A stretch of DNA of 64,000 bases from an uncultured Hyphomicrobiales bacterium. GTDB lineage: Bacteria; Pseudomonadota; Alphaproteobacteria; Rhizobiales; Xanthobacteraceae. The position numbers and the translations under genes are program-made. Location of the stretch: NCBI GenBank assembly GCA_903878085.1, contig CAIRGJ010000024.1:1-64000 (forward strand). Direction: 5' to 3'. Within the stretch, counting starts at the first letter, position 1, and every line of letters begins with the position of its first letter. The notes beneath the pieces were generated by a model. It saw only the letters and a program-made list of their open reading frames with translations. It was not told where the DNA came from and searched no databases. Positions 1 to 64,000 of the stretch are shown in pieces.

Positions 1-68
1 CCAATCAACACCTCAACCTGTCGCAGCTTCGCGACAATCTCTTCCGCCTTGTGTCTCTTCCTTGGCAT
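1..68 (-). CDS. IS3-family transposase OrfA, N-terminal fragment (runs off window)
   Basis: Read on the minus strand from ATG at 68, the first 22 codons give MPRKRHKAEEIVAKLRQVEV, the usual start of an IS3-family OrfA helix-turn-helix protein that binds the IS ends. OrfA is normally about 90-100 residues and is followed by OrfB (DDE integrase) through a programmed frameshift; both lie outside the window. Family assignment rests on this short stretch plus the adjacent terminal repeat. Confidence 0.7.
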   Translation of the reverse strand, partial: MPRKRHKAEEIVAKLRQVEVLI

Positions 69-128
69 TCCTCAGTCCTCCATCAGGCCATAAGCCATAC
101 TTCAGGGAGGACCACTTTTCAGGGGGCA
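1..128 (-). mobile_element. IS3-family insertion sequence, terminal end only
   Basis: The first 128 bases look like the left end of an IS3-family element that continues outside the window. On the minus strand there is a terminal sequence starting with TG at about 128 (tgccccctgaaaagtggtcc), a short leader, and then the start of an OrfA reading frame at 68. The TG/CA terminus and the OrfA start about 60 bp inside it are normal for IS3 elements. The boundary is inferred from the terminal pattern and from where uraH homology begins on the other side; the other end and target duplication are not visible. Confidence 0.7.
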
Positions 129-479
129 GACCATTCCCATGTGCTGGACACAATCTCGGGACGTCGGGCGGCGGGAGTCGCCGTAATTCTCTTCGAAATA
201 GCGGGGAAGGCTGAGGAGCGGATGATTGTGCGCATCGTCACCAACCAGGATGGATGTACCGATCGTCCGCTGATCGACGATCGTCCGGTGCCGATCGGTA
301 GCTACGAACCGCAGTTTACCATTGGCGACTATTTCTCCAAGAGCGGCACGCCACTCGCGGATCTGCCGTTTCTCGATTTCGTGCCCGCGCGCTTTGCAGT
401 CGCGGAGCCGGAAGGCCGCTATCACGTTCCGCTCCTGATCACGCCCTGGAGCTATTCAACCTATCGCGGAAGCCGATGA
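129..479 (+). pseudogene. uraH: 5-hydroxyisourate hydrolase, start removed by IS insertion
   Basis: The frame encodes the HIUase/transthyretin-like fold that hydrolyses 5-hydroxyisourate to OHCU in oxidative urate breakdown. The first family motif HVLDT is at 138-152 and the C-terminal signature YHVPLLITPWSYSTYRGS ends just before the stop at 477-479. Family members begin only a few residues before HVLDT, and here that part and the start codon are replaced by the IS3 end. The only upstream in-frame start is a GTG at 51, inside the IS. A second lesion is in the active-site motif: the family reads DGR, this gene reads DGC (tgt at 255-257), so the catalytic Arg is lost by what could be one C-to-T change. 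The gene is probably non-functional. No OHCU decarboxylase or urate oxidase is seen nearby. Confidence 0.82.
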
Positions 480-577
480 CGGCGCGGCATGTCGGGGCAC
501 GTGCTCGCCCCATGGGCGGGACGCGGCACTGGGGGCCGGCCCGTTCATGACGGCGAGTCGCGGGTTCGTCTTCGCGC

Positions 578-1951
578 TTACGATTCGTTCAGCTTCGCTG
601 CGTTCTGCACGTCGGTAGACGCTTTCGTCCAGTTACCCGTGCCGTTGAAATAGAGATTGAGGAGCACCGCGATTATCGCCGTCAGCAGGATGCCCGAATT
701 CAGTATCGGGCCGAGCTGGGTCGGTAGCTTGGCGAAGAAGGTCGGCGCCACCAGCGGAATCATGCCGAAGCCGATGGCGATGGCGACCACGTAAAGGTTG
801 TTGCGGCTGGTCTGGTAGTCGACACCGGCGAGAATGCGGATGCCGGTCGCGGCGACCATGCCGAACATCACGATGCCTGCGCCGCCGAGCACGAACAACG
901 GCACCGCCTCGACCAGCGCCCCGAGTTTCGGCACAAGTCCCATGGCAATCAGGATAACGCCGCCCGCAACGCATACGTACCGGCTCTTGATCCCGGTGAC
1001 GCCGACGAGCCCGACATTCTGCGAGAACGACGTGTACGGGAAGGTATTGAACAGGCCGCCAATCAAGGTGCCTAGGCCGTCGGTGCGCAGGCCGCGGGTC
1101 ATATCGGCAGGTTCGATCTTCTTGCCGGTCATGTCGCCGAGCGCCAGGAACATGCCGGCGGATTCGATCATGACCACGATCATGACGACGCACATAGTGA
1201 TGATCGAGACAATCTCGAACTTCGGCATACCGAACTGGAACGGATAGATTAGCGAGAACCACGGTGCGGCAACGACCTTGGCGAAGCTCATATGGCCGAG
1301 CGCCCAGGCGACGATGCAGCCGACGATGACGCCGATCAGCACCGCGATGTTGCGCATGAAGCCGGTGCCGAAGCGCGTACACACCAGGACGCACACCAGC
1401 ACGAAGGCGGCCATGCCGAGATTGAACGGATCCCCGTAGCCCGGCAGTGTCGGCAGCGTTGCGCCGGCGGCCCAGTTGACGCCGATGCGCATAAGCGAAA
1501 TGCCGATCATCAGGATGATCGAACCGGTCACCACCGGCGGGAACAGGGGCAACAGATAGCTGATCGCCGGGGCCACCAGCATGGTGAACACGCCAGCGGT
1601 CATAACGGCACCGAAAATTCCGAGAATGCCGAGATTCGGGTCGTTCGCCATGGCGAGCATCGGGCCCACCGCGGCGAAGGTCACCCCCATCATGACCGGC
1701 ATACGAATGCCGAACAGCGGACCGGCGCCGAAGGATTGAATCAACGTGACGATGCCGCAGGCAAACAGATCGGCATTGATTAGCAGCGCGATCTGTTCCG
1801 GTGGAAGCTTAAGTGCGCGGCCGATAATCAGCGGCACCGCAACGGCGCCCGCATACATCACCAAGACGTGTTGAAATCCGAGCGCTGCGAGTTTCGGCGC
1901 AGGCAGGATTTCATCCACGGGTGCGACCGTGGACGCATGATCAGATTTCAT
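578..1951 (-). CDS. NCS2-family purine (xanthine/urate type) permease
   Basis: A 457-residue polytopic membrane protein of the nucleobase-cation symport-2 (UraA/XanQ/PucJ) family, expected to import xanthine, urate or another purine by proton symport. The family signature QNVGLVGVTGIKSR is at about residues 310-323, and the hydrophobic profile fits the 14-segment UraA fold. The N-terminal segment with GFQHVLVMYAGAVAVPLI is also typical. I chose ATG at 1951 because it follows a G-rich ribosome-binding stretch and begins shortly before the conserved region; a GTG at 1975 would add eight residues. Its position between uraH and a hydantoinase remnant, at the edge of a xanthine-dehydrogenase operon, supports purine rather than uracil transport. 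Exact substrate cannot be read from the sequence. Confidence 0.9.
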   Translation of the reverse strand: MKSDHASTVAPVDEILPAPKLAALGFQHVLVMYAGAVAVPLIIGRALKLPPEQIALLINADLFACGIVTLIQSFGAGPLFGIRMPVMMGVTFAAVGPMLAMANDPNLGILGIFGAVMTAGVFTMLVAPAISYLLPLFPPVVTGSIILMIGISLMRIGVNWAAGATLPTLPGYGDPFNLGMAAFVLVCVLVCTRFGTGFMRNIAVLIGVIVGCIVAWALGHMSFAKVVAAPWFSLIYPFQFGMPKFEIVSIITMCVVMIVVMIESAGMFLALGDMTGKKIEPADMTRGLRTDGLGTLIGGLFNTFPYTSFSQNVGLVGVTGIKSRYVCVAGGVILIAMGLVPKLGALVEAVPLFVLGGAGIVMFGMVAATGIRILAGVDYQTSRNNLYVVAIAIGFGMIPLVAPTFFAKLPTQLGPILNSGILLTAIIAVLLNLYFNGTGNWTKASTDVQNAAKLNES

Positions 1952-2158
1952 GTTGAGCCCCCAATTATCCGGCACGCCTCGCCAGACGTCCTAGAATATT
2001 CCCCAAATTGGGTGTTCGGCAATCTAGGGGTATTCACGTATGGGGCATTCCACGATTTGCCCGTTGTTTGAGCAAGTTATACTCGGTGGACTTCGACGAT
2101 TGATTGGACAATAGGGAACTCCGGTCGGTGTCGCTCGACACCAATACGCGGTCGGGCG

Positions 2159-3447
2159 CCGGCCGGGGCCGAGGTCATTGAGGCCGGCGGCTGTTATGTC
2201 ATGCCCGGCGGGATAGATCCGCATACCCATATGCAACCCCCGATGATGGGCACGGTGGTGGCGGACGACTTCCTTACCGGCACAGCGGCGGCGGCTGCCG
2301 GCGGCACCACCACCATTCTCGATTTTGTCGGGCCCGAGCCGGGGCAATCGCCGTTCGAAGCGCTGGCGATCTGGCACAATCGCGCGGCCAAGTCGGCGAT
2401 CGACTACGGTTTCCACATGACGGTGTCGTGGTGGGGCGAGGCGTTTTCCGACGCCATGGCGACACTTGTCAGCGAGCATGGGATCGCCAGCTTCAAGTTC
2501 TTCCTCGCCTACAAGGGCCGCCTGATGCTGCCCGATCAAGACCTGCTCGCCGGCTTCCGCCGCTGTCGCGAGCTCGGCGCCCTCGTCCAAGTTCATGCGG
2601 AGAACGGCGAACTGATCGCCTATCTGCAACAGAAAGTCTTGGCGGACGGGATCAAGGGGCCGCTCGGGCATGTCCTGTCGCGGCCCTCGCAATGCGAGGG
2701 CGAGGCGACGACGCGTGCGATCACCATGGCCGAAATCCTCAATGTGCCGCTGTATGTCGTGCATGTCTCGGCGGCCGAGGCGGCGGAGGCATCGGCCACG
2801 CTAGGCAACGCGGCGCCAAGGTGATTGGCGAAACTTTGCCAGGTTTTCTCGCGATCGATGATTCGGTGTACCGCGCGGAGAATTTTGACCTCGCCGCCCG
2901 CCACGTGATGAGCCCGCCCTATCGGCCGAAGGGGCACCAGGAGGCGATCTGGCGGGCGATCGAGGCCGGAGTGCTCAGCACCACAGGGACCGATCATTGC
3001 TGCTTCACAAAGGCGCAGAAGCGCTTGGGCCACGACGACTTCACCAAGATCCCCAATGGCTGCGGCGGTGTCGAGGACCGCTTGCACGTGCTGTGGCATC
3101 TCGGCGTCAATAGCGGCCGGCTGACGCTGGAAAAATTTGTCGCACTCGCCGCGGCGAATGCCGCCAAAGCATTCAACCTATGGCCGCGCAAAGGCTCGCT
3201 CGCGGTGGAAGGCGACGCCGATCTCATCGTGCTCGATCCCGAGCGAACCAAGACCCTTTCGGCGGCGACCCAGCACCAGAACACCGATTTTTCTGTGTGG
3301 GAGGGAATGCAGGTCAAAGGCGTGGTCGTGCACACGCTGGCGCGCGGCCACCATGTCTGGGCCAACGGGGATTTGCGCGCCGAGCCGGGGGCAGGACGGT
3401 ATCTGCCGCGCAAGCCGTTCGGACCGGCTTACGAAGGGCCGCTCTAG
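2159..3447 (+). pseudogene. Dihydropyrimidinase/hydantoinase (HyuA type), 5'-truncated and frameshifted
   Basis: This is a cyclic-amidohydrolase that would open hydantoin or dihydropyrimidine rings. All metal-site motifs are still there, split over two frames: DPHTH (about 2216), the carboxylated-Lys motif FKFFLAYKG (about 2494), VQVHAENGE (about 2587), VVHVSAAEA (about 2755), and in the second frame GTDHCCF (about 2986). The frame changes at about 2790: adding one base after 2790 restores EAIGHARQRGAKVIGET, which fits the family. Homology begins only at about 2159 (PAGAEVIEAGG), so some 40 N-terminal residues and the start codon are missing, and the sequence before it encodes nothing recognisable. 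It is convergent with the D-aminoacylase gene. The 5' loss makes it a pseudogene even if the frameshift were a sequencing error. Confidence 0.88.
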
Positions 3448-3498
3448 AATTTTGCTTGCCTGCAAGCGGGGTGGTGATCGGCGCCCGCTCCAGGCAGT

Positions 3499-5145
3499 TC
3501 AAGCCGCTCGCAGCGGGCTGGTCAGGATGCGGCCGGGGAATATCGACGGCGCGATCAAACGGCCATGATCGAGCACGCACTCGCCGTGGACCCACACCAT
3601 GTCGATGCCGGCCGGGGCGACCAAGGGGTCGAGGTAGTCGTTGCGGTCGGCGACGGTCTCGGGATCAAGCAGCACCAGCGAGGCGTCGGCGCCGACAGTC
3701 AGCGTCGGGTCGGGTAAATTGAGGAAGCGGCAAGGCAGCGTCGCCATACGCCAGATCATCTGCTCCAGCGGAATCCCCATCTCGCGTCCCATGCGCAGCG
3801 CCTTGGGAAAGGCACCAAGCGCGCGCGGGTGCGGCTTCTGTCCCGGCCCGGGCATCAGGCCGTCGGTGCAGATCGCCATGGTCGGCCGGCGGAAAAACCG
3901 CTCGACCGTGGCGTCGTTACCGTAATGGGTGATGATCGCGATTTCGCCGTCGTTCTCTGCAAAGAAATCGAATACTGCGTCGTAGGCGGCGTCGCCGTCA
4001 GGTTCCGAAATGCCGCTCGCTCGCGCGACATCGGAAAGCCGTGCGCCGAGATGGCGGTCGCCGACGCCGGGTTTCACGCCTGCAATCTGGATGCCCTGCA
4101 ACCCGCCGCAGAAGCCGATGAAATTATCCCAGCTTTTGGTGTCGTGCCGTATCTTGTCCGCCATGGCCCGGCGCAGGGACGGATCGCGCAGCCGCGCGAG
4201 GAACTCGGCGCGCGTGCCGGCGCGCATCTCGGGCGGAAAGATCGCATCGCCGGTCGTCGAGCCGGCGGTGTAAGGGTACATATTTTCCATGGTGGGGATG
4301 AGCGAGTCGGCATCCGCGAGAATGTCTTCCAGTCGCGTCATGGCGGCGTAGTTGCGCGCGCCGGCGATCTTGGAATGCTCGTTGCAGTAGCCGCCGCCGC
4401 CGTCGACCGCCGCCTCCACCACCTCCTTGAGGCTGGCGACGATGTTGTCGCTCTCCGAGCGCAGATGCGGAAACAGCGCCCCCGGCTTAACCTCGTTGAA
4501 GGCCCGCACCAGCGCCGTAATCTCGCGCTGGTCGCAATAAACCGCCGGGTTATAGACCAGCCCGGTCGAGAGCCCGAGCGTCAGTCCTGCCTCGCGGCGG
4601 ATAACGTCCTGCATGGCCGCGATCTCGCCGTCGGTGGCGACGCGGGCGAGGTTCTCCATCACCACGCGGCGTACCGCTGAATGGCCAAGGTAAAGCCCCA
4701 TATCGGTGACCGAGCGGCCGTGATGCCAGGCCAGGAATTCGGCCACCGAGCTCCAGCTCCAGTCACCCTCGATCGCGCCGTCGAGCGGCTTGAGCTGGGC
4801 GGCATATTGCGAGCGCTGGCGTTCCACCACGGGCGCGGGCGACAGTCCATCGACGCCACAGATGCGTTTGGTCACGCCGCCAAGAATGGCCAACTCGCAA
4901 CTGCGCGGCAGCCCACGGTCGCCGATGATCGTGCCGCCGAGTGCGCCATGATTGTGGGTGTCGACGAATCCGGGCGCCAGCGCGCGACCGGCGGCATCCA
5001 CCGTTCGGTCGGCGTTAGCGGCATCGCTTGGCGGTACGTCGCCGAGGCGGACGATGACGTCGTTCTCGATCAGCACATCGCCGGAATACGGCGGCGTGTG
5101 GCCGTCGCCGTTGACGATGCGCGCATTGCGAATGAGCTGGCGCAT
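3499..5145 (-). CDS. N-acyl-D-amino-acid deacylase-like amidohydrolase
   Basis: A 548-residue member of the amidohydrolase-3/D-aminoacylase family, which removes N-acyl groups from D-amino acids with a metal centre. The N-terminal beta-sandwich strand (LIRNARIVNGDG), the metal motif GFVDTHNHG at about residues 58-66, EHSKIAGARNY around residue 260 and the C-terminal composite-domain sequence DASLVLLDPETV are visible. The family usually has HxH after GFID; here it is HNH, which still gives two metal-binding His. The ATG at 5145 shares one base with the TGA of the upstream amidohydrolase (TGATG), so the two are translationally coupled. In this context it may act on an N-carbamoyl or N-acyl product of the hydantoin/purine route; that is inference. 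Confidence 0.85.
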   Translation of the reverse strand: MRQLIRNARIVNGDGHTPPYSGDVLIENDVIVRLGDVPPSDAANADRTVDAAGRALAPGFVDTHNHGALGGTIIGDRGLPRSCELAILGGVTKRICGVDGLSPAPVVERQRSQYAAQLKPLDGAIEGDWSWSSVAEFLAWHHGRSVTDMGLYLGHSAVRRVVMENLARVATDGEIAAMQDVIRREAGLTLGLSTGLVYNPAVYCDQREITALVRAFNEVKPGALFPHLRSESDNIVASLKEVVEAAVDGGGGYCNEHSKIAGARNYAAMTRLEDILADADSLIPTMENMYPYTAGSTTGDAIFPPEMRAGTRAEFLARLRDPSLRRAMADKIRHDTKSWDNFIGFCGGLQGIQIAGVKPGVGDRHLGARLSDVARASGISEPDGDAAYDAVFDFFAENDGEIAIITHYGNDATVERFFRRPTMAICTDGLMPGPGQKPHPRALGAFPKALRMGREMGIPLEQMIWRMATLPCRFLNLPDPTLTVGADASLVLLDPETVADRNDYLDPLVAPAGIDMVWVHGECVLDHGRLIAPSIFPGRILTSPLRAA

Positions 5146-6374
5146 CACTCAGCCAATTCCAGCACGAGGCGCAGCAGCACGTCCGCACCGGCGGCGAGAT
5201 CGGCCGGGGCGGTGTATTCTTCGACATTGTGGCTGATGCCGCCAACGCTCGGCACGAAGATCATGCAAGCTGGACAGACCGCCGCCATGATCTGAGCGTC
5301 GTGGCCGGCCCCGCTCGGCAAGCGCTTCACCGGCAGGCCGAAATCCTTGGCGATCGCCTCGACACGATCCACCAAATTCGGCGTGAAAGCGACCGGGGCG
5401 AAACGGGCGAGCGTGCGCCGCGTCAGCCCGACGCCCTCGGCGGCAGCGATTTCATCGGCGTAGGCGAACAGGCGGCGCTCCGCCTCTTGCAGGCGTGCCT
5501 CGTCGGTGTTGCGCAAATCGACCGTCATCACGACGTGATTGGGCACCACATTGACGAGATTGGGCGACATCGTCAGCGCGCCCACGGTGGCGACCTGGTA
5601 GCCGCCGATCTCCTTCGCCAGCTTGCGGGCGAACACGGCGATTTTGGCGGCGACATAGCCGGCGTCCTTGCGCATGCGCATGGGCGTGGTGCCGGCATGG
5701 TTCGACTGGCCCGTGAGGGTGAATTCGCTCCACGAAATGCCTTGCACGCCTTCGACCGCGCCGATGCGGAAGCCTCCCGCCTCTAGTACCGGTCCCTGCT
5801 CGACATGCAGCTCGACATAGGCGTGGGCGCGCGGCTGGCCAACCGGCTCGGGACCGGCATAGCCGATGCGCGTGAGCTCATCGCCCGCAGTCAGTCCGTC
5901 GATGCCCTTGGTGGCAAGCGCCACCGCCAATGGCAGTTCGCCGGTATAGACCAGGCTGCCGAACATGTCGGGTTGGAAGCGAGAGCCCTCCTCGTTGGTG
6001 AAGAAGGCAACCGCCACCGGGCGCTTAGTGGTGATCTCGGCATCGTTCAGTGTGGCGATCACCTCAAGCCCGGCGAGCACGCCGAGGGTACCGTCATAGC
6101 GGCCGCCGGTGCGCACCGTATCGATGTGACTCCCGGTCATGACCGGTGGTCCGTCTTCGCGCCCGGCGCGCACGCCGACCACATTGCCGATGGTGTCGAT
6201 TTTCACCGCCAGACCGAGGTCGCGCATCCACCCCACGACTCGGTCGCGCCCGGCGCGGTCCTCGTCGCTCAGCGCCAGCCGGCACACGCCGTCGCCGGCA
6301 ATGCGCCCGATTTGAGCCAATTCCTGCAGGCGTTGGCTGAGCCGATCGCCGTTGATGCGAAGATTGTCCTGCAT
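5145..6374 (-). CDS. M20-family allantoate/N-carbamoyl-L-amino-acid amidohydrolase
   Basis: A 409-residue zinc hydrolase of the HyuC/AllC/beta-ureidopropionase group, which cleaves N-carbamoyl amino acids, ureidopropionate or allantoate to release ammonia and CO2. Metal and catalytic motifs: GSHIDTVRTGGRYDG at about residues 80-94, FTNEEGSRF at about 126, HVEQGPVLE at about 186, GAGHDAQ at about 355 and GISHN near 383. Length is normal for the family. It is transcribed divergently from the RpiR regulator across a 98-bp region with the operator palindrome, and is coupled to the D-aminoacylase gene. In the urate cluster of enteric bacteria the hydrolase YgeY fills a comparable slot. Which ureido substrate it uses is not decidable here. 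Confidence 0.9.
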   Translation of the reverse strand: MQDNLRINGDRLSQRLQELAQIGRIAGDGVCRLALSDEDRAGRDRVVGWMRDLGLAVKIDTIGNVVGVRAGREDGPPVMTGSHIDTVRTGGRYDGTLGVLAGLEVIATLNDAEITTKRPVAVAFFTNEEGSRFQPDMFGSLVYTGELPLAVALATKGIDGLTAGDELTRIGYAGPEPVGQPRAHAYVELHVEQGPVLEAGGFRIGAVEGVQGISWSEFTLTGQSNHAGTTPMRMRKDAGYVAAKIAVFARKLAKEIGGYQVATVGALTMSPNLVNVVPNHVVMTVDLRNTDEARLQEAERRLFAYADEIAAAEGVGLTRRTLARFAPVAFTPNLVDRVEAIAKDFGLPVKRLPSGAGHDAQIMAAVCPACMIFVPSVGGISHNVEEYTAPADLAAGADVLLRLVLELAE

Positions 6375-6416
6375 TGCACCGTTCCCCGCCGGGGGGCCTG
6401 TCGGGTTCTATTCGAT

Positions 6417-6469
6417 TATGAAACATAAATTTCCTTATTGCAAGGATATGAAACATATGTTTCATATCC
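6417..6469. promoter_or_regulatory. Probable RpiR operator: 26-bp perfect palindrome plus upstream half-site
   Basis: Positions 6444-6469 are a perfect 26-bp palindrome: half-site ggatatgaaacat followed by its exact reverse complement. The core tatgaaacat (6447-6456) is repeated in the same orientation at 6417-6426, exactly 30 bp away, about three helical turns. It lies in the divergent intergenic region between the M20 hydrolase gene and the rpiR-type gene, ending 3 bp before the regulator's ATG. RpiR-family dimers bind such GAAA...TTTC palindromes, so autoregulation and control of both directions is the likely role. The symmetry is seen directly; the assignment to this regulator is inferred from position. 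Confidence 0.75.
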
Positions 6470-6472
6470 GCT

Positions 6473-7309
6473 ATGCACTCGCTCGTTCAACGAATTCGCG
6501 ACACCTATGCTGGACTGCCGGTTGGCGAGCGGAAGCTGGCCGAGCTGATTCTCGAGATGCAAGGCGATTTTGCGGCCTATTCGGCGACCGAATTGGCGTC
6601 CCGCGCCGGCGTATCCAAGGCGACCGGCGCCCGGCTGGTGCGCCGCCTCGGCTACGCCGATTTCCATGAAATGCGTGAGCAGGCGCGCAACCGGTTTCAA
6701 AGCGGCTCGCCGCTCGCCGAGTTGTCCGGCACACAGGGTCTCGAAGGAACGCTGGCCCACCATCTCGGGCACGACATTGCCTGCCTCACGCGTACCGTCG
6801 AGACGATTCCGGCAGAGCGCGCGCAAGCCGCCGTGAACATACTTGCCGGCGCACAGCGCGTGACCGTGGTCGGATTCCGCAACAGCTATCCGCTCGCCTT
6901 CTACGCCCGCGAGCTGCTGGTGCACGTCCGCCCGCAGGTGAACTTGCTGCCGGTTTCCGGCCAGACCGCGTCCGAGGAATTGTCCGACCTCGGACCGACC
7001 GACGCTATTTTGGCATTCGGCTTCCGCCGGCGTCCGCCGGTGCTGGGACGAATTCTCCGCATCGCCGCCGCGGCCAAGACGCCTACCGTCTTGCTGGGCG
7101 ATTCCTCGCTCGGGGAAATCGGCAAAGCGGCCAATGTCGTGTTTCATTGCTTCAGCCGCGGGGCGCGCCTGTTTGACTCCTACGTCGCCGCCATGAGTCT
7201 CGTGAATTACCTGGGCTCTGGTGTCGCCCTGGCGCTCGGCACGTCGGCGCATGAGCGTCTGCGACGCATCGAGTCGCTGCATGAAGAATTTAGCGACCTC
7301 GAGCCCTGA
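6473..7309 (+). CDS. MurR/RpiR-family transcriptional regulator (HTH + SIS)
   Basis: A 278-residue regulator with an N-terminal HTH_6 domain (about residues 1-77; ELASRAGVSKATGARLVRRL is the recognition unit) and a C-terminal SIS domain (about 115-250) that normally binds a phosphosugar or other ligand. The ATG at 6473 gives the standard family N-terminus (LVQRIRDTYAGLPVGERKLAELIL). No Shine-Dalgarno sequence precedes it, because the palindrome occupies that space, so the message may be leaderless or weakly translated. It heads the xdhD-ssnA-PLP-ygfK operon (16 bp to the next gene) and faces the M20 hydrolase gene. It is presumably the local regulator, with a pathway intermediate as ligand (inference). 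Confidence 0.9.
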   Translation: MHSLVQRIRDTYAGLPVGERKLAELILEMQGDFAAYSATELASRAGVSKATGARLVRRLGYADFHEMREQARNRFQSGSPLAELSGTQGLEGTLAHHLGHDIACLTRTVETIPAERAQAAVNILAGAQRVTVVGFRNSYPLAFYARELLVHVRPQVNLLPVSGQTASEELSDLGPTDAILAFGFRRRPPVLGRILRIAAAAKTPTVLLGDSSLGEIGKAANVVFHCFSRGARLFDSYVAAMSLVNYLGSGVALALGTSAHERLRRIESLHEEFSDLEP

Positions 7310-7325
7310 TCAGGAATTAATCACG

Positions 7326-9958
<2,633 letters not shown>

Positions 9959-9968
<10 letters not shown>

Positions 9969-11149
9969 CGCAACCACTTCTGATCGGCCCCGACCGCCAC
10001 GGGCGCCGTGTCGCGGTGGCGGACGGGCTCGTCGTCGCTGCGCCGCCCGTGGGCGCGGACGTGCTCTCCTGCGCCGACGGCGAAATTTTCTCCGGCGCGG
10101 TGTGCAGCCATACGCATCTCTACAGTGGGCTTGCGCGTTATGGCATGCCGGCTGCCAGTCCAGCGCCGGAAAACTTTTCCCAGATTCTCGAGCGAGTGTG
10201 GTGGCGGCTCGATCGCGCCCTCGACGCCGATACGCTGCGCGCTTCCGCCACGGACTATGTGGCGCGTGCGTTGCTCGCCGGCACGATCGCGATTGTCGAT
10301 CATCACGAATCGCCCAACCTGATCGAAGGCTCGCTCGCGATTCTCGCCGACGTTTGCCAGCAGCTCGGCATGCGCGCGCTCCTTTGTTATGGTGCGAGTG
10401 AACGCAATTTCGGCAGCGAAGAAGCCGATCGCGGCTTGGCCGAATGCCGCAAGGTTCCCGCTTCGCCGTTGGTCCGCGCCCTGGTCGGACTGCATGCGAG
10501 CTTCACCGTCTCCGACGACACGATCCGCTCGGCCGGAGAGCTTGCACGCGAACTCGGCACCGTCGTTCACGTGCACGTCGCCGAGGACTTGGCGGACGTC
10601 GAGGACGCCCGATCACGAGGCTACGATGGTCCGCTGGAGCGTCTGGCGAAGCTCGGTGCGCTGATCCCCGGCTCGATCCTGGCACATGGCGTGCACTTGA
10701 GCCGCGAACAGGTGGAGTCCACGGAAGAGCAGTCGTGCTGGCTGGTGCAAAATCCGCGCTCTAATGAAGGCAATCGCGTCGGTTATGCGCAGAACTTGCG
10801 CTATGCGCAAAAGGTTGCACTCGGTACCGACGGCTGGAACGGCGACATGGCGGAGGAAGAGGCCGCGTTGTTTCGCCTCGCCAAAGCTCACGGGGACGAT
10901 AGCGCGGCCGGCCGCCTGGCGGCGGGACTTGCACTGATCGCCGAGCGATTTTCCGCGGGTCCGGAGCCGCTTAAGCCCGGCGCATTGGGCGATCTCGTGG
11001 TGCGCGAAAACGGTCGTGTCCGCCACGTCGTTGTGGGCGGCCGTATTGTGGTTGAAAACGGCTGCCTCGCGGGCCGAGCCATGGATGCGATTTCGGCAGA
11101 CGCGCAAAAACATGCTGGCCGGCTTTGGGACCGCATGGCGGCACTTTGA
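9959..11149 (+). CDS. SsnA-like metal-dependent aminohydrolase
   Basis: A 396-residue amidohydrolase of the chlorohydrolase/cytosine-deaminase group closest in layout to SsnA, which accompanies xdhD and ygfK in enteric and clostridial urate clusters. Metal motifs: SHTHLYSG at about residue 51, VHVHVAED at about 204, LAHGVHLS at about 241 and GTDGWNGD at about 290. The ATG at 9959 overlaps the end of the XdhD-type gene by 10 bp, showing tight coupling. The expected reaction is hydrolytic ring opening or deamination of a purine-derived intermediate. The N-terminal beta-sandwich is short but present (LLIGPDRHGRRVAVADGLVV). Assignment as SsnA is by motifs and neighbours. Confidence 0.85.
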
Positions 11150-11170
11150 TGAAAGACGAAAGGAACAGCT

Positions 11171-12671
11171 ATGGCGCGCCTCGGACTTGAACGCACCGTT
11201 ATCGATGCGGCGGTACTCGAACGAACAGCCGCGCGCTTGGGGCAAGCCGGCGTGCTGCTGCCCACGATCGCGCAGCTGAAAGATCCCTCGTCGATTCCCG
11301 CCGTCGTTCGCGCCGCGCTCGCCGATATCGATCCCGACGGCCCCGACGCGCTAAATCTTTTCCGCGTGCACTGGTTCAACGGCGCCGATCGCAAGAGCCT
11401 CGTCGCGTTTCCTGATTACTTGGAGCTGCCGGCTGAACTGACCGGGGTGAAGGCACGCATCGTGCTGGCGCTCGGCAACCGCTTCCCCATGATCCGCGCC
11501 CACAAGGTGCTCGCCGCCTATGGCTGCCTGGTGCCGCGGCTGGTGACCGGCCAGTTCGATCCGGCGCGCGATCGCGCGGTATGGCCTTCGACCGGCAATT
11601 ACTGCCGCGGCGGCGTCGCTATCTCGCGTATTCTCGGCTGCCACGGCATCGCCGTGCTGCCGGAGAATATGAGCCGCGAGCGGTTCGACTGGCTGGACCA
11701 ATGGGTGGCGAGCCCCGCCGATATCGTCCGCACGCCCGGCTCGGAGAGCAACGTCAAGGAGATCTACGACACCTGCGCGGCGCTCGACCGCGAGCCCACC
11801 AATATCATCTTCAACCAGTTCTGCGAGTTCGGGAACTATCTGATCCACCGCGTCTGTACCGGCGCGGCAATGGAAAAGCTGTTCGCGGCGCTGACGCAAC
11901 AGCGGCCGGGGGTCAAGCTTGCCGCCTTCGTCTCTGCCTCGGGCTCGAGCGGCACACTTGCCGCCGGCGACCATCTCAAGGAGAAGCTCGGCGCGCGCAT
12001 CGTGGCGGGGAAGCGGCCGAATGCCCGACGTTGCTTTATAACGGTTTCGGCGAGCACAACATCCAGGGCATTGGCGATAAGCACGTTCCCTATATCCACA
12101 ACGTGATGAACACCGACGTGGTCGCCGGCGTCAGTGACCGGTCGACCGACACGCTGATGGTGCTGTTCAACACCGAGGTCGGGCGCAAATACCTGGTCGA
12201 GCGCCGCGGTGTCGATGCCGGCCTCGTCGCACGGCTCGGCGATCTCGGCCTGTCGTCTTTGTGTAACATGCTGGCGGCGATCAAGACCGCCAAGTACTTC
12301 GATCTCGGTTCGGACGACGTGATCCTCACGGTCGCGACCGACGGCGCGGCGATGTACGGCAGCGAGATCGCCAAGGTCGTGACGCGCGATTTCGGTAACC
12401 GGTTCGATGAGGTGGCGGCTGGCGAGACCTGGGGCCGGGCGCTTGCCGGCGCTACCACCGATCATTTCATGGAAATGACGCACATCGATCGCAAGCGCGT
12501 GTTCAATCTGGGTTACTTTACCTGGGTGGAACAGCAGGGCGTATCGCTTGAGGAATTTTCTGTGCGCGCCAAGCAGTCGTTCTGGGATGGCCTACTCGAT
12601 CTGGTGCCCGCCTGGGACGCGCTGATCGCCAAGGTCAACGCGAGGAGCGGCGCCGGCAAGACACGCGGTTT

Positions 12672-12675
<4 letters not shown>
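11171..12675 (+). pseudogene. Fold-type-II PLP enzyme of the urate cluster, broken by a one-base loss in a G run
   Basis: The two halves make one PLP-dependent protein of about 500 residues related to cysteine synthase/threonine synthase, of a kind found beside SsnA/YgfK/XdhD in purine-degrading clusters. The likely Schiff-base Lys is in [12 protein letters not shown] (about residue 110) and the phosphate-binding loop is STGNYCRGG (about 140). The first frame runs 11171-12106, the second resumes at about 12010 and ends at 12675. Adding one G to the run at 12007-12010 restores [20 protein letters not shown] without a gap. Conservation is good on both sides, so the event is either very recent or a sequencing error. 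It starts 21 bp after ssnA and overlaps the next PLP gene by 4 bp. A beta-elimination role, for example on diaminopropionate, is plausible but unproven. Confidence 0.82.
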
Positions 12676-13973
<1,298 letters not shown>

Positions 13974-14062
13974 TACCCGATGATCTCGCCGCGGGCCAGG
14001 AATACTACGGATACCGAACGGCCGCCGCCGCGGTTATGATGCAATCGCTGTCGAGAGGATAT

Positions 14063-16120
14063 ATGGCTGAACTGATCCCCGTTCCGTTCAAAGTCTTGGC
14101 GACCCGACTGTTTCGCGAGCTCGCGCAAAAGAAGGCCGCCTTCGACCTACCGGTTGCGCGCTTCTTTCAAGGCGCCACCGTCGACCTGTCGCGTACCGTG
14201 CACGGCCAGCGCGCGTCCAGCCCGTTTGGCCCCGCCGCCGGGCCGCATACCCAACTCGCCCAGAACATCGTGCTGTCGTGGCTCGTGGGCGGCCGGGTGA
14301 TCGAGCTCAAGACGGTGCAGATCAAGGACGACCTCGTTATCCCGCGCCCCTGCATCGACATGCAGACCGTCGGCTTCAACGTGGAATGGTCGCAGGAGCT
14401 CACGCTCGAGCAGTCGCTCGAGGAATACGTCAAAGCCTCGATGCTGATCGACATGCTCAAGGCGTCGGGATGGGCGCCCAGCTACGCCGACACCGTGTTC
14501 GACATGAGCGTCGGTTACGACCTCGCCGGCATCCGCTCGGCGCGCGTGTGCAGCTTTATGGCCGGCTTGATGGATGCGACGCCGATCGTCGCCCGGCTGC
14601 GCGAGCAGATCCCGCCTTCGCTCACCCATCTGCGCGATACGCCGTTCGTGACCCGCATTTCCGATACCGTCACTCTCTCCACCTTCCACGGCTGCCCGCC
14701 GCAGGAGATCGAGGCTATCGCCGCGTTCCTGCTGCAAGAGGTCGGGCTGCATGTCGTGGTCAAGCTCAACCCGACGCTGCTCGGTCGCGCGCAGGTGACG
14801 GAGATCCTGCACGAGCGGCTGGGCTACCGCGAGCTCAACGTACCGGCTGCCGCGTTCGACAAGGACGCCACCTGGGAGCAGGTGACAGGCTTTGTCGATC
14901 GACTCGGCACCCTGGCGCATTCGCTCGGACGCGGCTTCGGCGTCAAATTCTCCAACACCCTGCTGGTAGACAATCACAAGAGCTTCTTCCCGGCCAGCGA
15001 GAAGGTAATGTACCTCTCCGGCCCGCCATTGCACGTGCTGGCGATGCTGCTGGTGCGCCGCTTCCGCCAAATATTCGGCGATCGTCTTCCGATCTCGTTC
15101 TCCGGCGGGATCGACGCCGGTAATTTTGCCGACGCGGTCGCGCTCGGGTTGCAGCCAGTCAGCGTGTGCTCGGACATGTTGAAGAGCGGCGCTTATTCCG
15201 GCTACGCGCGCGGCGCGCGCTATCTCGTCAATCTGGTCAAGCGGATGAACGCTTCGGGCGCTGCCGACATCGACCAGTTCGTCATCAAAGCCTATGGCCA
15301 TGCGCAAACCGCGCTCGACAGTCTCGCGCTGCTGGCGCAGCGCGCGCAAGCCTGCCGCGCCGCGCTCGAGCAAGGCGGAGATCTGCGTGCAACCGCGGGC
15401 GAGGCATTCGACGCCTGGGTCTCGGCCGCTCGCTTGCTCAATACCGAGACTTATGCGGATCGGATGCTGTCAGATCCACGTTATGCCGCCGCCGACAATG
15501 CCACGCCGCCGAAGAAGATGGGAACGCGACTCACATTGTTTGATTGCATGACCTGCGACAAGTGCATTCCCGTCTGCCCAAACGACGCCAACTTCGTGTT
15601 GGCGACCCCCAAGGGACAGCTGCCAATCGAGCGCCTGATGCGAAACGGCGCAGGGTGGAGAATCGAGACGATGGGGGTGATCACGCACGACAAGCCATGG
15701 CAGATCGGCGTGTTTGCCGACGCCTGCAATGAGTGCGGCAACTGCGATGTGTTCTGTCCGGAGGATGGCGCGCCGTATCTCAGCAAGCCGTTGTTTTTTG
15801 GTAGTGTCGCCGCTTGGGCGCAGACGCCCACCCGCGACGGCTTCGCCTACGAAAAAGTCGGCGACGGGCTGCGCATACACGCCCGGCTGAAGGGACGCGT
15901 CGTTTCGCTCGAGACCGAAGGTAGTAAGGTGCGCTATCGCGGGAACGGGTTCGATCTGCGGCTAGATCCCGTCGATCCCGCTGGCAGCGCGGAGGGACTT
16001 TGCGACGGCCCGGTCGATCTCGCGCCGTTGCGGATTATGGAACTGATCCGCAGCGCTGTTACCGCTCCGGACGCCGTCAATTACATCAGCGCGGCCCTGC
16101 TCGCGACGACGTCGATATAA
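14063..16120 (+). CDS. YgfK-like Fe-S oxidoreductase without the FAD/NAD domain
   Basis: A 685-residue protein matching the two ends of YgfK. The N-terminal half is a dihydroorotate-dehydrogenase-like barrel ([13 protein letters not shown] at about 56-68, [24 protein letters not shown] at about 206, [17 protein letters not shown]). The C-terminal part carries two 4Fe-4S motifs, [12 protein letters not shown] at about 495 and [12 protein letters not shown] at about 555, then PYLSKPLFF and a small tail. E. coli YgfK is over 1000 residues because a glutamate-synthase-small-subunit-like FAD/NADPH domain sits between the two halves; that domain is absent here and the frame is intact. ATG 14063 has AGAGGA just upstream; ATG 14036 is less likely. 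Expected role: reduction of a purine or pyrimidine-like ring using electrons delivered from outside, plausibly by the ferredoxin encoded 23 bp downstream. Confidence 0.85.
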
Positions 16121-16143
16121 AGCCAAGAACCAAGGACAAAGCC

Positions 16144-16344
16144 ATGGCTTACATGATTGTGCCTTCCCTATGCACAGCGTGCGGTGCGTGCGAATTCGAA
16201 TGCCCGAACAAGGCCATCAGCATGGCGGCCGACGTCTACGCAATCGACCCGTCCAAGTGCCAGGAATGCAAGGGCGAGTACGATACCCCGCAATGCGCCA
16301 CGGTATGCCCGATCCCCAACACCTGCGTGCCGTCGCGAAGTTAA
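16144..16344 (+). CDS. Small 2[4Fe-4S] ferredoxin
   Basis: A 66-residue ferredoxin with two cluster motifs: [12 protein letters not shown] at about residues 10-21 and [18 protein letters not shown] at about 41-58, the second with the insertion typical of Alvin/YfhL-type ferredoxins. It begins 23 bp after the YgfK-like gene behind AAGGACAAAGCC and is probably in the same operon. Family members often have a C-terminal helix of 15-25 residues; here the protein ends right after [10 protein letters not shown], about 40 bp before the IS1182 remnant, so the tail may have been lost to that insertion. Most likely it passes electrons to the YgfK-like or XdhD-like protein, neither of which has a flavin domain. 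Confidence 0.85.
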
Positions 16345-16383
16345 ATTTGGACGGGCAGGTTATGTATGGAATTCAGACTGTAG

Positions 16384-16985
16384 CAAACAGACCTTCCGCC
16401 AGCGGAACGTTTCGATCTCTATCCCGCCAGGCTCATGGGTGACAGTGCCTATGGCTCGGCCGTGATGCTCGGCTGGCTGGTCCATGAGCATGGCATCGAG
16501 CCGCATGTGACTGTCTTCGACAGATCGGCTCGCACGGACGGCACCTTCTCACGCGACGACTTTACCTACGACCACGAGCGAGGCGTTTACGCCTGTCTTG
16601 GCGGCAGGATGCTGACCATGAAGGGAACGCTCGTGAATGACGGTGCAACCGTACTCTACCGCGTGAGCAAACATGACTGCGAAGCCTGTCCGTTAAAACC
16701 CACTGCTGCCCAAAGGAGCCGGCCCGCAAGGTGCCGCGTTCGATCCACGAGGGGGCGCGTGATATGGCCCGTAAGATCGCAAAATCTTGGGAAGGCCGAA
16801 CGTCTCGCCGACTACGTAAGAAGATCGAGATGCTGTTCGCGCACCTCAAGCGCATTCTCAAGCTGGATCGGCTCCGACTACGAGGACCGAACGGTGCTCG
16901 CGATGAGTTCCTGCTCGCAGCAACCGCCCAGAACCTCCGGAAACTGGCCAAGCTGATACCGATACCGAACCTGAAACCAGCCTGA
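16384..16985 (+). pseudogene. IS1182-family transposase, C-terminal fragment, frameshifted
   Basis: The first frame (to about 16720) gives ERFDLYPARLMGDSAYGSA and HGIEPHVTVFDRSARTDGTF, the DDE-catalytic region of IS1182 transposases. The second frame (about 16735 to 16985) gives RRLRKKIEMLFAHLKRILKL, then LRLRGPNGARDEFLLAATAQ, the conserved C-terminus with the catalytic Glu region. At least one frame change near 16720-16740 separates them, and the N-terminal half is missing. It cannot be an active transposase. Confidence 0.85.
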
Positions 16986-17074
16986 GAGAAGATCAGCCGA
17001 CAATCGTCCGCCTAAACACTAGCGCGCCTCGATCCATCTCGATCTGATGTCGGACTTTTTCAACAAAATCGGCC
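16384..17074 (+). mobile_element. IS1182-family element, 5'-truncated remnant with terminal repeat
   Basis: The C-terminal part of an IS1182-type DDE transposase followed by a right-hand terminal repeat. The coding remnant starts abruptly at about 16384, after a stop codon; the N-terminal half of the transposase and the left end are absent. The repeat is at 17052-17074 (ggactttttcaacaaaatcgg followed by cc), a terminal sequence common in these elements. The remnant lies directly after the ferredoxin gene and marks the right edge of the purine island. Confidence 0.8.
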
Positions 17075-17589
17075 CATAGCGGACATGCGGAAGTGCTGTC
17101 TGCATGTCCGCTTATGTAGGTGGAGCAGACGTATCGCGTGCGTGTCGCTTTCTCCCAATTGGCCCCGAGTGGCTATTTTGGTGGGACACTTTGAGTAAAA
17201 GACCTAATGATCGCATGGGAAGAATTGGTGCAGTCCTCTCGGGACCGCCAGCAACGAGTAAAGCGGATAGGGCTGTCGCGAGGTTCTCGTCGATGGCATT
17301 CCGACGAGTTGATTGTTGCGCGACTCTTTGAGTCAGCGGAGCTGAGCTCTCAATCGATTCACAGCGGCAATCAACCGGCGACGCTCTTGGTCTTAACGGC
17401 GCTCGCCATCGAACTGTTACACGCGACTGCCGCCGCACCGCCGATGTCTATTTGCCGTGCGCCAGCGGCGGGGTTCGAAAAGCCGTTTGGCGATGCCGTA
17501 TGGACAAAGTGAGGGTCACATCCTAAAATATCGATATTCTGAATATATACCAATATAGTCGCCGCCATGCTCGTCCTGGATCGGAAGAA
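16986..17589. other. 600-bp stretch without a supported gene
   Basis: Holds the IS1182 terminal repeat (17052-17074), then an 11-bp perfect inverted repeat (agcggacatgc at 17078-17088 with gcatgtccgct at 17102-17112) that could form a hairpin. From there to 17589 several short open frames overlap, but none looks like a protein. Base composition is visibly less GC-rich than neighbouring genes, and the segment resembles degenerate intergenic sequence. A 12-bp palindrome aatatcgatatt (17527-17538) in an AT-rich stretch 50 bp before the GntR gene may belong to its promoter or operator. Confidence 0.5.
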
Positions 17590-18441
17590 ATGTCCCCGCC
17601 GAACGCGCTATCGTCGCGTTATTCGCCCGTCGCCGGGCGCCAGCGGTCAATGCCGATGAAACGGCCAGCCTTTCCTTCCGGCGGCGAACCTGCCAGCAAG
17701 ACGCGCATTCACGCGGTCTATCTGCAGTTGCGGCGCGACATCCTGCACGGCAAATTTCAGCCCGGGGCGCGGCTGCCGGTCGAGCATCTGAAGATCGACT
17801 ACGGCGTCGGTGCGGGGACCGTCCGCGAGGCGCTGTCGTTGCTGGTCGCCGACGCTCTGGTGACGCCAGAAGGTCAGCGCGGCTTTTGGGTCGCGCCGGT
17901 TTCCGAAGACGATCTGATCGACATCACCAATACGCGGATGCAGCTCGAAAGCTCGGCGCTGCGTCAGGCCATCCGCTTGGGCGATGATGCGTGGGAAGCG
18001 GCCATTGTCGCCGCCTTCCATCGTCTCGGCTTGGTGGAGGATGCGACTGGGCGTCCGCTCGAAGGCCGGGTGGACGAGTGGGAGCTGCGCAATCAGGACT
18101 TCCACGACGCGCTGATTGCGGCCTGTCCGTCGCGCTGGCTGAAGCACTTTCGCAGCATTCTTTATCATCAACATGAGCGCTACCGGCGTCTCAGCCTCTC
18201 GCATGGCTCGACAAAGCGCGATGTGCGCGCCGAGCACCGAGCCATTCTATCCGCCGTCCTGCAGCGTGACGAGAATCGGGCCGCCGAATTGATCGAACGG
18301 CACATTGCCGCAACACGCGACATGTTGTTTCGGGTCGGCTTGCCCGATCGGAAACCGGATCGCTCTCCCAGCGCGCCCCGAAAAATCGACCGCGACGTTA
18401 AATTGAAAAGCGCTTCCAAGAAAAGGAATGACTCAAAATGA
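17590..18441 (+). CDS. GntR-family (FCD-type) transcriptional regulator
   Basis: A 283-residue regulator with an N-terminal winged helix (about residues 43-105; LRRDILHGKFQPGARLPVEH and VGAGTVREALSLLV are the wHTH signature) and an all-helical FCD effector domain with the expected His/Asp ligands (NQDFHDALIAAC, EHRAIL, ERHIAATRD). ATG 17590 has GGAAG very close by; ATG 17650 also gives a complete HTH and is an alternative. Its stop overlaps the start of the aldehyde dehydrogenase gene (ATGA), so it regulates the pathway it is transcribed with. A Lys/Arg-rich tail follows the FCD domain. Confidence 0.88.
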   Translation: MSPPNALSSRYSPVAGRQRSMPMKRPAFPSGGEPASKTRIHAVYLQLRRDILHGKFQPGARLPVEHLKIDYGVGAGTVREALSLLVADALVTPEGQRGFWVAPVSEDDLIDITNTRMQLESSALRQAIRLGDDAWEAAIVAAFHRLGLVEDATGRPLEGRVDEWELRNQDFHDALIAACPSRWLKHFRSILYHQHERYRRLSLSHGSTKRDVRAEHRAILSAVLQRDENRAAELIERHIAATRDMLFRVGLPDRKPDRSPSAPRKIDRDVKLKSASKKRNDSK

Positions 18442-19940
18442 CCAGCACCGCGATCGCCGCGCCGGCGGTTCTGTCCGGCAAGCCCGCCGAAGTCGGCCAC
18501 TTCATCGATGGCCGCAAGGTTTTCTCCGCGCGTCCCGCCTTCGAAAACCGAAATCCGGCGACCGGGGAGGTGGTCAGCCTCGTCCATGAGGCCGATGCGG
18601 CGCTGGTCGACGACGCCGTGCAGGCGGCACGCCGCGCGCTGAAGGGGCCGTGGGGGCGCATGAGCGACCAGGAACGGTCGGGTCTGCTGCGCAAAGTCGC
18701 CGAAGGCATCACGCGGCGTTTCGACGAATTTCTGAGGGCGGAAGTGCTTGACACCGGCAAACCGGTCAGCCTCGCATCCCACCTCGATATCCCGCGCGGC
18801 GCGGCAAACTTCAGCGTCTTCGCCGACCAGATACTCTCGGCCTCGACCGAGGCCTTCCGCATGGCGACTCCGGACGGCGCGGGCGCGCTGAACTATGCGA
18901 TCCGGGTGCCACGCGGCGTGATCGCGGTGGTCTGTCCGTGGAATCTGCCGCTGCTGTTGATGACGTGGAAAGTGGCGCCGGCGCTCGCTTGCGGCAACAC
19001 CGTCGTCGTTAAGCCGTCGGAAGAAACGCCCACCACCGCGGCGCTGCTCGGTGAAGTCATGAACGAGGCCGGTGTTCCGCCGGGTGTCTATAATGTCGTG
19101 CAGGGCCTGGGGCCGAACAGCACCGGCGAATTCCTGACCCGCCATCCCGGCGTCAACGGCATCACTTTCACCGGCGAGACACGCACCGGCGAGGCCATTA
19201 TGGCCGCCGCCTCCAAAGGCGTGCGGCCCGTCTCGCTGGAACTCGGCGGCAAAAACGCGGCCATGGTTTTTGCCGATTGCAATCTCGACAAGGCGATCGA
19301 AGGAACCATGCGATCCACCTTCGCCAATTGCGGCCAGGTGTGCCTCGGTACCGAAAGGATTTATGTCGAGCGCCCGCTGTTCAACACGTTCGTGGAGCGA
19401 CTGAAAACGGCCGCCCAAGGCTTGAAGATGGGCGATCCCTTCAGTCCGGCGACCAACCTCGGCCCGCTGATCAGCAGCGACCATCGCAAAAAGGTTCTCT
19501 CCTACTATGGGCGCGCCAAAGCAGAGGGCGCGGAAGTCATTCTCGGCGGCGGCGTGCCCGATCTCGCGACGCCGCTGAGCGTTGGCTATTGGATCGAGCC
19601 GACAATCTGGACTGGCTTGAGCGAGGAATCGGCGGTCGTCCGGGAGGAAATCTTTGGCCCGTGTTGCCACGTCACGCCGTTCGACACCGAGGACGAAGCC
19701 GCCACGCTGGCGAATAACAGTCCATACGGTTTGGCGACCGCCATCTGGACCAACGATCTGACGCGGGCCCACCGGTTGGCCGCACGGATCGAAGTCGGAA
19801 TCGTCTGGGTGAACTCCTGGTTCTTGCGCGACCTGCGGACGCCCTTTGGCGGCTCGAAGCAGTCGGGCGTCGGCCGGGAAGGCGGCGTCCACTCGATGGA
19901 GTTCTACACGGAGCTGCGCAACGTTTGTATCAAGCTTTAG
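18438..19940 (+). CDS. 2-aminomuconate/2-hydroxymuconate semialdehyde dehydrogenase-type ALDH
   Basis: A 500-residue NAD-dependent aldehyde dehydrogenase. It has the coenzyme-binding VVCPWNLPLL (about 165-174), general-base Glu in SLELGGKNAAM (about 268) and nucleophile Cys in CGQVCLGTERIYVE (about 300). The C-terminal stretch FLRDLRTPFGGSKQSGVGR followed by GGVHSMEFYTE is characteristic of muconic-semialdehyde dehydrogenases (AmnC/DmpC/XylG). It is translationally coupled to the GntR gene and followed 63 bp later by an ACMSD-like amidohydrolase. In 3-hydroxyanthranilate breakdown ACMSD produces 2-aminomuconate semialdehyde, which this type of enzyme oxidises, so the pair could act in sequence. 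Confidence 0.85.
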   Translation: MTSTAIAAPAVLSGKPAEVGHFIDGRKVFSARPAFENRNPATGEVVSLVHEADAALVDDAVQAARRALKGPWGRMSDQERSGLLRKVAEGITRRFDEFLRAEVLDTGKPVSLASHLDIPRGAANFSVFADQILSASTEAFRMATPDGAGALNYAIRVPRGVIAVVCPWNLPLLLMTWKVAPALACGNTVVVKPSEETPTTAALLGEVMNEAGVPPGVYNVVQGLGPNSTGEFLTRHPGVNGITFTGETRTGEAIMAAASKGVRPVSLELGGKNAAMVFADCNLDKAIEGTMRSTFANCGQVCLGTERIYVERPLFNTFVERLKTAAQGLKMGDPFSPATNLGPLISSDHRKKVLSYYGRAKAEGAEVILGGGVPDLATPLSVGYWIEPTIWTGLSEESAVVREEIFGPCCHVTPFDTEDEAATLANNSPYGLATAIWTNDLTRAHRLAARIEVGIVWVNSWFLRDLRTPFGGSKQSGVGREGGVHSMEFYTELRNVCIKL

Positions 19941-20003
19941 CAACAACCCGGCGCGAACCCGAAGCGCGTGCGCGCCGCATTACCGTTCAGCAGAGGTCAG
20001 TTC

Positions 20004-20951
20004 ATGCAGTCTAATCGGCGGATCGATACGCACCATCATTATGTGCCGCCCTTCTATCTATCCGAAGTCGGCGCTGAAGCCATCGGGCGTACGTTGGTGT
20101 CTGGCCGCGCGCCGGAGTGGACGCCCCGGCATTCGATTGACGCCATGGACCGCAATGGCATCGCGACTGCTGTGGTGTCGATCTCCGCGCCGGGTTTTGC
20201 CTGTGACGAAGGAAAGAAGACCGATCTATGCCAGCGTTGTAACGACTATGCCGCCCAGATGCGCGCCGACTTTCCGGGCCGCTTCGGCAATTTCGCCAGC
20301 CTGCCTTTGCCGGATATCGACGCGAGTTTGGCCGAGATTGATCGTAGCTCGGGAGTGCTCAAAGCCGAAGGCATCTGTATCCTGACCAATTACGGTGGGC
20401 GTCATCTAGGCGACCCACACTTCGACCCCTTGTTCGAGGAACTCAATCGGCGGCAAGCGGTCGTCTACGTGCATCCCACCGAAACGCCTTGCAGTTGCGA
20501 CCTCGGTTTGCCGCCGGCCTCGTTGGAATTTCCGTTTGACACGACGCGGGCGATCGCCGGCCTTCTCTTCAGCGGGACTCTCAACCGCTTTCGCGACATC
20601 AAGTTCATCTTCTCGCACGCCGGAGGAACCATACCGTTTCTGGCCGAGCGCCTCGCCCGGCTTGAACGCCGTCCGGAATATAAAAGTCATGTTCCGGAAG
20701 GTGTGCTCGCGGCCCTGAAGCGTTTGCATTACGACACCGCTCTGTCGGCCAATCGCCTGGCGATGGATGCACTGCTTGGGCTGGTGCCGTCGCGGCAGGT
20801 TCTGTTCGGCAGCGACTATCCTTATGCGCCGGAGGAGGCGATGATTGGTACGGTGAAGGGACTAAACGACTTGAACCTTTCCGGTGACGACCTTGCTGCG
20901 ATCGAACGAACGAATGCGATCCGGCTCATGCCGTCGCTTCAAGGGCGTTAA
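20004..20951 (+). CDS. ACMSD-like amidohydrolase-2 (decarboxylase type)
   Basis: A 315-residue TIM-barrel metal enzyme of the amidohydrolase-2/ACMSD family, whose members decarboxylate or hydrolyse aromatic ring-cleavage products. The N-terminal metal motif is DTHHHYVPP (residues 8-16), with VYVHPTETP (about 157), FIFSHAGGTIPFL (about 205) and the Asp motif FGSDYPYAPEE (about 273). ATG 20004 follows AGAGG; a GTG at 19968 is an in-frame alternative. Its pairing with a muconate-semialdehyde dehydrogenase suggests aminocarboxymuconate-semialdehyde decarboxylase, but the family is broad and the call is not certain. Confidence 0.78.
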   Translation: MQSNRRIDTHHHYVPPFYLSEVGAEAIGRTLVSGRAPEWTPRHSIDAMDRNGIATAVVSISAPGFACDEGKKTDLCQRCNDYAAQMRADFPGRFGNFASLPLPDIDASLAEIDRSSGVLKAEGICILTNYGGRHLGDPHFDPLFEELNRRQAVVYVHPTETPCSCDLGLPPASLEFPFDTTRAIAGLLFSGTLNRFRDIKFIFSHAGGTIPFLAERLARLERRPEYKSHVPEGVLAALKRLHYDTALSANRLAMDALLGLVPSRQVLFGSDYPYAPEEAMIGTVKGLNDLNLSGDDLAAIERTNAIRLMPSLQGR

Positions 20952-20995
20952 AAGCGGTAACTGTGCTCCGTCGCCATTTAATGTAGCGTGACGAT

Positions 20996-21706
20996 ATGAA
21001 ACCCGTCGCGGTCGCTATCGTCTGCAAGACCCCGGCTGCGGGCGCGTCGAAAACGCGCTTGTCGCCGCCGCTGCGGCCCGAAGAGTGCGCGGCGATCTCC
21101 GGTTGCTTCATCCGCGACCTGTCGGCGACCATCCAGTCGCTGGCCGCCGATGGCGGCGTGCAAGGTTGCGCGGTCTATACGCCGCTCGGCTCGGAGACGG
21201 CGTTGCGCCATTTGCTGCCGGACGCGTTCGAGCTGACCTTGCAGGGCGAGGGCGACCTGGGTGCGCGGCTTCTGCAAGCCACCGCCGATCTGCTCGATGC
21301 CGGTTACGCCGGGGCCATCCTGGTCAATTCCGATTCGCCCACTTTGCCGAAAGCCATTTTACGCGAGGCCGCCGACGCCGTGCGGCAGGGCGACAATGTC
21401 GTGCTCAGCCCGGCCCTCGATGGCGGCTACACCCTGATCGGCCTGTCGCGTCCGCACGCGCGGTTGTTCGATGCCATGCCTTGGAGCACCGATGCGGTGT
21501 ATCGACTGACTGTGGCGCACGCGGCCGAAATCGGACTATCGGTCATGAACGTGCCCGGATGGTATGACGTCGATGACGCCACGTCATTTCGTATGCTTGA
21601 GGCGGAATTCGACGGCATCCGGCCCGCCTTCGCAGCCCGGCATCTCGTGGCCGCCGACGCGCCCGCGACGAGGCAATTCGTACTAGATCGCCGCGACGGC
21701 CGATGA
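20996..21706 (+). CDS. TIGR04282/DUF2064-family nucleotidyl/glycosyltransferase-like protein
   Basis: A 236-residue GT-A-fold protein. It starts with VAIVCKTPAAGASKTRLSPP, the CofC/GlmU-like nucleotide loop, has VNSDSPTLP as the DxD-like motif (about residues 108-116), then LSPALDGGYTLIGL and WSTDAVY. The family was first described as a transferase associated with radical-SAM/selenium domains. The last four bases overlap the start of the FAD oxidoreductase gene (ATGA), so they are coupled. The substrate is unknown; arsenosugar or other sugar-nucleotide transfer has been proposed for relatives. Confidence 0.8.
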   Translation: MKPVAVAIVCKTPAAGASKTRLSPPLRPEECAAISGCFIRDLSATIQSLAADGGVQGCAVYTPLGSETALRHLLPDAFELTLQGEGDLGARLLQATADLLDAGYAGAILVNSDSPTLPKAILREAADAVRQGDNVVLSPALDGGYTLIGLSRPHARLFDAMPWSTDAVYRLTVAHAAEIGLSVMNVPGWYDVDDATSFRMLEAEFDGIRPAFAARHLVAADAPATRQFVLDRRDGR

Positions 21707-22818
21707 GCGGGCCTGGCCCAAAAGACGTTGTCCTCGTCGGCGGCGGCCACGCCCATGTTCATGTGCTGAGGGCCTTGCGCGCGGAGCCGGGCGTGCGCGT
21801 GACGCTGGTGACGCGCGACTTGGTGACGCCATATTCTGGCATGCTGCCCGGCGTGATCGCGGGGCTGTATGCGCCAGTGCAGGCCCATATCGATCTTGCG
21901 CATTTGGCGGTGGCAACTGGCGCGCAGCTCCTGCACGCCGAGGCAATCGGTCTCGACCGCGCCAACAAGCGCGTGATGGTCGCAGATGGCGCACCGATCC
22001 CTTATGATGTGGCGTCGATTAACGTCGGCATCGCGCCGGCGCTGGCGCCGATTGCGGGGGCTGCCGAGCATGCCATCGCGGTCAAACCGATCGGCTCGTT
22101 CCTCGACAAATTCGACATTCTGCTGGCGCGCGCGGGGCGGCCGTACGGTCCGCGGCGGATCGTGGTGATCGGCGGCGGTGCCGGCGGTGTCGAGCTGCTG
22201 CTGTCGATCCGGTCGCGTCTCATGGCGCAAGCGTGCGCTACGGCATTTTCCTTCGCGCTCATCACCGATGGCGAAATTCTCGCCACGCATAATCCGCGCG
22301 TGCGTGCCGCCTTCCGCCAGATTTTCGCCGCCCGCAACATCGTCACCTACGAGCACGCGCGCGCCCGCGCGATTACTGCGGACGGGGTCGAATTGCAAAA
22401 CGGTGAAATTATTGCCGCCGACGCCGTGCTGGTCACGACCGACGCCGCCGCGCCAAGCTGGTTTAGCTCGACCGGTCTGGCGCTCAATGTCGAAGGCTTC
22501 CTCGCCGTCAACGCAATGCTGCAATCGGCCAACGATCCGGACGTGTTCGCCGCCGGCGATTGCGCCGCTTTGCCGTCGCCGCGCGAAAAGGCCGGTGTCT
22601 ATGCGGTGCGGGCCGGTCCGGCGCTCGCCGCCAATTTGCGCCGCCATGTGCACGGCGAACCGCTGCAAGCCTGGCGCCCGCAACGCCGGCATCTGGCGCT
22701 GATCTCCACCGGTGAGCGCTATGCTATTGGCTCGCGCGGCGTCTTCAAAGTCGAGGGCGCCTGGGTTTGGACGCTCAAAGACTGGATCGACCGCCGCTGG
22801 ATGCAGCAGTATCGATGA
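21703..22818 (+). CDS. FAD-dependent NADH-dehydrogenase-like oxidoreductase (TIGR03169 type, SelD-associated)
   Basis: A 371-residue two-dinucleotide-domain flavoprotein. The FAD motif DVVLVGGGHAHVHVLRAL is at residues 8-25, the NAD(P) motif IVVIGGGAGGVELLLSIR at about 152-169, and the FAD-ribityl motif DPDVFAAGDCA at about 281. The layout and the GHAHV motif match the family also found fused to the N-terminus of selenide,water dikinase (SelD). No SelD domain follows here and no selD is in the window. Coupling with the upstream TIGR04282 transferase suggests a shared role, possibly in selenium or sulfur metabolism. It is convergent with the next gene, 7 bp apart. Confidence 0.82.
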   Translation: MSGPGPKDVVLVGGGHAHVHVLRALRAEPGVRVTLVTRDLVTPYSGMLPGVIAGLYAPVQAHIDLAHLAVATGAQLLHAEAIGLDRANKRVMVADGAPIPYDVASINVGIAPALAPIAGAAEHAIAVKPIGSFLDKFDILLARAGRPYGPRRIVVIGGGAGGVELLLSIRSRLMAQACATAFSFALITDGEILATHNPRVRAAFRQIFAARNIVTYEHARARAITADGVELQNGEIIAADAVLVTTDAAAPSWFSSTGLALNVEGFLAVNAMLQSANDPDVFAAGDCAALPSPREKAGVYAVRAGPALAANLRRHVHGEPLQAWRPQRRHLALISTGERYAIGSRGVFKVEGAWVWTLKDWIDRRWMQQYR

Positions 22819-22825
22819 CGTTCAC

Positions 22826-23653
22826 TCAGCCGAACCCAAGCAGCCGCTGCGGCGTGTCCCAGAACAAGGCGCGGCGGTCGGCGGCATTGGGAAACAGCGT
22901 CTCGACCAATTCGACCAGCGGCCCGTAATCCTGCCGCTCCGGGGCGCGAAGATAAGGCCAGTCCGACGCCCACAGGCAGCGGTTGAGCGTGAAGGCGTCG
23001 ACCAAAGCGCGCACGTAGGGCCAGCAGTCCTCGAACGGGTAGGGCACTTGTGAGAATTTCGAATAGCCCGACAGTTTGACGCTGACGCGTTTGGTCTTGG
23101 CGATGCGCAACAGCGCGGCAAAGCCCGGCTGGGCGAGGCCCGCCTCCGGCGTCGGGCGGCCACAATGATCCATCAGCACCTTGATCGGCAGGGCCTCGAT
23201 CCACGGCACGAACAACTCAAGCTGATCGTGTTCGCATTGCAGATTCAGGAACATGTCGAGCTCGGCGAGCCGCGCGATCAAGCCTTCCGAGCGCCGGTAA
23301 TAATCGATGCCGTGAAAGGTCGGATTGAACGCTACACCGACGATGCCCTGGGCTTGCAGCGCTTGCAGCACCGACGCATCGGCGTCGAGGTCGACAATGG
23401 CGATGCCCTTGAGGCGCCCGTCGCTGTGCGCGATGGCATCGAGCATACAGCGGTTGTCGCTGCCGTAGCCCGAGTTCGGTTGCACCAGCAGCGCGTAACG
23501 CGCACCATAGGTCTTCATCACCTGGGCATATTGCCCGGCGGTGCCCATTTCCTGGCCGGCCGGCTTGTACGCGATGTCCTTGCCGTAGGGGAACCGGACC
23601 GGATCGAAAACGTGGGCGTGGCAGTCGATCTTCGGCTCTTTGAAAATGCTCAT
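22826..23653 (-). CDS. LigI-like amidohydrolase-2 family hydrolase
   Basis: A 275-residue TIM-barrel hydrolase related to 2-pyrone-4,6-dicarboxylate lactonase. Motifs: KIDCHAHVFDP near residue 10 (HxH), the strand KVLMDHCGRP (about 162), KLSGYSKFS (about 196) and the Asp motif LWASDWPYLR (about 229). Compared with the ACMSD branch it has the shorter, HCGRP-containing sequence of the LigI group, which hydrolyses lactones. ATG 23653 gives the normal N-terminus; a start at 23686 would add 11 residues. It is divergent from a Bug-type binding protein gene across 128 bp, so the two may share regulation and serve one carboxylate substrate. Confidence 0.8.
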   Translation of the reverse strand: MSIFKEPKIDCHAHVFDPVRFPYGKDIAYKPAGQEMGTAGQYAQVMKTYGARYALLVQPNSGYGSDNRCMLDAIAHSDGRLKGIAIVDLDADASVLQALQAQGIVGVAFNPTFHGIDYYRRSEGLIARLAELDMFLNLQCEHDQLELFVPWIEALPIKVLMDHCGRPTPEAGLAQPGFAALLRIAKTKRVSVKLSGYSKFSQVPYPFEDCWPYVRALVDAFTLNRCLWASDWPYLRAPERQDYGPLVELVETLFPNAADRRALFWDTPQRLLGFG

Positions 23654-23781
23654 ATCGATAGGTCCCGGCGCAACGCGTTGTCGCATGGCGCAATCGAAAA
23701 ATGCAACTCTGCCACTGCCCGCCGCCTGTTTGCGTGGCGCGCCATCTGGCGTATGGAATGCCCCCCACGCTGGAGGTCTTC

Positions 23782-24771
23782 ATGAACTATTCCACCATCC
23801 CGTCACGCCGCGCGGCGCTGTTCGCAGGCCTTGCCGCCGCATTGGCGCTGATGGCTCCGGCGAAAGCCGCGGACTATCCGGCCCGGCCGGTGATGCTGGT
23901 GGTGGCCTTCACGCCCGGCGGCCCCAGCGACGTGCTGGCCCGCATCGTCGGCAAGAAGATGGAAGAACTGCTCGGCCAGCCCTTCATCATCGAGAACCGT
24001 CCCGGCGCCGGCGGCAATATCGCCGCCGACTATGTCGCCCATGCCGCGCCCGACGGCTACACGCTGCTGATGGGCAATAACAGCATCCTCGCCACCAACG
24101 AGGCGCTGTACAAGAAGATCACTTACAGCCCGCAGAAGGACTTCATCCCGATCACGCTGGTCGGCACCCAGGCCAACATCCTGGTGGTCAACAACGACGT
24201 GCCGGCGAAGTCGCTGACCGAGTTGATCGCGCTCGCCAAGGCGCAGCCGGGCAAGCTGAACTTCGCCTCGTCCGGCTACGGCGCGGCGGCGCATCTGGCC
24301 GGCGAATTGTTCAAGACGCAGGCGCAGGTCGACATCTTGCATGTGCCCTATAAGGGCGCGGCGCCGGCCTTGCAGGACGTGATCGGCGGCCGAGAGCAGA
24401 TGATGTTCGCGACTGCCGCCTCCGTGGTCGGCCAGATCAAAGGCGGGCAGGTGCGCGCACTGGCGGTCACCACGCTCAAGCGCACGGCGGTGCTGCCGGA
24501 GCTGCCGACCATGGACGAGGCCGGCTTGAAAGGGTTCGATGCCAGCACCTGGCACGGCCTGGTCGCGCCCGCCGCCACGCCGCCTGATGTGATCGCGAAG
24601 CTGCACGCGGCGGCGGTCAAGGCGCTTCAGGACCCGGGCGTGCAGGCCTCGCTGGCCAAGCTCGGCGTCGATATCGTCGGCGACACGCCGGATGAGTTCA
24701 AAGCCTATATCGCCGCGGAAATCCCGAAATGGACGGCGATCGTCAAAGCCTCCGGCGCAACCATGGAATAA
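23782..24771 (+). CDS. Tripartite tricarboxylate transporter (Bug) substrate-binding protein, orphan
   Basis: A 329-residue periplasmic binding protein of the Bug/TctC family. It has a twin-Arg-containing signal peptide (PSRRAALFAGLAAALALMAP, cleaved near AKA), then DYPARPVMLVVAFTPGGPSD, IENRPGAGGNIAADYVA and HVPYKGAAPALQDVIGG, all family hallmarks. ATG 23782 follows a strong GGAGG site. No TctA/TctB membrane genes are in the window, the usual situation for Bug proteins in soil bacteria. They bind carboxylates or related small acids and can feed shared permeases or act as sensors. Confidence 0.9.
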   Translation: MNYSTIPSRRAALFAGLAAALALMAPAKAADYPARPVMLVVAFTPGGPSDVLARIVGKKMEELLGQPFIIENRPGAGGNIAADYVAHAAPDGYTLLMGNNSILATNEALYKKITYSPQKDFIPITLVGTQANILVVNNDVPAKSLTELIALAKAQPGKLNFASSGYGAAAHLAGELFKTQAQVDILHVPYKGAAPALQDVIGGREQMMFATAASVVGQIKGGQVRALAVTTLKRTAVLPELPTMDEAGLKGFDASTWHGLVAPAATPPDVIAKLHAAAVKALQDPGVQASLAKLGVDIVGDTPDEFKAYIAAEIPKWTAIVKASGATME

Positions 24772-24788
24772 CGCATGATCTCATGCGT
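24771..24788. repeat. Short palindrome, possible collapsed copy of the 49-bp repeat
   Basis: The sequence acgcatgatctcatgcgt is a perfect 8-bp inverted repeat around two bases, directly overlapping the stop of the Bug gene. It matches the two fused outer ends (gcgcatgatc and gatcatgcgc) of the 49-bp repeat found elsewhere in the window, with the centre missing. It may form a small hairpin between the Bug and LVIVD genes. Confidence 0.45.
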
Positions 24789-24802
24789 AAGGAAGAGACA
24801 TC

Positions 24803-26125
24803 ATGAATAAAGTCGAACGTCCGAACGGCGCACTGGCGCGCAATGTGCGGCGCCTGGGCCATCTCGATCTGCCCGGCGCGGGGCAAGTGACTATCGCCGG
24901 CAACTACGCCTATATCGGGCACATCCCGAACAAGCAGAACCTCGGCACCTCGATCGTCGACATCGCCGATCCGGCCAATCCGCGTCTGGTGGCGACTATC
25001 ACGCTCGACGATCCGACTTCGCACAGCCACAAGGTGCGCGTCGCAGGCGACATTATGGTGGTCAACCACGAGCGCAATCCGACGGCGGCCGGCCGGCGCG
25101 CCCAAGATATGCCCGCGATCCGGCGAGGCTTGCGTGAGGCGCTCGGCCGCGATCCGACTCGCGCCGAGCTCTTGCAGAAGCTCAACTTGAGCGAAGCCGA
25201 CCTTGTCGACATCGAAAAAGACGAGGCGCAGCCCTATCGCAACGGCGGCTTCCGCATTTACGACATCGCCGACAAGTCGAAGCCGAAACTGATCCATCAT
25301 CACCTGACGGGCGGCATCGGCGTGCACCGTTTCGACATGGATGAGCGCTACGCCTACATCTCGACCGAAATGGACGGCTTCGTCGGCAACATCCTCGTCA
25401 TTTACGACATGAAGGATCCGAAGCAGCCGCAGGAAGTCTCGCGCTGGTGGCTACCGGGGCAGAATATCGCAGCTGGCGAAACGCCGACCTGGTCGGGCAA
25501 GCGTCACCGCCTCCATCACGCCCTGCGCTTCGGCAATGAGATGTGGGCGAGCTGCTGGCACGGCGGCTTCCGCGTCGTCGATATCACCGACATCGCCAAG
25601 CCAAAGACGGTGGCGTCGTACAATTATCATCCGCCGTTTCCGGAGCCGACGCATACGGTGATGCCGGCGCCTGGCCTGATCGGCGGCAAGCGCATCGCGC
25701 TGAGCATCGATGAGGAAGATCATGCGCAGAACGCCAACGAAGAACAGGCGCGCCGCGGCCGTCTGCATGCCGGCATGGCGACCTATGACGTCACCGATCT
25801 GGCGAACGTCAAGCCGCTGGCGTTGTTCGAAGTCAGCGAGTTGGATTCACCGTTCGCCCGCACGCCCGGCGCGCGTTTCGGCGCGCACCAGTTCCATGAG
25901 CGCATGACGGGAACGCTGGTGCATGCGGTGTGGTTCTGCGGCGGCCTGCGCATCGTCGACGTGGCCGATCCGTCGTCGCCGTGCGAGGTCGGCTTCTTTA
26001 TTCCGGATCCGGTGGCGGGCAACAAAGCGCCGCAAAGCAACGACGTCGCGCTTGACAGCCGTGGGCTGATTTATGTGGTCGATCGCCTGGTCGGGTTCGA
26101 CGTGCTGGAGTTCAACGGCCACTAG
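24803..26125 (+). CDS. LVIVD-repeat beta-propeller-like protein
   Basis: A 440-residue protein with recurring LVIVD units: TSIVDIADPANPRLVATI (about 49), FRIYDIADKSKPKLIHH (about 151), FRVVDITDIAKPKTVASY (about 257), MATYDVTDLANVKPLALF (about 325) and LRIVDVADPSSPCEVGFF (about 381). Such repeats form a propeller of unknown function. There is no signal peptide. A helical insert of about 60 residues (RRAQDMPAIRRGLREALGRD region) interrupts the first repeats. It follows the Bug gene by 31 bp, so the two are probably co-transcribed. A related, damaged gene sits at the right edge of the window. Confidence 0.8.
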   Translation: MNKVERPNGALARNVRRLGHLDLPGAGQVTIAGNYAYIGHIPNKQNLGTSIVDIADPANPRLVATITLDDPTSHSHKVRVAGDIMVVNHERNPTAAGRRAQDMPAIRRGLREALGRDPTRAELLQKLNLSEADLVDIEKDEAQPYRNGGFRIYDIADKSKPKLIHHHLTGGIGVHRFDMDERYAYISTEMDGFVGNILVIYDMKDPKQPQEVSRWWLPGQNIAAGETPTWSGKRHRLHHALRFGNEMWASCWHGGFRVVDITDIAKPKTVASYNYHPPFPEPTHTVMPAPGLIGGKRIALSIDEEDHAQNANEEQARRGRLHAGMATYDVTDLANVKPLALFEVSELDSPFARTPGARFGAHQFHERMTGTLVHAVWFCGGLRIVDVADPSSPCEVGFFIPDPVAGNKAPQSNDVALDSRGLIYVVDRLVGFDVLEFNGH

Positions 26126-26250
26126 TAGTTCCCCTCCCCCGCGAGCACTTGCGAGTGTGGGGAGGGGTCAGGGGTGGGGGAGCGTCTTCGTCGGATAACA
26201 ATCGCCCCCACCCCTAACCCCTCCCCACGCTTCGCGGGGGAGGGGAACTA
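26126..26250. repeat. Nested inverted repeat between convergent genes (likely bidirectional terminator)
   Basis: Outer arms: tagttcccctcccccgcg (26127-26144) pairs with cgcgggggaggggaacta (26233-26250). Inner arms at 26157-26180 (G-rich) and 26205-26228 (C-rich) also pair over more than 20 bp with few mismatches. The whole can fold into a long cruciform or RNA hairpin. The right arm contains the stop codon of the S10 peptidase gene and the left arm begins one codon after the LVIVD stop. C-rich palindromes like this recur between genes in alphaproteobacteria. Confidence 0.75.
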
Positions 26251-27765
26251 CTCGCCTCTAAAAAACGCCGCCGCATCGGCGCTGAACGCCTTGCGTGACG
26301 CCGGGTCGAGATAGACCATGTGGCCGCCGCGATAGAGCTTGAGCTGTGCGCGGCCGGGCGGATCGAGCGGCGGCATGTGGTCGAGCACATAGCGCGTCAT
26401 GCCGTAGGGCGTGACCATGTCGGACGTGCCGTGTGCGATCAGCAGCCGGAATGACGGGCTGTATGCCAGCAGCACACGCAAATCTTCTTCGGCGCCGGCC
26501 TGATAGCGGCCGCCTTTCCAGTCCCAGCCGCCGGTGACGTCGCTGGCCAGCAGCGCATACGTCATCTCGGTTTTGAAGCCGAGCTCATTGCGCGCGTAGG
26601 AGGCAAACGCGCCGCCATAGATGCGCGTCACGCCGTCGAGGATCGGGTCGTTGCCGCGCGACGAGCGCTGCTCTGGGAACGGATCGTCGACCGCGAAACT
26701 GGCATCATAGCGGCTGACGATCTTGCCGTCGGCCAGGCGCAGGCCTTTCACGTAATCGTCCGAGATAAAGCCGTGCGTTTTATTCACCGCATCGAGCGGC
26801 ATGCCGGTGATCTGGGCGACCTTTTGATAGAACGCTTCGCCGGCGGCGCCTTGCGGCGGCGCACCGGCGATTGTGGTGAGATAGTCAGTTATGGCGAACT
26901 TTTCCGCCGCGGCCAGCGCCTCGGGCGTGAAAGCATTTTTGCGTTCCAGGGCGGCGGCGGCGAGCGACGGCAATTTCAGCGCCGCGTGCAGCGCCGAACT
27001 GTCGTCGCCAAAGGTCAGCCAGCCTTCCAAGAGCGGCGACAGCATCACGATGCCGTTGACCGCGATGCCCTGGTCGCGTTGCAGCGCGCGCGCCGTCTTG
27101 GCAGCGCGGAAGCCGCCATAGCTCTCGCCGAACAGATATTTCGGCGACGCGGTACGGTTGTTTTTGGCGACATAGAGCGCGATGGCTTTCGCCATGGCGT
27201 CGGCGTCGCTGCGCACATTCCAGAAATTCTTGGCGTCGTCGGCCTTGGCGGCGCGGCTCCAGCCGGTGCCGATTGGATCGATCAGCACCAGGTCGGTGAA
27301 AGTGAGCCAGGTGTCGGGATTGTCGCGCAGCTCGGCGCGCGCGGCGTCGTGCGACTGCGGCCCGAGATCGAGCACGCGCGGACCGACCAGACCGAGATGC
27401 AGGAAGGCGGAGGCGGCACCGGGCCCGCCGTTGAACACGAAGGTCAGCGGCCGGTTGGGCGGCGAATTTTTCGCGATGTAGGCGGTGTAAAACACCGCGG
27501 CGCTTTGCTCGCCGGACTGGTCGTAGAACGCCAGCGTGCCGGCGGTCGCGGTGTAAGTGAGCTTGGTGTTGCCGGTGGCGATGGAGTGGTCGCTGACCGC
27601 GTCGGCCGGCAACAGCCGCAACAGACCTTTGGGGTCGCGCGGTTCGGAACGGCTGGGCTGTTTAGGCGGCTGGTCTTTGGCGGCCTCTTGGGCAGAGGCG
27701 GAGGCAAGGCCGAAGGCGAGAACAATCGCCACAGCGAGACGCGCGATCGAAAAAATCTTTGGCAC
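26248..27765 (-). CDS. Exported S10-family serine carboxypeptidase-like protein
   Basis: A 505-residue alpha/beta hydrolase of peptidase family S10, which removes C-terminal residues from peptides at acid pH. Motifs: NGGPGAASAFLHLG at about 106, nucleophile Ser in FGESYGGFR (about 214), Asp in GTSDMVTPYG (about 448) and His in GGHMVYLDP (about 483). I chose GTG 27765: it has a strong GGGAGG site 6-8 bases upstream and gives a clean signal peptide (MPKIFSIARLAVAIVLAFGL, then ASASAQ). A longer frame to 27840 would run through the infA terminator. The Pro/Lys-rich stretch after the signal is usual for bacterial members. Periplasmic or secreted. Confidence 0.88.
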   Translation of the reverse strand: MPKIFSIARLAVAIVLAFGLASASAQEAAKDQPPKQPSRSEPRDPKGLLRLLPADAVSDHSIATGNTKLTYTATAGTLAFYDQSGEQSAAVFYTAYIAKNSPPNRPLTFVFNGGPGAASAFLHLGLVGPRVLDLGPQSHDAARAELRDNPDTWLTFTDLVLIDPIGTGWSRAAKADDAKNFWNVRSDADAMAKAIALYVAKNNRTASPKYLFGESYGGFRAAKTARALQRDQGIAVNGIVMLSPLLEGWLTFGDDSSALHAALKLPSLAAAALERKNAFTPEALAAAEKFAITDYLTTIAGAPPQGAAGEAFYQKVAQITGMPLDAVNKTHGFISDDYVKGLRLADGKIVSRYDASFAVDDPFPEQRSSRGNDPILDGVTRIYGGAFASYARNELGFKTEMTYALLASDVTGGWDWKGGRYQAGAEEDLRVLLAYSPSFRLLIAHGTSDMVTPYGMTRYVLDHMPPLDPPGRAQLKLYRGGHMVYLDPASRKAFSADAAAFFRGE

Positions 27766-27807
27766 GCCTGGACCTCCCAGCGATCGTTTCCGTGCCCCAA
27801 GCCCCAT

Positions 27808-27840
27808 AAAAAAATGTCCCGGCCGTGGGGGCCGGGACAT
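27808..27840 (-). terminator. Rho-independent terminator of infA
   Basis: On the minus strand, just after the infA stop, atgtcccggcc pairs with ggccgggacat around a short C/A loop, followed by seven T (the A run at 27808-27814 on the plus strand). This is a textbook intrinsic terminator and also argues against any start of the S10 peptidase gene upstream of it. Confidence 0.92.
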
Positions 27841-27848
27841 CTAACTTT

Positions 27849-28121
27849 TTATCGGCGGCGGAAGTTAGGCCGCCGCGTCTGCGGCCCGGGAGCCGGAGCA
27901 TCGCCCTTGTGGCGGAAACTGATGCGTCCGCGCTGCAAGTCATAGGGCGACATTTCCACGATCACGCGGTCACCGACGCCGGTGCGGATGCGGAATTTAC
28001 GCATCTTGCCGGCGGTATAGGCCAGCACCTCATGCTCGTTGTCGAGCTTCACCCGAAAATTGCCGTCCGGCAGCACTTCCGTGACCGTGCCGTCGAATTC
28101 CAGCAGTTCTTCCTTCGCCAT
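27849..28121 (-). CDS. infA: Translation initiation factor IF-1
   Basis: A 90-residue S1-like OB-fold protein that binds the ribosomal A site during initiation. It has the full family sequence: [20 protein letters not shown], then [20 protein letters not shown], then [20 protein letters not shown]. Bacterial IF-1 is typically 72 residues; this one has an extra basic, Pro-rich tail ([17 protein letters not shown]), as in some alphaproteobacterial paralogues. It is followed by a strong terminator and preceded by a 49-bp repeat that separates it from the rhlE gene. Confidence 0.95.
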
Positions 28122-28151
28122 CCAGTTCTCTCCCGGTCAATTTTTCGCTTG

Positions 28152-28200
28152 GCGCATGATCTTTACCGAAAACCGGTTCCCACTTTTCGGGATCATGCGC
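28152..28200 (-). repeat. 49-bp palindromic repeat, copy 1
   Basis: Begins gcgcatgatc and ends gatcatgcgc, with inner ccgaaaa/ttttcgg arms and a cccactt-type centre. It has the same length and near-identical sequence to copies at 37208-37256 and 61340-61388, but inverted relative to them. It lies between rhlE and infA; its last base is the first base of the rhlE stop-codon complement. It can form a strong hairpin. Confidence 0.85.
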
Positions 28201-29612
28201 TAGCGCGGCGCGCGGTGGCCGGCGTTACGTCGCGGCTCACCCGAGCGCTGGAGGAATGTAACAGTTCCGATGCTGTTTGGCTCCCCCGGAGTTGCTCCCG
28301 CGCGGGGGATGCCCTGATGGCCATGGCTCGGGCGACCGCCTTGGCCGCCATTGCCGCCGCCGTGCGAACGGTTGCCGCTCTGGCCGTGACGGCCATTGCC
28401 GCCGCCGCCATTACCGCCACGCTGGTTGCGGCCGCCGCCGTTATTGCCGCGGCCGCCGGCGTTCTGCGGCGCAGGACGATGGGGCTGACGTTCGCCGCTG
28501 GCCGGGATCGCGACCCGGATCAAGCGCTCGATATCGCGCAAGAACACGCCTTCTTCCTGATCGCAGAACGAGATGGCGATGCCGTCGGCGCCGGCGCGCG
28601 CGGTGCGGCCGATGCGGTGGACATAGCTCTCGGGAACGTTCGGCAGGTCGTAGTTGATGACGTGGCTGACGCCGTCGACGTCGATGCCGCGGGCAGCAAT
28701 GTCGGTGGCGATCAGGATGCGCAGCTTGCCGCTGCGGAAGTCGGCGAGCACGCGCTCACGCTGGTTCTGCGACTTGTTGCCGTGGATCGCTTCGGCGAAG
28801 AAGCCGGTCTTTTCCAGCGAGCGCACGACCTTGTCGGCGCCGTGCTTGGTGCGGGTAAACACCAGCACGCGATCGGTCTTCTCGGCCTTGAGCACTTCGA
28901 CCAGAAGCGCCGGTTTGGCCGACTTTTCCGTATGAATAACCCGTTGGGCGATGCGTTCGACGGTGGTTGCCTGCGGCGTCACGGCCACACGCACCGGGTC
29001 GATCAGCATCTGGTCGGCGAGGCGGGTGATTTCCTGCGGCATGGTGGCCGAGAAGAACAGCGTCTGCCGCTCCTTGCGCAGCATCGCCACGACACGCTTG
29101 ATGTCGTGGATAAAGCCCATGTCGAGCATGCGGTCGGCTTCGTCGAGCACCAGGATTTCGACCTGATTGAGCGTCACGGCGCGCTGGTTGACCAGATCGA
29201 GCAGACGGCCTGGCGTTGCCACCAGTACTTCGACGCCATGCGCGAGCGAACGCACCTGACGGTTGATCGGCACGCCGCCGATCGCGAGTGCTACGGCCAG
29301 CGGCTTGATGTGGCGGCCATAGGCGCGGAAACTTTCCGAGATCTGGCCGGACAATTCGCGGGTCGGCGATAGCACCAGCACGCGGCAGGATTTCTTCTCG
29401 GGCCGCAGGCGCTTGGTGGTGAGATGGTTGAGGATCGGCAGCGCGAAAGCCGCGGTCTTGCCGGTTCCGGTCTGGGCGATGCCGATGACATCGCGGCCCG
29501 CAAGGGCGGTCGGAATGGTCTGAGATTGGATCGGCGTGGGGGTTTCGTATTTCTCTTCGGCAAGGGCGCGAAGAATCGGCTCAGCGAGGCCGAAGTCGGT
29601 AAATGAAGTCAA
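28200..29612 (-). CDS. rhlE: DEAD-box RNA helicase, RhlE type
   Basis: A 470-residue ATP-dependent RNA helicase acting in ribosome assembly and mRNA turnover. Q motif [12 protein letters not shown] (about 23-34), Walker [12 protein letters not shown] (about 46-56), PTRELS, DEAD motif [14 protein letters not shown] (about 156-169), SAT, and motifs [17 protein letters not shown] and [12 protein letters not shown]. After about residue 385 comes a Gly/Asn/Arg-rich low-complexity tail of RGG type for RNA binding. The start is a TTG at 29612 giving the family N-terminus [16 protein letters not shown]; no good ribosome site precedes it. It is followed by the 49-bp repeat and infA. Confidence 0.93.
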
Positions 29613-29985
29613 AGAGGCTCTTTTCTATATGGCGAATCGGCCGATCCGCTTCTGACGAAGCGACGGAATCGCGGGGTTCTAAAGACATCCCGCGTGGCCA
29701 GGGTTGTCGGCTGGTTAGAGAAGCAGAAGAGGCGGGGCGAAAATCGTTTTAAAGAGTTTTCGTGCACGCAGCCCGCAAACCCGAGACCGGGTCTTTCATC
29801 CGCAGAGGTCATATGACAGGTGGCTATGGTCTTTTCAAGGCACGTTTCGCGACTATTCCGCCAAATGATGAATAAACAGGTGTCGGAAGCCCTATTCGGC
29901 CCGATGGACAAGCCGCTTTAGATCGGGGAAGGTCTGGCGCGAAAAGCCATTTCCAGGCCGTTCTAGACGATCCGGAGCCGTTGCA
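29613..29985. other. Divergent intergenic region, probable long 5' leader of rhlE
   Basis: A 373-bp gap between the rhlE start (minus) and the CaiB/BaiF gene (plus). No open frame in it looks like a protein. It has small symmetries such as atcggccgat near 29636 and agaccgggtct near 29786. RNA-helicase genes in many proteobacteria have long cold-responsive leaders, and the weak TTG start fits that idea, but nothing here proves it. Promoters for both directions must lie in it; no clear -35/-10 pair was recognised. Confidence 0.4.
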
Positions 29986-31179
29986 ATGCCGTTTTCCAGC
30001 GCCTCTCAGGCGCTTTCACGCTTCACCGTCCTCGACCTCACCCGCGTCCGCTCCGGTCCGACCTGCGTGCGTCAGCTCGCCGATTGGGGCGCCAACGTCA
30101 TCAAGATCGAGACGCCGCCGCATCTGGAAAAAGGCGAGGGCCCGGGCGGCCCGCGCGAGAATGCCGACTTCCAGAACCTGCACCGCAACAAGCGCAGCAT
30201 CACGCTCGACCTGAAGTCGCCGGAAGGCCTCGCCGCCTTCAAGCGCCTGGTCGCGAAGGCCGACGTGGTGGTGGAGAATTTCCGTCCCGACGTGAAAGAC
30301 CGGCTCGGCATCAATTACGAGGACTTGAAGAAGATCAACAAGGGCATCGTGCTCGGCAGCATCTCCGGTTTCGGCCAGGACGGGCCTTACGCCAAGCGGC
30401 CGGGCTTCGACCAGATCGCGCAGGGCATGGGCGGACTGATGTCGATCACCGGCCTGCCGGGCCAGGGGCCGGTGCGTGTCGGCATCCCGATCGCCGATCT
30501 TTGCGCCGGGCTGTTCTGCGCCATCGGCATTTTGACGGCGCTGCTCGAACGTGACGTGTCCGGCGAAGGCCAGTGGGTCTCGACCTCGTTGCTGCAGGCG
30601 CAGATCTTCATGCTCGATTTCCAGGCGGCGCGCTGGCTGCAGATGCACGAAGTCGCCCAGCAGGCCGGCAACAATCATCCGACCAGCATTCCAACCGGCG
30701 TGTTCAAGACCAAAGACGGCCACATCAACATCGCCTCGACCGGCCAGAAGATGTGGGAGATCACGTGCCGGTCCATCGAGATGCCGGAGCTGATCGACCA
30801 TCCCGACTACAACAGCGGCGCGCAACGCTCGAAAAATCGCAATGCGCTCAATGCCCTGATCGAGGCCAAGACCGTTAGCAAGACCAGCGCCGAATGGATC
30901 GACATTTTCAACAAGGCTGGCGTGCCTTGCGGGCCGATCTACACGATCGACCAGACTTTCGCCGACGAGCAGGTCAAGCATCTCGGCATCGCCCAGGATG
31001 CGACCAAGCCGAACGGCGAGACGCAGACTTTCGTCGGGCAGCCGTTCAGGCTGTCGCGCACGCCGAGCAAGATCGTCGCGACACCGCCCGGACAGGGCCA
31101 GCACACCGACGAAGTGCTCAAGGAATTCGGCTTCGCCGACACTGAAATCGCCGCCTTGCATCAGGCCAAGGCAGTTTAA
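29986..31179 (+). CDS. CaiB/BaiF-family (class III) CoA-transferase
   Basis: A 397-residue class III CoA-transferase, which moves CoA between two acids through an Asp-bound intermediate. Seen: VLDLTRVRSGPTCVRQLADWGANVIKIE at the N-terminus (quoted in two parts in the family: LTRV.SGP and GADVIKIE), NKRSITLDLK, DVVVENFRPDV, GSISGFGQDGPY, and the likely catalytic Asp in RPGFDQIAQGMGG (about residue 141). ATG 29986 leads a co-directional run to 40930. Its partner 33 bp downstream is an enoyl-CoA hydratase, so the substrate acid is probably activated here before hydration or retro-aldol steps. Confidence 0.9.
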   Translation: MPFSSASQALSRFTVLDLTRVRSGPTCVRQLADWGANVIKIETPPHLEKGEGPGGPRENADFQNLHRNKRSITLDLKSPEGLAAFKRLVAKADVVVENFRPDVKDRLGINYEDLKKINKGIVLGSISGFGQDGPYAKRPGFDQIAQGMGGLMSITGLPGQGPVRVGIPIADLCAGLFCAIGILTALLERDVSGEGQWVSTSLLQAQIFMLDFQAARWLQMHEVAQQAGNNHPTSIPTGVFKTKDGHINIASTGQKMWEITCRSIEMPELIDHPDYNSGAQRSKNRNALNALIEAKTVSKTSAEWIDIFNKAGVPCGPIYTIDQTFADEQVKHLGIAQDATKPNGETQTFVGQPFRLSRTPSKIVATPPGQGQHTDEVLKEFGFADTEIAALHQAKAV

Positions 31180-31212
31180 CGAGACCCATCCGGCCGTCGG
31201 AAGGACCACGAC

Positions 31213-32013
31213 ATGAACATCATGACCAAGACCGACAAAATGCTGTCCCGCAAAGAGGGCAACGTCGGCTACCTGACCTTCAACAATCCCGAGCGCCACA
31301 ACGCGGTGTCGCTGGAAATGTGGGAGGCCGCCTCCGGCCATCTCGAGGATTTCAAGAACGACAAGAACATTCGCGTCGTGGTGCTGTCCGGCGCCGGCGG
31401 CAAGGCCTTCGTGTCGGGCGCCGACATTTCCAAGTTCGAGAGCGAGCGTTCCAGCAAGGAAGCCGTCGATCGCTACAACGTCGCGGTCGATGCCGCCAAC
31501 ACCGCGGTCTATGAATTCCCCAAGCCGACCATCGCCATGATCCAGGGTTATTGCATCGGCGGCGGCGTCGGCCTGGCGCTGTGCTGCGACATGCGCATCT
31601 GCTCGGACAATTCGAAATTCGGCGTGCCGGCCGCCAAGCTCGGCCTCGGCTATGCCTTCAAGGGCATCAAGAAGCTGGTCGATGTCGTCGGACCGTCCTT
31701 CGCCAAGGAAATCTTCTACACCGCGCGCCAGTTCACCGCCGCCGAGGCCGTGACAATGGGTCTGGTCAATCGGTCGATGCCGGTGGAAGAGTTGGAGAGC
31801 TACGTCAAGAATTACGCCGAGACCATCGGCGGCAATGCGCCTTTGACGGTCGATGCGGTCAAGTTCATTGTCGGCGAGGCGGTCAAGCAGGGCGCCGAGC
31901 GCGACCTGAAAAAGTGCGCCGACCTGGTGGCGGAATGCTTCGCCAGCGCCGATTATATCGAAGGCCGCAAGGCCTTTATGGAGAAGCGCAAGCCGGCATT
32001 TACTGGTAAGTAG
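31213..32013 (+). CDS. Enoyl-CoA hydratase/isomerase family protein
   Basis: A 266-residue crotonase-fold enzyme. Oxyanion-hole motifs are GKAFVSGADISKF (about 62-74) and QGYCIGGGVGLALCCD (about 111-126), followed by FGVPAAKLGLGYA (about 136). The position where classical hydratases carry a first Glu is occupied within IGGGVGL, and the second Glu position is within LGLGYAF, so it may be an isomerase, hydrolase or lyase rather than a plain hydratase. It follows the CoA-transferase by 33 bp and precedes the ABC importer ATPase gene. Confidence 0.88.
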   Translation: MNIMTKTDKMLSRKEGNVGYLTFNNPERHNAVSLEMWEAASGHLEDFKNDKNIRVVVLSGAGGKAFVSGADISKFESERSSKEAVDRYNVAVDAANTAVYEFPKPTIAMIQGYCIGGGVGLALCCDMRICSDNSKFGVPAAKLGLGYAFKGIKKLVDVVGPSFAKEIFYTARQFTAAEAVTMGLVNRSMPVEELESYVKNYAETIGGNAPLTVDAVKFIVGEAVKQGAERDLKKCADLVAECFASADYIEGRKAFMEKRKPAFTGK

Positions 32014-32082
32014 ACTGACTTCCTCGACCCAAAAAGGGCGAGGCCATAAAAAATAAAAAATCGAATATCCAGGGAGGATTGC

Positions 32083-33144
32083 GTGGCGTCGGTTGAGTTG
32101 AAGGGCCTGACCAAGCGATACGGCAGCGCGGCGGTGGTCGATCGTATTTCGCTGCACATCGAGCATGGCGATCTGGTCTGCTTGCTGGGTCCGTCCGGTT
32201 GCGGCAAGACCACCACGCTGCGGCTGATCGCCGGCTTCGTCGAGCCGAGCGAAGGCGAAATCTATGTCGGCGACAGGCTGATTTCTTCGCCCGCGCTCAC
32301 CGTGCCGCCCGAGCGGCGCAACATGTCGATGATCTTCCAGAGCTACGCGCTGTGGCCGCATATGACGGTGGCCGAGAACATCGTTTACGGCCTCAAGCTG
32401 CGCAAACTGGCGCGCGACGTCATCGCCAAGAAACTTGACGCTATTCTCACCACGACCCAGTTGGCGCCATTGGCGCAGCGTTATCCCGGCGAGCTATCCG
32501 GCGGTCAGCAGCAGCGCGTGGCGCTGGCCCGCGCGCTCATTGTCGAGCCGGAAACGCTCTTGCTCGACGAGCCGCTGTCGAACCTCGACGCCAACTTGCG
32601 CGAGGAAATGCGCTTCGAGGTGCGCCGGCTGCACGACGCCTATCGCTACACCACGGTCTACGTCACCCACGACCAGTCCGAGGCGATGACCACCGCCGAC
32701 CTGATCTGCGTCATGAACGGCGGCAAGATCGAACAGGCCGGTTCGCCGGAAGAAATCTACAACCGGCCGCGCTCGGAATTCGTCGCGCGCTTCATCGGCT
32801 CCAGCAACGTGCTCAAGGGCAAGGGCCTCGACGGCGGCCGCGTCGATTTCGCCGGCGTCGCGTTGCGCTGCACCGGCGAAGCGGTCGTGTCCGGCGCGAC
32901 GACAGCCGTGTCGGTCCGCCCGCACGACATCGCGCTTTCCGCCAAGCCGCCGCAACAGACCGAAAACGTCGTTCCGGCCATCGTGGTGCGGCAGGTCTTT
33001 CTCGGCGACAGCCGGGACTATATGGTTGAGGCCAAGGACGGCACGCAACTGCGCACGCTCACCGCGGCCGAAGAAAACATTCCGCAAGGCAGCAATGTCT
33101 GGCTGCATTTACCGCCCGAGCGGTGCCGCGCGCTGCTTGGTTAG
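32083..33144 (+). CDS. ABC transporter ATP-binding protein (FbpC/PotA type)
   Basis: A 353-residue importer ATPase. Walker A GPSGCGKTTTLRL at about 36-48, Q-loop IFQSYALWPHM, signature LSGGQQQRVALARAL at about 139, Walker B LLLDEPLSNLDA at about 159 and H-loop YVTHDQSEAM. The C-terminal TOBE-type regulatory domain covers about 240-353. Start is GTG 32083 behind a strong AGGGAGG site. It belongs with the two binding proteins and the fused permease that follow, a polyamine/iron/2-aminoethylphosphonate-type importer. Confidence 0.93.
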   Translation: MASVELKGLTKRYGSAAVVDRISLHIEHGDLVCLLGPSGCGKTTTLRLIAGFVEPSEGEIYVGDRLISSPALTVPPERRNMSMIFQSYALWPHMTVAENIVYGLKLRKLARDVIAKKLDAILTTTQLAPLAQRYPGELSGGQQQRVALARALIVEPETLLLDEPLSNLDANLREEMRFEVRRLHDAYRYTTVYVTHDQSEAMTTADLICVMNGGKIEQAGSPEEIYNRPRSEFVARFIGSSNVLKGKGLDGGRVDFAGVALRCTGEAVVSGATTAVSVRPHDIALSAKPPQQTENVVPAIVVRQVFLGDSRDYMVEAKDGTQLRTLTAAEENIPQGSNVWLHLPPERCRALLG

Positions 33145-33240
33145 TCTGCTTAGTTAGTCTGTTTGGCGAGACGGTTTGCATAATAAGAAACGGCAAGATT
33201 TCGCGGGGGCGAAACAACAAAGGGCAACGGAGGGTACGCG

Positions 33241-34308
33241 ATGACAAAGCCGAAAATTTCACGCCGCGACGTATTGATCGGTTCGAGCGCGCTGGCCGTG
33301 GGCGCCACCTTCGCCACGCGCGTGTTGTCGGCGTCGCCGCCGGCCACTGAAATCACACCGGCGCTGATCGAGGCGGCGAAAAAAGAAGGCAAGGTGATCT
33401 GGTACACCTCGGTCGACTTGCCGCTTGCCGAGAAGGTCGCGAAAGCGTTCGAGGCGAAATTTCCCGGCGTTGCGGTGCGCGTCGAACGCTCCGGCGCCGA
33501 GCGCGTGTTCCAGCGCATCGGCCAGGAGAACGCCAGCAACATTCACGCTGTCGACGTCGTCAATTCATCGGACGCCGCGCATTCGATCGTGTGGAAGAAG
33601 GCCAATCTGCTCGAAGCCTTCGTCCCCGAGGACGTCGCCAAGTTCTATCCGGTCGAGCACAAGGATCCGGACGGCATGTTCGCCAGCTTCCGCGTCTGGG
33701 TGTCGATTATCGCCTACAACACCGACCTGGTGAAAAAGGAAGACGCGCCGAAGAGCTTCGCCGATCTGCTCGATCCGAAGTGGAAGAACAAGATCGTCAA
33801 GGCGCATCCCGGCTACAGCGGCACCATCATGACCGCGACCTTCCAGATGGCCCGCGACCTCGGCTGGGGCTACTTCGAGAAGCTGGCGGCGCAGAACGTC
33901 ATGCAAGTGCAATCGTCGGCCGACCCGCCGAAGCGCCTGGCGCTCGGCGAGCGCGCGGTGATGGCCGACGGCAACGAGTACAATATCTTCGAGATCAGCG
34001 AGAAGGGCGGACCGGTCGCGCCGGTCTACGCCACCGAAGGCTCGCCGCTGATCGTCGGCCCGACTGCGATGTTTAAGACGGCGCCGAATCCGAATGCCGC
34101 CAAGCTGTTCACCGCCTACAGCTTCACGCAGGAATGCCAGCAGCTCATCATCAATGTCGGCGGCCTGCGCTCGGTACATCCGCAGACCAAGGACAAGCCC
34201 GGCCGTACGCCCTTCAAGGACATCAAGGTGATGAAGGACGATCCCGCCGGCGTCGAAGCCACCAGCGACGAGATCAAGCAGAAGTACAGCAAGATCTTCA
34301 AGGTCTAA
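33241..34308 (+). CDS. ABC extracellular solute-binding protein 1 (FbpA/AfuA type), Tat signal
   Basis: A 355-residue periplasmic binding protein. The signal has the twin-arginine motif ISRRDVLIGS (residues 6-15), then a hydrophobic stretch. The mature part shows LIEAAKKEGKVIWYTSVDLP, FEAKFPGVAVRVERSGAERV, FADLLDPKWKNKIVKAHPGY and TAPNPNAAKLFTAYSF, the type-2 fold used for Fe(III), thiamine or phosphonate ligands. It is followed directly by a paralogue of the same length that shares long identical stretches. The Tyr pair that binds Fe(III) in FbpA is not evident, so the ligand may be organic. Confidence 0.9.
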   Translation: MTKPKISRRDVLIGSSALAVGATFATRVLSASPPATEITPALIEAAKKEGKVIWYTSVDLPLAEKVAKAFEAKFPGVAVRVERSGAERVFQRIGQENASNIHAVDVVNSSDAAHSIVWKKANLLEAFVPEDVAKFYPVEHKDPDGMFASFRVWVSIIAYNTDLVKKEDAPKSFADLLDPKWKNKIVKAHPGYSGTIMTATFQMARDLGWGYFEKLAAQNVMQVQSSADPPKRLALGERAVMADGNEYNIFEISEKGGPVAPVYATEGSPLIVGPTAMFKTAPNPNAAKLFTAYSFTQECQQLIINVGGLRSVHPQTKDKPGRTPFKDIKVMKDDPAGVEATSDEIKQKYSKIFKV

Positions 34309-34356
34309 GCCAAACGCGCATCTCAGGGTGACGGCGCAAGCCGGGAGGAGAACGCC

Positions 34357-35424
34357 ATGCGAAAAACGACGTTCAGTCGGCGCGATGTGCTCAAGGGCTC
34401 GACCGCGCTCGCGGTCGGAACCGTCTTTGCCGAGCCAGCCCGCGCCGCGCCGCCGCCTGCGGAAGCGATCACGCCGGCGCTGATCGAGGCGGCCAAGAAA
34501 GAAGCCAAGGTCGTGTTCTACACGGCCATGGATCTGGCGTTCGCCGAGCGCCTCGGCCGCTCGTTCGAAACGAGGTTTCCGGGCATCGCTGTGCGTGTCG
34601 AGCGATCGGGCGCCGAGCGCGTGTTCCAGCGTCTCGGCCAAGAATATGCCAGCAACATTCACTCGGTCGACGTCGTCAACACCGCCGATCAAGCCCACGT
34701 TATCTTGTGGAAGCGCAACGGCTGGCTCGCGCAATATCTGCCCGAGGAAGTGGTCAAGTATTACGACAAGAAATACTACGACCCCGAGGGCTTCGAGCTG
34801 GTGACGCGCGTCCTGGTCTCGCCCTTCGGCATCAACACCAATTTGGTGAAGATGGAAGATGCGCCGAAGAGCTTTGCCGATCTGCTCGATCCGAAATGGT
34901 TCGGCAAGATGGTGAAGGCGCATCCCGCCTACAGCGGCACCATCATGAACGCGACCTTCCAGATCGCGCGCGATCTCGGTTGGGGTTATTTCGAGAAGCT
35001 CGCCAAGCAGAACATCATGCAGGTGCAATCGGCGACCGACACGCCCAAGCGAATTGCCCTTGGCGAGCGTGCCATCATGATCGACGGCGCCGGCTATCTG
35101 GTCATCCGCGCCAAGGAGGAAGGCCAGCCGGTCGACGTCATTTATCCGTCCGAGGGCACGCCGCTCGCCACCAGCCCGAGCGCTCTGATGAAGGCCGCTC
35201 CTAACCCGAATGCGGCGAAGCTGTTCCATAACTGGATGCATTCGCGCGAGGGGCAGCAGATTCTGATTGATTTCGCCCGCCAGTATTCACCCCACGCCCA
35301 GGCCGTCGAAAAGCCGGGCGTGCGCAAACTCGCCGACATCAAGCTGATGAAGGAAGATCCCGAAGGCGTCGAGAAGTCGGCCGACGAGGTCAAACGCCGC
35401 TACACGGAAATCTTCAAAGTCTAG
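34357..35424 (+). CDS. ABC extracellular solute-binding protein 2, tandem paralogue, Tat signal
   Basis: A 355-residue paralogue of the preceding gene, 48 bp downstream, with twin-arginine motif FSRRDVLKGST. Shared blocks include ITPALIEAAKKE, RVERSGAERVFQR, EDAPKSFADLLDPKW, SGTIM.ATFQ, ARDLGWGYFEKLA and the C-terminal EIFKV/KIFKV. Differences cluster in the middle (YYDKKYYDPEGFELVTRVLV) and in the loop near residue 250, where the ligand would contact the cleft. This suggests duplication followed by change of ligand preference, both serving the same permease. Confidence 0.9.
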   Translation: MRKTTFSRRDVLKGSTALAVGTVFAEPARAAPPPAEAITPALIEAAKKEAKVVFYTAMDLAFAERLGRSFETRFPGIAVRVERSGAERVFQRLGQEYASNIHSVDVVNTADQAHVILWKRNGWLAQYLPEEVVKYYDKKYYDPEGFELVTRVLVSPFGINTNLVKMEDAPKSFADLLDPKWFGKMVKAHPAYSGTIMNATFQIARDLGWGYFEKLAKQNIMQVQSATDTPKRIALGERAIMIDGAGYLVIRAKEEGQPVDVIYPSEGTPLATSPSALMKAAPNPNAAKLFHNWMHSREGQQILIDFARQYSPHAQAVEKPGVRKLADIKLMKEDPEGVEKSADEVKRRYTEIFKV

Positions 35425-35491
35425 TGCCCACTTCAGCTGACGCTGCGCCAGCCGCTGCCGTCTCAACAAGCGTAATTTCAAGGTCAGACCG

Positions 35492-37207
35492 GTGACAATC
35501 GCCATACCAGCCACACAGCCGCCGCGAAAATACGGCATCGATTTCACCAAGCCGGTGCTCTACGGCTTCGCCGCGGTGCTGTGCGTGCTGATCGTGCTGC
35601 CGCTGTCGTGGCTGTTCCTCTACAGCCTGACCGATTCAAAGGGCGCGCTGACGCTGGCGAACTTCTACCGGCTGTTCACTGAATCCTCGTTCTACGATCC
35701 ACTGGTCACTACCTTCATCATCGCCACGACGTCGGCCATCGTCTGCTGCGCGGTGGCGGCGCCGATGGGCTGGCTGGTGGCGCGCACCGATCTGCCGTTT
35801 TCCGGCGTGATCCGCGCGCTGGTGACGGCGTCGTTCGTGACGCCGCCGTTCCTCGGCGCGATCGCCTGGGAATTGTTGGCGGCTCCGAACAGCGGTCTGC
35901 TCAACAAGATTTTCCGGGGCATCACCGGCGCCGAGCCGGACGTGCATCTGTTCAATATCTACACCATCCAGGGCATCATCTTCGTGATCTCCTGCTACAC
36001 GTTCCCTTATGTGTTCGTGCTGGTCGCCAATTCGCTCGACCGCACGCCGGGTGAACTGGAAGACGCTTCCTCGATTCTCGGCGGCGGTCGCTGGTACACC
36101 GCGCGGCGCATCACCATTCCGCTGGTGCTGCCGGCGCTGCTGGCCGGCGCGCTGGTCGCGTTCCTGCAGGCGATGACGCTGTTCGGCTCGCCGGCGATTT
36201 TGGCGCTGCCGGCCGGCTTCCACACCATGACGACCAAGATATGGAGCCTGTTCCAGTATCCGCCGAAGCCCGAACTTGCCGCCGCGGCCTCGCTGCCTCT
36301 GCTGGTCTTGACGGTGTTCCTGCTGCGCGCCGAGCACATGATCCTTGGCCGCCGCGGCTATTCGGTGGTCGGCGGCAAATACGGCGCGCCGCGGCTGATT
36401 CCGCTGCATAGTTGGCGCTGGGTGGCCTTCATCATTTGCCTGCTGGTGCTGATGCTGCCGGTGTTCCTGCCTTACATGGCGCTGTTCAACGCCGCCTTCT
36501 CGCCCGTCGCCACCACATTCCTGACCTTCAAGAACGCCACGCTGCACAACATCCAGTTCGTGCTGTTCGACCTGTCGGCGGCGTCGCTGGCCCTGAAAAA
36601 CACGGTTATCCTCGGAACCGCGACCGCGACCATCGGCACCATGATCGCGGTGGTGATCGCCTATGTCACCGCGCGCCGGGCTGTGACCGGCTGGCGCGTG
36701 CTCGGTTTTCTCGCCACCGCGCCGATCGCCATTCCCGGCATCGTGCTTGGCGTCGGCCTGTTCCTGAGCTACACAAGGCCGCCCTTCGTGCTGTACGGCA
36801 CACTGTGGATCCTGCTGATCGCCTTCGTCACCATCGCGCTGCCGTCGGCCTATCAGCAACTGCAGGCGGCGTTTCGCACCATCCATCCCGAACTCGAAGA
36901 CGCCAGCCGCATTCTCGGCGCGACCAGGCTACGCTCGCTGTGGGAAATCACCGCGCCGCTGCTGCGCACCGGTGTGATCGCGACCTGGTGCTTCATCTTC
37001 GTCGGTGTGATGCGCGAATTGTCGGCGGCGATCATTCTGTTCACCTCGGAAACCAAGGTGATCTCGGTGCTGATCTACGATCTCAACGAGAGCGGCGATC
37101 TCGGCGCCATTTCGGTGATCGGCATCGGCATGCTGTTGATCACCTTTGCGGTGGTGACGGCGGTCAACCGCATTCCCGGCTTCGGCAACGTGCGCTTCCG
37201 AAACTAA
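35492..37207 (+). CDS. ABC transporter permease, two fused membrane domains (FbpB type)
   Basis: A 571-residue inner-membrane protein with two BPD_transp_1 units in one chain. EAA-type loops that dock on the ATPase are at about residue 190 (LEDASSILGGGRWYTARRI) and about 470 (LEDASRILGATRLRSLWEI). About twelve hydrophobic segments are visible. Start is GTG 35492 behind AAGG. A single fused permease with one ATPase and a type-2 binding protein is the Fbp/Sfu layout. The stop codon is followed immediately by a 49-bp repeat. Confidence 0.92.
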   Translation: MTIAIPATQPPRKYGIDFTKPVLYGFAAVLCVLIVLPLSWLFLYSLTDSKGALTLANFYRLFTESSFYDPLVTTFIIATTSAIVCCAVAAPMGWLVARTDLPFSGVIRALVTASFVTPPFLGAIAWELLAAPNSGLLNKIFRGITGAEPDVHLFNIYTIQGIIFVISCYTFPYVFVLVANSLDRTPGELEDASSILGGGRWYTARRITIPLVLPALLAGALVAFLQAMTLFGSPAILALPAGFHTMTTKIWSLFQYPPKPELAAAASLPLLVLTVFLLRAEHMILGRRGYSVVGGKYGAPRLIPLHSWRWVAFIICLLVLMLPVFLPYMALFNAAFSPVATTFLTFKNATLHNIQFVLFDLSAASLALKNTVILGTATATIGTMIAVVIAYVTARRAVTGWRVLGFLATAPIAIPGIVLGVGLFLSYTRPPFVLYGTLWILLIAFVTIALPSAYQQLQAAFRTIHPELEDASRILGATRLRSLWEITAPLLRTGVIATWCFIFVGVMRELSAAIILFTSETKVISVLIYDLNESGDLGAISVIGIGMLLITFAVVTAVNRIPGFGNVRFRN

Positions 37208-37256
37208 GCGCATGATCCCGAAAAGTGGGAACCGGTTTTCGGAAAAGATCATGCGC
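37208..37256 (+). repeat. 49-bp palindromic repeat, copy 2
   Basis: Starts gcgcatgatcccgaaaagtg, continues with the ggaaccggttttcgg centre and ends gatcatgcgc. It is nearly identical to the copies at 28152-28200 (inverted) and 61340-61388. It starts one base after the permease stop codon and ends about 24 bp before the MmgE/PrpD start, so it sits inside an apparent operon as a hairpin spacer. Confidence 0.85.
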
Positions 37257-37279
37257 AATTGAAAAGTAAGATCAAGATT

Positions 37280-38653
37280 ATGGATGCTCAACTTCCGGCG
37301 ACGTCGATTGCGCAGCTTTTGGCCGATCATATCGTGGCGCTCAAACCCGCGGCGCTGCCGCCGGCGGTCAAGCAGAAATGCGAAGACCTCTTGATCGACG
37401 TGGCCGGGCTCTGCGTCACCGCGCGCAACGAGGACTATGTCACCAGCGCGCTGGCCGGCTGCGACGATGACGGCCCCTGCACCGCGATCGGCCATGCGCG
37501 CACGCTGAGCGCGGCGAGCGCCGCCTTCGTCAACGGCACCGCCTGCCACGGCGAGGATTTCGACGACACCTTCGAAGGCGGCCCGGTGCATGCCGGCGCG
37601 GTGATTGTGCCGGCGGTGCTGGCGGCCTGCGAACGCCACAATCCGGATGGCCAGGCGGCGATGCTCGGCATCGCGGTCGGCACCGAAGTGATGTGCCGGC
37701 TGAGCACCGTCGTGCCGAAAGCCACGCACAAGGCCGGTTTTCATCCGACTGCGATTTACGGCACCATGGGCGCCGCCGCCGGTGTCGGCATCGCGCTCGG
37801 TCTCAACGCCAAGCAGATCGTCGATGCGCTCGGCATCGCCGGCAGCATGGCCTCCGGCATCATCGAGTATCTGGCGGAAGGCGCCTGGACCAAGCGCATG
37901 CATCCGGGCTGGGCGGCGCAATCCGGCATCCGCGCCGCGCTCTTGGCGCGCGCCGGCTTTTCCGGGCCGCGCACGGTGTTCGAGGGCGTGCACGGGCTGT
38001 TCCACGGCTTCGCCCACACCATCAAGGGCAACTACGAAGCCGTCACCGGCGACTTTGGTGCGCGCTGGGTCACCGAGACGCTGGCGTTCAAGCCCTATCC
38101 GTGCGGCACCATGGCGCATCCTTACATCGATTGCGCCAAGCGCCTTGCCGCGCGTGGCATCAAGGCGGCAAACATCAAGGAAATGGTCTGCGAGGTCGCG
38201 GAAGGCACCGTGCACCGGCTGTGGGAGCCGCTCGCCGCCAAGCAGCGTCCGCCGAACGGCTATGCGGCGAAATTCGCCACGCCCTTCATCCTCGCCACCG
38301 GCTTCGTGAAGGGTGGCGTCGGCTTGGGCGACTTCACGGCGGAGGCGGTGCGCGATCCGGACGTCCTGGCGCTCGCCGCCAAGGTCCGTTACGTGATCGA
38401 TCCGGATAACCCTTATCCGAACGCCTTCACCGGCCACATCCGCGTGTTCATGACCGACGGGCAGGTTTTCGAAGACCGCCAGCCGCATTTCCGTGGCGGC
38501 GCCAACGAGCCGCTGACGCGCGCTGACATTGAAGAGAAATTCACGCTCAACGCCCGTCACGGCGGCTGGGACGACAAGCGCAGCACTGCCGCGCTGAAGC
38601 TGCTGTCGACGCTTTATGGCGGTAAAGTCGATCTGGCGCCATTCCGGGGATAA
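37280..38653 (+). CDS. MmgE/PrpD-family protein
   Basis: A 457-residue member of the MmgE/PrpD family, which includes 2-methylcitrate dehydratase, cis-aconitate decarboxylase and iminodisuccinate epimerase. Characteristic stretches: NGTACHGEDFDDTFEGGPVHA (two blocks around residues 92-110), THKAGFHPTAIYGTMGAAA (about 154), KRMHPGWAAQSGI (about 206) and FKPYPCGTMAHPYID (about 272). Length is normal. ATG 37280 (MDAQLP) is preferred over a TTG at 37259 that lies against the repeat. In this run it may dehydrate, isomerise or decarboxylate the imported acid. Confidence 0.88.
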   Translation: MDAQLPATSIAQLLADHIVALKPAALPPAVKQKCEDLLIDVAGLCVTARNEDYVTSALAGCDDDGPCTAIGHARTLSAASAAFVNGTACHGEDFDDTFEGGPVHAGAVIVPAVLAACERHNPDGQAAMLGIAVGTEVMCRLSTVVPKATHKAGFHPTAIYGTMGAAAGVGIALGLNAKQIVDALGIAGSMASGIIEYLAEGAWTKRMHPGWAAQSGIRAALLARAGFSGPRTVFEGVHGLFHGFAHTIKGNYEAVTGDFGARWVTETLAFKPYPCGTMAHPYIDCAKRLAARGIKAANIKEMVCEVAEGTVHRLWEPLAAKQRPPNGYAAKFATPFILATGFVKGGVGLGDFTAEAVRDPDVLALAAKVRYVIDPDNPYPNAFTGHIRVFMTDGQVFEDRQPHFRGGANEPLTRADIEEKFTLNARHGGWDDKRSTAALKLLSTLYGGKVDLAPFRG

Positions 38654-38655
38654 AC

Positions 38656-39423
38656 ATGACAGACAACAACCAGCTCGGCGACGAGCTTAAAGGCAAAGTC
38701 GCCATCGTCACCGGCGCCGGGCGCAATATCGGCCGCGCCATCGCGATGCAATTGGCGCAAGCCGGCGCCGCGGTGGTCGTCAACGTGAAGTCGAACAAGG
38801 CCGAGGCCGACGCCGTCGTGGCGGAGATCGAAAAAGCCGGCGGTCAAGCGCTGGCGGTGCTCGGCGATGTTGCCGCCGCCGCCGCGATGAACGCGCTCGC
38901 CAACGCCGCGGTGAAGAAATTCGGCCGCATCGATTGCCTAGTCAACAACGCCTCGCTGCGGCGCGAGAACTCGATCGTCGATATGAGTTACGACGAGTGG
39001 CGCGAGGTGATGAACGTCACGCTCGACTCCGCGTTTCATGGCGTGAAGGCCTGCCTGCCGGCGCTGATGAAGCAGGGCGGCACCATCATCAATATCGGTG
39101 GCATGAGCGCGCATATCGGCTCCAAAGGCCGCAGTCATGTCATGACCGCCAAGGCCGGCCTCGTCGGCTTCACCCGCGGTCTGGCGCACGATCTGGCCGC
39201 CTTGCACATCACCGCCAATTGCGTGGTACCGGGCGCGATCGACACGGCGCGGCCGGGCACCTCGCAGAAGCCCGCGCATCATCTCACGCATGGCACCATT
39301 ACCGGCGAGCGCGGCAAGCCCTATGACGTCGCCGCCATGGTGCGGCTTCTGTGCGGGCCGGGCGGACGTTTTGTCACCGGCCAGACCATCCATATCAATG
39401 GCGGGGCCTATCACGGCGTCTAG
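38656..39423 (+). CDS. SDR-family protein lacking the catalytic Tyr
   Basis: A 255-residue Rossmann-fold short-chain dehydrogenase-like protein. The cofactor motif TGAGRNIGRAIA (about 19-30) and NNAS (about 96) are normal, and a Ser is present in NIGGMSA (about 149). The YxxxK motif is not: the sequence reads HVMTAKAG, so the Tyr position (four before Lys) is Val. The C-terminal GGRFVTGQTIHINGG is typical. It starts 2 bp after the MmgE/PrpD stop, so coupling is likely. Loss of Tyr suggests altered chemistry, such as a non-redox isomerase or binding role, although similar AK-motif SDRs exist in databases from memory. Confidence 0.87.
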   Translation: MTDNNQLGDELKGKVAIVTGAGRNIGRAIAMQLAQAGAAVVVNVKSNKAEADAVVAEIEKAGGQALAVLGDVAAAAAMNALANAAVKKFGRIDCLVNNASLRRENSIVDMSYDEWREVMNVTLDSAFHGVKACLPALMKQGGTIINIGGMSAHIGSKGRSHVMTAKAGLVGFTRGLAHDLAALHITANCVVPGAIDTARPGTSQKPAHHLTHGTITGERGKPYDVAAMVRLLCGPGGRFVTGQTIHINGGAYHGV

Positions 39424-39502
39424 CGCATAGCGGGGCAGTGGCCGCACCCGCACGAAAGTGCTAATCCACGCCCCAACAAATCCGGGTAACAACGAGGTTC
39501 GC

Positions 39503-40930
39503 ATGTACACCGAGCTCAAACTTTTCATCGACGGAAAATGGCTGAGCGGCGAAGGCCGCAAGAGTGAGGACGTCGTCAATCCGGCCACCGGCAAGGTATT
39601 GGCGCAATTGCCGCACGCCAGCAAAGCCGATCTCGATGAGGCACTGGCCGCCGCCAACAAAGCGTTCCCGCTGTGGAAAGCGACCTCGGCCTATGACCGC
39701 GGCAAGATCATGCGCAAGGCCGCCGATTTGCTGCGTGAGCGCGCCGAGCACGTCTCCAAGGTGCAGACCCAGGAGCAGGGCAAAGCCTTCGTCGAGTCGC
39801 GCGCCGAAGTGCTGACCTCGGCCGACATCATCGATTGGTACGCCGAAGAGGGCCGCCGTTCCTATGGCCGCATCGTGCCGGGCCGCATGAAGGGCATTCG
39901 CCAACTGGTGACGCAGGAGCCGGTCGGCGTCGTCGCGGCTTTCACACCGTGGAATTTCCCGACGCTGACCCCGGTGCGCAAGATCGCCGGCGCGCTCGCC
40001 GCCGGCTGCACCATCATCATCAAGGCCTCGGAAGAAACCCCCGGCGGCTGCGTCGAGCTGGTGAAATGCTTCGCCGACGCCGGCATTCCGGCGGGCGTGC
40101 TGAACCTGGTGTTCGGCGTGCCGGCCAATGTGTCGGAGCACCTGATCCCGTCCGCGATCGTCAAGAAAATTTCGTTCACCGGCTCGATCCCGGTTGGCAA
40201 GCATCTCGCCGCGCTCGCCGGCAAGAACATGAAGCGCGCCACCATGGAGCTCGGCGGCCACTCGCCGGTCGTAGTGTTCGACGACGCCGATCCGGAAAAG
40301 GCCGCCGACACCATCGCGGCCTTCAAGTACCGCAACGCCGGACAAGTCTGCATCTCGCCGACGCGTTTCTATGTGCAGGAGAAGGGCTACAGCAAGTTCG
40401 TCGCGCGCTTCACCGAATACGCCAAGGGCCTCAAGCTCGGCGACGGGCTGGAGAAGGGCACCACCATGGGTCCGCTGGCCAATCCGCGCCGGCTCGACGC
40501 CATGGAGAGTTTCGTCAACGACGCCAAGGCGCGCGGCGGCAAGATCCAGACTGGCGGCTCGCGCCACGGCAACCAGGGCTTCTTCTTCGAGCCGACGGTG
40601 ATCACCGACGTGCCGGACGATTCCAAGATCATGACCGAGGAGCCGTTCGGCCCGGTGGCGCCGATCGTGCCGTTCAAGACGTTCGATGAAGTGGTGGCGC
40701 GCGCCAACTCGCTGCCCTTCGGGCTTGCGGCCTATGCCTTCACGTCGTCGGGCGCGCAGGCCATGGCGATCGGCGATGCCATCCAGTCCGGCATGGTCGG
40801 GGTCAACAGCGTCATGATATCGACGCCGGAAACGCCGTTCGGCGGTATCAAGGAGTCGGGCTACGGCTCCGAAGGCGGCATCGAAGGGTTACAGGCGTAT
40901 ATGAACACGAAGTTCATCAGCCAGGGGTGA
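39503..40930 (+). CDS. NAD(P)-dependent succinate-semialdehyde-type aldehyde dehydrogenase
   Basis: A 475-residue ALDH of the GabD/SSADH group. Visible: AAFTPWNFPTLTPVRKIAGA (about 146), Glu in MELGGHSPVVVFDDAD (about 249), Cys in AGQVCISPTRFYV (about 281), EEPFGPVAPI and the C-terminal GGIKESGYGSEGG. ATG 39503 follows GAGG; an ATG at 39458 is possible. It ends the long plus-strand run and is followed by an intrinsic terminator. It would oxidise a carboxylated aldehyde, such as succinate or malonate semialdehyde, into central metabolism. Confidence 0.9.
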   Translation: MYTELKLFIDGKWLSGEGRKSEDVVNPATGKVLAQLPHASKADLDEALAAANKAFPLWKATSAYDRGKIMRKAADLLRERAEHVSKVQTQEQGKAFVESRAEVLTSADIIDWYAEEGRRSYGRIVPGRMKGIRQLVTQEPVGVVAAFTPWNFPTLTPVRKIAGALAAGCTIIIKASEETPGGCVELVKCFADAGIPAGVLNLVFGVPANVSEHLIPSAIVKKISFTGSIPVGKHLAALAGKNMKRATMELGGHSPVVVFDDADPEKAADTIAAFKYRNAGQVCISPTRFYVQEKGYSKFVARFTEYAKGLKLGDGLEKGTTMGPLANPRRLDAMESFVNDAKARGGKIQTGGSRHGNQGFFFEPTVITDVPDDSKIMTEEPFGPVAPIVPFKTFDEVVARANSLPFGLAAYAFTSSGAQAMAIGDAIQSGMVGVNSVMISTPETPFGGIKESGYGSEGGIEGLQAYMNTKFISQG

Positions 40931-40950
40931 CTTGCGACTTGTGCAGAATC

Positions 40951-40981
40951 AAAATGGCCGGGCATTGCCTGGCCATTTTTT
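40951..40981 (+). terminator. Rho-independent terminator at the end of the 30-40.9 kb gene run
   Basis: Left arm aaaatggcc (40951-40959) pairs with ggccatttt (40971-40979) around ggg-att-gcc, followed by a T-rich run. It lies 20 bp after the stop of the aldehyde dehydrogenase gene and defines the end of the plus-strand transcript. Confidence 0.88.
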
Positions 40982-40990
40982 ATACGATCC

Positions 40991-41071
40991 CTGTCATACC
41001 CGCGAAGGCGGGCATCCAGTAATCACTGACCTATCTGTGTGTACTGGGTCCCCGCCTGCGCGGGGACGACA
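40991..41071. repeat. Composite palindromic repeat, family A, copy 1
   Basis: A composite of two small hairpins, acccgcgaaggcgggcatccag and ctgggtccccgcctgcgcgggg, framed by ctgtc and gacag. Related copies lie at 56456-56520, 62233-62328 and 63433-63499. It sits between convergent genes, right after the terminator and before the end of the CoxL-like gene. Confidence 0.75.
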
Positions 41072-41079
41072 GCTTCATG

Positions 41080-43395
41080 CTACTTCGCCGCCAATCCCTT
41101 CTGACATGCCGCCCACACCTTCGACGGCGTCGCCGGCATTTCCATGTGATCGGCGGCGCCATTCGGGATCGCGTTCGACACCGCGTTCATCACCGCGGCG
41201 ATGGCCGCCGTGGTGCCGGCTTCGCCGGTGCCTTTGACGCCAAGCGCGTTGCTGGTCGCGGGCACGACATGCGAGGCCTCGCGCAGCTCGATCGGCATGT
41301 CATGGGCGCGCGGCATGCCGTAATCCATGAAAGAGCCGGTCACCAATTGCCCGCTTACCGAATCGTAGATGGCGTTTTCCGTCAGCGCCTGGCCGAGGCC
41401 GTTTGCGATCGAGCCCTGCACCTGGCCTTCGACCACCATCTGGCTGAGAATGTTGCCGCAGTCGTCCACCGCCGTGTAGGTGACGATGTCGAGCTTGCCG
41501 GTGTCGGGATCGATCTCGACCTCGGCGATGTGGCAGCCATTCGGAAACGTCAGCGGCGTATCGAGCTTGCCCAGGCTGTCGAGGCTCTCGCCCATGGTTT
41601 TGGCGCGCTTGGCGGTCTCGAACAGCGAAATCTTGCGGTCGGTGCCGACCACTTCGAAGTGGCCTCCGCGATAGGCAATATCGGATTCGGCCGCTTCCAG
41701 TGCAGCAGAGGCTATCTTTTTGCCCTTCTCCAGCACGATGTCAGCCGTGTGCATGATGGCATTACCGGCGCACATCGCCGAGCGCGAGCCGACCGAAGCC
41801 GCACCTGTCAGTCCCAGGTCGGTGTCGCCGTGGCGATGCTCGATCGTCGTAGGATCGATGCCGAGCTTGCCGGCGAGCAGGCGGCCGAACACCGTGGCAT
41901 GACTCTGGCCGGTCGACTGCACGTTAAGGCCGAGAATCAATTTGTCGTTGCCGGGAAATCCGAGCGATGCGGTCTCGGTCGGCATCGCGCCGGCGTGTTC
42001 GAGCATGCAGGACACGCCGATGCCGCGCAGCTTCTTGCGCTTGGCGGCTTCGCGCTTGCGTTTGCTGAAGCCGTCGAAGTCGGCAAGCTTGAGCGCCTTG
42101 TCGACGATGCCGGGGAAGTCGCCGCTGTCGTAGGTGTTGATCGGTGTCTTGAACGGCATCGCCGAAGCCGGGATCAGATTCTTCTTGCGTAGCTTGACCG
42201 GATCGATGCCGGTGACGCGCGCGGCTTCCTCAACCACGCGTTCCAGAACGTAATTGGCTTCCGGCCGTCCGGCACCGCGATAGGGTGCAATTGGCACCTT
42301 GTTGGTAAAATAACATGCGACGCCGACGTCGATCTTCGCGATGCGGTACATGCCGGGCAGGCAGCGCGCGAAATTGTTGGTGTTGATGTTGACGCCGGCA
42401 TTGGCCACGTAGGCGCCCTGATTGCACACATGCCGTACGCGCAAGGCCAGGAACTTGCCCTTGTCGTCGAGCGCGAGTTCCGCTTCGCTGATGGCGTCGC
42501 GGGCTTGTGCATCGCTGATGAAGGCCTCCGATCGCGTCGACTGCCAGTGCACCGGGCGTCCGACTTTGCGGGCCGCCACCAGCACTGCGATATATTCCGG
42601 GTAGCAGGTCGTCTTCATGCCGAAGGCGCCGCCGACATCCGCGGTGAGCACCCGCAGTTTGTCGTTCGGTACGCCCATGATCGAGGCCGCCTGGCCGCGC
42701 ATCGCGTCGGCGCTCTGCGAGCAGGCATGCAGCGTGTAGCTGTCGTTCGCTTTATCGTATTCGCCGGTGGCGCCGCGGGTCTCCATCGAGGCCACCACCA
42801 TGCGCTGATGGACGACCTTCACGCGCGCCACGTGCGGCGCTTCCTTGATGATCCTGGCGACCTCGCGCTCGTTGTCCTCGCTGGGCGCCGGGCCGGGCCA
42901 ATCGATACAGAGATTGCCGGGAACGTCCGGAAATAATTGCGTCGTCCCCTTCATCGCCGCGTCGAGGTCGACCACCGGCGTCAACTCCTCGTACTCGACC
43001 TGCACGACGTCGGCGGCGTCGAGCGCTAGGGCAGCGGTCTCCGCGACCACCACCGCCACCGGATCGCCGACATGCATTGGGGTTTCCGCCAACGTCGGGC
43101 GGAACGGCATCGCCAATTTGGCGCCGCCCCGGCCGGCGCTCGGCGGATGACGCGAGATGCCGCCGATGCCGGCGGCCTTGATATCCTCGGCGGTCAGCAC
43201 CGCCAGCACGCCCTTGGCCTTGCGCGCCGCGGCGGTGTCGACCTTCAGCACCCGGGCATGGGCATGGGGCGAACGCACGAAGGCGGCATAGGCCTGGTTC
43301 GGCAGTTTCGGGTCGTCGGCAAACCGCCCCAGTCCGCGCAGCAGAGCCTCGTCCTCGACGCGCGGTTTGTCCTTGGGGGCGGGGCTTGCTGACAT
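41080..43395 (-). CDS. CoxL-like (form II type) molybdopterin-binding hydroxylase subunit, orphan
   Basis: A 771-residue large subunit of the xanthine oxidase/CO dehydrogenase family. The domain order is normal: N-terminal RVEDEALLRGLGRFADD, AFVRSPHAHARV, VGGAFGMKTTCYPE (about 259), active-site loop PYRGAGRPEANYVLE (about 370) and the catalytic Glu motif GVKGTGEAGT (about 720). The loop is RGAGR, as in form-II CoxL-like proteins, and not the AYRCSFR loop of true CO dehydrogenase. The usual medium (FAD) and small (2Fe-2S) subunit genes are not adjacent. ATG 43395 has no clear ribosome site; the longer frame to 43518 adds unlikely sequence. Substrate unknown. Confidence 0.87.
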   Translation of the reverse strand: MSASPAPKDKPRVEDEALLRGLGRFADDPKLPNQAYAAFVRSPHAHARVLKVDTAAARKAKGVLAVLTAEDIKAAGIGGISRHPPSAGRGGAKLAMPFRPTLAETPMHVGDPVAVVVAETAALALDAADVVQVEYEELTPVVDLDAAMKGTTQLFPDVPGNLCIDWPGPAPSEDNEREVARIIKEAPHVARVKVVHQRMVVASMETRGATGEYDKANDSYTLHACSQSADAMRGQAASIMGVPNDKLRVLTADVGGAFGMKTTCYPEYIAVLVAARKVGRPVHWQSTRSEAFISDAQARDAISEAELALDDKGKFLALRVRHVCNQGAYVANAGVNINTNNFARCLPGMYRIAKIDVGVACYFTNKVPIAPYRGAGRPEANYVLERVVEEAARVTGIDPVKLRKKNLIPASAMPFKTPINTYDSGDFPGIVDKALKLADFDGFSKRKREAAKRKKLRGIGVSCMLEHAGAMPTETASLGFPGNDKLILGLNVQSTGQSHATVFGRLLAGKLGIDPTTIEHRHGDTDLGLTGAASVGSRSAMCAGNAIMHTADIVLEKGKKIASAALEAAESDIAYRGGHFEVVGTDRKISLFETAKRAKTMGESLDSLGKLDTPLTFPNGCHIAEVEIDPDTGKLDIVTYTAVDDCGNILSQMVVEGQVQGSIANGLGQALTENAIYDSVSGQLVTGSFMDYGMPRAHDMPIELREASHVVPATSNALGVKGTGEAGTTAAIAAVMNAVSNAIPNGAADHMEMPATPSKVWAACQKGLAAK

Positions 43396-43544
43396 GAGGA
43401 AGGTCCGTAAAAATGGGCTTGCGGGACCGCTTTTATAGCAAGCCAAATCGCCTGCGACAGGGGCTTGCGTCCGGTCCCGGGCTGCGGCACTCAGGCGCAA
43501 CAATCCCGCATCACCCAATAGAAGAACACTTTTCAGGGGACGAA

Positions 43545-44552
43545 ATGGCCACCCAGCGAACCATCGATACCCATACCCACATCCTGACCCTTGAGACCGC
43601 CGCCCTGATCACCAAGGCGTCGCCCAAGACGCCGGTGACCATCACGGCGCAGGACGCCGATTTCGCGACCCTGGATGTGGCCGGCGTCGTCTACAAGGAT
43701 TTCCCGACCGGCGGCTTCGACATCGCGCGCCGCCTCAAGGACATGGATGCCACCGGCATCGACGTGCACGTGCTGTCGGCGACGCCGCAGACCTATCTCT
43801 ACGGCCTCGGCGAAGAGCTGAGCGGCATCGTCGCCACCATCCAGAACGACCAGATGGCCAAACACGTCGCCGCCCACCCGGACCGCTTCATGGCCATCGC
43901 GACACTGCCGCTGGGCCAGCCGGAACGCGCCGCCGACGAGCTCAAGCGCGTCATCACCAAGCTGGGCTTCAAGGGCGCGATGTTCGCCTCGAACTTCCAG
44001 GGCAAAAATCTGGACGACCCGATGTTCGAGCCGCTGTGGGCTGCCGCCGAACAACTCGGCGCTTTCATGTTCGTCCACCCGAACAACATCGCCGGCGCCG
44101 ACCGGCTGAAGTCCTATTACCTCGCCAACCTGATCGGCAATCCGCTCGACACCACCATCGCGGCGGCGTCGCTGATTTTCGGCGGCGTCATGGACCGCTA
44201 TCCCAAGCTCAAGGTCATGCTGGCGCATGGCGGCGGCTTCACGCCGTATCAGGCGGCACGCTGGGAGCACGGCTGGGCGGTGCGCGGCGAGACCAAGGTC
44301 AACGTCAAGACGCAGCCGAAGGGTATCGCCAAGCGGTTCATTTACGACACCATCCTGCATTCCGATCAGACGCTTGAGGCGATGATCGGGCTGGTCGGCG
44401 CCGACAAGGTCATGCTCGGCAGCGATTATCCTTACGACATGGGCATGATGGATTGCGTCAAGCACGTCCGCGGCCTGAAAATCTCGGATGCCGACAAATC
44501 CGCGATCCTTCAAGGCAACTTCGAGAAGTTCCTGGCGGGGATGTCGGCATGA
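43545..44552 (+). CDS. Amidohydrolase-2 family protein (ACMSD-like)
   Basis: A 335-residue metal-dependent TIM barrel. Seen: RTIDTHTHILTLE (HxH at residues 8-10), FPTGGFDIARRLKDMDATGI, MFVHPNNIAG (about 180), VMLAHGGGFTPYQAARWEHG (about 226) and the Asp motif MLGSDYPYDMGMMD (about 288). This matches decarboxylases or hydrolases of the ACMSD group. ATG 43545 follows AGGGGA; an upstream frame to 43413 adds nothing conserved. Its stop overlaps the start of the dehydrogenase gene (ATGA). It is divergent from the CoxL-like gene over 149 bp. Confidence 0.85.
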   Translation: MATQRTIDTHTHILTLETAALITKASPKTPVTITAQDADFATLDVAGVVYKDFPTGGFDIARRLKDMDATGIDVHVLSATPQTYLYGLGEELSGIVATIQNDQMAKHVAAHPDRFMAIATLPLGQPERAADELKRVITKLGFKGAMFASNFQGKNLDDPMFEPLWAAAEQLGAFMFVHPNNIAGADRLKSYYLANLIGNPLDTTIAAASLIFGGVMDRYPKLKVMLAHGGGFTPYQAARWEHGWAVRGETKVNVKTQPKGIAKRFIYDTILHSDQTLEAMIGLVGADKVMLGSDYPYDMGMMDCVKHVRGLKISDADKSAILQGNFEKFLAGMSA

Positions 44553-45622
44553 ACGCGCAAAGCAAAATCGCCCGCACGTCGACTGCCAAGGTCCTGAGCT
44601 TCATCGATGACGCGATGGTGAAGGCCGGCGTGCCGGCCGCCGATGCGGCGAAGATCGCCGAGCTGATGCTGGAAGCCGATCTGATCGGCGCCGACGCGCA
44701 CGGTGTGTTTCGTCTGCCGCAATATATCCAGCGCCTGAAGCTCGGCTCGACCAACCCGCGGCCGAACATCAAGGTCAACCGTACCGCGCCCGCAACCGCT
44801 CTGGTTGAAGGCGACAACGGCATGGGCCATCTGGTCGTGTCGAAATGCGCTGAACTGGCCATCGAAATGGCTAAGGAAAACGGCGTCGCCTGGGTCGGCT
44901 GCAATATGTCCGGACATGCCGGCGCTGCCGGCGTCTATGCCGCGCTGCCGCTCAAGCACAACATGATCGGCATCTATTCGGCGGTGGCCAATGCCAACCA
45001 CATGCCGCTGGCCGGCGGCGCCGAGCCGCTGCTCGGCACCAATCCGCTGGCGATGGCGATCCCGGCTGGTGAAGAGCCGCCGCTGGTGCTCGATATCGCG
45101 ACCTCCATCGTGTCTTACGGCACCATCAAGAACCACAAGATGCTCAACCAGCCGCTCAACGACGACTGGATGATCGATCCGAAAACCGGCGAGCCGATCA
45201 CTGATCCGAACAAGAGCGGCAATGCGCTGCTGCTGCCGATGGCGGGCTACAAAGGCGCCGGTCTGGCGCTGATGTTCGGGCTGCTCGCCGGCACGCTCAA
45301 CGGCGCGCTGTTCGGCCGCGATTGCGTCGACTTCAACGCGGATCCCAATACGCCGACCAATACCGGGCAGTTCGTGCTGGCGCTCGATCCCAGCCGCTTC
45401 CAGAAGCTCGAGGTGTTCAAGGCCGAGGTCGACCGCCACATCCGCAGCCTGCGCAACTCCAAATCGCTGCCGGGCCACGACGCAGTGCGTCTGCCGGGCG
45501 ACGCCCGTGCCAAGCGCATCGCCGACCGCAAGGCCAACGGCCTGGCGCTGCCGCCGGAATTGCTGGTGCAACTCGACAAGCTCGCGGCGGAATTGTCGAT
45601 CAAACCGCTGGCGGCGCGCTAG
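44549..45622 (+). CDS. Ldh-family (malate/L-lactate/ureidoglycolate type) NAD(P)-dependent dehydrogenase
   Basis: A 357-residue member of the LDH2/MDG2 family, which is not related to Rossmann LDH and oxidises 2-hydroxy acids. Catalytic and cofactor stretches: DADLIGADAHGVFRLPQYI region (the AHG motif at about 50), VEGDNGMGHLV (about 88), CNMSGHAGAAGVYAALP (about 120) with catalytic His, GTNPLAMAIP (about 164) and PMAGYKGAGLALM (about 231). It is coupled to the amidohydrolase upstream, so the two may process one hydroxy acid. AllD (ureidoglycolate dehydrogenase) belongs to this family, but nothing specific supports that call. Confidence 0.88.
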   Translation: MNAQSKIARTSTAKVLSFIDDAMVKAGVPAADAAKIAELMLEADLIGADAHGVFRLPQYIQRLKLGSTNPRPNIKVNRTAPATALVEGDNGMGHLVVSKCAELAIEMAKENGVAWVGCNMSGHAGAAGVYAALPLKHNMIGIYSAVANANHMPLAGGAEPLLGTNPLAMAIPAGEEPPLVLDIATSIVSYGTIKNHKMLNQPLNDDWMIDPKTGEPITDPNKSGNALLLPMAGYKGAGLALMFGLLAGTLNGALFGRDCVDFNADPNTPTNTGQFVLALDPSRFQKLEVFKAEVDRHIRSLRNSKSLPGHDAVRLPGDARAKRIADRKANGLALPPELLVQLDKLAAELSIKPLAAR

Positions 45623-45626
45623 ACTG

Positions 45627-45650
45627 CGACAGCGGCACAAGCCGCTGTCG
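45627..45650. terminator. Perfect 10-bp stem, ACAA loop hairpin
   Basis: cgacagcggc (45627-45636), loop acaa, gccgctgtcg (45641-45650). It lies 5 bp after the Ldh-family stop and 25 bp before the next start. No T run follows on the plus strand (ataaaaag), so it may act as a weak terminator, a processing/stability hairpin or a 5' leader structure of the binding-protein gene. Confidence 0.55.
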
Positions 45651-45675
45651 ATAAAAAGCCGATGGGGGAAATGCC

Positions 45676-46482
45676 ATGCATACGCTTCTCGTCGTTGCGT
45701 CCATGCTTTTGGCCGCGACCATTCCAGTTTTTGCTCAAAGTGGAGGCGCAATGTCGCCCGATGTTCTGAAAGATCTCGCGCCGTCGGGAAAACTCCGCGC
45801 CGCGATCAATCTCGGCAATAGCGTGCTGGCGCAAACCGGCGACGACGGTAAGCCCAAAGGCATCACTCCCGATCTGGCGCGCGAACTGGGCAAGCGGTTG
45901 AACGTGCCGGTCGAACTCGTGCCCTACAATGCCGCCGGCAAGGTGTTCGAGGCGGTCAAGACCGGAGCCTGGGACATCGCCTTCGTCGCGATCGAGCCGG
46001 TGCGTGCCGCCGAAATCGAATTCAGCCCGCCTTACGTCATCATCGAAGGCAATTACATGGTGCATAAGGATTCGCCGCTGAAGACGGTCGCCGATGTCGA
46101 CAAGCCCGGCATCCGCATCGCTGTCGGAGTCGGCTCGGCCTACGATCTCTACCTGACGCGCACCATCAAGAACGCCACCGTCGTCCGTGCCTCGATGGGC
46201 GGCGGCAAGGCCATGATCGACATGTTCATCAACGACAAGCTCGAGGTGGCCGCCGGCGTGAAGCAGCCGCTGGTCGCTTATGCTGCGACCAATCCGGACA
46301 TGCGGGTGATGGAAGAGCACTTCATGGAAATCAAACAGGCGATGGGTACGCCCAAGGGCCGTCTCGCCGGCGCGGCCTATCTGACGGCCTTCATCGAAGA
46401 GATGAAGGCGTCGGGCTTTGTCGCCGACGCCATCAAACGCAGCAACCAGTCGGCGGCCGTCGCGCCGCCTGCGGCGAAATAG
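45676..46482 (+). CDS. Amino-acid-type ABC transporter substrate-binding protein
   Basis: A 268-residue periplasmic binding protein of family 3 (PF00497 type). Signal peptide MHTLLVVASMLLAATIPVFA is followed by the mature start QSGGAMSPDVL. Typical features: GKLRAAINLGN, PKGITPDLARELGKRL (about 57), VKTGAWDIAFVAIEPVRA (about 94), IEFSPPYVIIEGNYMV and VGSAYDLYLTRTI. No permease or ATPase is adjacent, so it is an orphan or works with genes elsewhere. The Ala/Pro-rich tail AAVAPPAAK is unusual but short. Confidence 0.88.
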   Translation: MHTLLVVASMLLAATIPVFAQSGGAMSPDVLKDLAPSGKLRAAINLGNSVLAQTGDDGKPKGITPDLARELGKRLNVPVELVPYNAAGKVFEAVKTGAWDIAFVAIEPVRAAEIEFSPPYVIIEGNYMVHKDSPLKTVADVDKPGIRIAVGVGSAYDLYLTRTIKNATVVRASMGGGKAMIDMFINDKLEVAAGVKQPLVAYAATNPDMRVMEEHFMEIKQAMGTPKGRLAGAAYLTAFIEEMKASGFVADAIKRSNQSAAVAPPAAK

Positions 46483-46559
46483 ACCGCAATTATTCAGGCT
46501 GGCGGTTGCAGAGTTTCCGATTCAAGGGTCAACTCGCGCACCGCACAAGGGGGGAGTCC

Positions 46560-46916
46560 ATGCGCAAGTTTTTCGCCATCATCGCCGCCGCACTGGTGTT
46601 CAGCATCACCGCCGCGTTCGCCGATCCGGTCGGCAGGTACTTTGTCGAGGGCACCGACCCCGGCAATAGCTCAGGCACCTATACCGGCACAGTGACGGTT
46701 GAAAAAACCGGAGAAACCTACAGTGTCGTCTGGCTGATCGGCGGGACCCGCTTTGTCGGCACCGGCATCGGCAACAAGGATTTCCTCGCAGTGTCCTACC
46801 GCTCCGGCAACAATACCGGGCTTGCGCTTTACGGGCCCGACGGCAGCGGCTGGGCGGGAGTCTGGACCTATGCCGGCGGCACGCGGATGGGTGCGGAGCG
46901 CTGGGTGCGGCGGTAG
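46560..46916 (+). CDS. Small exported protein of unknown function
   Basis: A 118-residue protein with a clear signal peptide (MRKFFAIIAAALVFSITAAF, cleaved after AFA) and a mature part of Gly/Tyr/Thr-rich beta-type sequence (YFVEGTDPGNSSGTYTGTVT, VVWLIGGTRFVGTGIG, TGLALYGPDGSGWAGVW). ATG 46560 follows GGGGAG. Such small secreted beta proteins occur in many rhizobia, but I recognise no defined function. It follows the binding-protein gene by 77 bp. Confidence 0.75.
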   Translation: MRKFFAIIAAALVFSITAAFADPVGRYFVEGTDPGNSSGTYTGTVTVEKTGETYSVVWLIGGTRFVGTGIGNKDFLAVSYRSGNNTGLALYGPDGSGWAGVWTYAGGTRMGAERWVRR

Positions 46917-47035
46917 CGGATTTGGCTGTCGCGCGGCGTGCCAAAGGCGCACCGTTAACCCAAAACTAATCATGTTGCGGCTTGATCGGCTGACGGAAAT
47001 GCCCCGCAGGGTCTGGGCATCCCGCCGGATAGATC

Positions 47036-48325
47036 ATGGGATTTCCCGCGAACGTCGCGCAGGCGGACTGGCAGCAACCAGCGCTTGAAATCTATGCGCC
47101 CCGGCGCATCGACTGTCTTCTGCATAATATCGCCAAGCTCGCGCTCAATCTGATGTCCATTCGAATCCTGTCCGCGGCCGGGCTCGTCATCGCGCTGTGG
47201 ATTTGCCCGGTTCAGATCTTTGCCAATCTCGGGCTCTATCTCGCGGCGGTTAATCTCGCGGCGCTCGCGGTGTTCGGCCGCTATGAATTGCTGGTGGTCG
47301 CCGCCGACGACGAGCGCAAATGCGCCGACGCCTTTCATCTCTGCATCCTGACCGGCGCCTTCGCGGTTGCGGCCACCTTCGCCGTTGCCGTCACCGTCCA
47401 GCATCTGTTCGTGAGCTATGTCACATTGTCATTTACCGGCGCGCTGTTCGCGCGCGCCTGGCTGCGGTTGGGTTTGACCTTGGCAACGCGGCACGGCCGC
47501 TACGATCGCGCGGTAAAGGCACTGTTGCCGCACGCTATCGGCCAGCCGGCCATTCTGGTGTTCCTGATCTATCGGGGACACAATCCGTTTTTGGCCTTCG
47601 TGCTGTCGGACTTCGCCGGCCAATTGATCGCGGCGTCATGCGTTTACCTCAGCGAGCGGTGCGCATTCGCGTCGGTGCTGCGCGCGCCGATCCGGCTTCG
47701 CCGCATCGGTGAATTGGCCTCGGTCAATCTTGGGCTGCCGACGCTCAATCTGACGGCGGCGGCGTCGGCCTTTCTGTTCGCCACCACGCCGCTGTTTTTC
47801 CTGCCGGCGGTGTCGAACGGCATTCTGGCCGGTACACTGGCGCTGCTGTTTCGTCTGCTCGACGTCCCGACCAATCTGACGTCCGCCTCGCTTGGCCCGA
47901 TTCTCATGAAGGAGATCGCCGATCGCAACCGCCACGGCACGGTATGGATGTCGCGGGGCACGTTCCTGCTGCCGGCGGCCATCGCGATCGCCGTATTCGG
48001 CCTGATCTCGCTCGGCGGACTGACGCTCAACAGTTTGGAGCTGGCGCCGAGCTGGCACATGGCGCTGGCCACGCTGCCGGTGGTGGCATTGTTCCAGGCT
48101 GGAATCGCCGCGACCTTGCCGCTGATCGATATCGCGACACTGGCGGGCCGTCAGAAGGGCCTGTTCTCGCTCAACATCGTTTCGATCGCGCTGGCAGGTT
48201 CGGCTTTGCTGCTGTGGCGCGGCGATCCGATGTTTGCGATTCTGATGGCCGGTTCGATCGGCTTTGTGCGCGTGCTGATGATGAGTGTGTGGCTGGCCGG
48301 CGCCGTCAAGCCAGGCGTCGAATAG
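47036..48325 (+). CDS. Multi-pass membrane protein, possible polysaccharide flippase-like
   Basis: A 429-residue protein with about 10-12 hydrophobic segments spread over its length (for example LSAAGLVIALWICPVQIF, ALFARAWLRLGL, TLALLFRLLDVPTNL, FLLPAAIAIAVFGLI). The pattern of short loops, an early FGRYELLVV stretch and a mid-protein PTNLTSASLGPILMKEIADR resembles Wzx/MATE-like lipid-linked oligosaccharide flippases. No glycosyltransferase or other surface-polysaccharide gene is nearby, so the role is open. ATG 47036 is the first in-frame start. Confidence 0.65.
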   Translation: MGFPANVAQADWQQPALEIYAPRRIDCLLHNIAKLALNLMSIRILSAAGLVIALWICPVQIFANLGLYLAAVNLAALAVFGRYELLVVAADDERKCADAFHLCILTGAFAVAATFAVAVTVQHLFVSYVTLSFTGALFARAWLRLGLTLATRHGRYDRAVKALLPHAIGQPAILVFLIYRGHNPFLAFVLSDFAGQLIAASCVYLSERCAFASVLRAPIRLRRIGELASVNLGLPTLNLTAAASAFLFATTPLFFLPAVSNGILAGTLALLFRLLDVPTNLTSASLGPILMKEIADRNRHGTVWMSRGTFLLPAAIAIAVFGLISLGGLTLNSLELAPSWHMALATLPVVALFQAGIAATLPLIDIATLAGRQKGLFSLNIVSIALAGSALLLWRGDPMFAILMAGSIGFVRVLMMSVWLAGAVKPGVE

Positions 48326-48356
48326 GCGGCAAGGAGCCGCAAAGGGCTCGGCAGGG

Positions 48357-49352
48357 CTATTCCGCCTTGCCGCCCATCTGCTTCACCACCGACTTCCATT
48401 TCGCCGTATCGGCGGCAAGAAATTCTTTGAAGCTTTCCGGCGTCGGACTCGACGTCGGCAGCATGCTGGCCGCGATCATGTGCTGGCGCACGCCCGGGTC
48501 GGCCATCGCCTTGACAACGGCGGCATGCAGCTTGGCGATGATCGGTTGCGGCGTTCCCGCGACCGCGAATAATCCTTGCCAGGACGCACTGACGTCGTCG
48601 GGAAAGCCGAGTTCGACTACGGTCGGCACATCGGGCAACGACTCGACGCGCTCGCGCGTGGTCACGGCGAAAGCTTTCAGCTTGCCGGCTTTGACGAACT
48701 GCGCCGCCGACGACAGCGTCACGAACATCACATCGACATTGCCGGCCATTAGATCGACGATTGCAGGACCGGCACCGCCTTTATAGGGCACCTGCGTCAT
48801 CGCTAGGCCGGCCCGGTGCCGGAACTGCTCCATCGCCAGCGTATTGAGCGTGCTGATGCCGGCGGCCGCGTAATTGATCTTGCCGGGATGCGCCTTGGCG
48901 TAGGCGATCATTTCGCCCAGCGAGATCGCCGGGAATTTCGGGCTGGCGATGACGATGCCCGGCGTCTCGGAAGCGATCGAGATCGGGATGAAATCGCGCT
49001 CCGGCACCACGGTCAGGTCGGGGAAAAAGTGCGGATTGATCGAGATGGTGCCGATATTGCCGAGGAACAGCGTGTAGCCGTCGGGCGCCGCGCGCGCGGC
49101 GGTTTCCATGCCGACATTGCCGGCGGCCCCGGTGCGGTTGTCGATCACCAGTTGCTGGCCGAGGGCCTGCTGCAGCCCGGGCTGAATCAGCCGGATCGAG
49201 AAGTCAGTGGCGCCGCCCGGCGCGAAGGGCACGACGATATGAATCGGCTTGGTCGGATAATTCGCCGGGTCTTCGGCGGCCATTGCCTGCGACAAGCCGA
49301 ACAATGCGACAAGAAAAACGCCAACAGTCCGTAACGTCGTCATTGCCGGCAT
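48357..49352 (-). CDS. Tripartite tricarboxylate transporter (Bug) substrate-binding protein
   Basis: A 331-residue Bug/TctC-family periplasmic protein. After the signal peptide (TLRTVGVFLVALFGLSQAMA) come YPTKPIHIVVPFAPGGATD, NRTGAAGNVGMETAARA, TQVPYKGGAGPAIVDLMAG and SWQGLFAVAGTP. Two starts are close: ATG 49352 directly behind AAGGGGAA and ATG 49343. It lies only 16 bp after the hybrid histidine kinase gene on the same strand, with no TctAB genes. In Bordetella a Bug protein is known to signal citrate to a sensor kinase, so a sensing role is as likely as transport. Confidence 0.9.
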   Translation of the reverse strand: MPAMTTLRTVGVFLVALFGLSQAMAAEDPANYPTKPIHIVVPFAPGGATDFSIRLIQPGLQQALGQQLVIDNRTGAAGNVGMETAARAAPDGYTLFLGNIGTISINPHFFPDLTVVPERDFIPISIASETPGIVIASPKFPAISLGEMIAYAKAHPGKINYAAAGISTLNTLAMEQFRHRAGLAMTQVPYKGGAGPAIVDLMAGNVDVMFVTLSSAAQFVKAGKLKAFAVTTRERVESLPDVPTVVELGFPDDVSASWQGLFAVAGTPQPIIAKLHAAVVKAMADPGVRQHMIAASMLPTSSPTPESFKEFLAADTAKWKSVVKQMGGKAE

Positions 49353-49368
49353 TTCCCCTTGAGCTGTT

Positions 49369-51507
49369 TTAATCGCGCGGTTTAGCCGGTGCCGGCCCGT
49401 CGAGCACTTGGCGGATTTTGCGCGCCAGCACGCCTTCGATCAATGGCTTTGTGATCAGCTCGGTGCTGCGGTCGAGGCGGCCATGATGCACGATGGCGTT
49501 GCGGGAATAGCCGGTCATGAAGATCACCTTGATGCCCGGGCGGCGTTTTTCGATCTCGGTGGCCAGTTCGCGGCCATTCTTGCCAGGCAGCACCACATCG
49601 GTCAGCAGTAGATCGAACGGCTTGTCCGCATCCACCAGCCGCATGGCCGTGGTGGCGTCGCGGGCCTCGAGGATTTGATAGTTCAGGTCGCGCAGGATTT
49701 CGGACGCATATTGGCGCACGCCGTCGTCGTCCTCGACGACCAGAATGGTTTCGCCATTGCCGCGGTGGGAGACGCTGTCGTCATCCGGCGCCACGATGGC
49801 GTCGTCGCCGTCGTGGCGCGGGAAATAGAGCTTGATGGTCGTGCCTTCGCCGATCTCGCTGTAGATTTTGATGTGGCCGCCGGACTGCTTCATGAAGCCG
49901 TAGACCTGGCTCAGCCCCAGGCCGGTGCCCTTGCCGGCTTCCTTGGTGGTAAAGAACGGCTCAAATGCCTTCTCGACGGTTTCGGGCGGCATGCCCGAAC
50001 CGTTATCGGTGACGGCGATCAGCACATATTGTCCGGGCGTCAGGCCGTCGTGGTGGCGGCAATATTCCTCGTCGAGATAGGCGTTGCTGGTTTCGATCGT
50101 GAGTTTGCCGCCTTCCGGCATGGCGTCGCGTGCGTTCAAGGCCAGATTGAGCAGCGTCGATTCCATTTCCGAAGTATCGACTTCGATGTTCCAGACGCCG
50201 GCGCCGCCGATGGTCTCTAGCTGCACGGTTTCGCCGAGCGACCGCGTCAGCAAATCGGACATGCCGGTGAGCAGCTTGTTGATATCGATGGCGTGCGGAT
50301 TGAGCGGCTGGCGGCGCGAGAACGCGAGCAGCCGCTGCGTCAATTGCGCGGCACGTTGCGCCCCGGTCAGTGCATTATCGAGCGCGCGTTCGGCGCGCGC
50401 CTCGACCACGCCGCGCTTGGCAATGCCGAGATTGCCGATGATGATGGTGAGCAGGTTGTTGAAGTCGTGGGCGACGCCGCCGGTCAACTGGCCGACGGCT
50501 TCCATCTTCTGCGCCTGGCGCAGTGCCTGTTCAGCCAAATCGCGGCGCTCGGCCTCGGCGTAGAATTCCTGCGTCCGTCGCATCGTCAGCAGCACCAGCA
50601 TGAACAAGAACAGCGTCGCCGGAATGCCGAAGATCAAATGAGCCGAGATCGCCCCCAGCCATTCGGCGCGGATCGCACTGGTCGGGATGCCGTCGGACAC
50701 GTACAGATCGGTGTAACCCAGCTTGCGGTAGCCGACGCGCCGCTTGAGCCCGTCGATCGACACTATATCCACGATACCGCCCTCGGGCCACGAATTGAGG
50801 GTGTTCATGAAGCCGCTATTGGACTCGAAACGGGTGACGTTTCCCGGCGGCGCCGGATAGCGGGCGAGAATGGTGCCGTCGCTCTTCACCAGCGAAAAGC
50901 TGGCGTCGGTGCCGCGGGCCATCTTGTCGTAAAATTCCGAAAAGATTTTCGGCATCACGAAAATCGCGATGACACCGGAAAACTCGCCGTTTTGCGGCGC
51001 ACGGCGCCGGCTGACGCCGAACAAGAGGTCCGGCCGTACGATCGGCTTGACCACCGCGCCGATAAAGGTGCCGGCGTCGCGCTCAACCTGCGCTTGGAAA
51101 TAATCCCGATTTGCGATGTTCAAGTCCCTGGGTGCCGGAAATACCGACGACGACACCAGCGCCAGCCCGTCCTTGTCGACAAGCGCGAGGGCGTCGATGG
51201 TGTTCAGCGCGGTATCGAGTTCGCGCAGCTTCAGATGCAGCGTTTGTTCCGAGGCCCTGATCTCGTCGTCGGACATAGTGCCGACGATGGCGCGGACGCT
51301 GGCGAAGCTCAGATCGACCGATTGGAATACCTTGTTGGCCTGCTCGGACATGATGTCCAGCGTGGCCGACAGCTGTTCGTCGGCGTGCGCAAAGGCGTCG
51401 CGATTTGTCGTCCAGGCGGCATAGGAGAACAGCCCAGCCGGCAGCACGATGGAGGCCACCAGCATGGTCTTGAGCAGGCGGATGGCAGCGTCGCGGCGTG
51501 CGCGCAT
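49369..51507 (-). CDS. Hybrid sensor histidine kinase with extracytoplasmic Cache-type domain
   Basis: A 712-residue membrane kinase. TM1 at about 12-34, a large periplasmic Cache-like sensor at about 35-285 ([19 protein letters not shown] is typical), TM2 at about 288-310, then HisKA with H-box [12 protein letters not shown] (about 347), HATPase with N-box [12 protein letters not shown]1 [10 protein letters not shown] (about 503), F-box [12 protein letters not shown]2 [11 protein letters not shown]. It ends in a receiver domain with phospho-acceptor Asp in [13 protein letters not shown] (about 637) and Lys in ELITKPL. The receiver is close to those that act alone as outputs or in phosphorelays; no separate response regulator is adjacent. 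It is followed by a Bug binding-protein gene. Confidence 0.92.
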
Positions 51508-51585
51508 TCGGACCCCAAGGGTGACAGCCGCGGGAATGTATTCAGATTAGGCCTGCGTGAAAAGACTCTAGATGGCGCAAGCGCT

Positions 51586-52701
51586 CTAAGCCACCGCCAG
51601 TTCGTCGGCCGGGTCGAGCGGCAGCTTCACTGGAACTTTTCGTTTGGCCGACAGGTCCAATGCCTTGGTGAGCATTAGATTGCGGTGGGCCTCTTCCACG
51701 GTCGCTGCCACCGTCGGCAGCCCCATGGCGACGCGGTCGAGCCAGCTCACGGTTTCGTCGGCCATCGGCCCGCGCAATTCGCCCATCGCCATGTCGCCCG
51801 GCGGATAGCTGCCCATGAAATCGACCAGCCGCGTCGAGTCCGGATTGTAGCCCTCGCTCTGCGCCTTCGACACCGCCAGCACGATGTCGCGATGCGTGTC
51901 ATCGATGGTGAGCACGCCGGTGGTGCCGACAATGCCGACATCCAGCGAATAGACCGCGCCCGGCCAGATCACCGGCAGCGCCCATGAAATATTGAGGTGA
52001 TAGACGGTGCCGTCGGAAAACATGATCATGCCGGCGGTGGCGTCGATGCCCTGGTACAGCGGGCCGAGCACCTTATCGATCGAGCGGGCATAGACCTCGA
52101 CTGGCGTCTTGCCTTCGAGGCACCACATGCAGATGTCGAGCGCGTGCGTGCCGGAAATCACCATCGGCGAAATCGTCGATGGATCGTCGGTGCGCTTGTA
52201 ATTGTCGATCGCCACCAGGCGGTTCATGAAGGCGCGCGACGTCACCAGCGTCACATCGCCGAGCGCGCCGGTGCGGCATTTTTCCTTGGCCGCCAGCCAG
52301 CGGCGGCGGAAGCGCTGGGTATAGCCGACCACCGCGTCGATCTTGGCGTCCTTGATCAGCTTCAGGATCTTCGCCGATTCGGCGAGATTGGTGGCCAGCG
52401 GCTTCTCGATCAGCATCGGCAGGCCGCGCTCGATCGCCGCCATGATCGGCGCGACATGCAGGTGTTCGTCGGTGGCGATGATGACCGCGGTTGTTTCCGG
52501 CCGGTTGATCAGTTCGACGTGGCTCTGCGTGACGAAATCGGCGCTGATCTTGGGGCCGACTTCGCCGGCGCGGTTCGGGTTGCGCTCGGCGAGCCCGATC
52601 CACTCCACCGCCGGATGCCGCGCGGCGACTTCGCCGCGAAACAGCCCGACGCGGCCGCCGCCAACGATGGCGAGGCCGACGCCCTTTGTCTTATTCTTCA
52701 T
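51586..52701 (-). CDS. Gfo/Idh/MocA-family oxidoreductase 1
   Basis: A 371-residue NAD(P)-dependent oxidoreductase of the glucose-fructose oxidoreductase/inositol dehydrogenase family. Rossmann motif GLAIVGGGRVGLFRGEVAA (about 8-26), the conserved MLIEKPLATN (about 96), GYTQRFRRRWLAA (about 125) and GTHALDICMWCLEG (about 183), with the His/Asp of the active site. ATG 52701 overlaps the stop of the next-upstream Gfo gene by 4 bp, so the two are a coupled tandem pair. Sugar-acid or inositol-type polyols are usual substrates. Confidence 0.9.
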   Translation of the reverse strand: MKNKTKGVGLAIVGGGRVGLFRGEVAARHPAVEWIGLAERNPNRAGEVGPKISADFVTQSHVELINRPETTAVIIATDEHLHVAPIMAAIERGLPMLIEKPLATNLAESAKILKLIKDAKIDAVVGYTQRFRRRWLAAKEKCRTGALGDVTLVTSRAFMNRLVAIDNYKRTDDPSTISPMVISGTHALDICMWCLEGKTPVEVYARSIDKVLGPLYQGIDATAGMIMFSDGTVYHLNISWALPVIWPGAVYSLDVGIVGTTGVLTIDDTHRDIVLAVSKAQSEGYNPDSTRLVDFMGSYPPGDMAMGELRGPMADETVSWLDRVAMGLPTVAATVEEAHRNLMLTKALDLSAKRKVPVKLPLDPADELAVA

Positions 52702-53792
52702 CCTGGATTGGCTCCCGACCGGTTCTTTTCCTTGAATTCCGCAATCTGCGAAATCGTCTGATTTGTTAGCGGCAGGTCGACCGGCTCGTTGCGATAGGCC
52801 GACAGATCGGCGGCGCTGTAGGTTTCCATCACCCGGCGCGCGCTCTCCGGTGTGACCATAACCGCCGTATTGCGGATGCAGGCTTCGAGGAAGTGGATGG
52901 TCTCCGGCCCCATGCCGCCGGCGAACACTTCGCCGACCTGCTCGCCGGGCATGGTCGACATCGGGAACACCTGGCCTTCTTTCATGGTGTTGAGCCAGTT
53001 GTCGCGCTGGGTATCGTCGAGCACCAGCGCGCCTTCGGTGCCGGTGATCTCGATCCAGGTCGAGCAGTAGTTCGGATAGCTCACCGGGAAATTCCAGCCG
53101 CCGCCGATCATCACCACCACGCCGTTGTCCATGGTGACGGTGGTGAACATCACGTCATGCGAGCCGTTGACCGGCTTCATGTAGCCATAGGCGCCCTGGC
53201 TGTAGACGCGCACGGGTTTCGCCGGCTCCAAGAGCCAGAACACGAAGTCGAGATCGTGGGTCGATTCCATCACCACTGGCGACAGCCGGACGCGGCCGGC
53301 GATCTTCTTGCCGAGGCTGCGCGACAGGTTGCGGCTGACCAGCACCGATACGACGCCGCCGAGCGTGCCGTCAGTGATCTTCTTTTTGGCGTAGGCGATC
53401 TTGGTGTTGAAGCGCTGCGAATAGCCGATGGTGAATTTAAGATTGTTCTGCTTGGCGAGATGGATCAGTTCGTCGGCTTCCCACAGCTCGAGCGCGATCG
53501 GCTTTTCCAGCATCACGTTCTTGCCGTTCTTCAGGCAGTCCTTGGCAATCGGATAATGGTTGGTCTCCGGCGTGGTCGAAATATAGACCACCGAGATATT
53601 CGGGTTGTTGATGATGTCCTGGTAGTCGGCCGTCGTGGTCGCCGGTTTGCACAGCGCCTTCATCTCGGCCAGCCGGTCCGGGCGGATGTCGCAAAGATGC
53701 AATTTGTCCACCAGCGCGGTGCGCGACAGCGTTTCCGCGCGCGTGCCGCCGACCCATCCGACACCGATCACTGCTGCTTCAACTGTCTTCAC
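52698..53792 (-). CDS. Gfo/Idh/MocA-family oxidoreductase 2
   Basis: A 364-residue member of the same family: AAVIGVGWVGGTRAE (about 6-20), VMLEKPIALELWEADELI (about 93), IGYSQRFNTKIAYAKKK (about 121) and ESTHDLDFVFWLLEP (about 175). It is clearly diverged from its neighbour (for example shorter middle and different C-terminus), which suggests successive steps or a heteromeric enzyme. It follows the CoA-transferase beta gene by 101 bp on the same strand. Confidence 0.9.
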   Translation of the reverse strand: MKTVEAAVIGVGWVGGTRAETLSRTALVDKLHLCDIRPDRLAEMKALCKPATTTADYQDIINNPNISVVYISTTPETNHYPIAKDCLKNGKNVMLEKPIALELWEADELIHLAKQNNLKFTIGYSQRFNTKIAYAKKKITDGTLGGVVSVLVSRNLSRSLGKKIAGRVRLSPVVMESTHDLDFVFWLLEPAKPVRVYSQGAYGYMKPVNGSHDVMFTTVTMDNGVVVMIGGGWNFPVSYPNYCSTWIEITGTEGALVLDDTQRDNWLNTMKEGQVFPMSTMPGEQVGEVFAGGMGPETIHFLEACIRNTAVMVTPESARRVMETYSAADLSAYRNEPVDLPLTNQTISQIAEFKEKNRSGANPG

Positions 53793-53893
53793 CGTGCGAG
53801 TTCCTTGCGTCTTTATTGATGATTTGGCGCAGCCGGCCGACCGCGCGGCGGCACCCTATATCAGGGGTGTTGGTACTGGAAGAGCGATGGTTT

Positions 53894-54649
53894 TCAGCCC
53901 GTCAAAGCGCTCTGGCCGACGCCGAACACTTGGAGCGCGAACTGCGGATAGACCTCGGCGAGTTGCGGCGCCACCGTTTCGCGCAGCAGCTTGAGCGTTG
54001 TCGGCGAGGGCGGCTCGGTATCCGGTACATGCGCTGGACGGTCAAAGTCGAAGCCGGTATTTTCGACGACGTCCGCGACGCTATGGCCGGGATGCACGCT
54101 GTCGAGCGTGAAGCGGCCATTGGCGAAGGAGAACAGGCAGCGGTTGGTGACCAGCGCGATCGGCCCGCCCGGGCGATAGACGTTCGGCGCATTGGCGCCC
54201 GGTGCGCTGATGAAGTCGACGTCGGGCACTAACGTGCGGCGCGAATGTTCGGTGCGGAACAGAATCACCTTGGGCACCACGTAATAAAGATGCGCCGAGC
54301 CGTATGAGCCGGGGAACCGCACCTTGGGATGCGCGTAGTCGCCGATGCTGACCAGATTGATGTTGCCGTGACCGTCGATCTGTCCGCCCGACAGGAAGAA
54401 CACGTCGATGCGGCCTTGCCCGGCGCAGTCGAACAGTTCGCGGCCGCCGTCGGTCCAGAACGTGTGCTGTGGACTTCCCAGCAGCGAAACATAAGGCCGT
54501 CCATTGCCGCGCTCGCGCGCCAGCAGCGCGGCGGTCGCCGGGATCGGAGATGCGTTCCCAACGGCAACATGCCGCACATCGCCGATCAGCCGCGCGATCA
54601 CGTCCGCGAGCAGTTCCTCGGGGCGGAAACTAAGCGGCGCACTTGTCAT
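53894..54649 (-). CDS. CoA-transferase family subunit beta (IpdB-like)
   Basis: A 251-residue class-I CoA-transferase-fold subunit. Typical stretches: VAVGNASPIPATAALLARER (about 29), SLLGSPQHTFWTDGGRELFD (about 55), DVFFLSGGQIDGHGNINLVS (about 83), KVRFPGSYGSAHLYYVVPKV (about 109) and VDFISAPGANAP (about 142). The SENG/GENG motif with the CoA-binding Glu of true CoA-transferases is not present at the expected place (GSPQ instead), as in IpdAB-type ring-opening hydrolases of steroid breakdown. ATG 54649 is preferred; ATG 54655 is 2 codons upstream. It overlaps the end of the alpha gene by about 20 bp. Confidence 0.85.
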   Translation of the reverse strand: MTSAPLSFRPEELLADVIARLIGDVRHVAVGNASPIPATAALLARERGNGRPYVSLLGSPQHTFWTDGGRELFDCAGQGRIDVFFLSGGQIDGHGNINLVSIGDYAHPKVRFPGSYGSAHLYYVVPKVILFRTEHSRRTLVPDVDFISAPGANAPNVYRPGGPIALVTNRCLFSFANGRFTLDSVHPGHSVADVVENTGFDFDRPAHVPDTEPPSPTTLKLLRETVAPQLAEVYPQFALQVFGVGQSALTG

Positions 54650-55448
54650 ACACATACTTGTCCAGATATTCCGCGAAGCCCTCGACCGTCGCCGCCATGC
54701 GCGCATATTCGGCGAGGTGACCGGCATCGGCGCCGTAAGCGTCCGGCAGCCCCAGCGGCCAGGCGCCGCGCTCGCACACCGCGACGCTATCGACATAAAA
54801 GCCGGGTAGGGTGCCCGCCGCGAGCACGGGATCGTCGAGCAGATTGCCATCGTGAATTTTCTCCACGGTGGCGACGGTCTTAGCCGAGGCATGCGCCATG
54901 GTGGCGAGTTCGCGCTGCCGTCCGATCCAGACATTGCCGAAGCGATCGGCCATGGCTGCGTGAATGAGCGCCACGTCCGGCTTGATCGCCGGCAGCAGCA
55001 CGATCGGGTCGTCGTTGCCAAACGGATTGTCGATCACTTTCCAGTCGTTGCGGTATTTCAACACGTCGGAGCCGATCAGCCCGCGCAGCGGCATGAATGG
55101 CACGCCCTTTTCCGCCGCCTGCAGCGCCGTGTGCAGCGCCGGGCAGGTGGCGTCCTTCATCTTGATCGTGCCGACGGTGAGCGCGGCGGTAAAACGCGGC
55201 GCCGGGCCGAACTCGCCCAGGCTGACCGCGGACGTCTCCAGCGTCTCGACGCAGCCGGCGCCGATCAGCATGTCGGCCTGCAGACTTGAGGTCGGCAGCG
55301 CCACCAGATGCAGCCGCTTGACGCCGCGGCGGATCAGCGCGCGCGTCGCGTGCATCGGCACGCCCGCGACCTCGCGCGGCACCACCAGCATGCAGCCGTC
55401 GGCGATGGCGCTCAACGCGTCGTCCAGGGATTTCGCCGCTTGAAACAT
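54630..55448 (-). CDS. CoA-transferase family subunit alpha (IpdA-like)
   Basis: A 272-residue partner of the beta subunit. Seen: LSAIADGCMLVVPREVAGVP (about 11), ALIRRGVKRLHLVALPTSSL (about 35), ADMLIGAGCVETLETSAVSL (about 55), PFMPLRGLIGSDVLKYR (about 106) and HAAMADRFGNVWIGRQREL (about 154). The layout matches the alpha half of IpdAB or related CoA-transferases. ATG 55448 follows a GGGG-containing site. Its promoter region is the 90 bp shared with divergent metF. The substrate is unknown; the downstream Gfo pair argues for a polyol- or ring-derived acid and not for a steroid specifically. Confidence 0.85.
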   Translation of the reverse strand: MFQAAKSLDDALSAIADGCMLVVPREVAGVPMHATRALIRRGVKRLHLVALPTSSLQADMLIGAGCVETLETSAVSLGEFGPAPRFTAALTVGTIKMKDATCPALHTALQAAEKGVPFMPLRGLIGSDVLKYRNDWKVIDNPFGNDDPIVLLPAIKPDVALIHAAMADRFGNVWIGRQRELATMAHASAKTVATVEKIHDGNLLDDPVLAAGTLPGFYVDSVAVCERGAWPLGLPDAYGADAGHLAEYARMAATVEGFAEYLDKYVYDKCAA

Positions 55449-55538
55449 AAGGCCCCATTTTCCTGCGGGTACGCGATAGCGGGCAATGTCCCATTGTTGT
55501 GCTTGCCAGGTCCACCGGATTTTGCGAGTGGGTTCCGA

Positions 55539-56444
55539 ATGACCCTTCAAGAAAAGCTGGACGCCGGACGCTTCGCCATCACCGTGGAGGTCACGCCGCC
55601 CGTATCCGCCTCGCGCGACGAACTGCTGGCCAAGGCGCTGCCGCTCAAGGGCCTCGCCGACGCGGTCAATGTCACCGATGGCGCCGGGGCGCGGCCGCAC
55701 CTCGGCGCGGTGACCGCGGCCGCGATATTGGTCGAGCAGGGCATCGAACCGGTGTTGCAGCTCACCTGCCGCGACCGCAACCGCATCGCCTTGCAGAGCG
55801 ACCTGTTGAGCGCCGCGGCCTGCGGCGTGCGCAACCTTCTCATGCTGCGCGGCGACGATCCGAGCGCTGGCGACCAGCCCGACGCCAAGCCGGTGTTCGA
55901 TCTCGACCCGCGTCAGTTGCTGGAAACCGCGCGCCGCCTGCGCGACGCCGGCGAACTGCCGTCCGGCCGCAAGATCACCGGCAGCGCGCCGTTTTATCTC
56001 GGCAGCGCCGACAACCCGATCGATCCGCCCGAAGGCTGGACGCCCAAGGGCCTCGCCGCCAAGTACGAGGCCGGTGCGCAATTCGTGCAGACCCAGTTCT
56101 GCATGGATTCTCAAGTGGTGCGGCGCTACATGGCGCGGCTTGACGAGCAGGGCCTCGGCGGCAAGTTGAAATTCCTGATCGGCATCGTGCCGCTGCGCTC
56201 GGCCAAGTCGGCGCGCTGGATCAAGGACAAACTCTACGGCGCCATCATTCCCGATGCGACGATCGCGCGCATGGAAGCGGCCGCGGATCCGGCCGCCGAG
56301 AGCCGCGCCATCTGCGTCGACATCATACGCGAGCTGGCCGACATTCCGCAGGTCGCCGGCGTCCACATCATGGCGCCGAACAATGACGCCGCGGTGCCGC
56401 TGGTCATTGTAGAAGCGCGCAAGAGCATCAAGCGGCTGGCGTAA
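55539..56444 (+). CDS. metF: Methylenetetrahydrofolate reductase
   Basis: A 301-residue FAD-dependent TIM barrel that reduces 5,10-methylene-THF to 5-methyl-THF for methionine synthesis. Seen: KLDAGRFAITVEVTPP (about 5), ADAVNVTDGAGARPHLG (about 41), LTCRDRNRIALQSDLLSAAA (about 72), NLLMLRGDDPSAGDQPDAKP (about 95), QFVQTQFCMD (about 183) and FLIGIVPLRSAKSARWI (about 211). ATG 55539 begins the conserved part. It is a MetF-like homologue of the short type; in some rhizobia such copies serve C1 or demethylation pathways and not methionine synthesis. Confidence 0.85.
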   Translation: MTLQEKLDAGRFAITVEVTPPVSASRDELLAKALPLKGLADAVNVTDGAGARPHLGAVTAAAILVEQGIEPVLQLTCRDRNRIALQSDLLSAAACGVRNLLMLRGDDPSAGDQPDAKPVFDLDPRQLLETARRLRDAGELPSGRKITGSAPFYLGSADNPIDPPEGWTPKGLAAKYEAGAQFVQTQFCMDSQVVRRYMARLDEQGLGGKLKFLIGIVPLRSAKSARWIKDKLYGAIIPDATIARMEAAADPAAESRAICVDIIRELADIPQVAGVHIMAPNNDAAVPLVIVEARKSIKRLA

Positions 56445-56455
56445 CGCTCACCCGC

Positions 56456-56520
56456 TCATTCCCGCGCAAGTGGGAATCCAGCGCTTAGACTGGGTCCCCC
56501 GCTTTTGCGGGGGACGACAG
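56456..56520. repeat. Composite palindromic repeat, family A, copy 2
   Basis: Two hairpins, attcccgcgcaagtgggaat followed by ccag, and ctgggtcccccgcttttgcg followed by ggggacgacag. The order and flanks match the copy at 40991-41071. It fills the gap between the convergent metF and IorB-like genes and probably terminates both. Confidence 0.72.
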
Positions 56521-56522
56521 CT

Positions 56523-58808
56523 TCAGCTCAACGCCGCCTTGACCCGCTCCGGCGAGAACGGCACCCGCCGGATGCGCACGCCGGTGGCGTCGAAGATGGC
56601 GTTGGCGATGGCCGCCGCCACCGGCCGGATTGACGGCTCGCCGGCGCCGGACGGCGCGATCTCCGGATGGTTGATGATAACGACGTCGACCTGGCCCGGC
56701 GTTTCGGTGATGTCGAGGATCGGGTAGCTGATCCAGTCGACGCTGGTCACCGCCTTTTTGTCGAAGGTCACTTCCTCCCACAGCGTGCGGCTGACGCCCT
56801 GCACGATGTTGCCCTCGACGCATTTCACCAGCCCGTCCGGGTTGATCAACTGGCCGCAGTCGTGCGCCACCGTGAACTTGCGGGCGAAGATCTTGCCGGT
56901 CGAACGGTCGATATCGACCTCGGCGATCACCGCCACCCGCGTGCCATTGCGTTGCGAGTAGGCGATGCCGCGGCCCGACACCTTGCTGCCGGTCTGGTCC
57001 TTGCGCGGCGACGGCCGCGTGTCCCACTTGGCCTTTTCCGCCGCCGCCTTGATGACGGCGACGTCGCGCGCTTCCTTGATGTGGCGCAGCCGGAACTCGA
57101 TCGGATCGGCATTCACCGCCGCCGCCACTTCGTCGATGAACGACTCGCTGGCGAAGTGGATTTGCGGCCCGACCGGATCGCGCAGATGCGACGAGCGCAG
57201 CGGCGACGACCGGTCCAACAGCGGCGGGATGGTCTCCCAGCCGGCGCGCTTGTTGTCGAAGGCATAGGATTCCGCCGGAATGCCGAAGCCGTCGCCGGAT
57301 TTGAGAGCAACGCCTTGGGTCTGGCCGGCCAGGGTGTCCTGCGGCTTGCTGCCGTTGGTGTCGACGTCGACGCGCGAGAAGCCCTTGCTGAAGAATTCAT
57401 AGGCTATCACCTTGCCCGACGCGTCCAGCGCGGCGCGGGCCTTGTGGATCGAGGCGGGGCCTTTCGGATCCCAGCCGGTGCCCTGATCGCGCATGTATTG
57501 TAGCCGCACCGGCTTGCCGACCGCCTTGGCGAGCACTGCGGCATCGCTGGCGCAGTCGTCGGCGTCGTTGCGACCGTAGGAGCCCGGGCCGGTCTTGTGG
57601 ATCACCCGCACCTTTTCGACCGGCACGCCGAGCGTGGCGGCCAGGCCCAACTGCACGAAATGCGACTTCTGCGTGCCGCTCCAGCAGGTGACGTTGCCGT
57701 CCTTGATCTCGACCAAAGCGCAGGCCGGACCCATGCTGGCATGCGACTGGAACGGCCATTCATATTCGGCCTCGATGACTTTCGCGGCGCTTGCGAAAGC
57801 GGCATCGACATCGCCGTTCTGCTTTTCCACTTCGCGCTTGCGCACTGGAGCCTTGCGGATGTGATCGTAAAGCTGTGCCTGCTCCGGGAACGGCGCATCG
57901 ACCTGCGACCATTCAACTTTAAGCTTTTCCGCGGCCTTGATCGCGTCCCACTCTTTGTTGGCGACGACGCCGAGGAAGCCCTTGTCCCACACCACTTTGG
58001 CGCCGGCGATATCCTTGATCGAGGCCTCGTCGACTTTGACCGGCACCGAACCCGCCACCGCGGGGCGGATCATGCGGCCGTGCACCATGCCCGGCACCTT
58101 GATGTCGGTGCAGAAGTCTCCCTGGCAGAACACCTTCGGCGCGACGTCCTCGCGTTTGATCGGCTGGCCGACGACCTTGTGGTCTTTCGGGTTCTTCGGC
58201 TGCGCCTTGCCCGGCGCATAGAGCGTGTTGCCGTATTGTTTGTTCCAGTCGAGCTGAACGTTGAAATATTTGCCGCCGATCATCTCGGCGTAGGAGATGC
58301 GCTTGGCCTTGTCGTCGGTCGCCGATACCACGCCGTCATTGACGGCGAGCTTGTCCGCCGGCACCGACAGCAGACCGGCCGCCATCTCGACCAGCACGCG
58401 GCGCGCTTCCGCCGAAGCCATCCGCATCTGTTTGCCGCCGAGCTGAATGCCGGTGGAGCCGGAAGCGCCGCCCTGGTTCACCGACGTGCCGGTGTCGCCC
58501 ATGTAGACCTTGACGGCTTTGAACGGCACGTCGAGCTCGTCCGCCACGATTTGCGCGATGGCGACATGCAGGCCATGGCCCATGTCCATCTTGCCGAAAT
58601 AGGCGGCGACCGTGCCGTCGGCATTGACCGCGATGTAGGATGACAACTGGTCCGGCGTCAGCGGCGGCTTCGCTCCTTGTGCGTAAGCGGCTTGCATCGA
58701 CATCATGGTGTCGAGCGTCATCGCCGCACCGACCGATACGACGAGTGCGCCGCCGCCGAGCAGGACGGAGCGGCGGGACAGGGATGAGGTGGATTCAAAT
58801 TTTGTCAT
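56523..58808 (-). CDS. IorB-like molybdopterin-binding hydroxylase large subunit, Tat signal
   Basis: A 761-residue large subunit of the isoquinoline 1-oxidoreductase/aldehyde-dehydrogenase branch of the xanthine oxidase family. It has a Tat signal (LSRRSVLLGGGALVVSVGAA, residues 9-28), so the enzyme is periplasmic. Further motifs: KMDMGHGLHVAIAQIVADEL (about 73), NQGGASGSTGIQLGG (about 112), PGSYGRNDADDCASDAAVLA, HLRDPVGPQIHFASESFIDE, and catalytic Glu in PSGAGEPSIRPVAAAIANA near the C-terminus. ATG 58808 follows GGGAGAG. The 2Fe-2S subunit is encoded 11 bp upstream. It would hydroxylate an N-heteroaromatic or an aldehyde. Confidence 0.9.
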   Translation of the reverse strand: MTKFESTSSLSRRSVLLGGGALVVSVGAAMTLDTMMSMQAAYAQGAKPPLTPDQLSSYIAVNADGTVAAYFGKMDMGHGLHVAIAQIVADELDVPFKAVKVYMGDTGTSVNQGGASGSTGIQLGGKQMRMASAEARRVLVEMAAGLLSVPADKLAVNDGVVSATDDKAKRISYAEMIGGKYFNVQLDWNKQYGNTLYAPGKAQPKNPKDHKVVGQPIKREDVAPKVFCQGDFCTDIKVPGMVHGRMIRPAVAGSVPVKVDEASIKDIAGAKVVWDKGFLGVVANKEWDAIKAAEKLKVEWSQVDAPFPEQAQLYDHIRKAPVRKREVEKQNGDVDAAFASAAKVIEAEYEWPFQSHASMGPACALVEIKDGNVTCWSGTQKSHFVQLGLAATLGVPVEKVRVIHKTGPGSYGRNDADDCASDAAVLAKAVGKPVRLQYMRDQGTGWDPKGPASIHKARAALDASGKVIAYEFFSKGFSRVDVDTNGSKPQDTLAGQTQGVALKSGDGFGIPAESYAFDNKRAGWETIPPLLDRSSPLRSSHLRDPVGPQIHFASESFIDEVAAAVNADPIEFRLRHIKEARDVAVIKAAAEKAKWDTRPSPRKDQTGSKVSGRGIAYSQRNGTRVAVIAEVDIDRSTGKIFARKFTVAHDCGQLINPDGLVKCVEGNIVQGVSRTLWEEVTFDKKAVTSVDWISYPILDITETPGQVDVVIINHPEIAPSGAGEPSIRPVAAAIANAIFDATGVRIRRVPFSPERVKAALS

Positions 58809-58819
58809 GGTGCTCTCCC

Positions 58820-59287
58820 TCAACCCATCATCGTCGCGGCGCGCTTGACCGCTTTGAGGATGCTGACATGCGTGCCGCAGCGGCACTTCAAGCCGGACAG
58901 CGCGTCCTTGATCTCGGCCTCGCTCGGATTCTTTTTGTCGCGCAGGAAGGCGGCGGTGGTCATCAGCCAGCCGTTGATGCAGTAGCCGCATTGCGGCACC
59001 TGCTCCTCGACATAGGCGGTCTGGATCGGGTGCGGCTTCTCCGGTGTGCCGAGGCCGGCGAGCGTCACCACCTTGGCGTTGCCCACCGCCGACAGCGGCG
59101 TCACGCAGGAGCGCGCCGGCTGGCCGTCGATGTGCACGATGCAGGCGCCGCATTGCGCCAGCCCGCAGCCGAAATGCGGATTGTTGAGGCCGAGGTCGTC
59201 GCGCAGCGCGTAGAGCAGCGGCATGTCTGGGTCGGCATCGACCGTATGCGACGTGCCATTCACATTGAGGGTGAATTTTTGAGTCAT
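58820..59287 (-). CDS. IorA-like 2Fe-2S subunit of the molybdenum hydroxylase
   Basis: A 155-residue two-cluster 2Fe-2S protein. Cluster one uses FGCGLAQCGACIVHIDGQPA with a third Cys in ARSCVTPL (about 40-62). Cluster two uses CGYCINGWLM (about 99) and KCRCGTHVSI (about 135), the CRCGTH form typical of IorA and not the CRCTGY form of xanthine dehydrogenase. It is co-transcribed with the large subunit. Electrons are usually passed to a membrane cytochrome in this branch, which is not in the window. Confidence 0.92.
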   Translation of the reverse strand: MTQKFTLNVNGTSHTVDADPDMPLLYALRDDLGLNNPHFGCGLAQCGACIVHIDGQPARSCVTPLSAVGNAKVVTLAGLGTPEKPHPIQTAYVEEQVPQCGYCINGWLMTTAAFLRDKKNPSEAEIKDALSGLKCRCGTHVSILKAVKRAATMMG

Positions 59288-59504
59288 GGCGTTCAGCTCC
59301 CCGAACTAATTTTATGGAGACAGCAGGCTTACGGCCTGGCGTCCCGGTCGCGGTTATTCCGCGATCCCTTGCGGCCCTGAGGCTAGTCCCGCACACTGGT
59401 CTTGGGAACGGCCCCGCCCGTAAAAATGATGTTATATTGCCGGGAATAGACGCCCTCCCGCGGGTTACGCGGAACCAAAGGCGCGACGCTCAGGGAGGAA
59501 CTTC

Positions 59505-60524
59505 ATGCGCACTGCACCATTTATTCAATTCGGTTTTGGCGGTTTTGGCGGTGTTGCCGCCGCTCTCGCTGTTTGTGCGCTAACGGCTTCGGCCCAAGTC
59601 CAGGCCCAAGCACAGGACAAGGTCTGGCGTCATGGCCTGATCAACGCCAAGGCCGACGCCGGTATTTTCTTGATGGTGTCGACGCGCGATTTTGCCGCCA
59701 AGCAGGGCCTCAAGCTCGAGGTTTCCCAGTTCAAGGACGACCAGCTCGCGCTCAAGGCCCTGATCGCCGGCGAGCTCGACAGCTTCGAGGGCGGGCCGCA
59801 GGGCGTGTTCGCCGCCGATTCCAACGGCGGCGACGCCAAGATCCTCGGTTGCCACTGGATCGTGGTGCCGCACGGCATCTACGCCATGCAGGCCATCGCC
59901 AAGGTCGAGGACCTCAAGGGCAAGCAGATTGCGGTCTCGGCGCCGAATTCCATGCCCAACATGCTGGCGCGCGAAGCCTTGGCGAGCCATGGCGTATCGG
60001 ACAAGGACGTGAAACTGGCGGCGGTCGGTGGCGACCGCGAACGCTATCAGGCGCTGATCGGCGGCGTGGTCGAGGCCGCGGTGGTGTCGAACGAATACGA
60101 GCCGATCGCGCCGAAGGCCATGCACCTGCTGGTCGCCGGCCGCGACGCGGTGCCGAATTTCCTGCGCGTCTGCCTGGTGTCGACCGCCAAGACGCTTGCC
60201 GCGCGCGGCGACGACGCCGTCAAGTTCCTCGCCGCCGAAATGACCGCGCTGAAATTCGCGCTGGCCAACAGGGACGCCACTTTGGCGCTGACGCACCAAC
60301 TGACCAACAGCAAGCCGGACGATCCGCGTCCCGGCTTTGTATTCGACGACGCCGTGTTGCATAAAGCGGTCGATCCGACGCTGCCGATCCCGGCGGAAAA
60401 GATCATGTGGATTCAGGACCAGATGGTGAAAGCCGGCAGTCTCACCAAGGCTCTCGATCTTGCCGCTGTCACCGCGCCGGAATATCGCGAGAAGGCGTTG
60501 AAGATGGTAAGTACTGGCCATTGA
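59505..60524 (+). CDS. ABC transporter substrate-binding protein (SsuA/TauA/NMT1 type)
   Basis: A 339-residue periplasmic binding protein. A long signal region (GFGGVAAALAVCALTASAQV) is followed by DKVWRHGLINAKADAGIFLM, KQGLKLEVSQFKDDQLALKA, LIAGELDSFEG, GIYAMQAIAKVEDLKGKQIA and APNSMPNMLAREALASHGV, the NMT1-like pattern. ATG 59505 follows GGGAGGAA. It is divergent from the IorAB-like genes (217 bp apart) and heads an operon with an ATPase and a permease, together a nitrate/sulfonate/taurine-type importer. Confidence 0.88.
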   Translation: MRTAPFIQFGFGGFGGVAAALAVCALTASAQVQAQAQDKVWRHGLINAKADAGIFLMVSTRDFAAKQGLKLEVSQFKDDQLALKALIAGELDSFEGGPQGVFAADSNGGDAKILGCHWIVVPHGIYAMQAIAKVEDLKGKQIAVSAPNSMPNMLAREALASHGVSDKDVKLAAVGGDRERYQALIGGVVEAAVVSNEYEPIAPKAMHLLVAGRDAVPNFLRVCLVSTAKTLAARGDDAVKFLAAEMTALKFALANRDATLALTHQLTNSKPDDPRPGFVFDDAVLHKAVDPTLPIPAEKIMWIQDQMVKAGSLTKALDLAAVTAPEYREKALKMVSTGH

Positions 60525-60557
60525 CGAAACCATCGCAACGCCGCGCGGAGTTCTTGA

Positions 60558-61340
60558 ATGGGTGAAGTGACGTTCCACGACGTGTCCAAGCGCTTTGCCT
60601 TGCGCGTGGATGGCCAAGTGCATCACGTGCAGGCGCTCGACCGCATCAACTTTACCGTGCGCGACGGCGAGATCGTGGCGCTGATCGGCCCGTCCGGCTG
60701 CGGCAAGACCACGGCGCTGCGGGTCGCCATGGGGCTCGATGCCTCGACCGGCGGCCGCGTCACCGTCGACGGCCGCGAGGTGCACGGCTGCGGTCATGAC
60801 CGCGGCATGGTGTTCCAGCACGCCGAACTGCTGCCGTGGCTCTCCGCCTTGCAGAACGTCATGTTCGGCCTGGAGATGAAGGGGCTACGCGGCGGCGAAC
60901 TGCGCGACACCGCGGAGAAATATCTGGCGCTGGTCGGCCTGTCGGATTCGCAGAACCGCCGGCCGCATCAACTGTCCGGCGGCATGAAGCAGCGTGTCGG
61001 CATTGCCCGTGCGCTGGCCATCGATCCGAAGGTATTGCTGATGGACGAGCCGTTCGGCGCGCTCGACGCCCAGACCCGCGAGGCGCTGCAGGCCGAATTG
61101 CTCGATATCCACGCCCGCACCGGCAAGACCATCATTTTCGTCACCCATGACCTCGATGAAGCCGTGCTGATCGCCGACCGCATCGTCGTCATGCGCGGCG
61201 GCAAAGTGCACGACATCATGACGGTGCCGCTGCCGCGGCCGCGCGGCGATCTCGTCGACGTTCGCGGCACGCACGAGTTTGCCGAGACCCGTTACAAGGT
61301 CTGGCGCGATCTGCACGAAGACGAGAGCGTGGTGCACTAG
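60558..61340 (+). CDS. ABC transporter ATP-binding protein (SsuB/TauB type)
   Basis: A 260-residue importer ATPase: Walker A IGPSGCGKTTALRVA (about 41-55), Q-loop MVFQHAELLPWLSALQN (about 83), signature LSGGMKQRVGIARALA (about 139), Walker B VLLMDEPFGALDAQTRE (about 161) and H-loop IFVTHDLDEAVLIADR (about 193). The LLPW after the Q-loop is typical of nitrate/sulfonate/taurine importers. The stop codon overlaps the first base of a 49-bp repeat. Confidence 0.93.
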   Translation: MGEVTFHDVSKRFALRVDGQVHHVQALDRINFTVRDGEIVALIGPSGCGKTTALRVAMGLDASTGGRVTVDGREVHGCGHDRGMVFQHAELLPWLSALQNVMFGLEMKGLRGGELRDTAEKYLALVGLSDSQNRRPHQLSGGMKQRVGIARALAIDPKVLLMDEPFGALDAQTREALQAELLDIHARTGKTIIFVTHDLDEAVLIADRIVVMRGGKVHDIMTVPLPRPRGDLVDVRGTHEFAETRYKVWRDLHEDESVVH

Positions 61341-61388
61341 CGCATGATCCCGAAAAGTGGGAACCGGTTTTCGGATCAGATCATGCGC
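61340..61388 (+). repeat. 49-bp palindromic repeat, copy 3
   Basis: Same unit as copies 1 and 2: gcgcatgatcccgaaaagtg, then ggaaccggttttcgg and the end gatcatgcgc; one central base pattern differs (ggatcag in place of ggaaaag). It lies inside the ABC operon between ATPase and permease genes and contains ATG triplets (for example 61383) that look like permease starts but are part of the repeat. Confidence 0.85.
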
Positions 61389-61397
61389 AAGGAAAAT

Positions 61398-62225
61398 ATG
61401 ATGGCGGAAATTGCAGACAAAAACATCGCGGCGCCGGAAGTGGAAACCGCCGAGCGCCGGCCGCTGCCGCGCTGGGTCATCACCACGGTTTCCGTCGGCT
61501 GTTTGGTCGGCTTCTGGGAAATCTTCGGCCGCGACATCAACCCGGTGTTCGGGTCCTATCCGTCGGCCATCGCGGTGGCGTTTTGGGAATTGCTGAAAGC
61601 CGGCACGCTGTGGAAGGCGCTGTTGGAAAGCCTGCAGCCGTTCGTCGTCGGCTACCTGCTCGCCATCGTGATCGGCATTCCGCTCGGCCTCGTGATCGGC
61701 CGCTTCCGCACCGCGGAGGCCGCGCTTGGCATCTATGTCACCGCCGGCTACGCCATGCCGCTGGTCGCGCTGGTGCCGTTGCTGATCTTGTGGCTCGGCC
61801 TTGGCTTCAAGGTGAAGGTCTCGGTCATCTTTTTGATGGCGCTGTTCCCAATCTGCATCAACACCTGGCTCGGCGTCATCGCGGTGCCGAAGACGCTGAT
61901 CGAGGTCGGCAAATCCTTCGTCGCGCCCAATCACGTCATCCTGCGCCGCATCGTGCTGCCGGCGACGCTGCCTTACATCATGGCTGGCGTGCGGCTGGCG
62001 GTCGGCCGCGCCGTGGTGGCGATGGTGATCGCGGAATTCTTCACCACCATTTCCGGCCTCGGCGCGGTGATCATCAATTCGGCGAATAATTTCGACACTG
62101 CGACGATGTTCGTGCCGATTATTCTGTTGATGTTGATGGCGATCGGGCTCAACAGCCTGATCGGCTACGTCGAGCGCAAAGTCGCGCCATGGCAGGCGGA
62201 AATCGCGGGGCGCGAGCGGGAGTAG
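61398..62225 (+). CDS. ABC transporter permease (SsuC/TauC type)
   Basis: A 275-residue inner-membrane permease with about six hydrophobic segments (for example VGCLVGFWEIFGRDI, VVGYLLAIVIGIPLGLVIGR, LVALVPLLILWLGLGFKV, VIFLMALFPICINTW, VPIILLMLMAIGLNSLIGYV). The EAA-type loop is EVGKSFVAPNHVILRRIVLP (about residue 173). ATG 61398 (or 61401) follows AAGGA; earlier in-frame ATGs at 61344 and 61383 fall in the 49-bp repeat. It completes the importer. Confidence 0.92.
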   Translation: MMAEIADKNIAAPEVETAERRPLPRWVITTVSVGCLVGFWEIFGRDINPVFGSYPSAIAVAFWELLKAGTLWKALLESLQPFVVGYLLAIVIGIPLGLVIGRFRTAEAALGIYVTAGYAMPLVALVPLLILWLGLGFKVKVSVIFLMALFPICINTWLGVIAVPKTLIEVGKSFVAPNHVILRRIVLPATLPYIMAGVRLAVGRAVVAMVIAEFFTTISGLGAVIINSANNFDTATMFVPIILLMLMAIGLNSLIGYVERKVAPWQAEIAGRERE

Positions 62226-62232
62226 TTATTTC

Positions 62233-62328
62233 TGTCGTCCCGGGCGAGCGCAGCGAGACCCGGGACCCATACGCCGCGGCTTCTCGATGGGGCACGGCGT
62301 ATGGGTCCCCGCCTGCGCGGGGACGACA
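62233..62328. repeat. Long composite palindromic repeat, family A, copy 3
   Basis: Starts tgtcgtcccgggcgagcgca and ends ccgcctgcgcggggacgaca. Inside, cccatacgccg pairs with cggcgtatggg, so the element can form one long hairpin with side arms. It separates the convergent permease and CobW genes and ends on the base before the CobW stop codon. Confidence 0.75.
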
Positions 62329-63345
62329 TCAAACAGCCAACGCCTTCACCGCCTCGAACAAATCCCGCACCTGCTTCTCGGAAATATTGCGCGTGATGAA
62401 CACCACGCGGCTCGCCCGGTCGCCGTCCGGCCACGTCTCGAGCTCGACCGGCGGCGGCGACAAATGCTGCACGAACTGCACCAGCACCGGCCCTTTGCAG
62501 CCTGCGACGTCGAGGAAGCCTTTGACGCGCAGGACGTCGGCGCCGCGCAACGTCAGCAGCGTTTCCATCGCGCGCGAGAACACGGGCCACGGCATCGGCG
62601 CGGTCTCGTTCAACACGAAGCTCACAATGCCGTCGCTGTGCTCGGCCTCGGCGACGAAAGCGTTGCGCAAGGCGTTGGTCGATTCCGTCAGCCGCGTCGT
62701 ATCGAGGTCGCCGTTGACCGCCACCAGGATTTCGGCCTGGGCGTTGAGCGCGCGCAGCCGCGCGGTCAGCGCTTTGACTTTGGTTTCGTCGGCGATGTCG
62801 GTCTTGGTCACCACCAGGCGGTCGGCCAAAATCGCCTGCTTGCGCGCTTCCGACGACCGCTCAAGCGTGGCGAGGCCGTTTTCGGCGTCGACCACGGTCA
62901 TCACCACTTCGATATGGAACACTTCGCCGAGCGCGCGGTCGGTGGCGAAAGTCTGCAATATCGGGCTGGGGTCGGCGAGGCCCGAGGTCTCGATCACGAT
63001 GCGGCGGAAGTCCGGGATCTCGCCGCGCTCGCGCTCGATCACCATGCGGCGCAGCGTGTTCTGCAAGTCGCTGCGCGCGATGCAGCACAGGCAGCCGTTG
63101 CCGAGCAGCACGGTCTCGTCGGCGCTGGCGCGGATCAGCGCGTCGTCGATGCCGGCGGCGCCGAACTCGTTGATCACAACGGCGGTGCCGGCGCCTTCCG
63201 GCGTGCCGAGAAAGCGCTTGAGCAGCGTGGTCTTGCCGGCGCCGAGGAAGCCGGTGAGCACGGTCACCGGCACGCGCGGCCCGCGCTCGCGGCGCAGCCT
63301 GCGCCCGAACATGCCGGCAGCTTGTGAAGGGAACACTTGATCCAT
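62329..63345 (-). CDS. CobW/COG0523-family GTPase, metal chaperone type
   Basis: A 338-residue G3E GTPase. Walker A LTGFLGAGKTTLLKRFL at about 30-46, the metal-binding CxCC motif LLGNGCLCCIARSDL at about 80, Walker B/ switch ETSGLADPSPILQ at about 119, and NKxD equivalent VVTKTDIADE at about 178. The C-terminal CobW_C domain is present (WPVFSRAMETLLTLRG to the end). It would deliver a metal such as zinc or cobalt, or serve a cofactor enzyme. No Zur-type box was recognised. ATG 63345 is chosen; Met12 is an alternative. Confidence 0.9.
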   Translation of the reverse strand: MDQVFPSQAAGMFGRRLRRERGPRVPVTVLTGFLGAGKTTLLKRFLGTPEGAGTAVVINEFGAAGIDDALIRASADETVLLGNGCLCCIARSDLQNTLRRMVIERERGEIPDFRRIVIETSGLADPSPILQTFATDRALGEVFHIEVVMTVVDAENGLATLERSSEARKQAILADRLVVTKTDIADETKVKALTARLRALNAQAEILVAVNGDLDTTRLTESTNALRNAFVAEAEHSDGIVSFVLNETAPMPWPVFSRAMETLLTLRGADVLRVKGFLDVAGCKGPVLVQFVQHLSPPPVELETWPDGDRASRVVFITRNISEKQVRDLFEAVKALAV

Positions 63346-63405
63346 AACTTACTTTACCTCGCCCTGCGGGGGAGAGAGGCCGATTTTCGAGAGCTGACAG
63401 CAAAT

Positions 63406-63434
63406 CGGGTGAGGGGCATATCGTCCCTCACCCG
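63406..63434. repeat. 10-bp inverted repeat
   Basis: cgggtgaggg (63406-63415) pairs with ccctcacccg (63425-63434) around a 9-base loop. It lies in the gap between the start of the CobW gene and the end of the LVIVD-type gene, just before a family-A repeat, and may help terminate that gene. Confidence 0.6.
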
Positions 63435-63499
63435 TTCGTCTCCGCGAAAGCGGGGACCCAGTTCTTTGGCTCTGGATTCCCGCTTGCGCGGGAATGAGC
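63433..63499. repeat. Composite palindromic repeat, family A, copy 4
   Basis: Arms tctccgcgaaagcggggacc then cag, and ctggattcccgcttgcgcgg then gaatga. It is the inverse arrangement of the copy at 56456-56520 (ggggaccc first, tggattccc second). It lies downstream of the LVIVD-type gene. Confidence 0.68.
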
Positions 63500-63509
63500 G
63501 GATTTGGGC

Positions 63510-64000
63510 CTAGAAATCCATCTCGAGAATATACAGCCCGCCCGAGAAGCGATCGACCGTGTAGACGATCTGCCGCTCGTCAACATAGACGTCGTTGAGC
63601 TGGATGGCGCCGAGCTTGGAGCCGTTCGGGGCCGGCGGCACGAAGGCCGCGACTTCCTTGGGCTGGTAGGCGTTCGAGATGTCGAAGGCGCGCATGCCGC
63701 CGTTGAAGAAGGTGCCGAACACCAGTTGGTCCGACTGGAAGGAGGTTGGCACCGGCACGTTCTCGTGGATGTTGTGCGAGCCAAGCGGCCGCCGCGGTTC
63801 TTGTAGGCATCGACCGGCGGCATCGGCAGCGTCGCGAACGACACCGGATGGGTTTCGTCGCGCACGTCCAGCATCCAGATCAGCTTCGGCCAATCCTTCG
63901 CATTATCCTCGGTCGACTCTTCCGTGACCAGCACGAGGCCGCGATCGAATAGCGGCACCGCGGTGTGGGTGAAGCCGGTGTAAGGCGGCGAGTTGGTCCA
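63510..64000 (-). pseudogene. LVIVD-type repeat protein, 3' part, frameshifted, runs off window
   Basis: The minus strand encodes the C-terminal part of a protein like the one at 24803-26125. The first frame (64000 to about 63790) gives GFTHTAVPLFDRGLVLVTEE, IWMLDVRDETHPVSFATLPM and DAYKNRGGR. The second (about 63780 to 63510) gives GSHNIHENVPVPTSFQSDQL, GGMRAFDISNAYQPKEVAAF and VDRFSGGLYILEMDF, ending in TAG. One extra base near 63784 would join them as NRGGRFGSHNIHENVP. So a single-base loss, or a sequencing error, interrupts an otherwise well-kept gene. Its start is outside the window. Confidence 0.78.

What the first reader, a model, noticed from the sequence alone, without database searches (positions are those of the whole stretch)
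2159..16344. Alphaproteobacterial version of the anaerobic-type urate/purine degradation cluster
The operon rpiR-xdhD-ssnA-PLP-PLP-ygfK-ferredoxin, with divergent M20 hydrolase and D-aminoacylase genes and a hydantoinase remnant, matches the functional set (xdhD, ssnA, ygfK, hyuA, ygeY-like hydrolase, PLP lyase) known from enteric and clostridial urate catabolism. There the genes ygeX, ygeY, ygeW, ygfK, ssnA, hyuA and xdhD are reported to be needed. Differences here: no YgeW-type carbamoyltransferase, two non-YgeX fold-type-II PLP enzymes, a D-aminoacylase-like protein, a domain-reduced YgfK and its own ferredoxin and RpiR regulator. This could be a variant non-urate-oxidase purine route in a soil bacterium, and it sits beside a dead uraH of the oxidative route.
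Basis: partly seen in the sequence, partly recalled or inferred. Interest (0 to 1): 0.82.

Follow-up and report, generated by a model that had tools for sequence, protein, structure and literature searches.

The report
Ferredoxin-type reductive urate degradation cluster
A Hyphomicrobiales bacterium carries a partly decayed, ferredoxin-style version of the recently described anaerobic pathway that breaks down uric acid by reducing it, and its relatives show that parts of this pathway are swapped like cassettes and that an uncharacterised enzyme pair usually travels with it.

Summary
The genes are there as described and the purine reading holds. The cluster is a variant of the reductive urate pathway published in 2025 (PMC12507026): a fused XdhD-type molybdoenzyme, SsnA, two PALP enzymes, a short YgfK, a 66-residue two-cluster ferredoxin, an M20 amidase, a D-aminoacylase-like protein (UacY type) and a UacT-like permease. 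The same-genus genome G582 has the same operon with genuine YgeW, a carbamate kinase, YgeY and intact HyuA; in the window the slot between hyuA and rpiR holds M20 plus D-aminoacylase instead. New relative to what I could read: the short YgfK without the NAD(P)H module is a separate, deep group; a ferredoxin gene sits in the operon; the PALP1-PALP2 pair is tied to XdhD-SsnA in several phyla and is not YgeX. Corrections: uraH is not visibly dead; the genome also has a urate oxidase; hyuA and the first PALP gene are broken here, so the local pathway may be failing. A strict 'PALP pair replaces YgeX' rule is not proven, since 11 of 26 YgfK genomes have both. The paper had already found SsnA clusters in several phyla. 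All functions are inferred.

The parts
51..479 (+). uraH-like 5-hydroxyisourate hydrolase, open frame, start codon uncertain (flanking gene)
   Evidence: TIGR02962 101.7 bits, cut-off 87.45, profile 6-113/113
578..1975 (-). NCS2 permease, UacT-like (candidate urate importer)
   Evidence: 53.9% identity over 445 residues to E. coli UacT; TIGR03173 521.5 bits, cut-off 414.15
2159..3447 (+). broken hyuA (D-hydantoinase) remnant: N-terminal end missing, frame shift near 2820
   Evidence: two TIGR02033 pieces, profile 36-247 and 248-454; intact 467-residue frame in G582; dN/dS to G582 0.100 and 0.069
3499..5148 (-). D-aminoacylase-like amidohydrolase, UacY type (candidate for removing one ureido group)
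   Evidence: PF07969 50.0 bits, cut-off 29.7; best solved relatives include D-aminoacylase 1m7j and N-acyl-D-glutamate deacylase 3gip/3giq
5145..6374 (-). M20 hydantoinase/carbamoylase-family amidase (candidate for the other ureido group, in place of YgeY)
   Evidence: TIGR01879 411 bits, cut-off 204; solved relatives include N-carbamoyl-L-amino-acid and N-carbamoyl-beta-alanine hydrolases
6473..7309 (+). RpiR-family regulator
   Evidence: PF01418 39.2 and PF01380 25.9 bits, both over cut-off; RpiR matches lie beside the XdhD genes in G582, G429, G444, G469 and G546
7326..9968 (+). XdhD-type molybdoenzyme: two [2Fe-2S] motifs fused to the Mo domain, no FAD subunit in the operon
   Evidence: TIGR03311 905.7 bits, cut-off 830.45; keeps E802, R880, E1261 of bovine xanthine oxidase 1fo4 in alignment
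9959..11149 (+). SsnA-like aminohydrolase, start overlaps the xdhD stop
   Evidence: PRK07203 270.2 bits, below its cut-off of 444; HxH, H, H, D positions of E. coli SsnA kept in alignment (ligand role recalled)
11171..12675 (+). PALP1, cysteine synthase/CBS-like fold-type-II PLP enzyme, frame-shifted near 12008-12027 in this genome
   Evidence: two frames; one frame in G582; relative from L102 folds like cysteine synthase/CBS, pLDDT 92.8
12672..13973 (+). PALP2, threonine-synthase-like PLP enzyme with Cys-rich N-terminal stretch
   Evidence: PF00291 124.6 bits, cut-off 35; model pLDDT 92.9, best fold match threonine synthase 2zsj
14063..16120 (+). short YgfK: FMN-type domain plus two [4Fe-4S] motifs, NAD(P)H/FAD module absent (longest frame starts 14036)
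   Evidence: TIGR03315 396.8 bits, best stretch profile 5-394 of 1012, cut-off 835.3; alignment to E. coli YgfK; short-form group in tree
16144..16344 (+). 66-residue ferredoxin with two [4Fe-4S] Cys motifs
   Evidence: translation; 89% identical homolog next to ygfK in G582

Best explanation
A ferredoxin-type variant of the reductive urate pathway. UacT-like permease imports urate. XdhD reduces urate to 2,8-dioxopurine (yanthine). Short YgfK reduces and SsnA opens the ring to ureidomethyl-hydantoin. HyuA opens the hydantoin to 2,3-diureidopropionate. M20 and the D-aminoacylase-like protein remove the two ureido groups by hydrolysis, in place of YgeW, YqeA and YgeY. The PALP1-PALP2 pair, not YgeX, probably handles the resulting 2,3-diaminopropionate. 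Since neither XdhD nor YgfK here has an NAD(P)H-binding partner in the operon, the small ferredoxin is the likely electron donor. RpiR probably regulates. Shown here: gene identities, order, domain loss, cassette exchange, broken hyuA and PALP1. Inferred: every reaction, the ferredoxin's role, the substrate of the PALP pair. In this genome the local pathway may be failing unless an unlinked hydantoinase (contig C54) stands in for HyuA and the PALP1 shift is a sequencing error.
For: Published biochemistry of the homologous steps, including UacY replacing YgeW and a ferredoxin proposed where the FAD domain is absent (PMC12507026, Results part 1 of 3 and Discussion read). UacT-like permease adjacent. 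Same genus, G582: same operon with YgeW (661.8 bits, cut-off 453), a carbamate kinase (PRK12352 398.5, cut-off 266) and intact HyuA. The slot between convergent hyuA and rpiR holds YgeY-YgeW-YqeA in G582 and G429/L107, M20-DAA in the window, L104 and L116; in genus g151, G405 has M20-DAA beside rpiR while G444, G469, G489 and G520 have YgeY and YgeW there (in G444 and G469 a long ygfK lies between the two). In the 80 PALP1 loci DAA occurs in 9 and YgeW in 15, never together (by margins alone P 0.14). PALP2 in 14 of 397 order genomes, all 14 among the 17 with YgfK at E below 1e-90. Purine-contacting residues kept in XdhD.
Against: XdhD is only 25% identical to E. coli XdhD, fails its family model TIGR03313 (228 bits, cut-off 1101.9), and its E802/R880 resemble oxidising xanthine dehydrogenases, where E. 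coli XdhD has Q and N; direction of reaction is therefore open. SsnA and YgfK fall below their curated cut-offs. hyuA and PALP1 are broken here. selD is not found over cut-off although TIGR03311 is named selenium-dependent. The genome has a urate oxidase, so the oxidative route is available. No expression, growth or enzyme data exist. The DAA has Asp where 9g5m has the Cys of the D-aminoacylase metal site (role of that Cys recalled).
Confidence: 0.72

Rival explanations
1. The cluster works in the oxidative direction: XdhD hydroxylates hypoxanthine or xanthine and the rest degrades a different heterocycle or hydantoin, with YgfK running as a dihydro-compound dehydrogenase.
For: XdhD passes the xanthine dehydrogenase model TIGR03311 and keeps E802, R880 and E1261 of bovine xanthine oxidase. 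The genome has urate oxidase and a uraH ORF.
Against: SsnA, YgfK, HyuA and YgeW/UacY homologs recur together in relatives, which in characterised organisms serve urate reduction (PMC12507026). XdhD-SsnA-PALP1 order in 27 of 80 PALP1 loci.
Confidence: 0.15
2. The cluster is a dead or dying relic in this genome and does nothing (does not exclude the best explanation for its relatives).
For: hyuA lacks its N-terminal part and is frame-shifted; PALP1 is frame-shifted; an IS1182 transposase piece lies just after the ferredoxin.
Against: The other frames are open; dN/dS to G582 is 0.07-0.22 for the 11 gene pieces where it could be computed, broken genes included (uraH not computable), so decay is recent or partly a sequencing error. 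A D-hydantoinase over cut-off exists on contig C54, though 41% identical to HyuA of G582 and unlinked.
Confidence: 0.35
3. The PALP pair is a plain substitute for YgeX (a narrower form of the best explanation).
For: 11 of 26 YgfK genomes have PALP2 without YgeX, 4 have YgeX without PALP2, 0 have neither. G546 has no strong PALP2 and has YgeX beside its UacT-like gene (79% complete). YgeX is in 2 of 80 PALP1 loci (L151, L164).
Against: 11 of 26 have both; ten of these carry YgeX in the YgfK cluster and PALP2 elsewhere; zero-with-neither has P 0.09 by margins. PALP1 sits beside YgeX without PALP2 in G267 and L164, and L151 has PALP1, PALP2 and YgeX together. PALP2 has Cys where E. coli YgeX has D120 and no counterpart of the D189 loop (an imperfect alignment that does not pair the PLP lysines).
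Confidence: 0.4

Closest known systems
E. coli reductive urate cluster (ygeW-ygeX-ygeY-hyuA-yqeA ... ygfK-ssnA-ygfM-xdhD)
   Same: Homologs of XdhD, SsnA, YgfK (FMN domain and Fe-S part), HyuA (broken) and the UacT permease.
   Different: No match to E. coli YgeW, YqeA, YgeX, YgeY or YgfM in the window at 1e-5 (tblastn); YgfK lacks the NAD(P)H module; own ferredoxin; RpiR regulator; PALP1-PALP2; UacY-type and M20 hydrolases; XdhD keeps its [2Fe-2S] cysteines.
C. difficile variant with UacX and UacY (PMC12507026)
   Same: D-aminoacylase-like UacY in place of YgeW, XdhD without YgfM, reductase without FAD domain, ferredoxin proposed as donor.
   Different: Reductase is a short YgfK, not UacX; no YgeX over cut-off; the M20 protein belongs to the hydantoinase/carbamoylase family. 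No C. difficile sequence was compared here.
G582, same genus as the window
   Same: Same rpiR-xdhD-ssnA-PALP1-PALP2-ygfK-fdx order, about 80-91% protein identity.
   Different: YgeY-YgeW-YqeA cassette and intact HyuA instead of M20-DAA and a remnant.
Selenium-dependent molybdenum hydroxylases (PMC2276186, passages read)
   Same: XdhD passes TIGR03311.
   Different: No selD over cut-off in this genome; no match to E. coli YqeB or YqeC in the window at 1e-5 (not searched genome-wide).

Membership tests
Reductive urate pathway cluster | XdhD/XdhA-type molybdoenzyme next to SsnA | tested here: met
   TIGR03311 over cut-off; SsnA start overlaps XdhD stop
Reductive urate pathway cluster | Orthologue of E. 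coli XdhD by model TIGR03313 | tested here: not met
   228 bits against 1101.9
Reductive urate pathway cluster | SsnA by curated models | tested here: not met
   TIGR03314 249.7/455.5, PRK07203 270.2/444; 0 of 397 order genomes reach the TIGR03314 cut-off; ligand positions kept
Reductive urate pathway cluster | YgfK by curated model TIGR03315 | tested here: not met
   396.8 bits, cut-off 835.3; part between about residues 395 and 905 of E. coli YgfK absent; the long YgfK of G444 passes with 903.9
Reductive urate pathway cluster | Intact HyuA | tested here: not met
   remnant only; intact in G582 and G546
Reductive urate pathway cluster | YgeW or UacY | tested here: met
   PF07969 over cut-off, the family the paper uses for UacY
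Reductive urate pathway cluster | M20-family hydrolase (YgeY position) | tested here: met
   PF01546 103.2 bits, but of the TIGR01879 family, not matched by E. coli YgeY at 1e-5
Reductive urate pathway cluster | PALP-family lyase (PF00291) | tested here: met
   PALP2 124.6 bits, cut-off 35
YgeX / diaminopropionate ammonia-lyase | TIGR01747 over cut-off anywhere in the genome | tested here: not met
   best 55.3 bits, cut-off 274, at another locus
YgeX / diaminopropionate ammonia-lyase | Active-site Asp120 and Asp189 (roles recalled) | tested here: inconclusive
   Cys170 is invariant in the 52-row PALP2 alignment and aligns with D120 in all 8 rows compared; D189 loop absent in those 8; but that alignment does not pair the PLP lysines
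YgeX / diaminopropionate ammonia-lyase | Activity on D/L-2,3-diaminopropionate | not testable with these tools
   needs purified protein
Selenium-dependent molybdenum hydroxylase | selD in the genome | tested here: not met
   best 52.4 bits, cut-off 125
Oxidative urate route | Urate oxidase in the genome | tested here: met
   PF06181 429 bits, contig C62

The most novel reading that the evidence does not exclude
A widespread, ferredoxin-driven branch of the reductive urate pathway, with its own deep YgfK subfamily and a previously unassigned two-enzyme PLP module (PALP1 plus PALP2, for instance an isomerase and a lyase working on opposite stereoisomers) that finishes the pathway without YgeX, and whose ureido-removal steps are exchanged as cassettes between phosphorolytic (YgeW-YqeA-YgeY) and hydrolytic (UacY-M20) forms.
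Probability: 0.4. Interest if true: 0.72.

Novelty: new variant of a known kind. Interest (0 to 1): 0.56.

Why it matters
[quoted passage not shown] Here a ferredoxin gene lies in the operon, the two ureido-removal modules trade places at one locus, and a PLP pair stands where YgeX is expected. The cluster, or at least the PALP pair, is found in records of named strains of Rhodoplanes, Pleomorphomonas, Telmatospirillum, Propionivibrio and Roseiarcus (record titles), so these questions could be tested. It also warns that counting any PF00291 protein near SsnA as YgeX, as the legend of Figure 3g in PMC12507026 does, may merge different enzymes.

Tried and rejected
Strict replacement of YgeX by the PALP pair: my first hypothesis from local gene order; rejected as a rule when the genome-wide searches found PALP2 in 10 genomes of genus g102 that also carry YgeX in their cluster. 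Domain loss in YgfK as recent: rejected by the tree, with the caution that long branches meet in it. Residue E606 of E. coli XdhD as a marker of urate reduction: the alignment around it was gapped and unclear, so it was not used. XdhD as selenoenzyme: selD not over cut-off. YgfK against solved structures by sequence: 0 matches at E 0.001. PALP1 as pathway-specific: some relatives (L152, L159, L172, L179) lie in other gene neighbourhoods. DAA and YgeW never in one locus: kept only as weak support, P 0.14.
Full report
What was checked. The window is contig C24 of a 4.41 Mb draft genome with completeness 99.29% and contamination 1.59%. The chain rpiR-xdhD-ssnA-PALP1-PALP2-ygfK-ferredoxin is tightly packed: the ssnA start lies inside the end of xdhD, the PALP2 start overlaps the PALP1 stop, and on the other strand M20 and the D-aminoacylase-like gene overlap by four bases.

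Two broken genes and one that is not. HyuA is a remnant: the profile match begins at residue 36 and is split into two frames. Compared with G582, synonymous change far exceeds amino-acid change in both broken genes (dN/dS 0.07-0.14), as in the intact ones (0.10-0.22), so the damage is recent, or for PALP1 possibly an assembly error (the ratio could not be computed for uraH, whose synonymous sites are saturated). uraH, called dead, is an open frame that passes TIGR02962 over profile positions 6-113 of 113. Its start codon is unclear.

What the enzymes are. XdhD passes TIGR03311 but not the model of E. coli XdhD. In the alignment to bovine xanthine oxidase 1fo4 it keeps E802, R880 and E1261 (their roles in substrate contact and catalysis are recalled). 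E. coli XdhD has Q and N at the first two and lacks the [2Fe-2S] cysteines. SsnA falls below its curated cut-offs but keeps the metal-ligand positions of E. coli SsnA. E. coli YgfK matches the short YgfK over its residues 7-395 and again over 905-1001; the part between is missing. In a long relative, G444, that part is what glutamate-synthase-type NAD(P)H models match. In a tree of the N-terminal domain with 31 rows, 28 of them different, 26 short rows (window, Alpha- and Betaproteobacteria, Acidobacteriota, Myxococcota, Bdellovibrionota) are separated from 5 long rows with 100/100 support; the split is drawn as 0.33 and 1.35 changes per column on the two sides of a midpoint root. Rows with matches under about 330 residues were left out, and the tree tool warns that long rows meet, so finer placements are unsure. 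The permease at 578-1975 is 54% identical to E. coli UacT. The genome also has a urate oxidase, so an oxidative route may coexist.

Cassette exchange. In G582 (same genus) the order is ferredoxin-ygfK-PALP2-PALP1-ssnA-xdhD-rpiR, then divergently ygeY-ygeW-yqeA, then a convergent hyuA. Its YgeW passes both curated models. In the window the same slot between rpiR and hyuA holds M20 and the D-aminoacylase-like gene in the same orientation. L104 and L116 have the window's arrangement, L107/G429 that of G582. Within genus g151, G405 has M20-DAA beside rpiR and G444, G469, G489 and G520 have YgeY and YgeW there, in G444 and G469 with a long ygfK between them. Among the 80 PALP1 loci, DAA is in 9, YgeW in 15, both in 0; since many loci are cut short this non-overlap is weak on its own (P 0.14 over 80, 0.06 over the 43 with XdhD or SsnA). 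The argument rests on position. It agrees with the published statement that UacY takes the place of YgeW in C. difficile (PMC12507026, Results part 1 of 3 read). A third form is seen in G180 of family f11: YgeX-M20-nitrilase-family hydrolase-YgfK-XdhD-SsnA.

The PALP pair. PALP2 lies directly after PALP1 in 62 of 80; XdhD or SsnA is in 43 of 80 loci, many of which are short contigs; YgeX is in 2 of 80. Titles of loci that hold PALP2 together with XdhD or SsnA include Alpha- and Betaproteobacteria, Acidobacteria, Anaeromyxobacter, Oligoflexia, Actinobacteria, Chloroflexota and Gemmatimonadetes. In the order, PALP2 at E 1e-60 occurs in 14 of 397 genomes, all inside the 17 with YgfK at E below 1e-90 (27 further genomes had only weak YgfK matches, E 3e-7 or worse; hypergeometric P 3e-23, not corrected for kinship: they fall in 4 genera). 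In the family it occurs in 11 of 351: 9 have YgfK, one (G534, 58% complete, not among the YgfK matches) has the XdhD-SsnA-PALP-ferredoxin cluster, and one (G574) has the pair alone as far as its contig goes. Of 26 genomes with YgfK, 22 have PALP2 over 700 bits, 15 have YgeX over cut-off, 11 both, 0 neither. G546 has no strong PALP2 (79% complete) and has YgeX beside its UacT-like gene; the YgeX of G469 lies beside an XdhD-like gene on another contig. So the pair is linked to the pathway, but is not simply exchanged for YgeX. Structure models (pLDDT 92.8 and 92.9) put PALP1, taken from relative L102, with cysteine synthase and cystathionine beta-synthase, and PALP2 with threonine synthase; a diaminopropionate ammonia-lyase (5ygr) is rank 26 for PALP2. 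PALP2 residue C170 is invariant in 52 rows and aligns with D120 of E. coli YgeX in the 8 rows compared; the D189 loop has no counterpart in those 8, but the same alignment fails to pair the PLP lysines, so it is not sound throughout.

Mechanism and likelihood. I hold it likely (0.72) that the set encodes reductive urate breakdown with ferredoxin as donor. Steps shown: gene content and order only. Steps inferred: all reactions, the ferredoxin's role, and the PALP pair's substrate. The main doubt is direction at XdhD, because its contact residues resemble oxidising enzymes. The second is whether this strain still runs the pathway: HyuA would have to be supplied by the unlinked hydantoinase on contig C54, 41% identical to HyuA of G582.

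Novelty. The pathway itself is in print (PMC12507026 and the commentary PMC12990295, part 1 of 2 read), and the paper already reports SsnA clusters in Pseudomonadota, Bacillota, Chloroflexota, Actinomycetota, Spirochaetota and Elusimicrobiota, so wide distribution as such is not new. My searches for the variant listed no paper whose title or shown abstract deals with a short YgfK with its own ferredoxin or a PALP pair in this pathway; only openly licensed papers are held, and the study cited there as Liu et al. was not read. PMC4016543 and PMC2276186 were read in passages.

Noticed in passing
16435-16956: Fragment of an IS1182-family transposase just after the ferredoxin gene (NF033551, 64.1 bits, below its cut-off of 270).
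   Followed up: no
20996-22818: A TIGR04282-type glycosyltransferase-like gene next to a TIGR03169 'Nterm_to_SelD' oxidoreductase (418.9 bits, over cut-off), in a genome without selD over cut-off.
   Followed up: partly
41098-43374 and 56529-57827: Two more xanthine-dehydrogenase-like Mo-binding regions in the window; the genome gives 25 MoCoBD_1 matches.
   Followed up: no
L152:9995-15576, L159:9995-15589, L172:9926-15728, L179:9989-13228: A PALP1 relative is followed by genes that by eye look like CoA-transferase subunits and, in three of the four, a serine dehydratase; PALP1 thus has a second, different neighbourhood (names not tested).
   Followed up: partly
G267 (L036, L051): Long YgfK, SsnA, YgfM-like and XdhD on one side and PALP1, a nitrilase-family hydrolase, M20, YgeX and TRAP transporter genes on the other: yet another arrangement.
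   Followed up: partly
L039 (E. coli XdhD): E. coli XdhD lacks the cysteines of the [2Fe-2S] domain in alignment, while the window enzyme keeps them.
   Followed up: no
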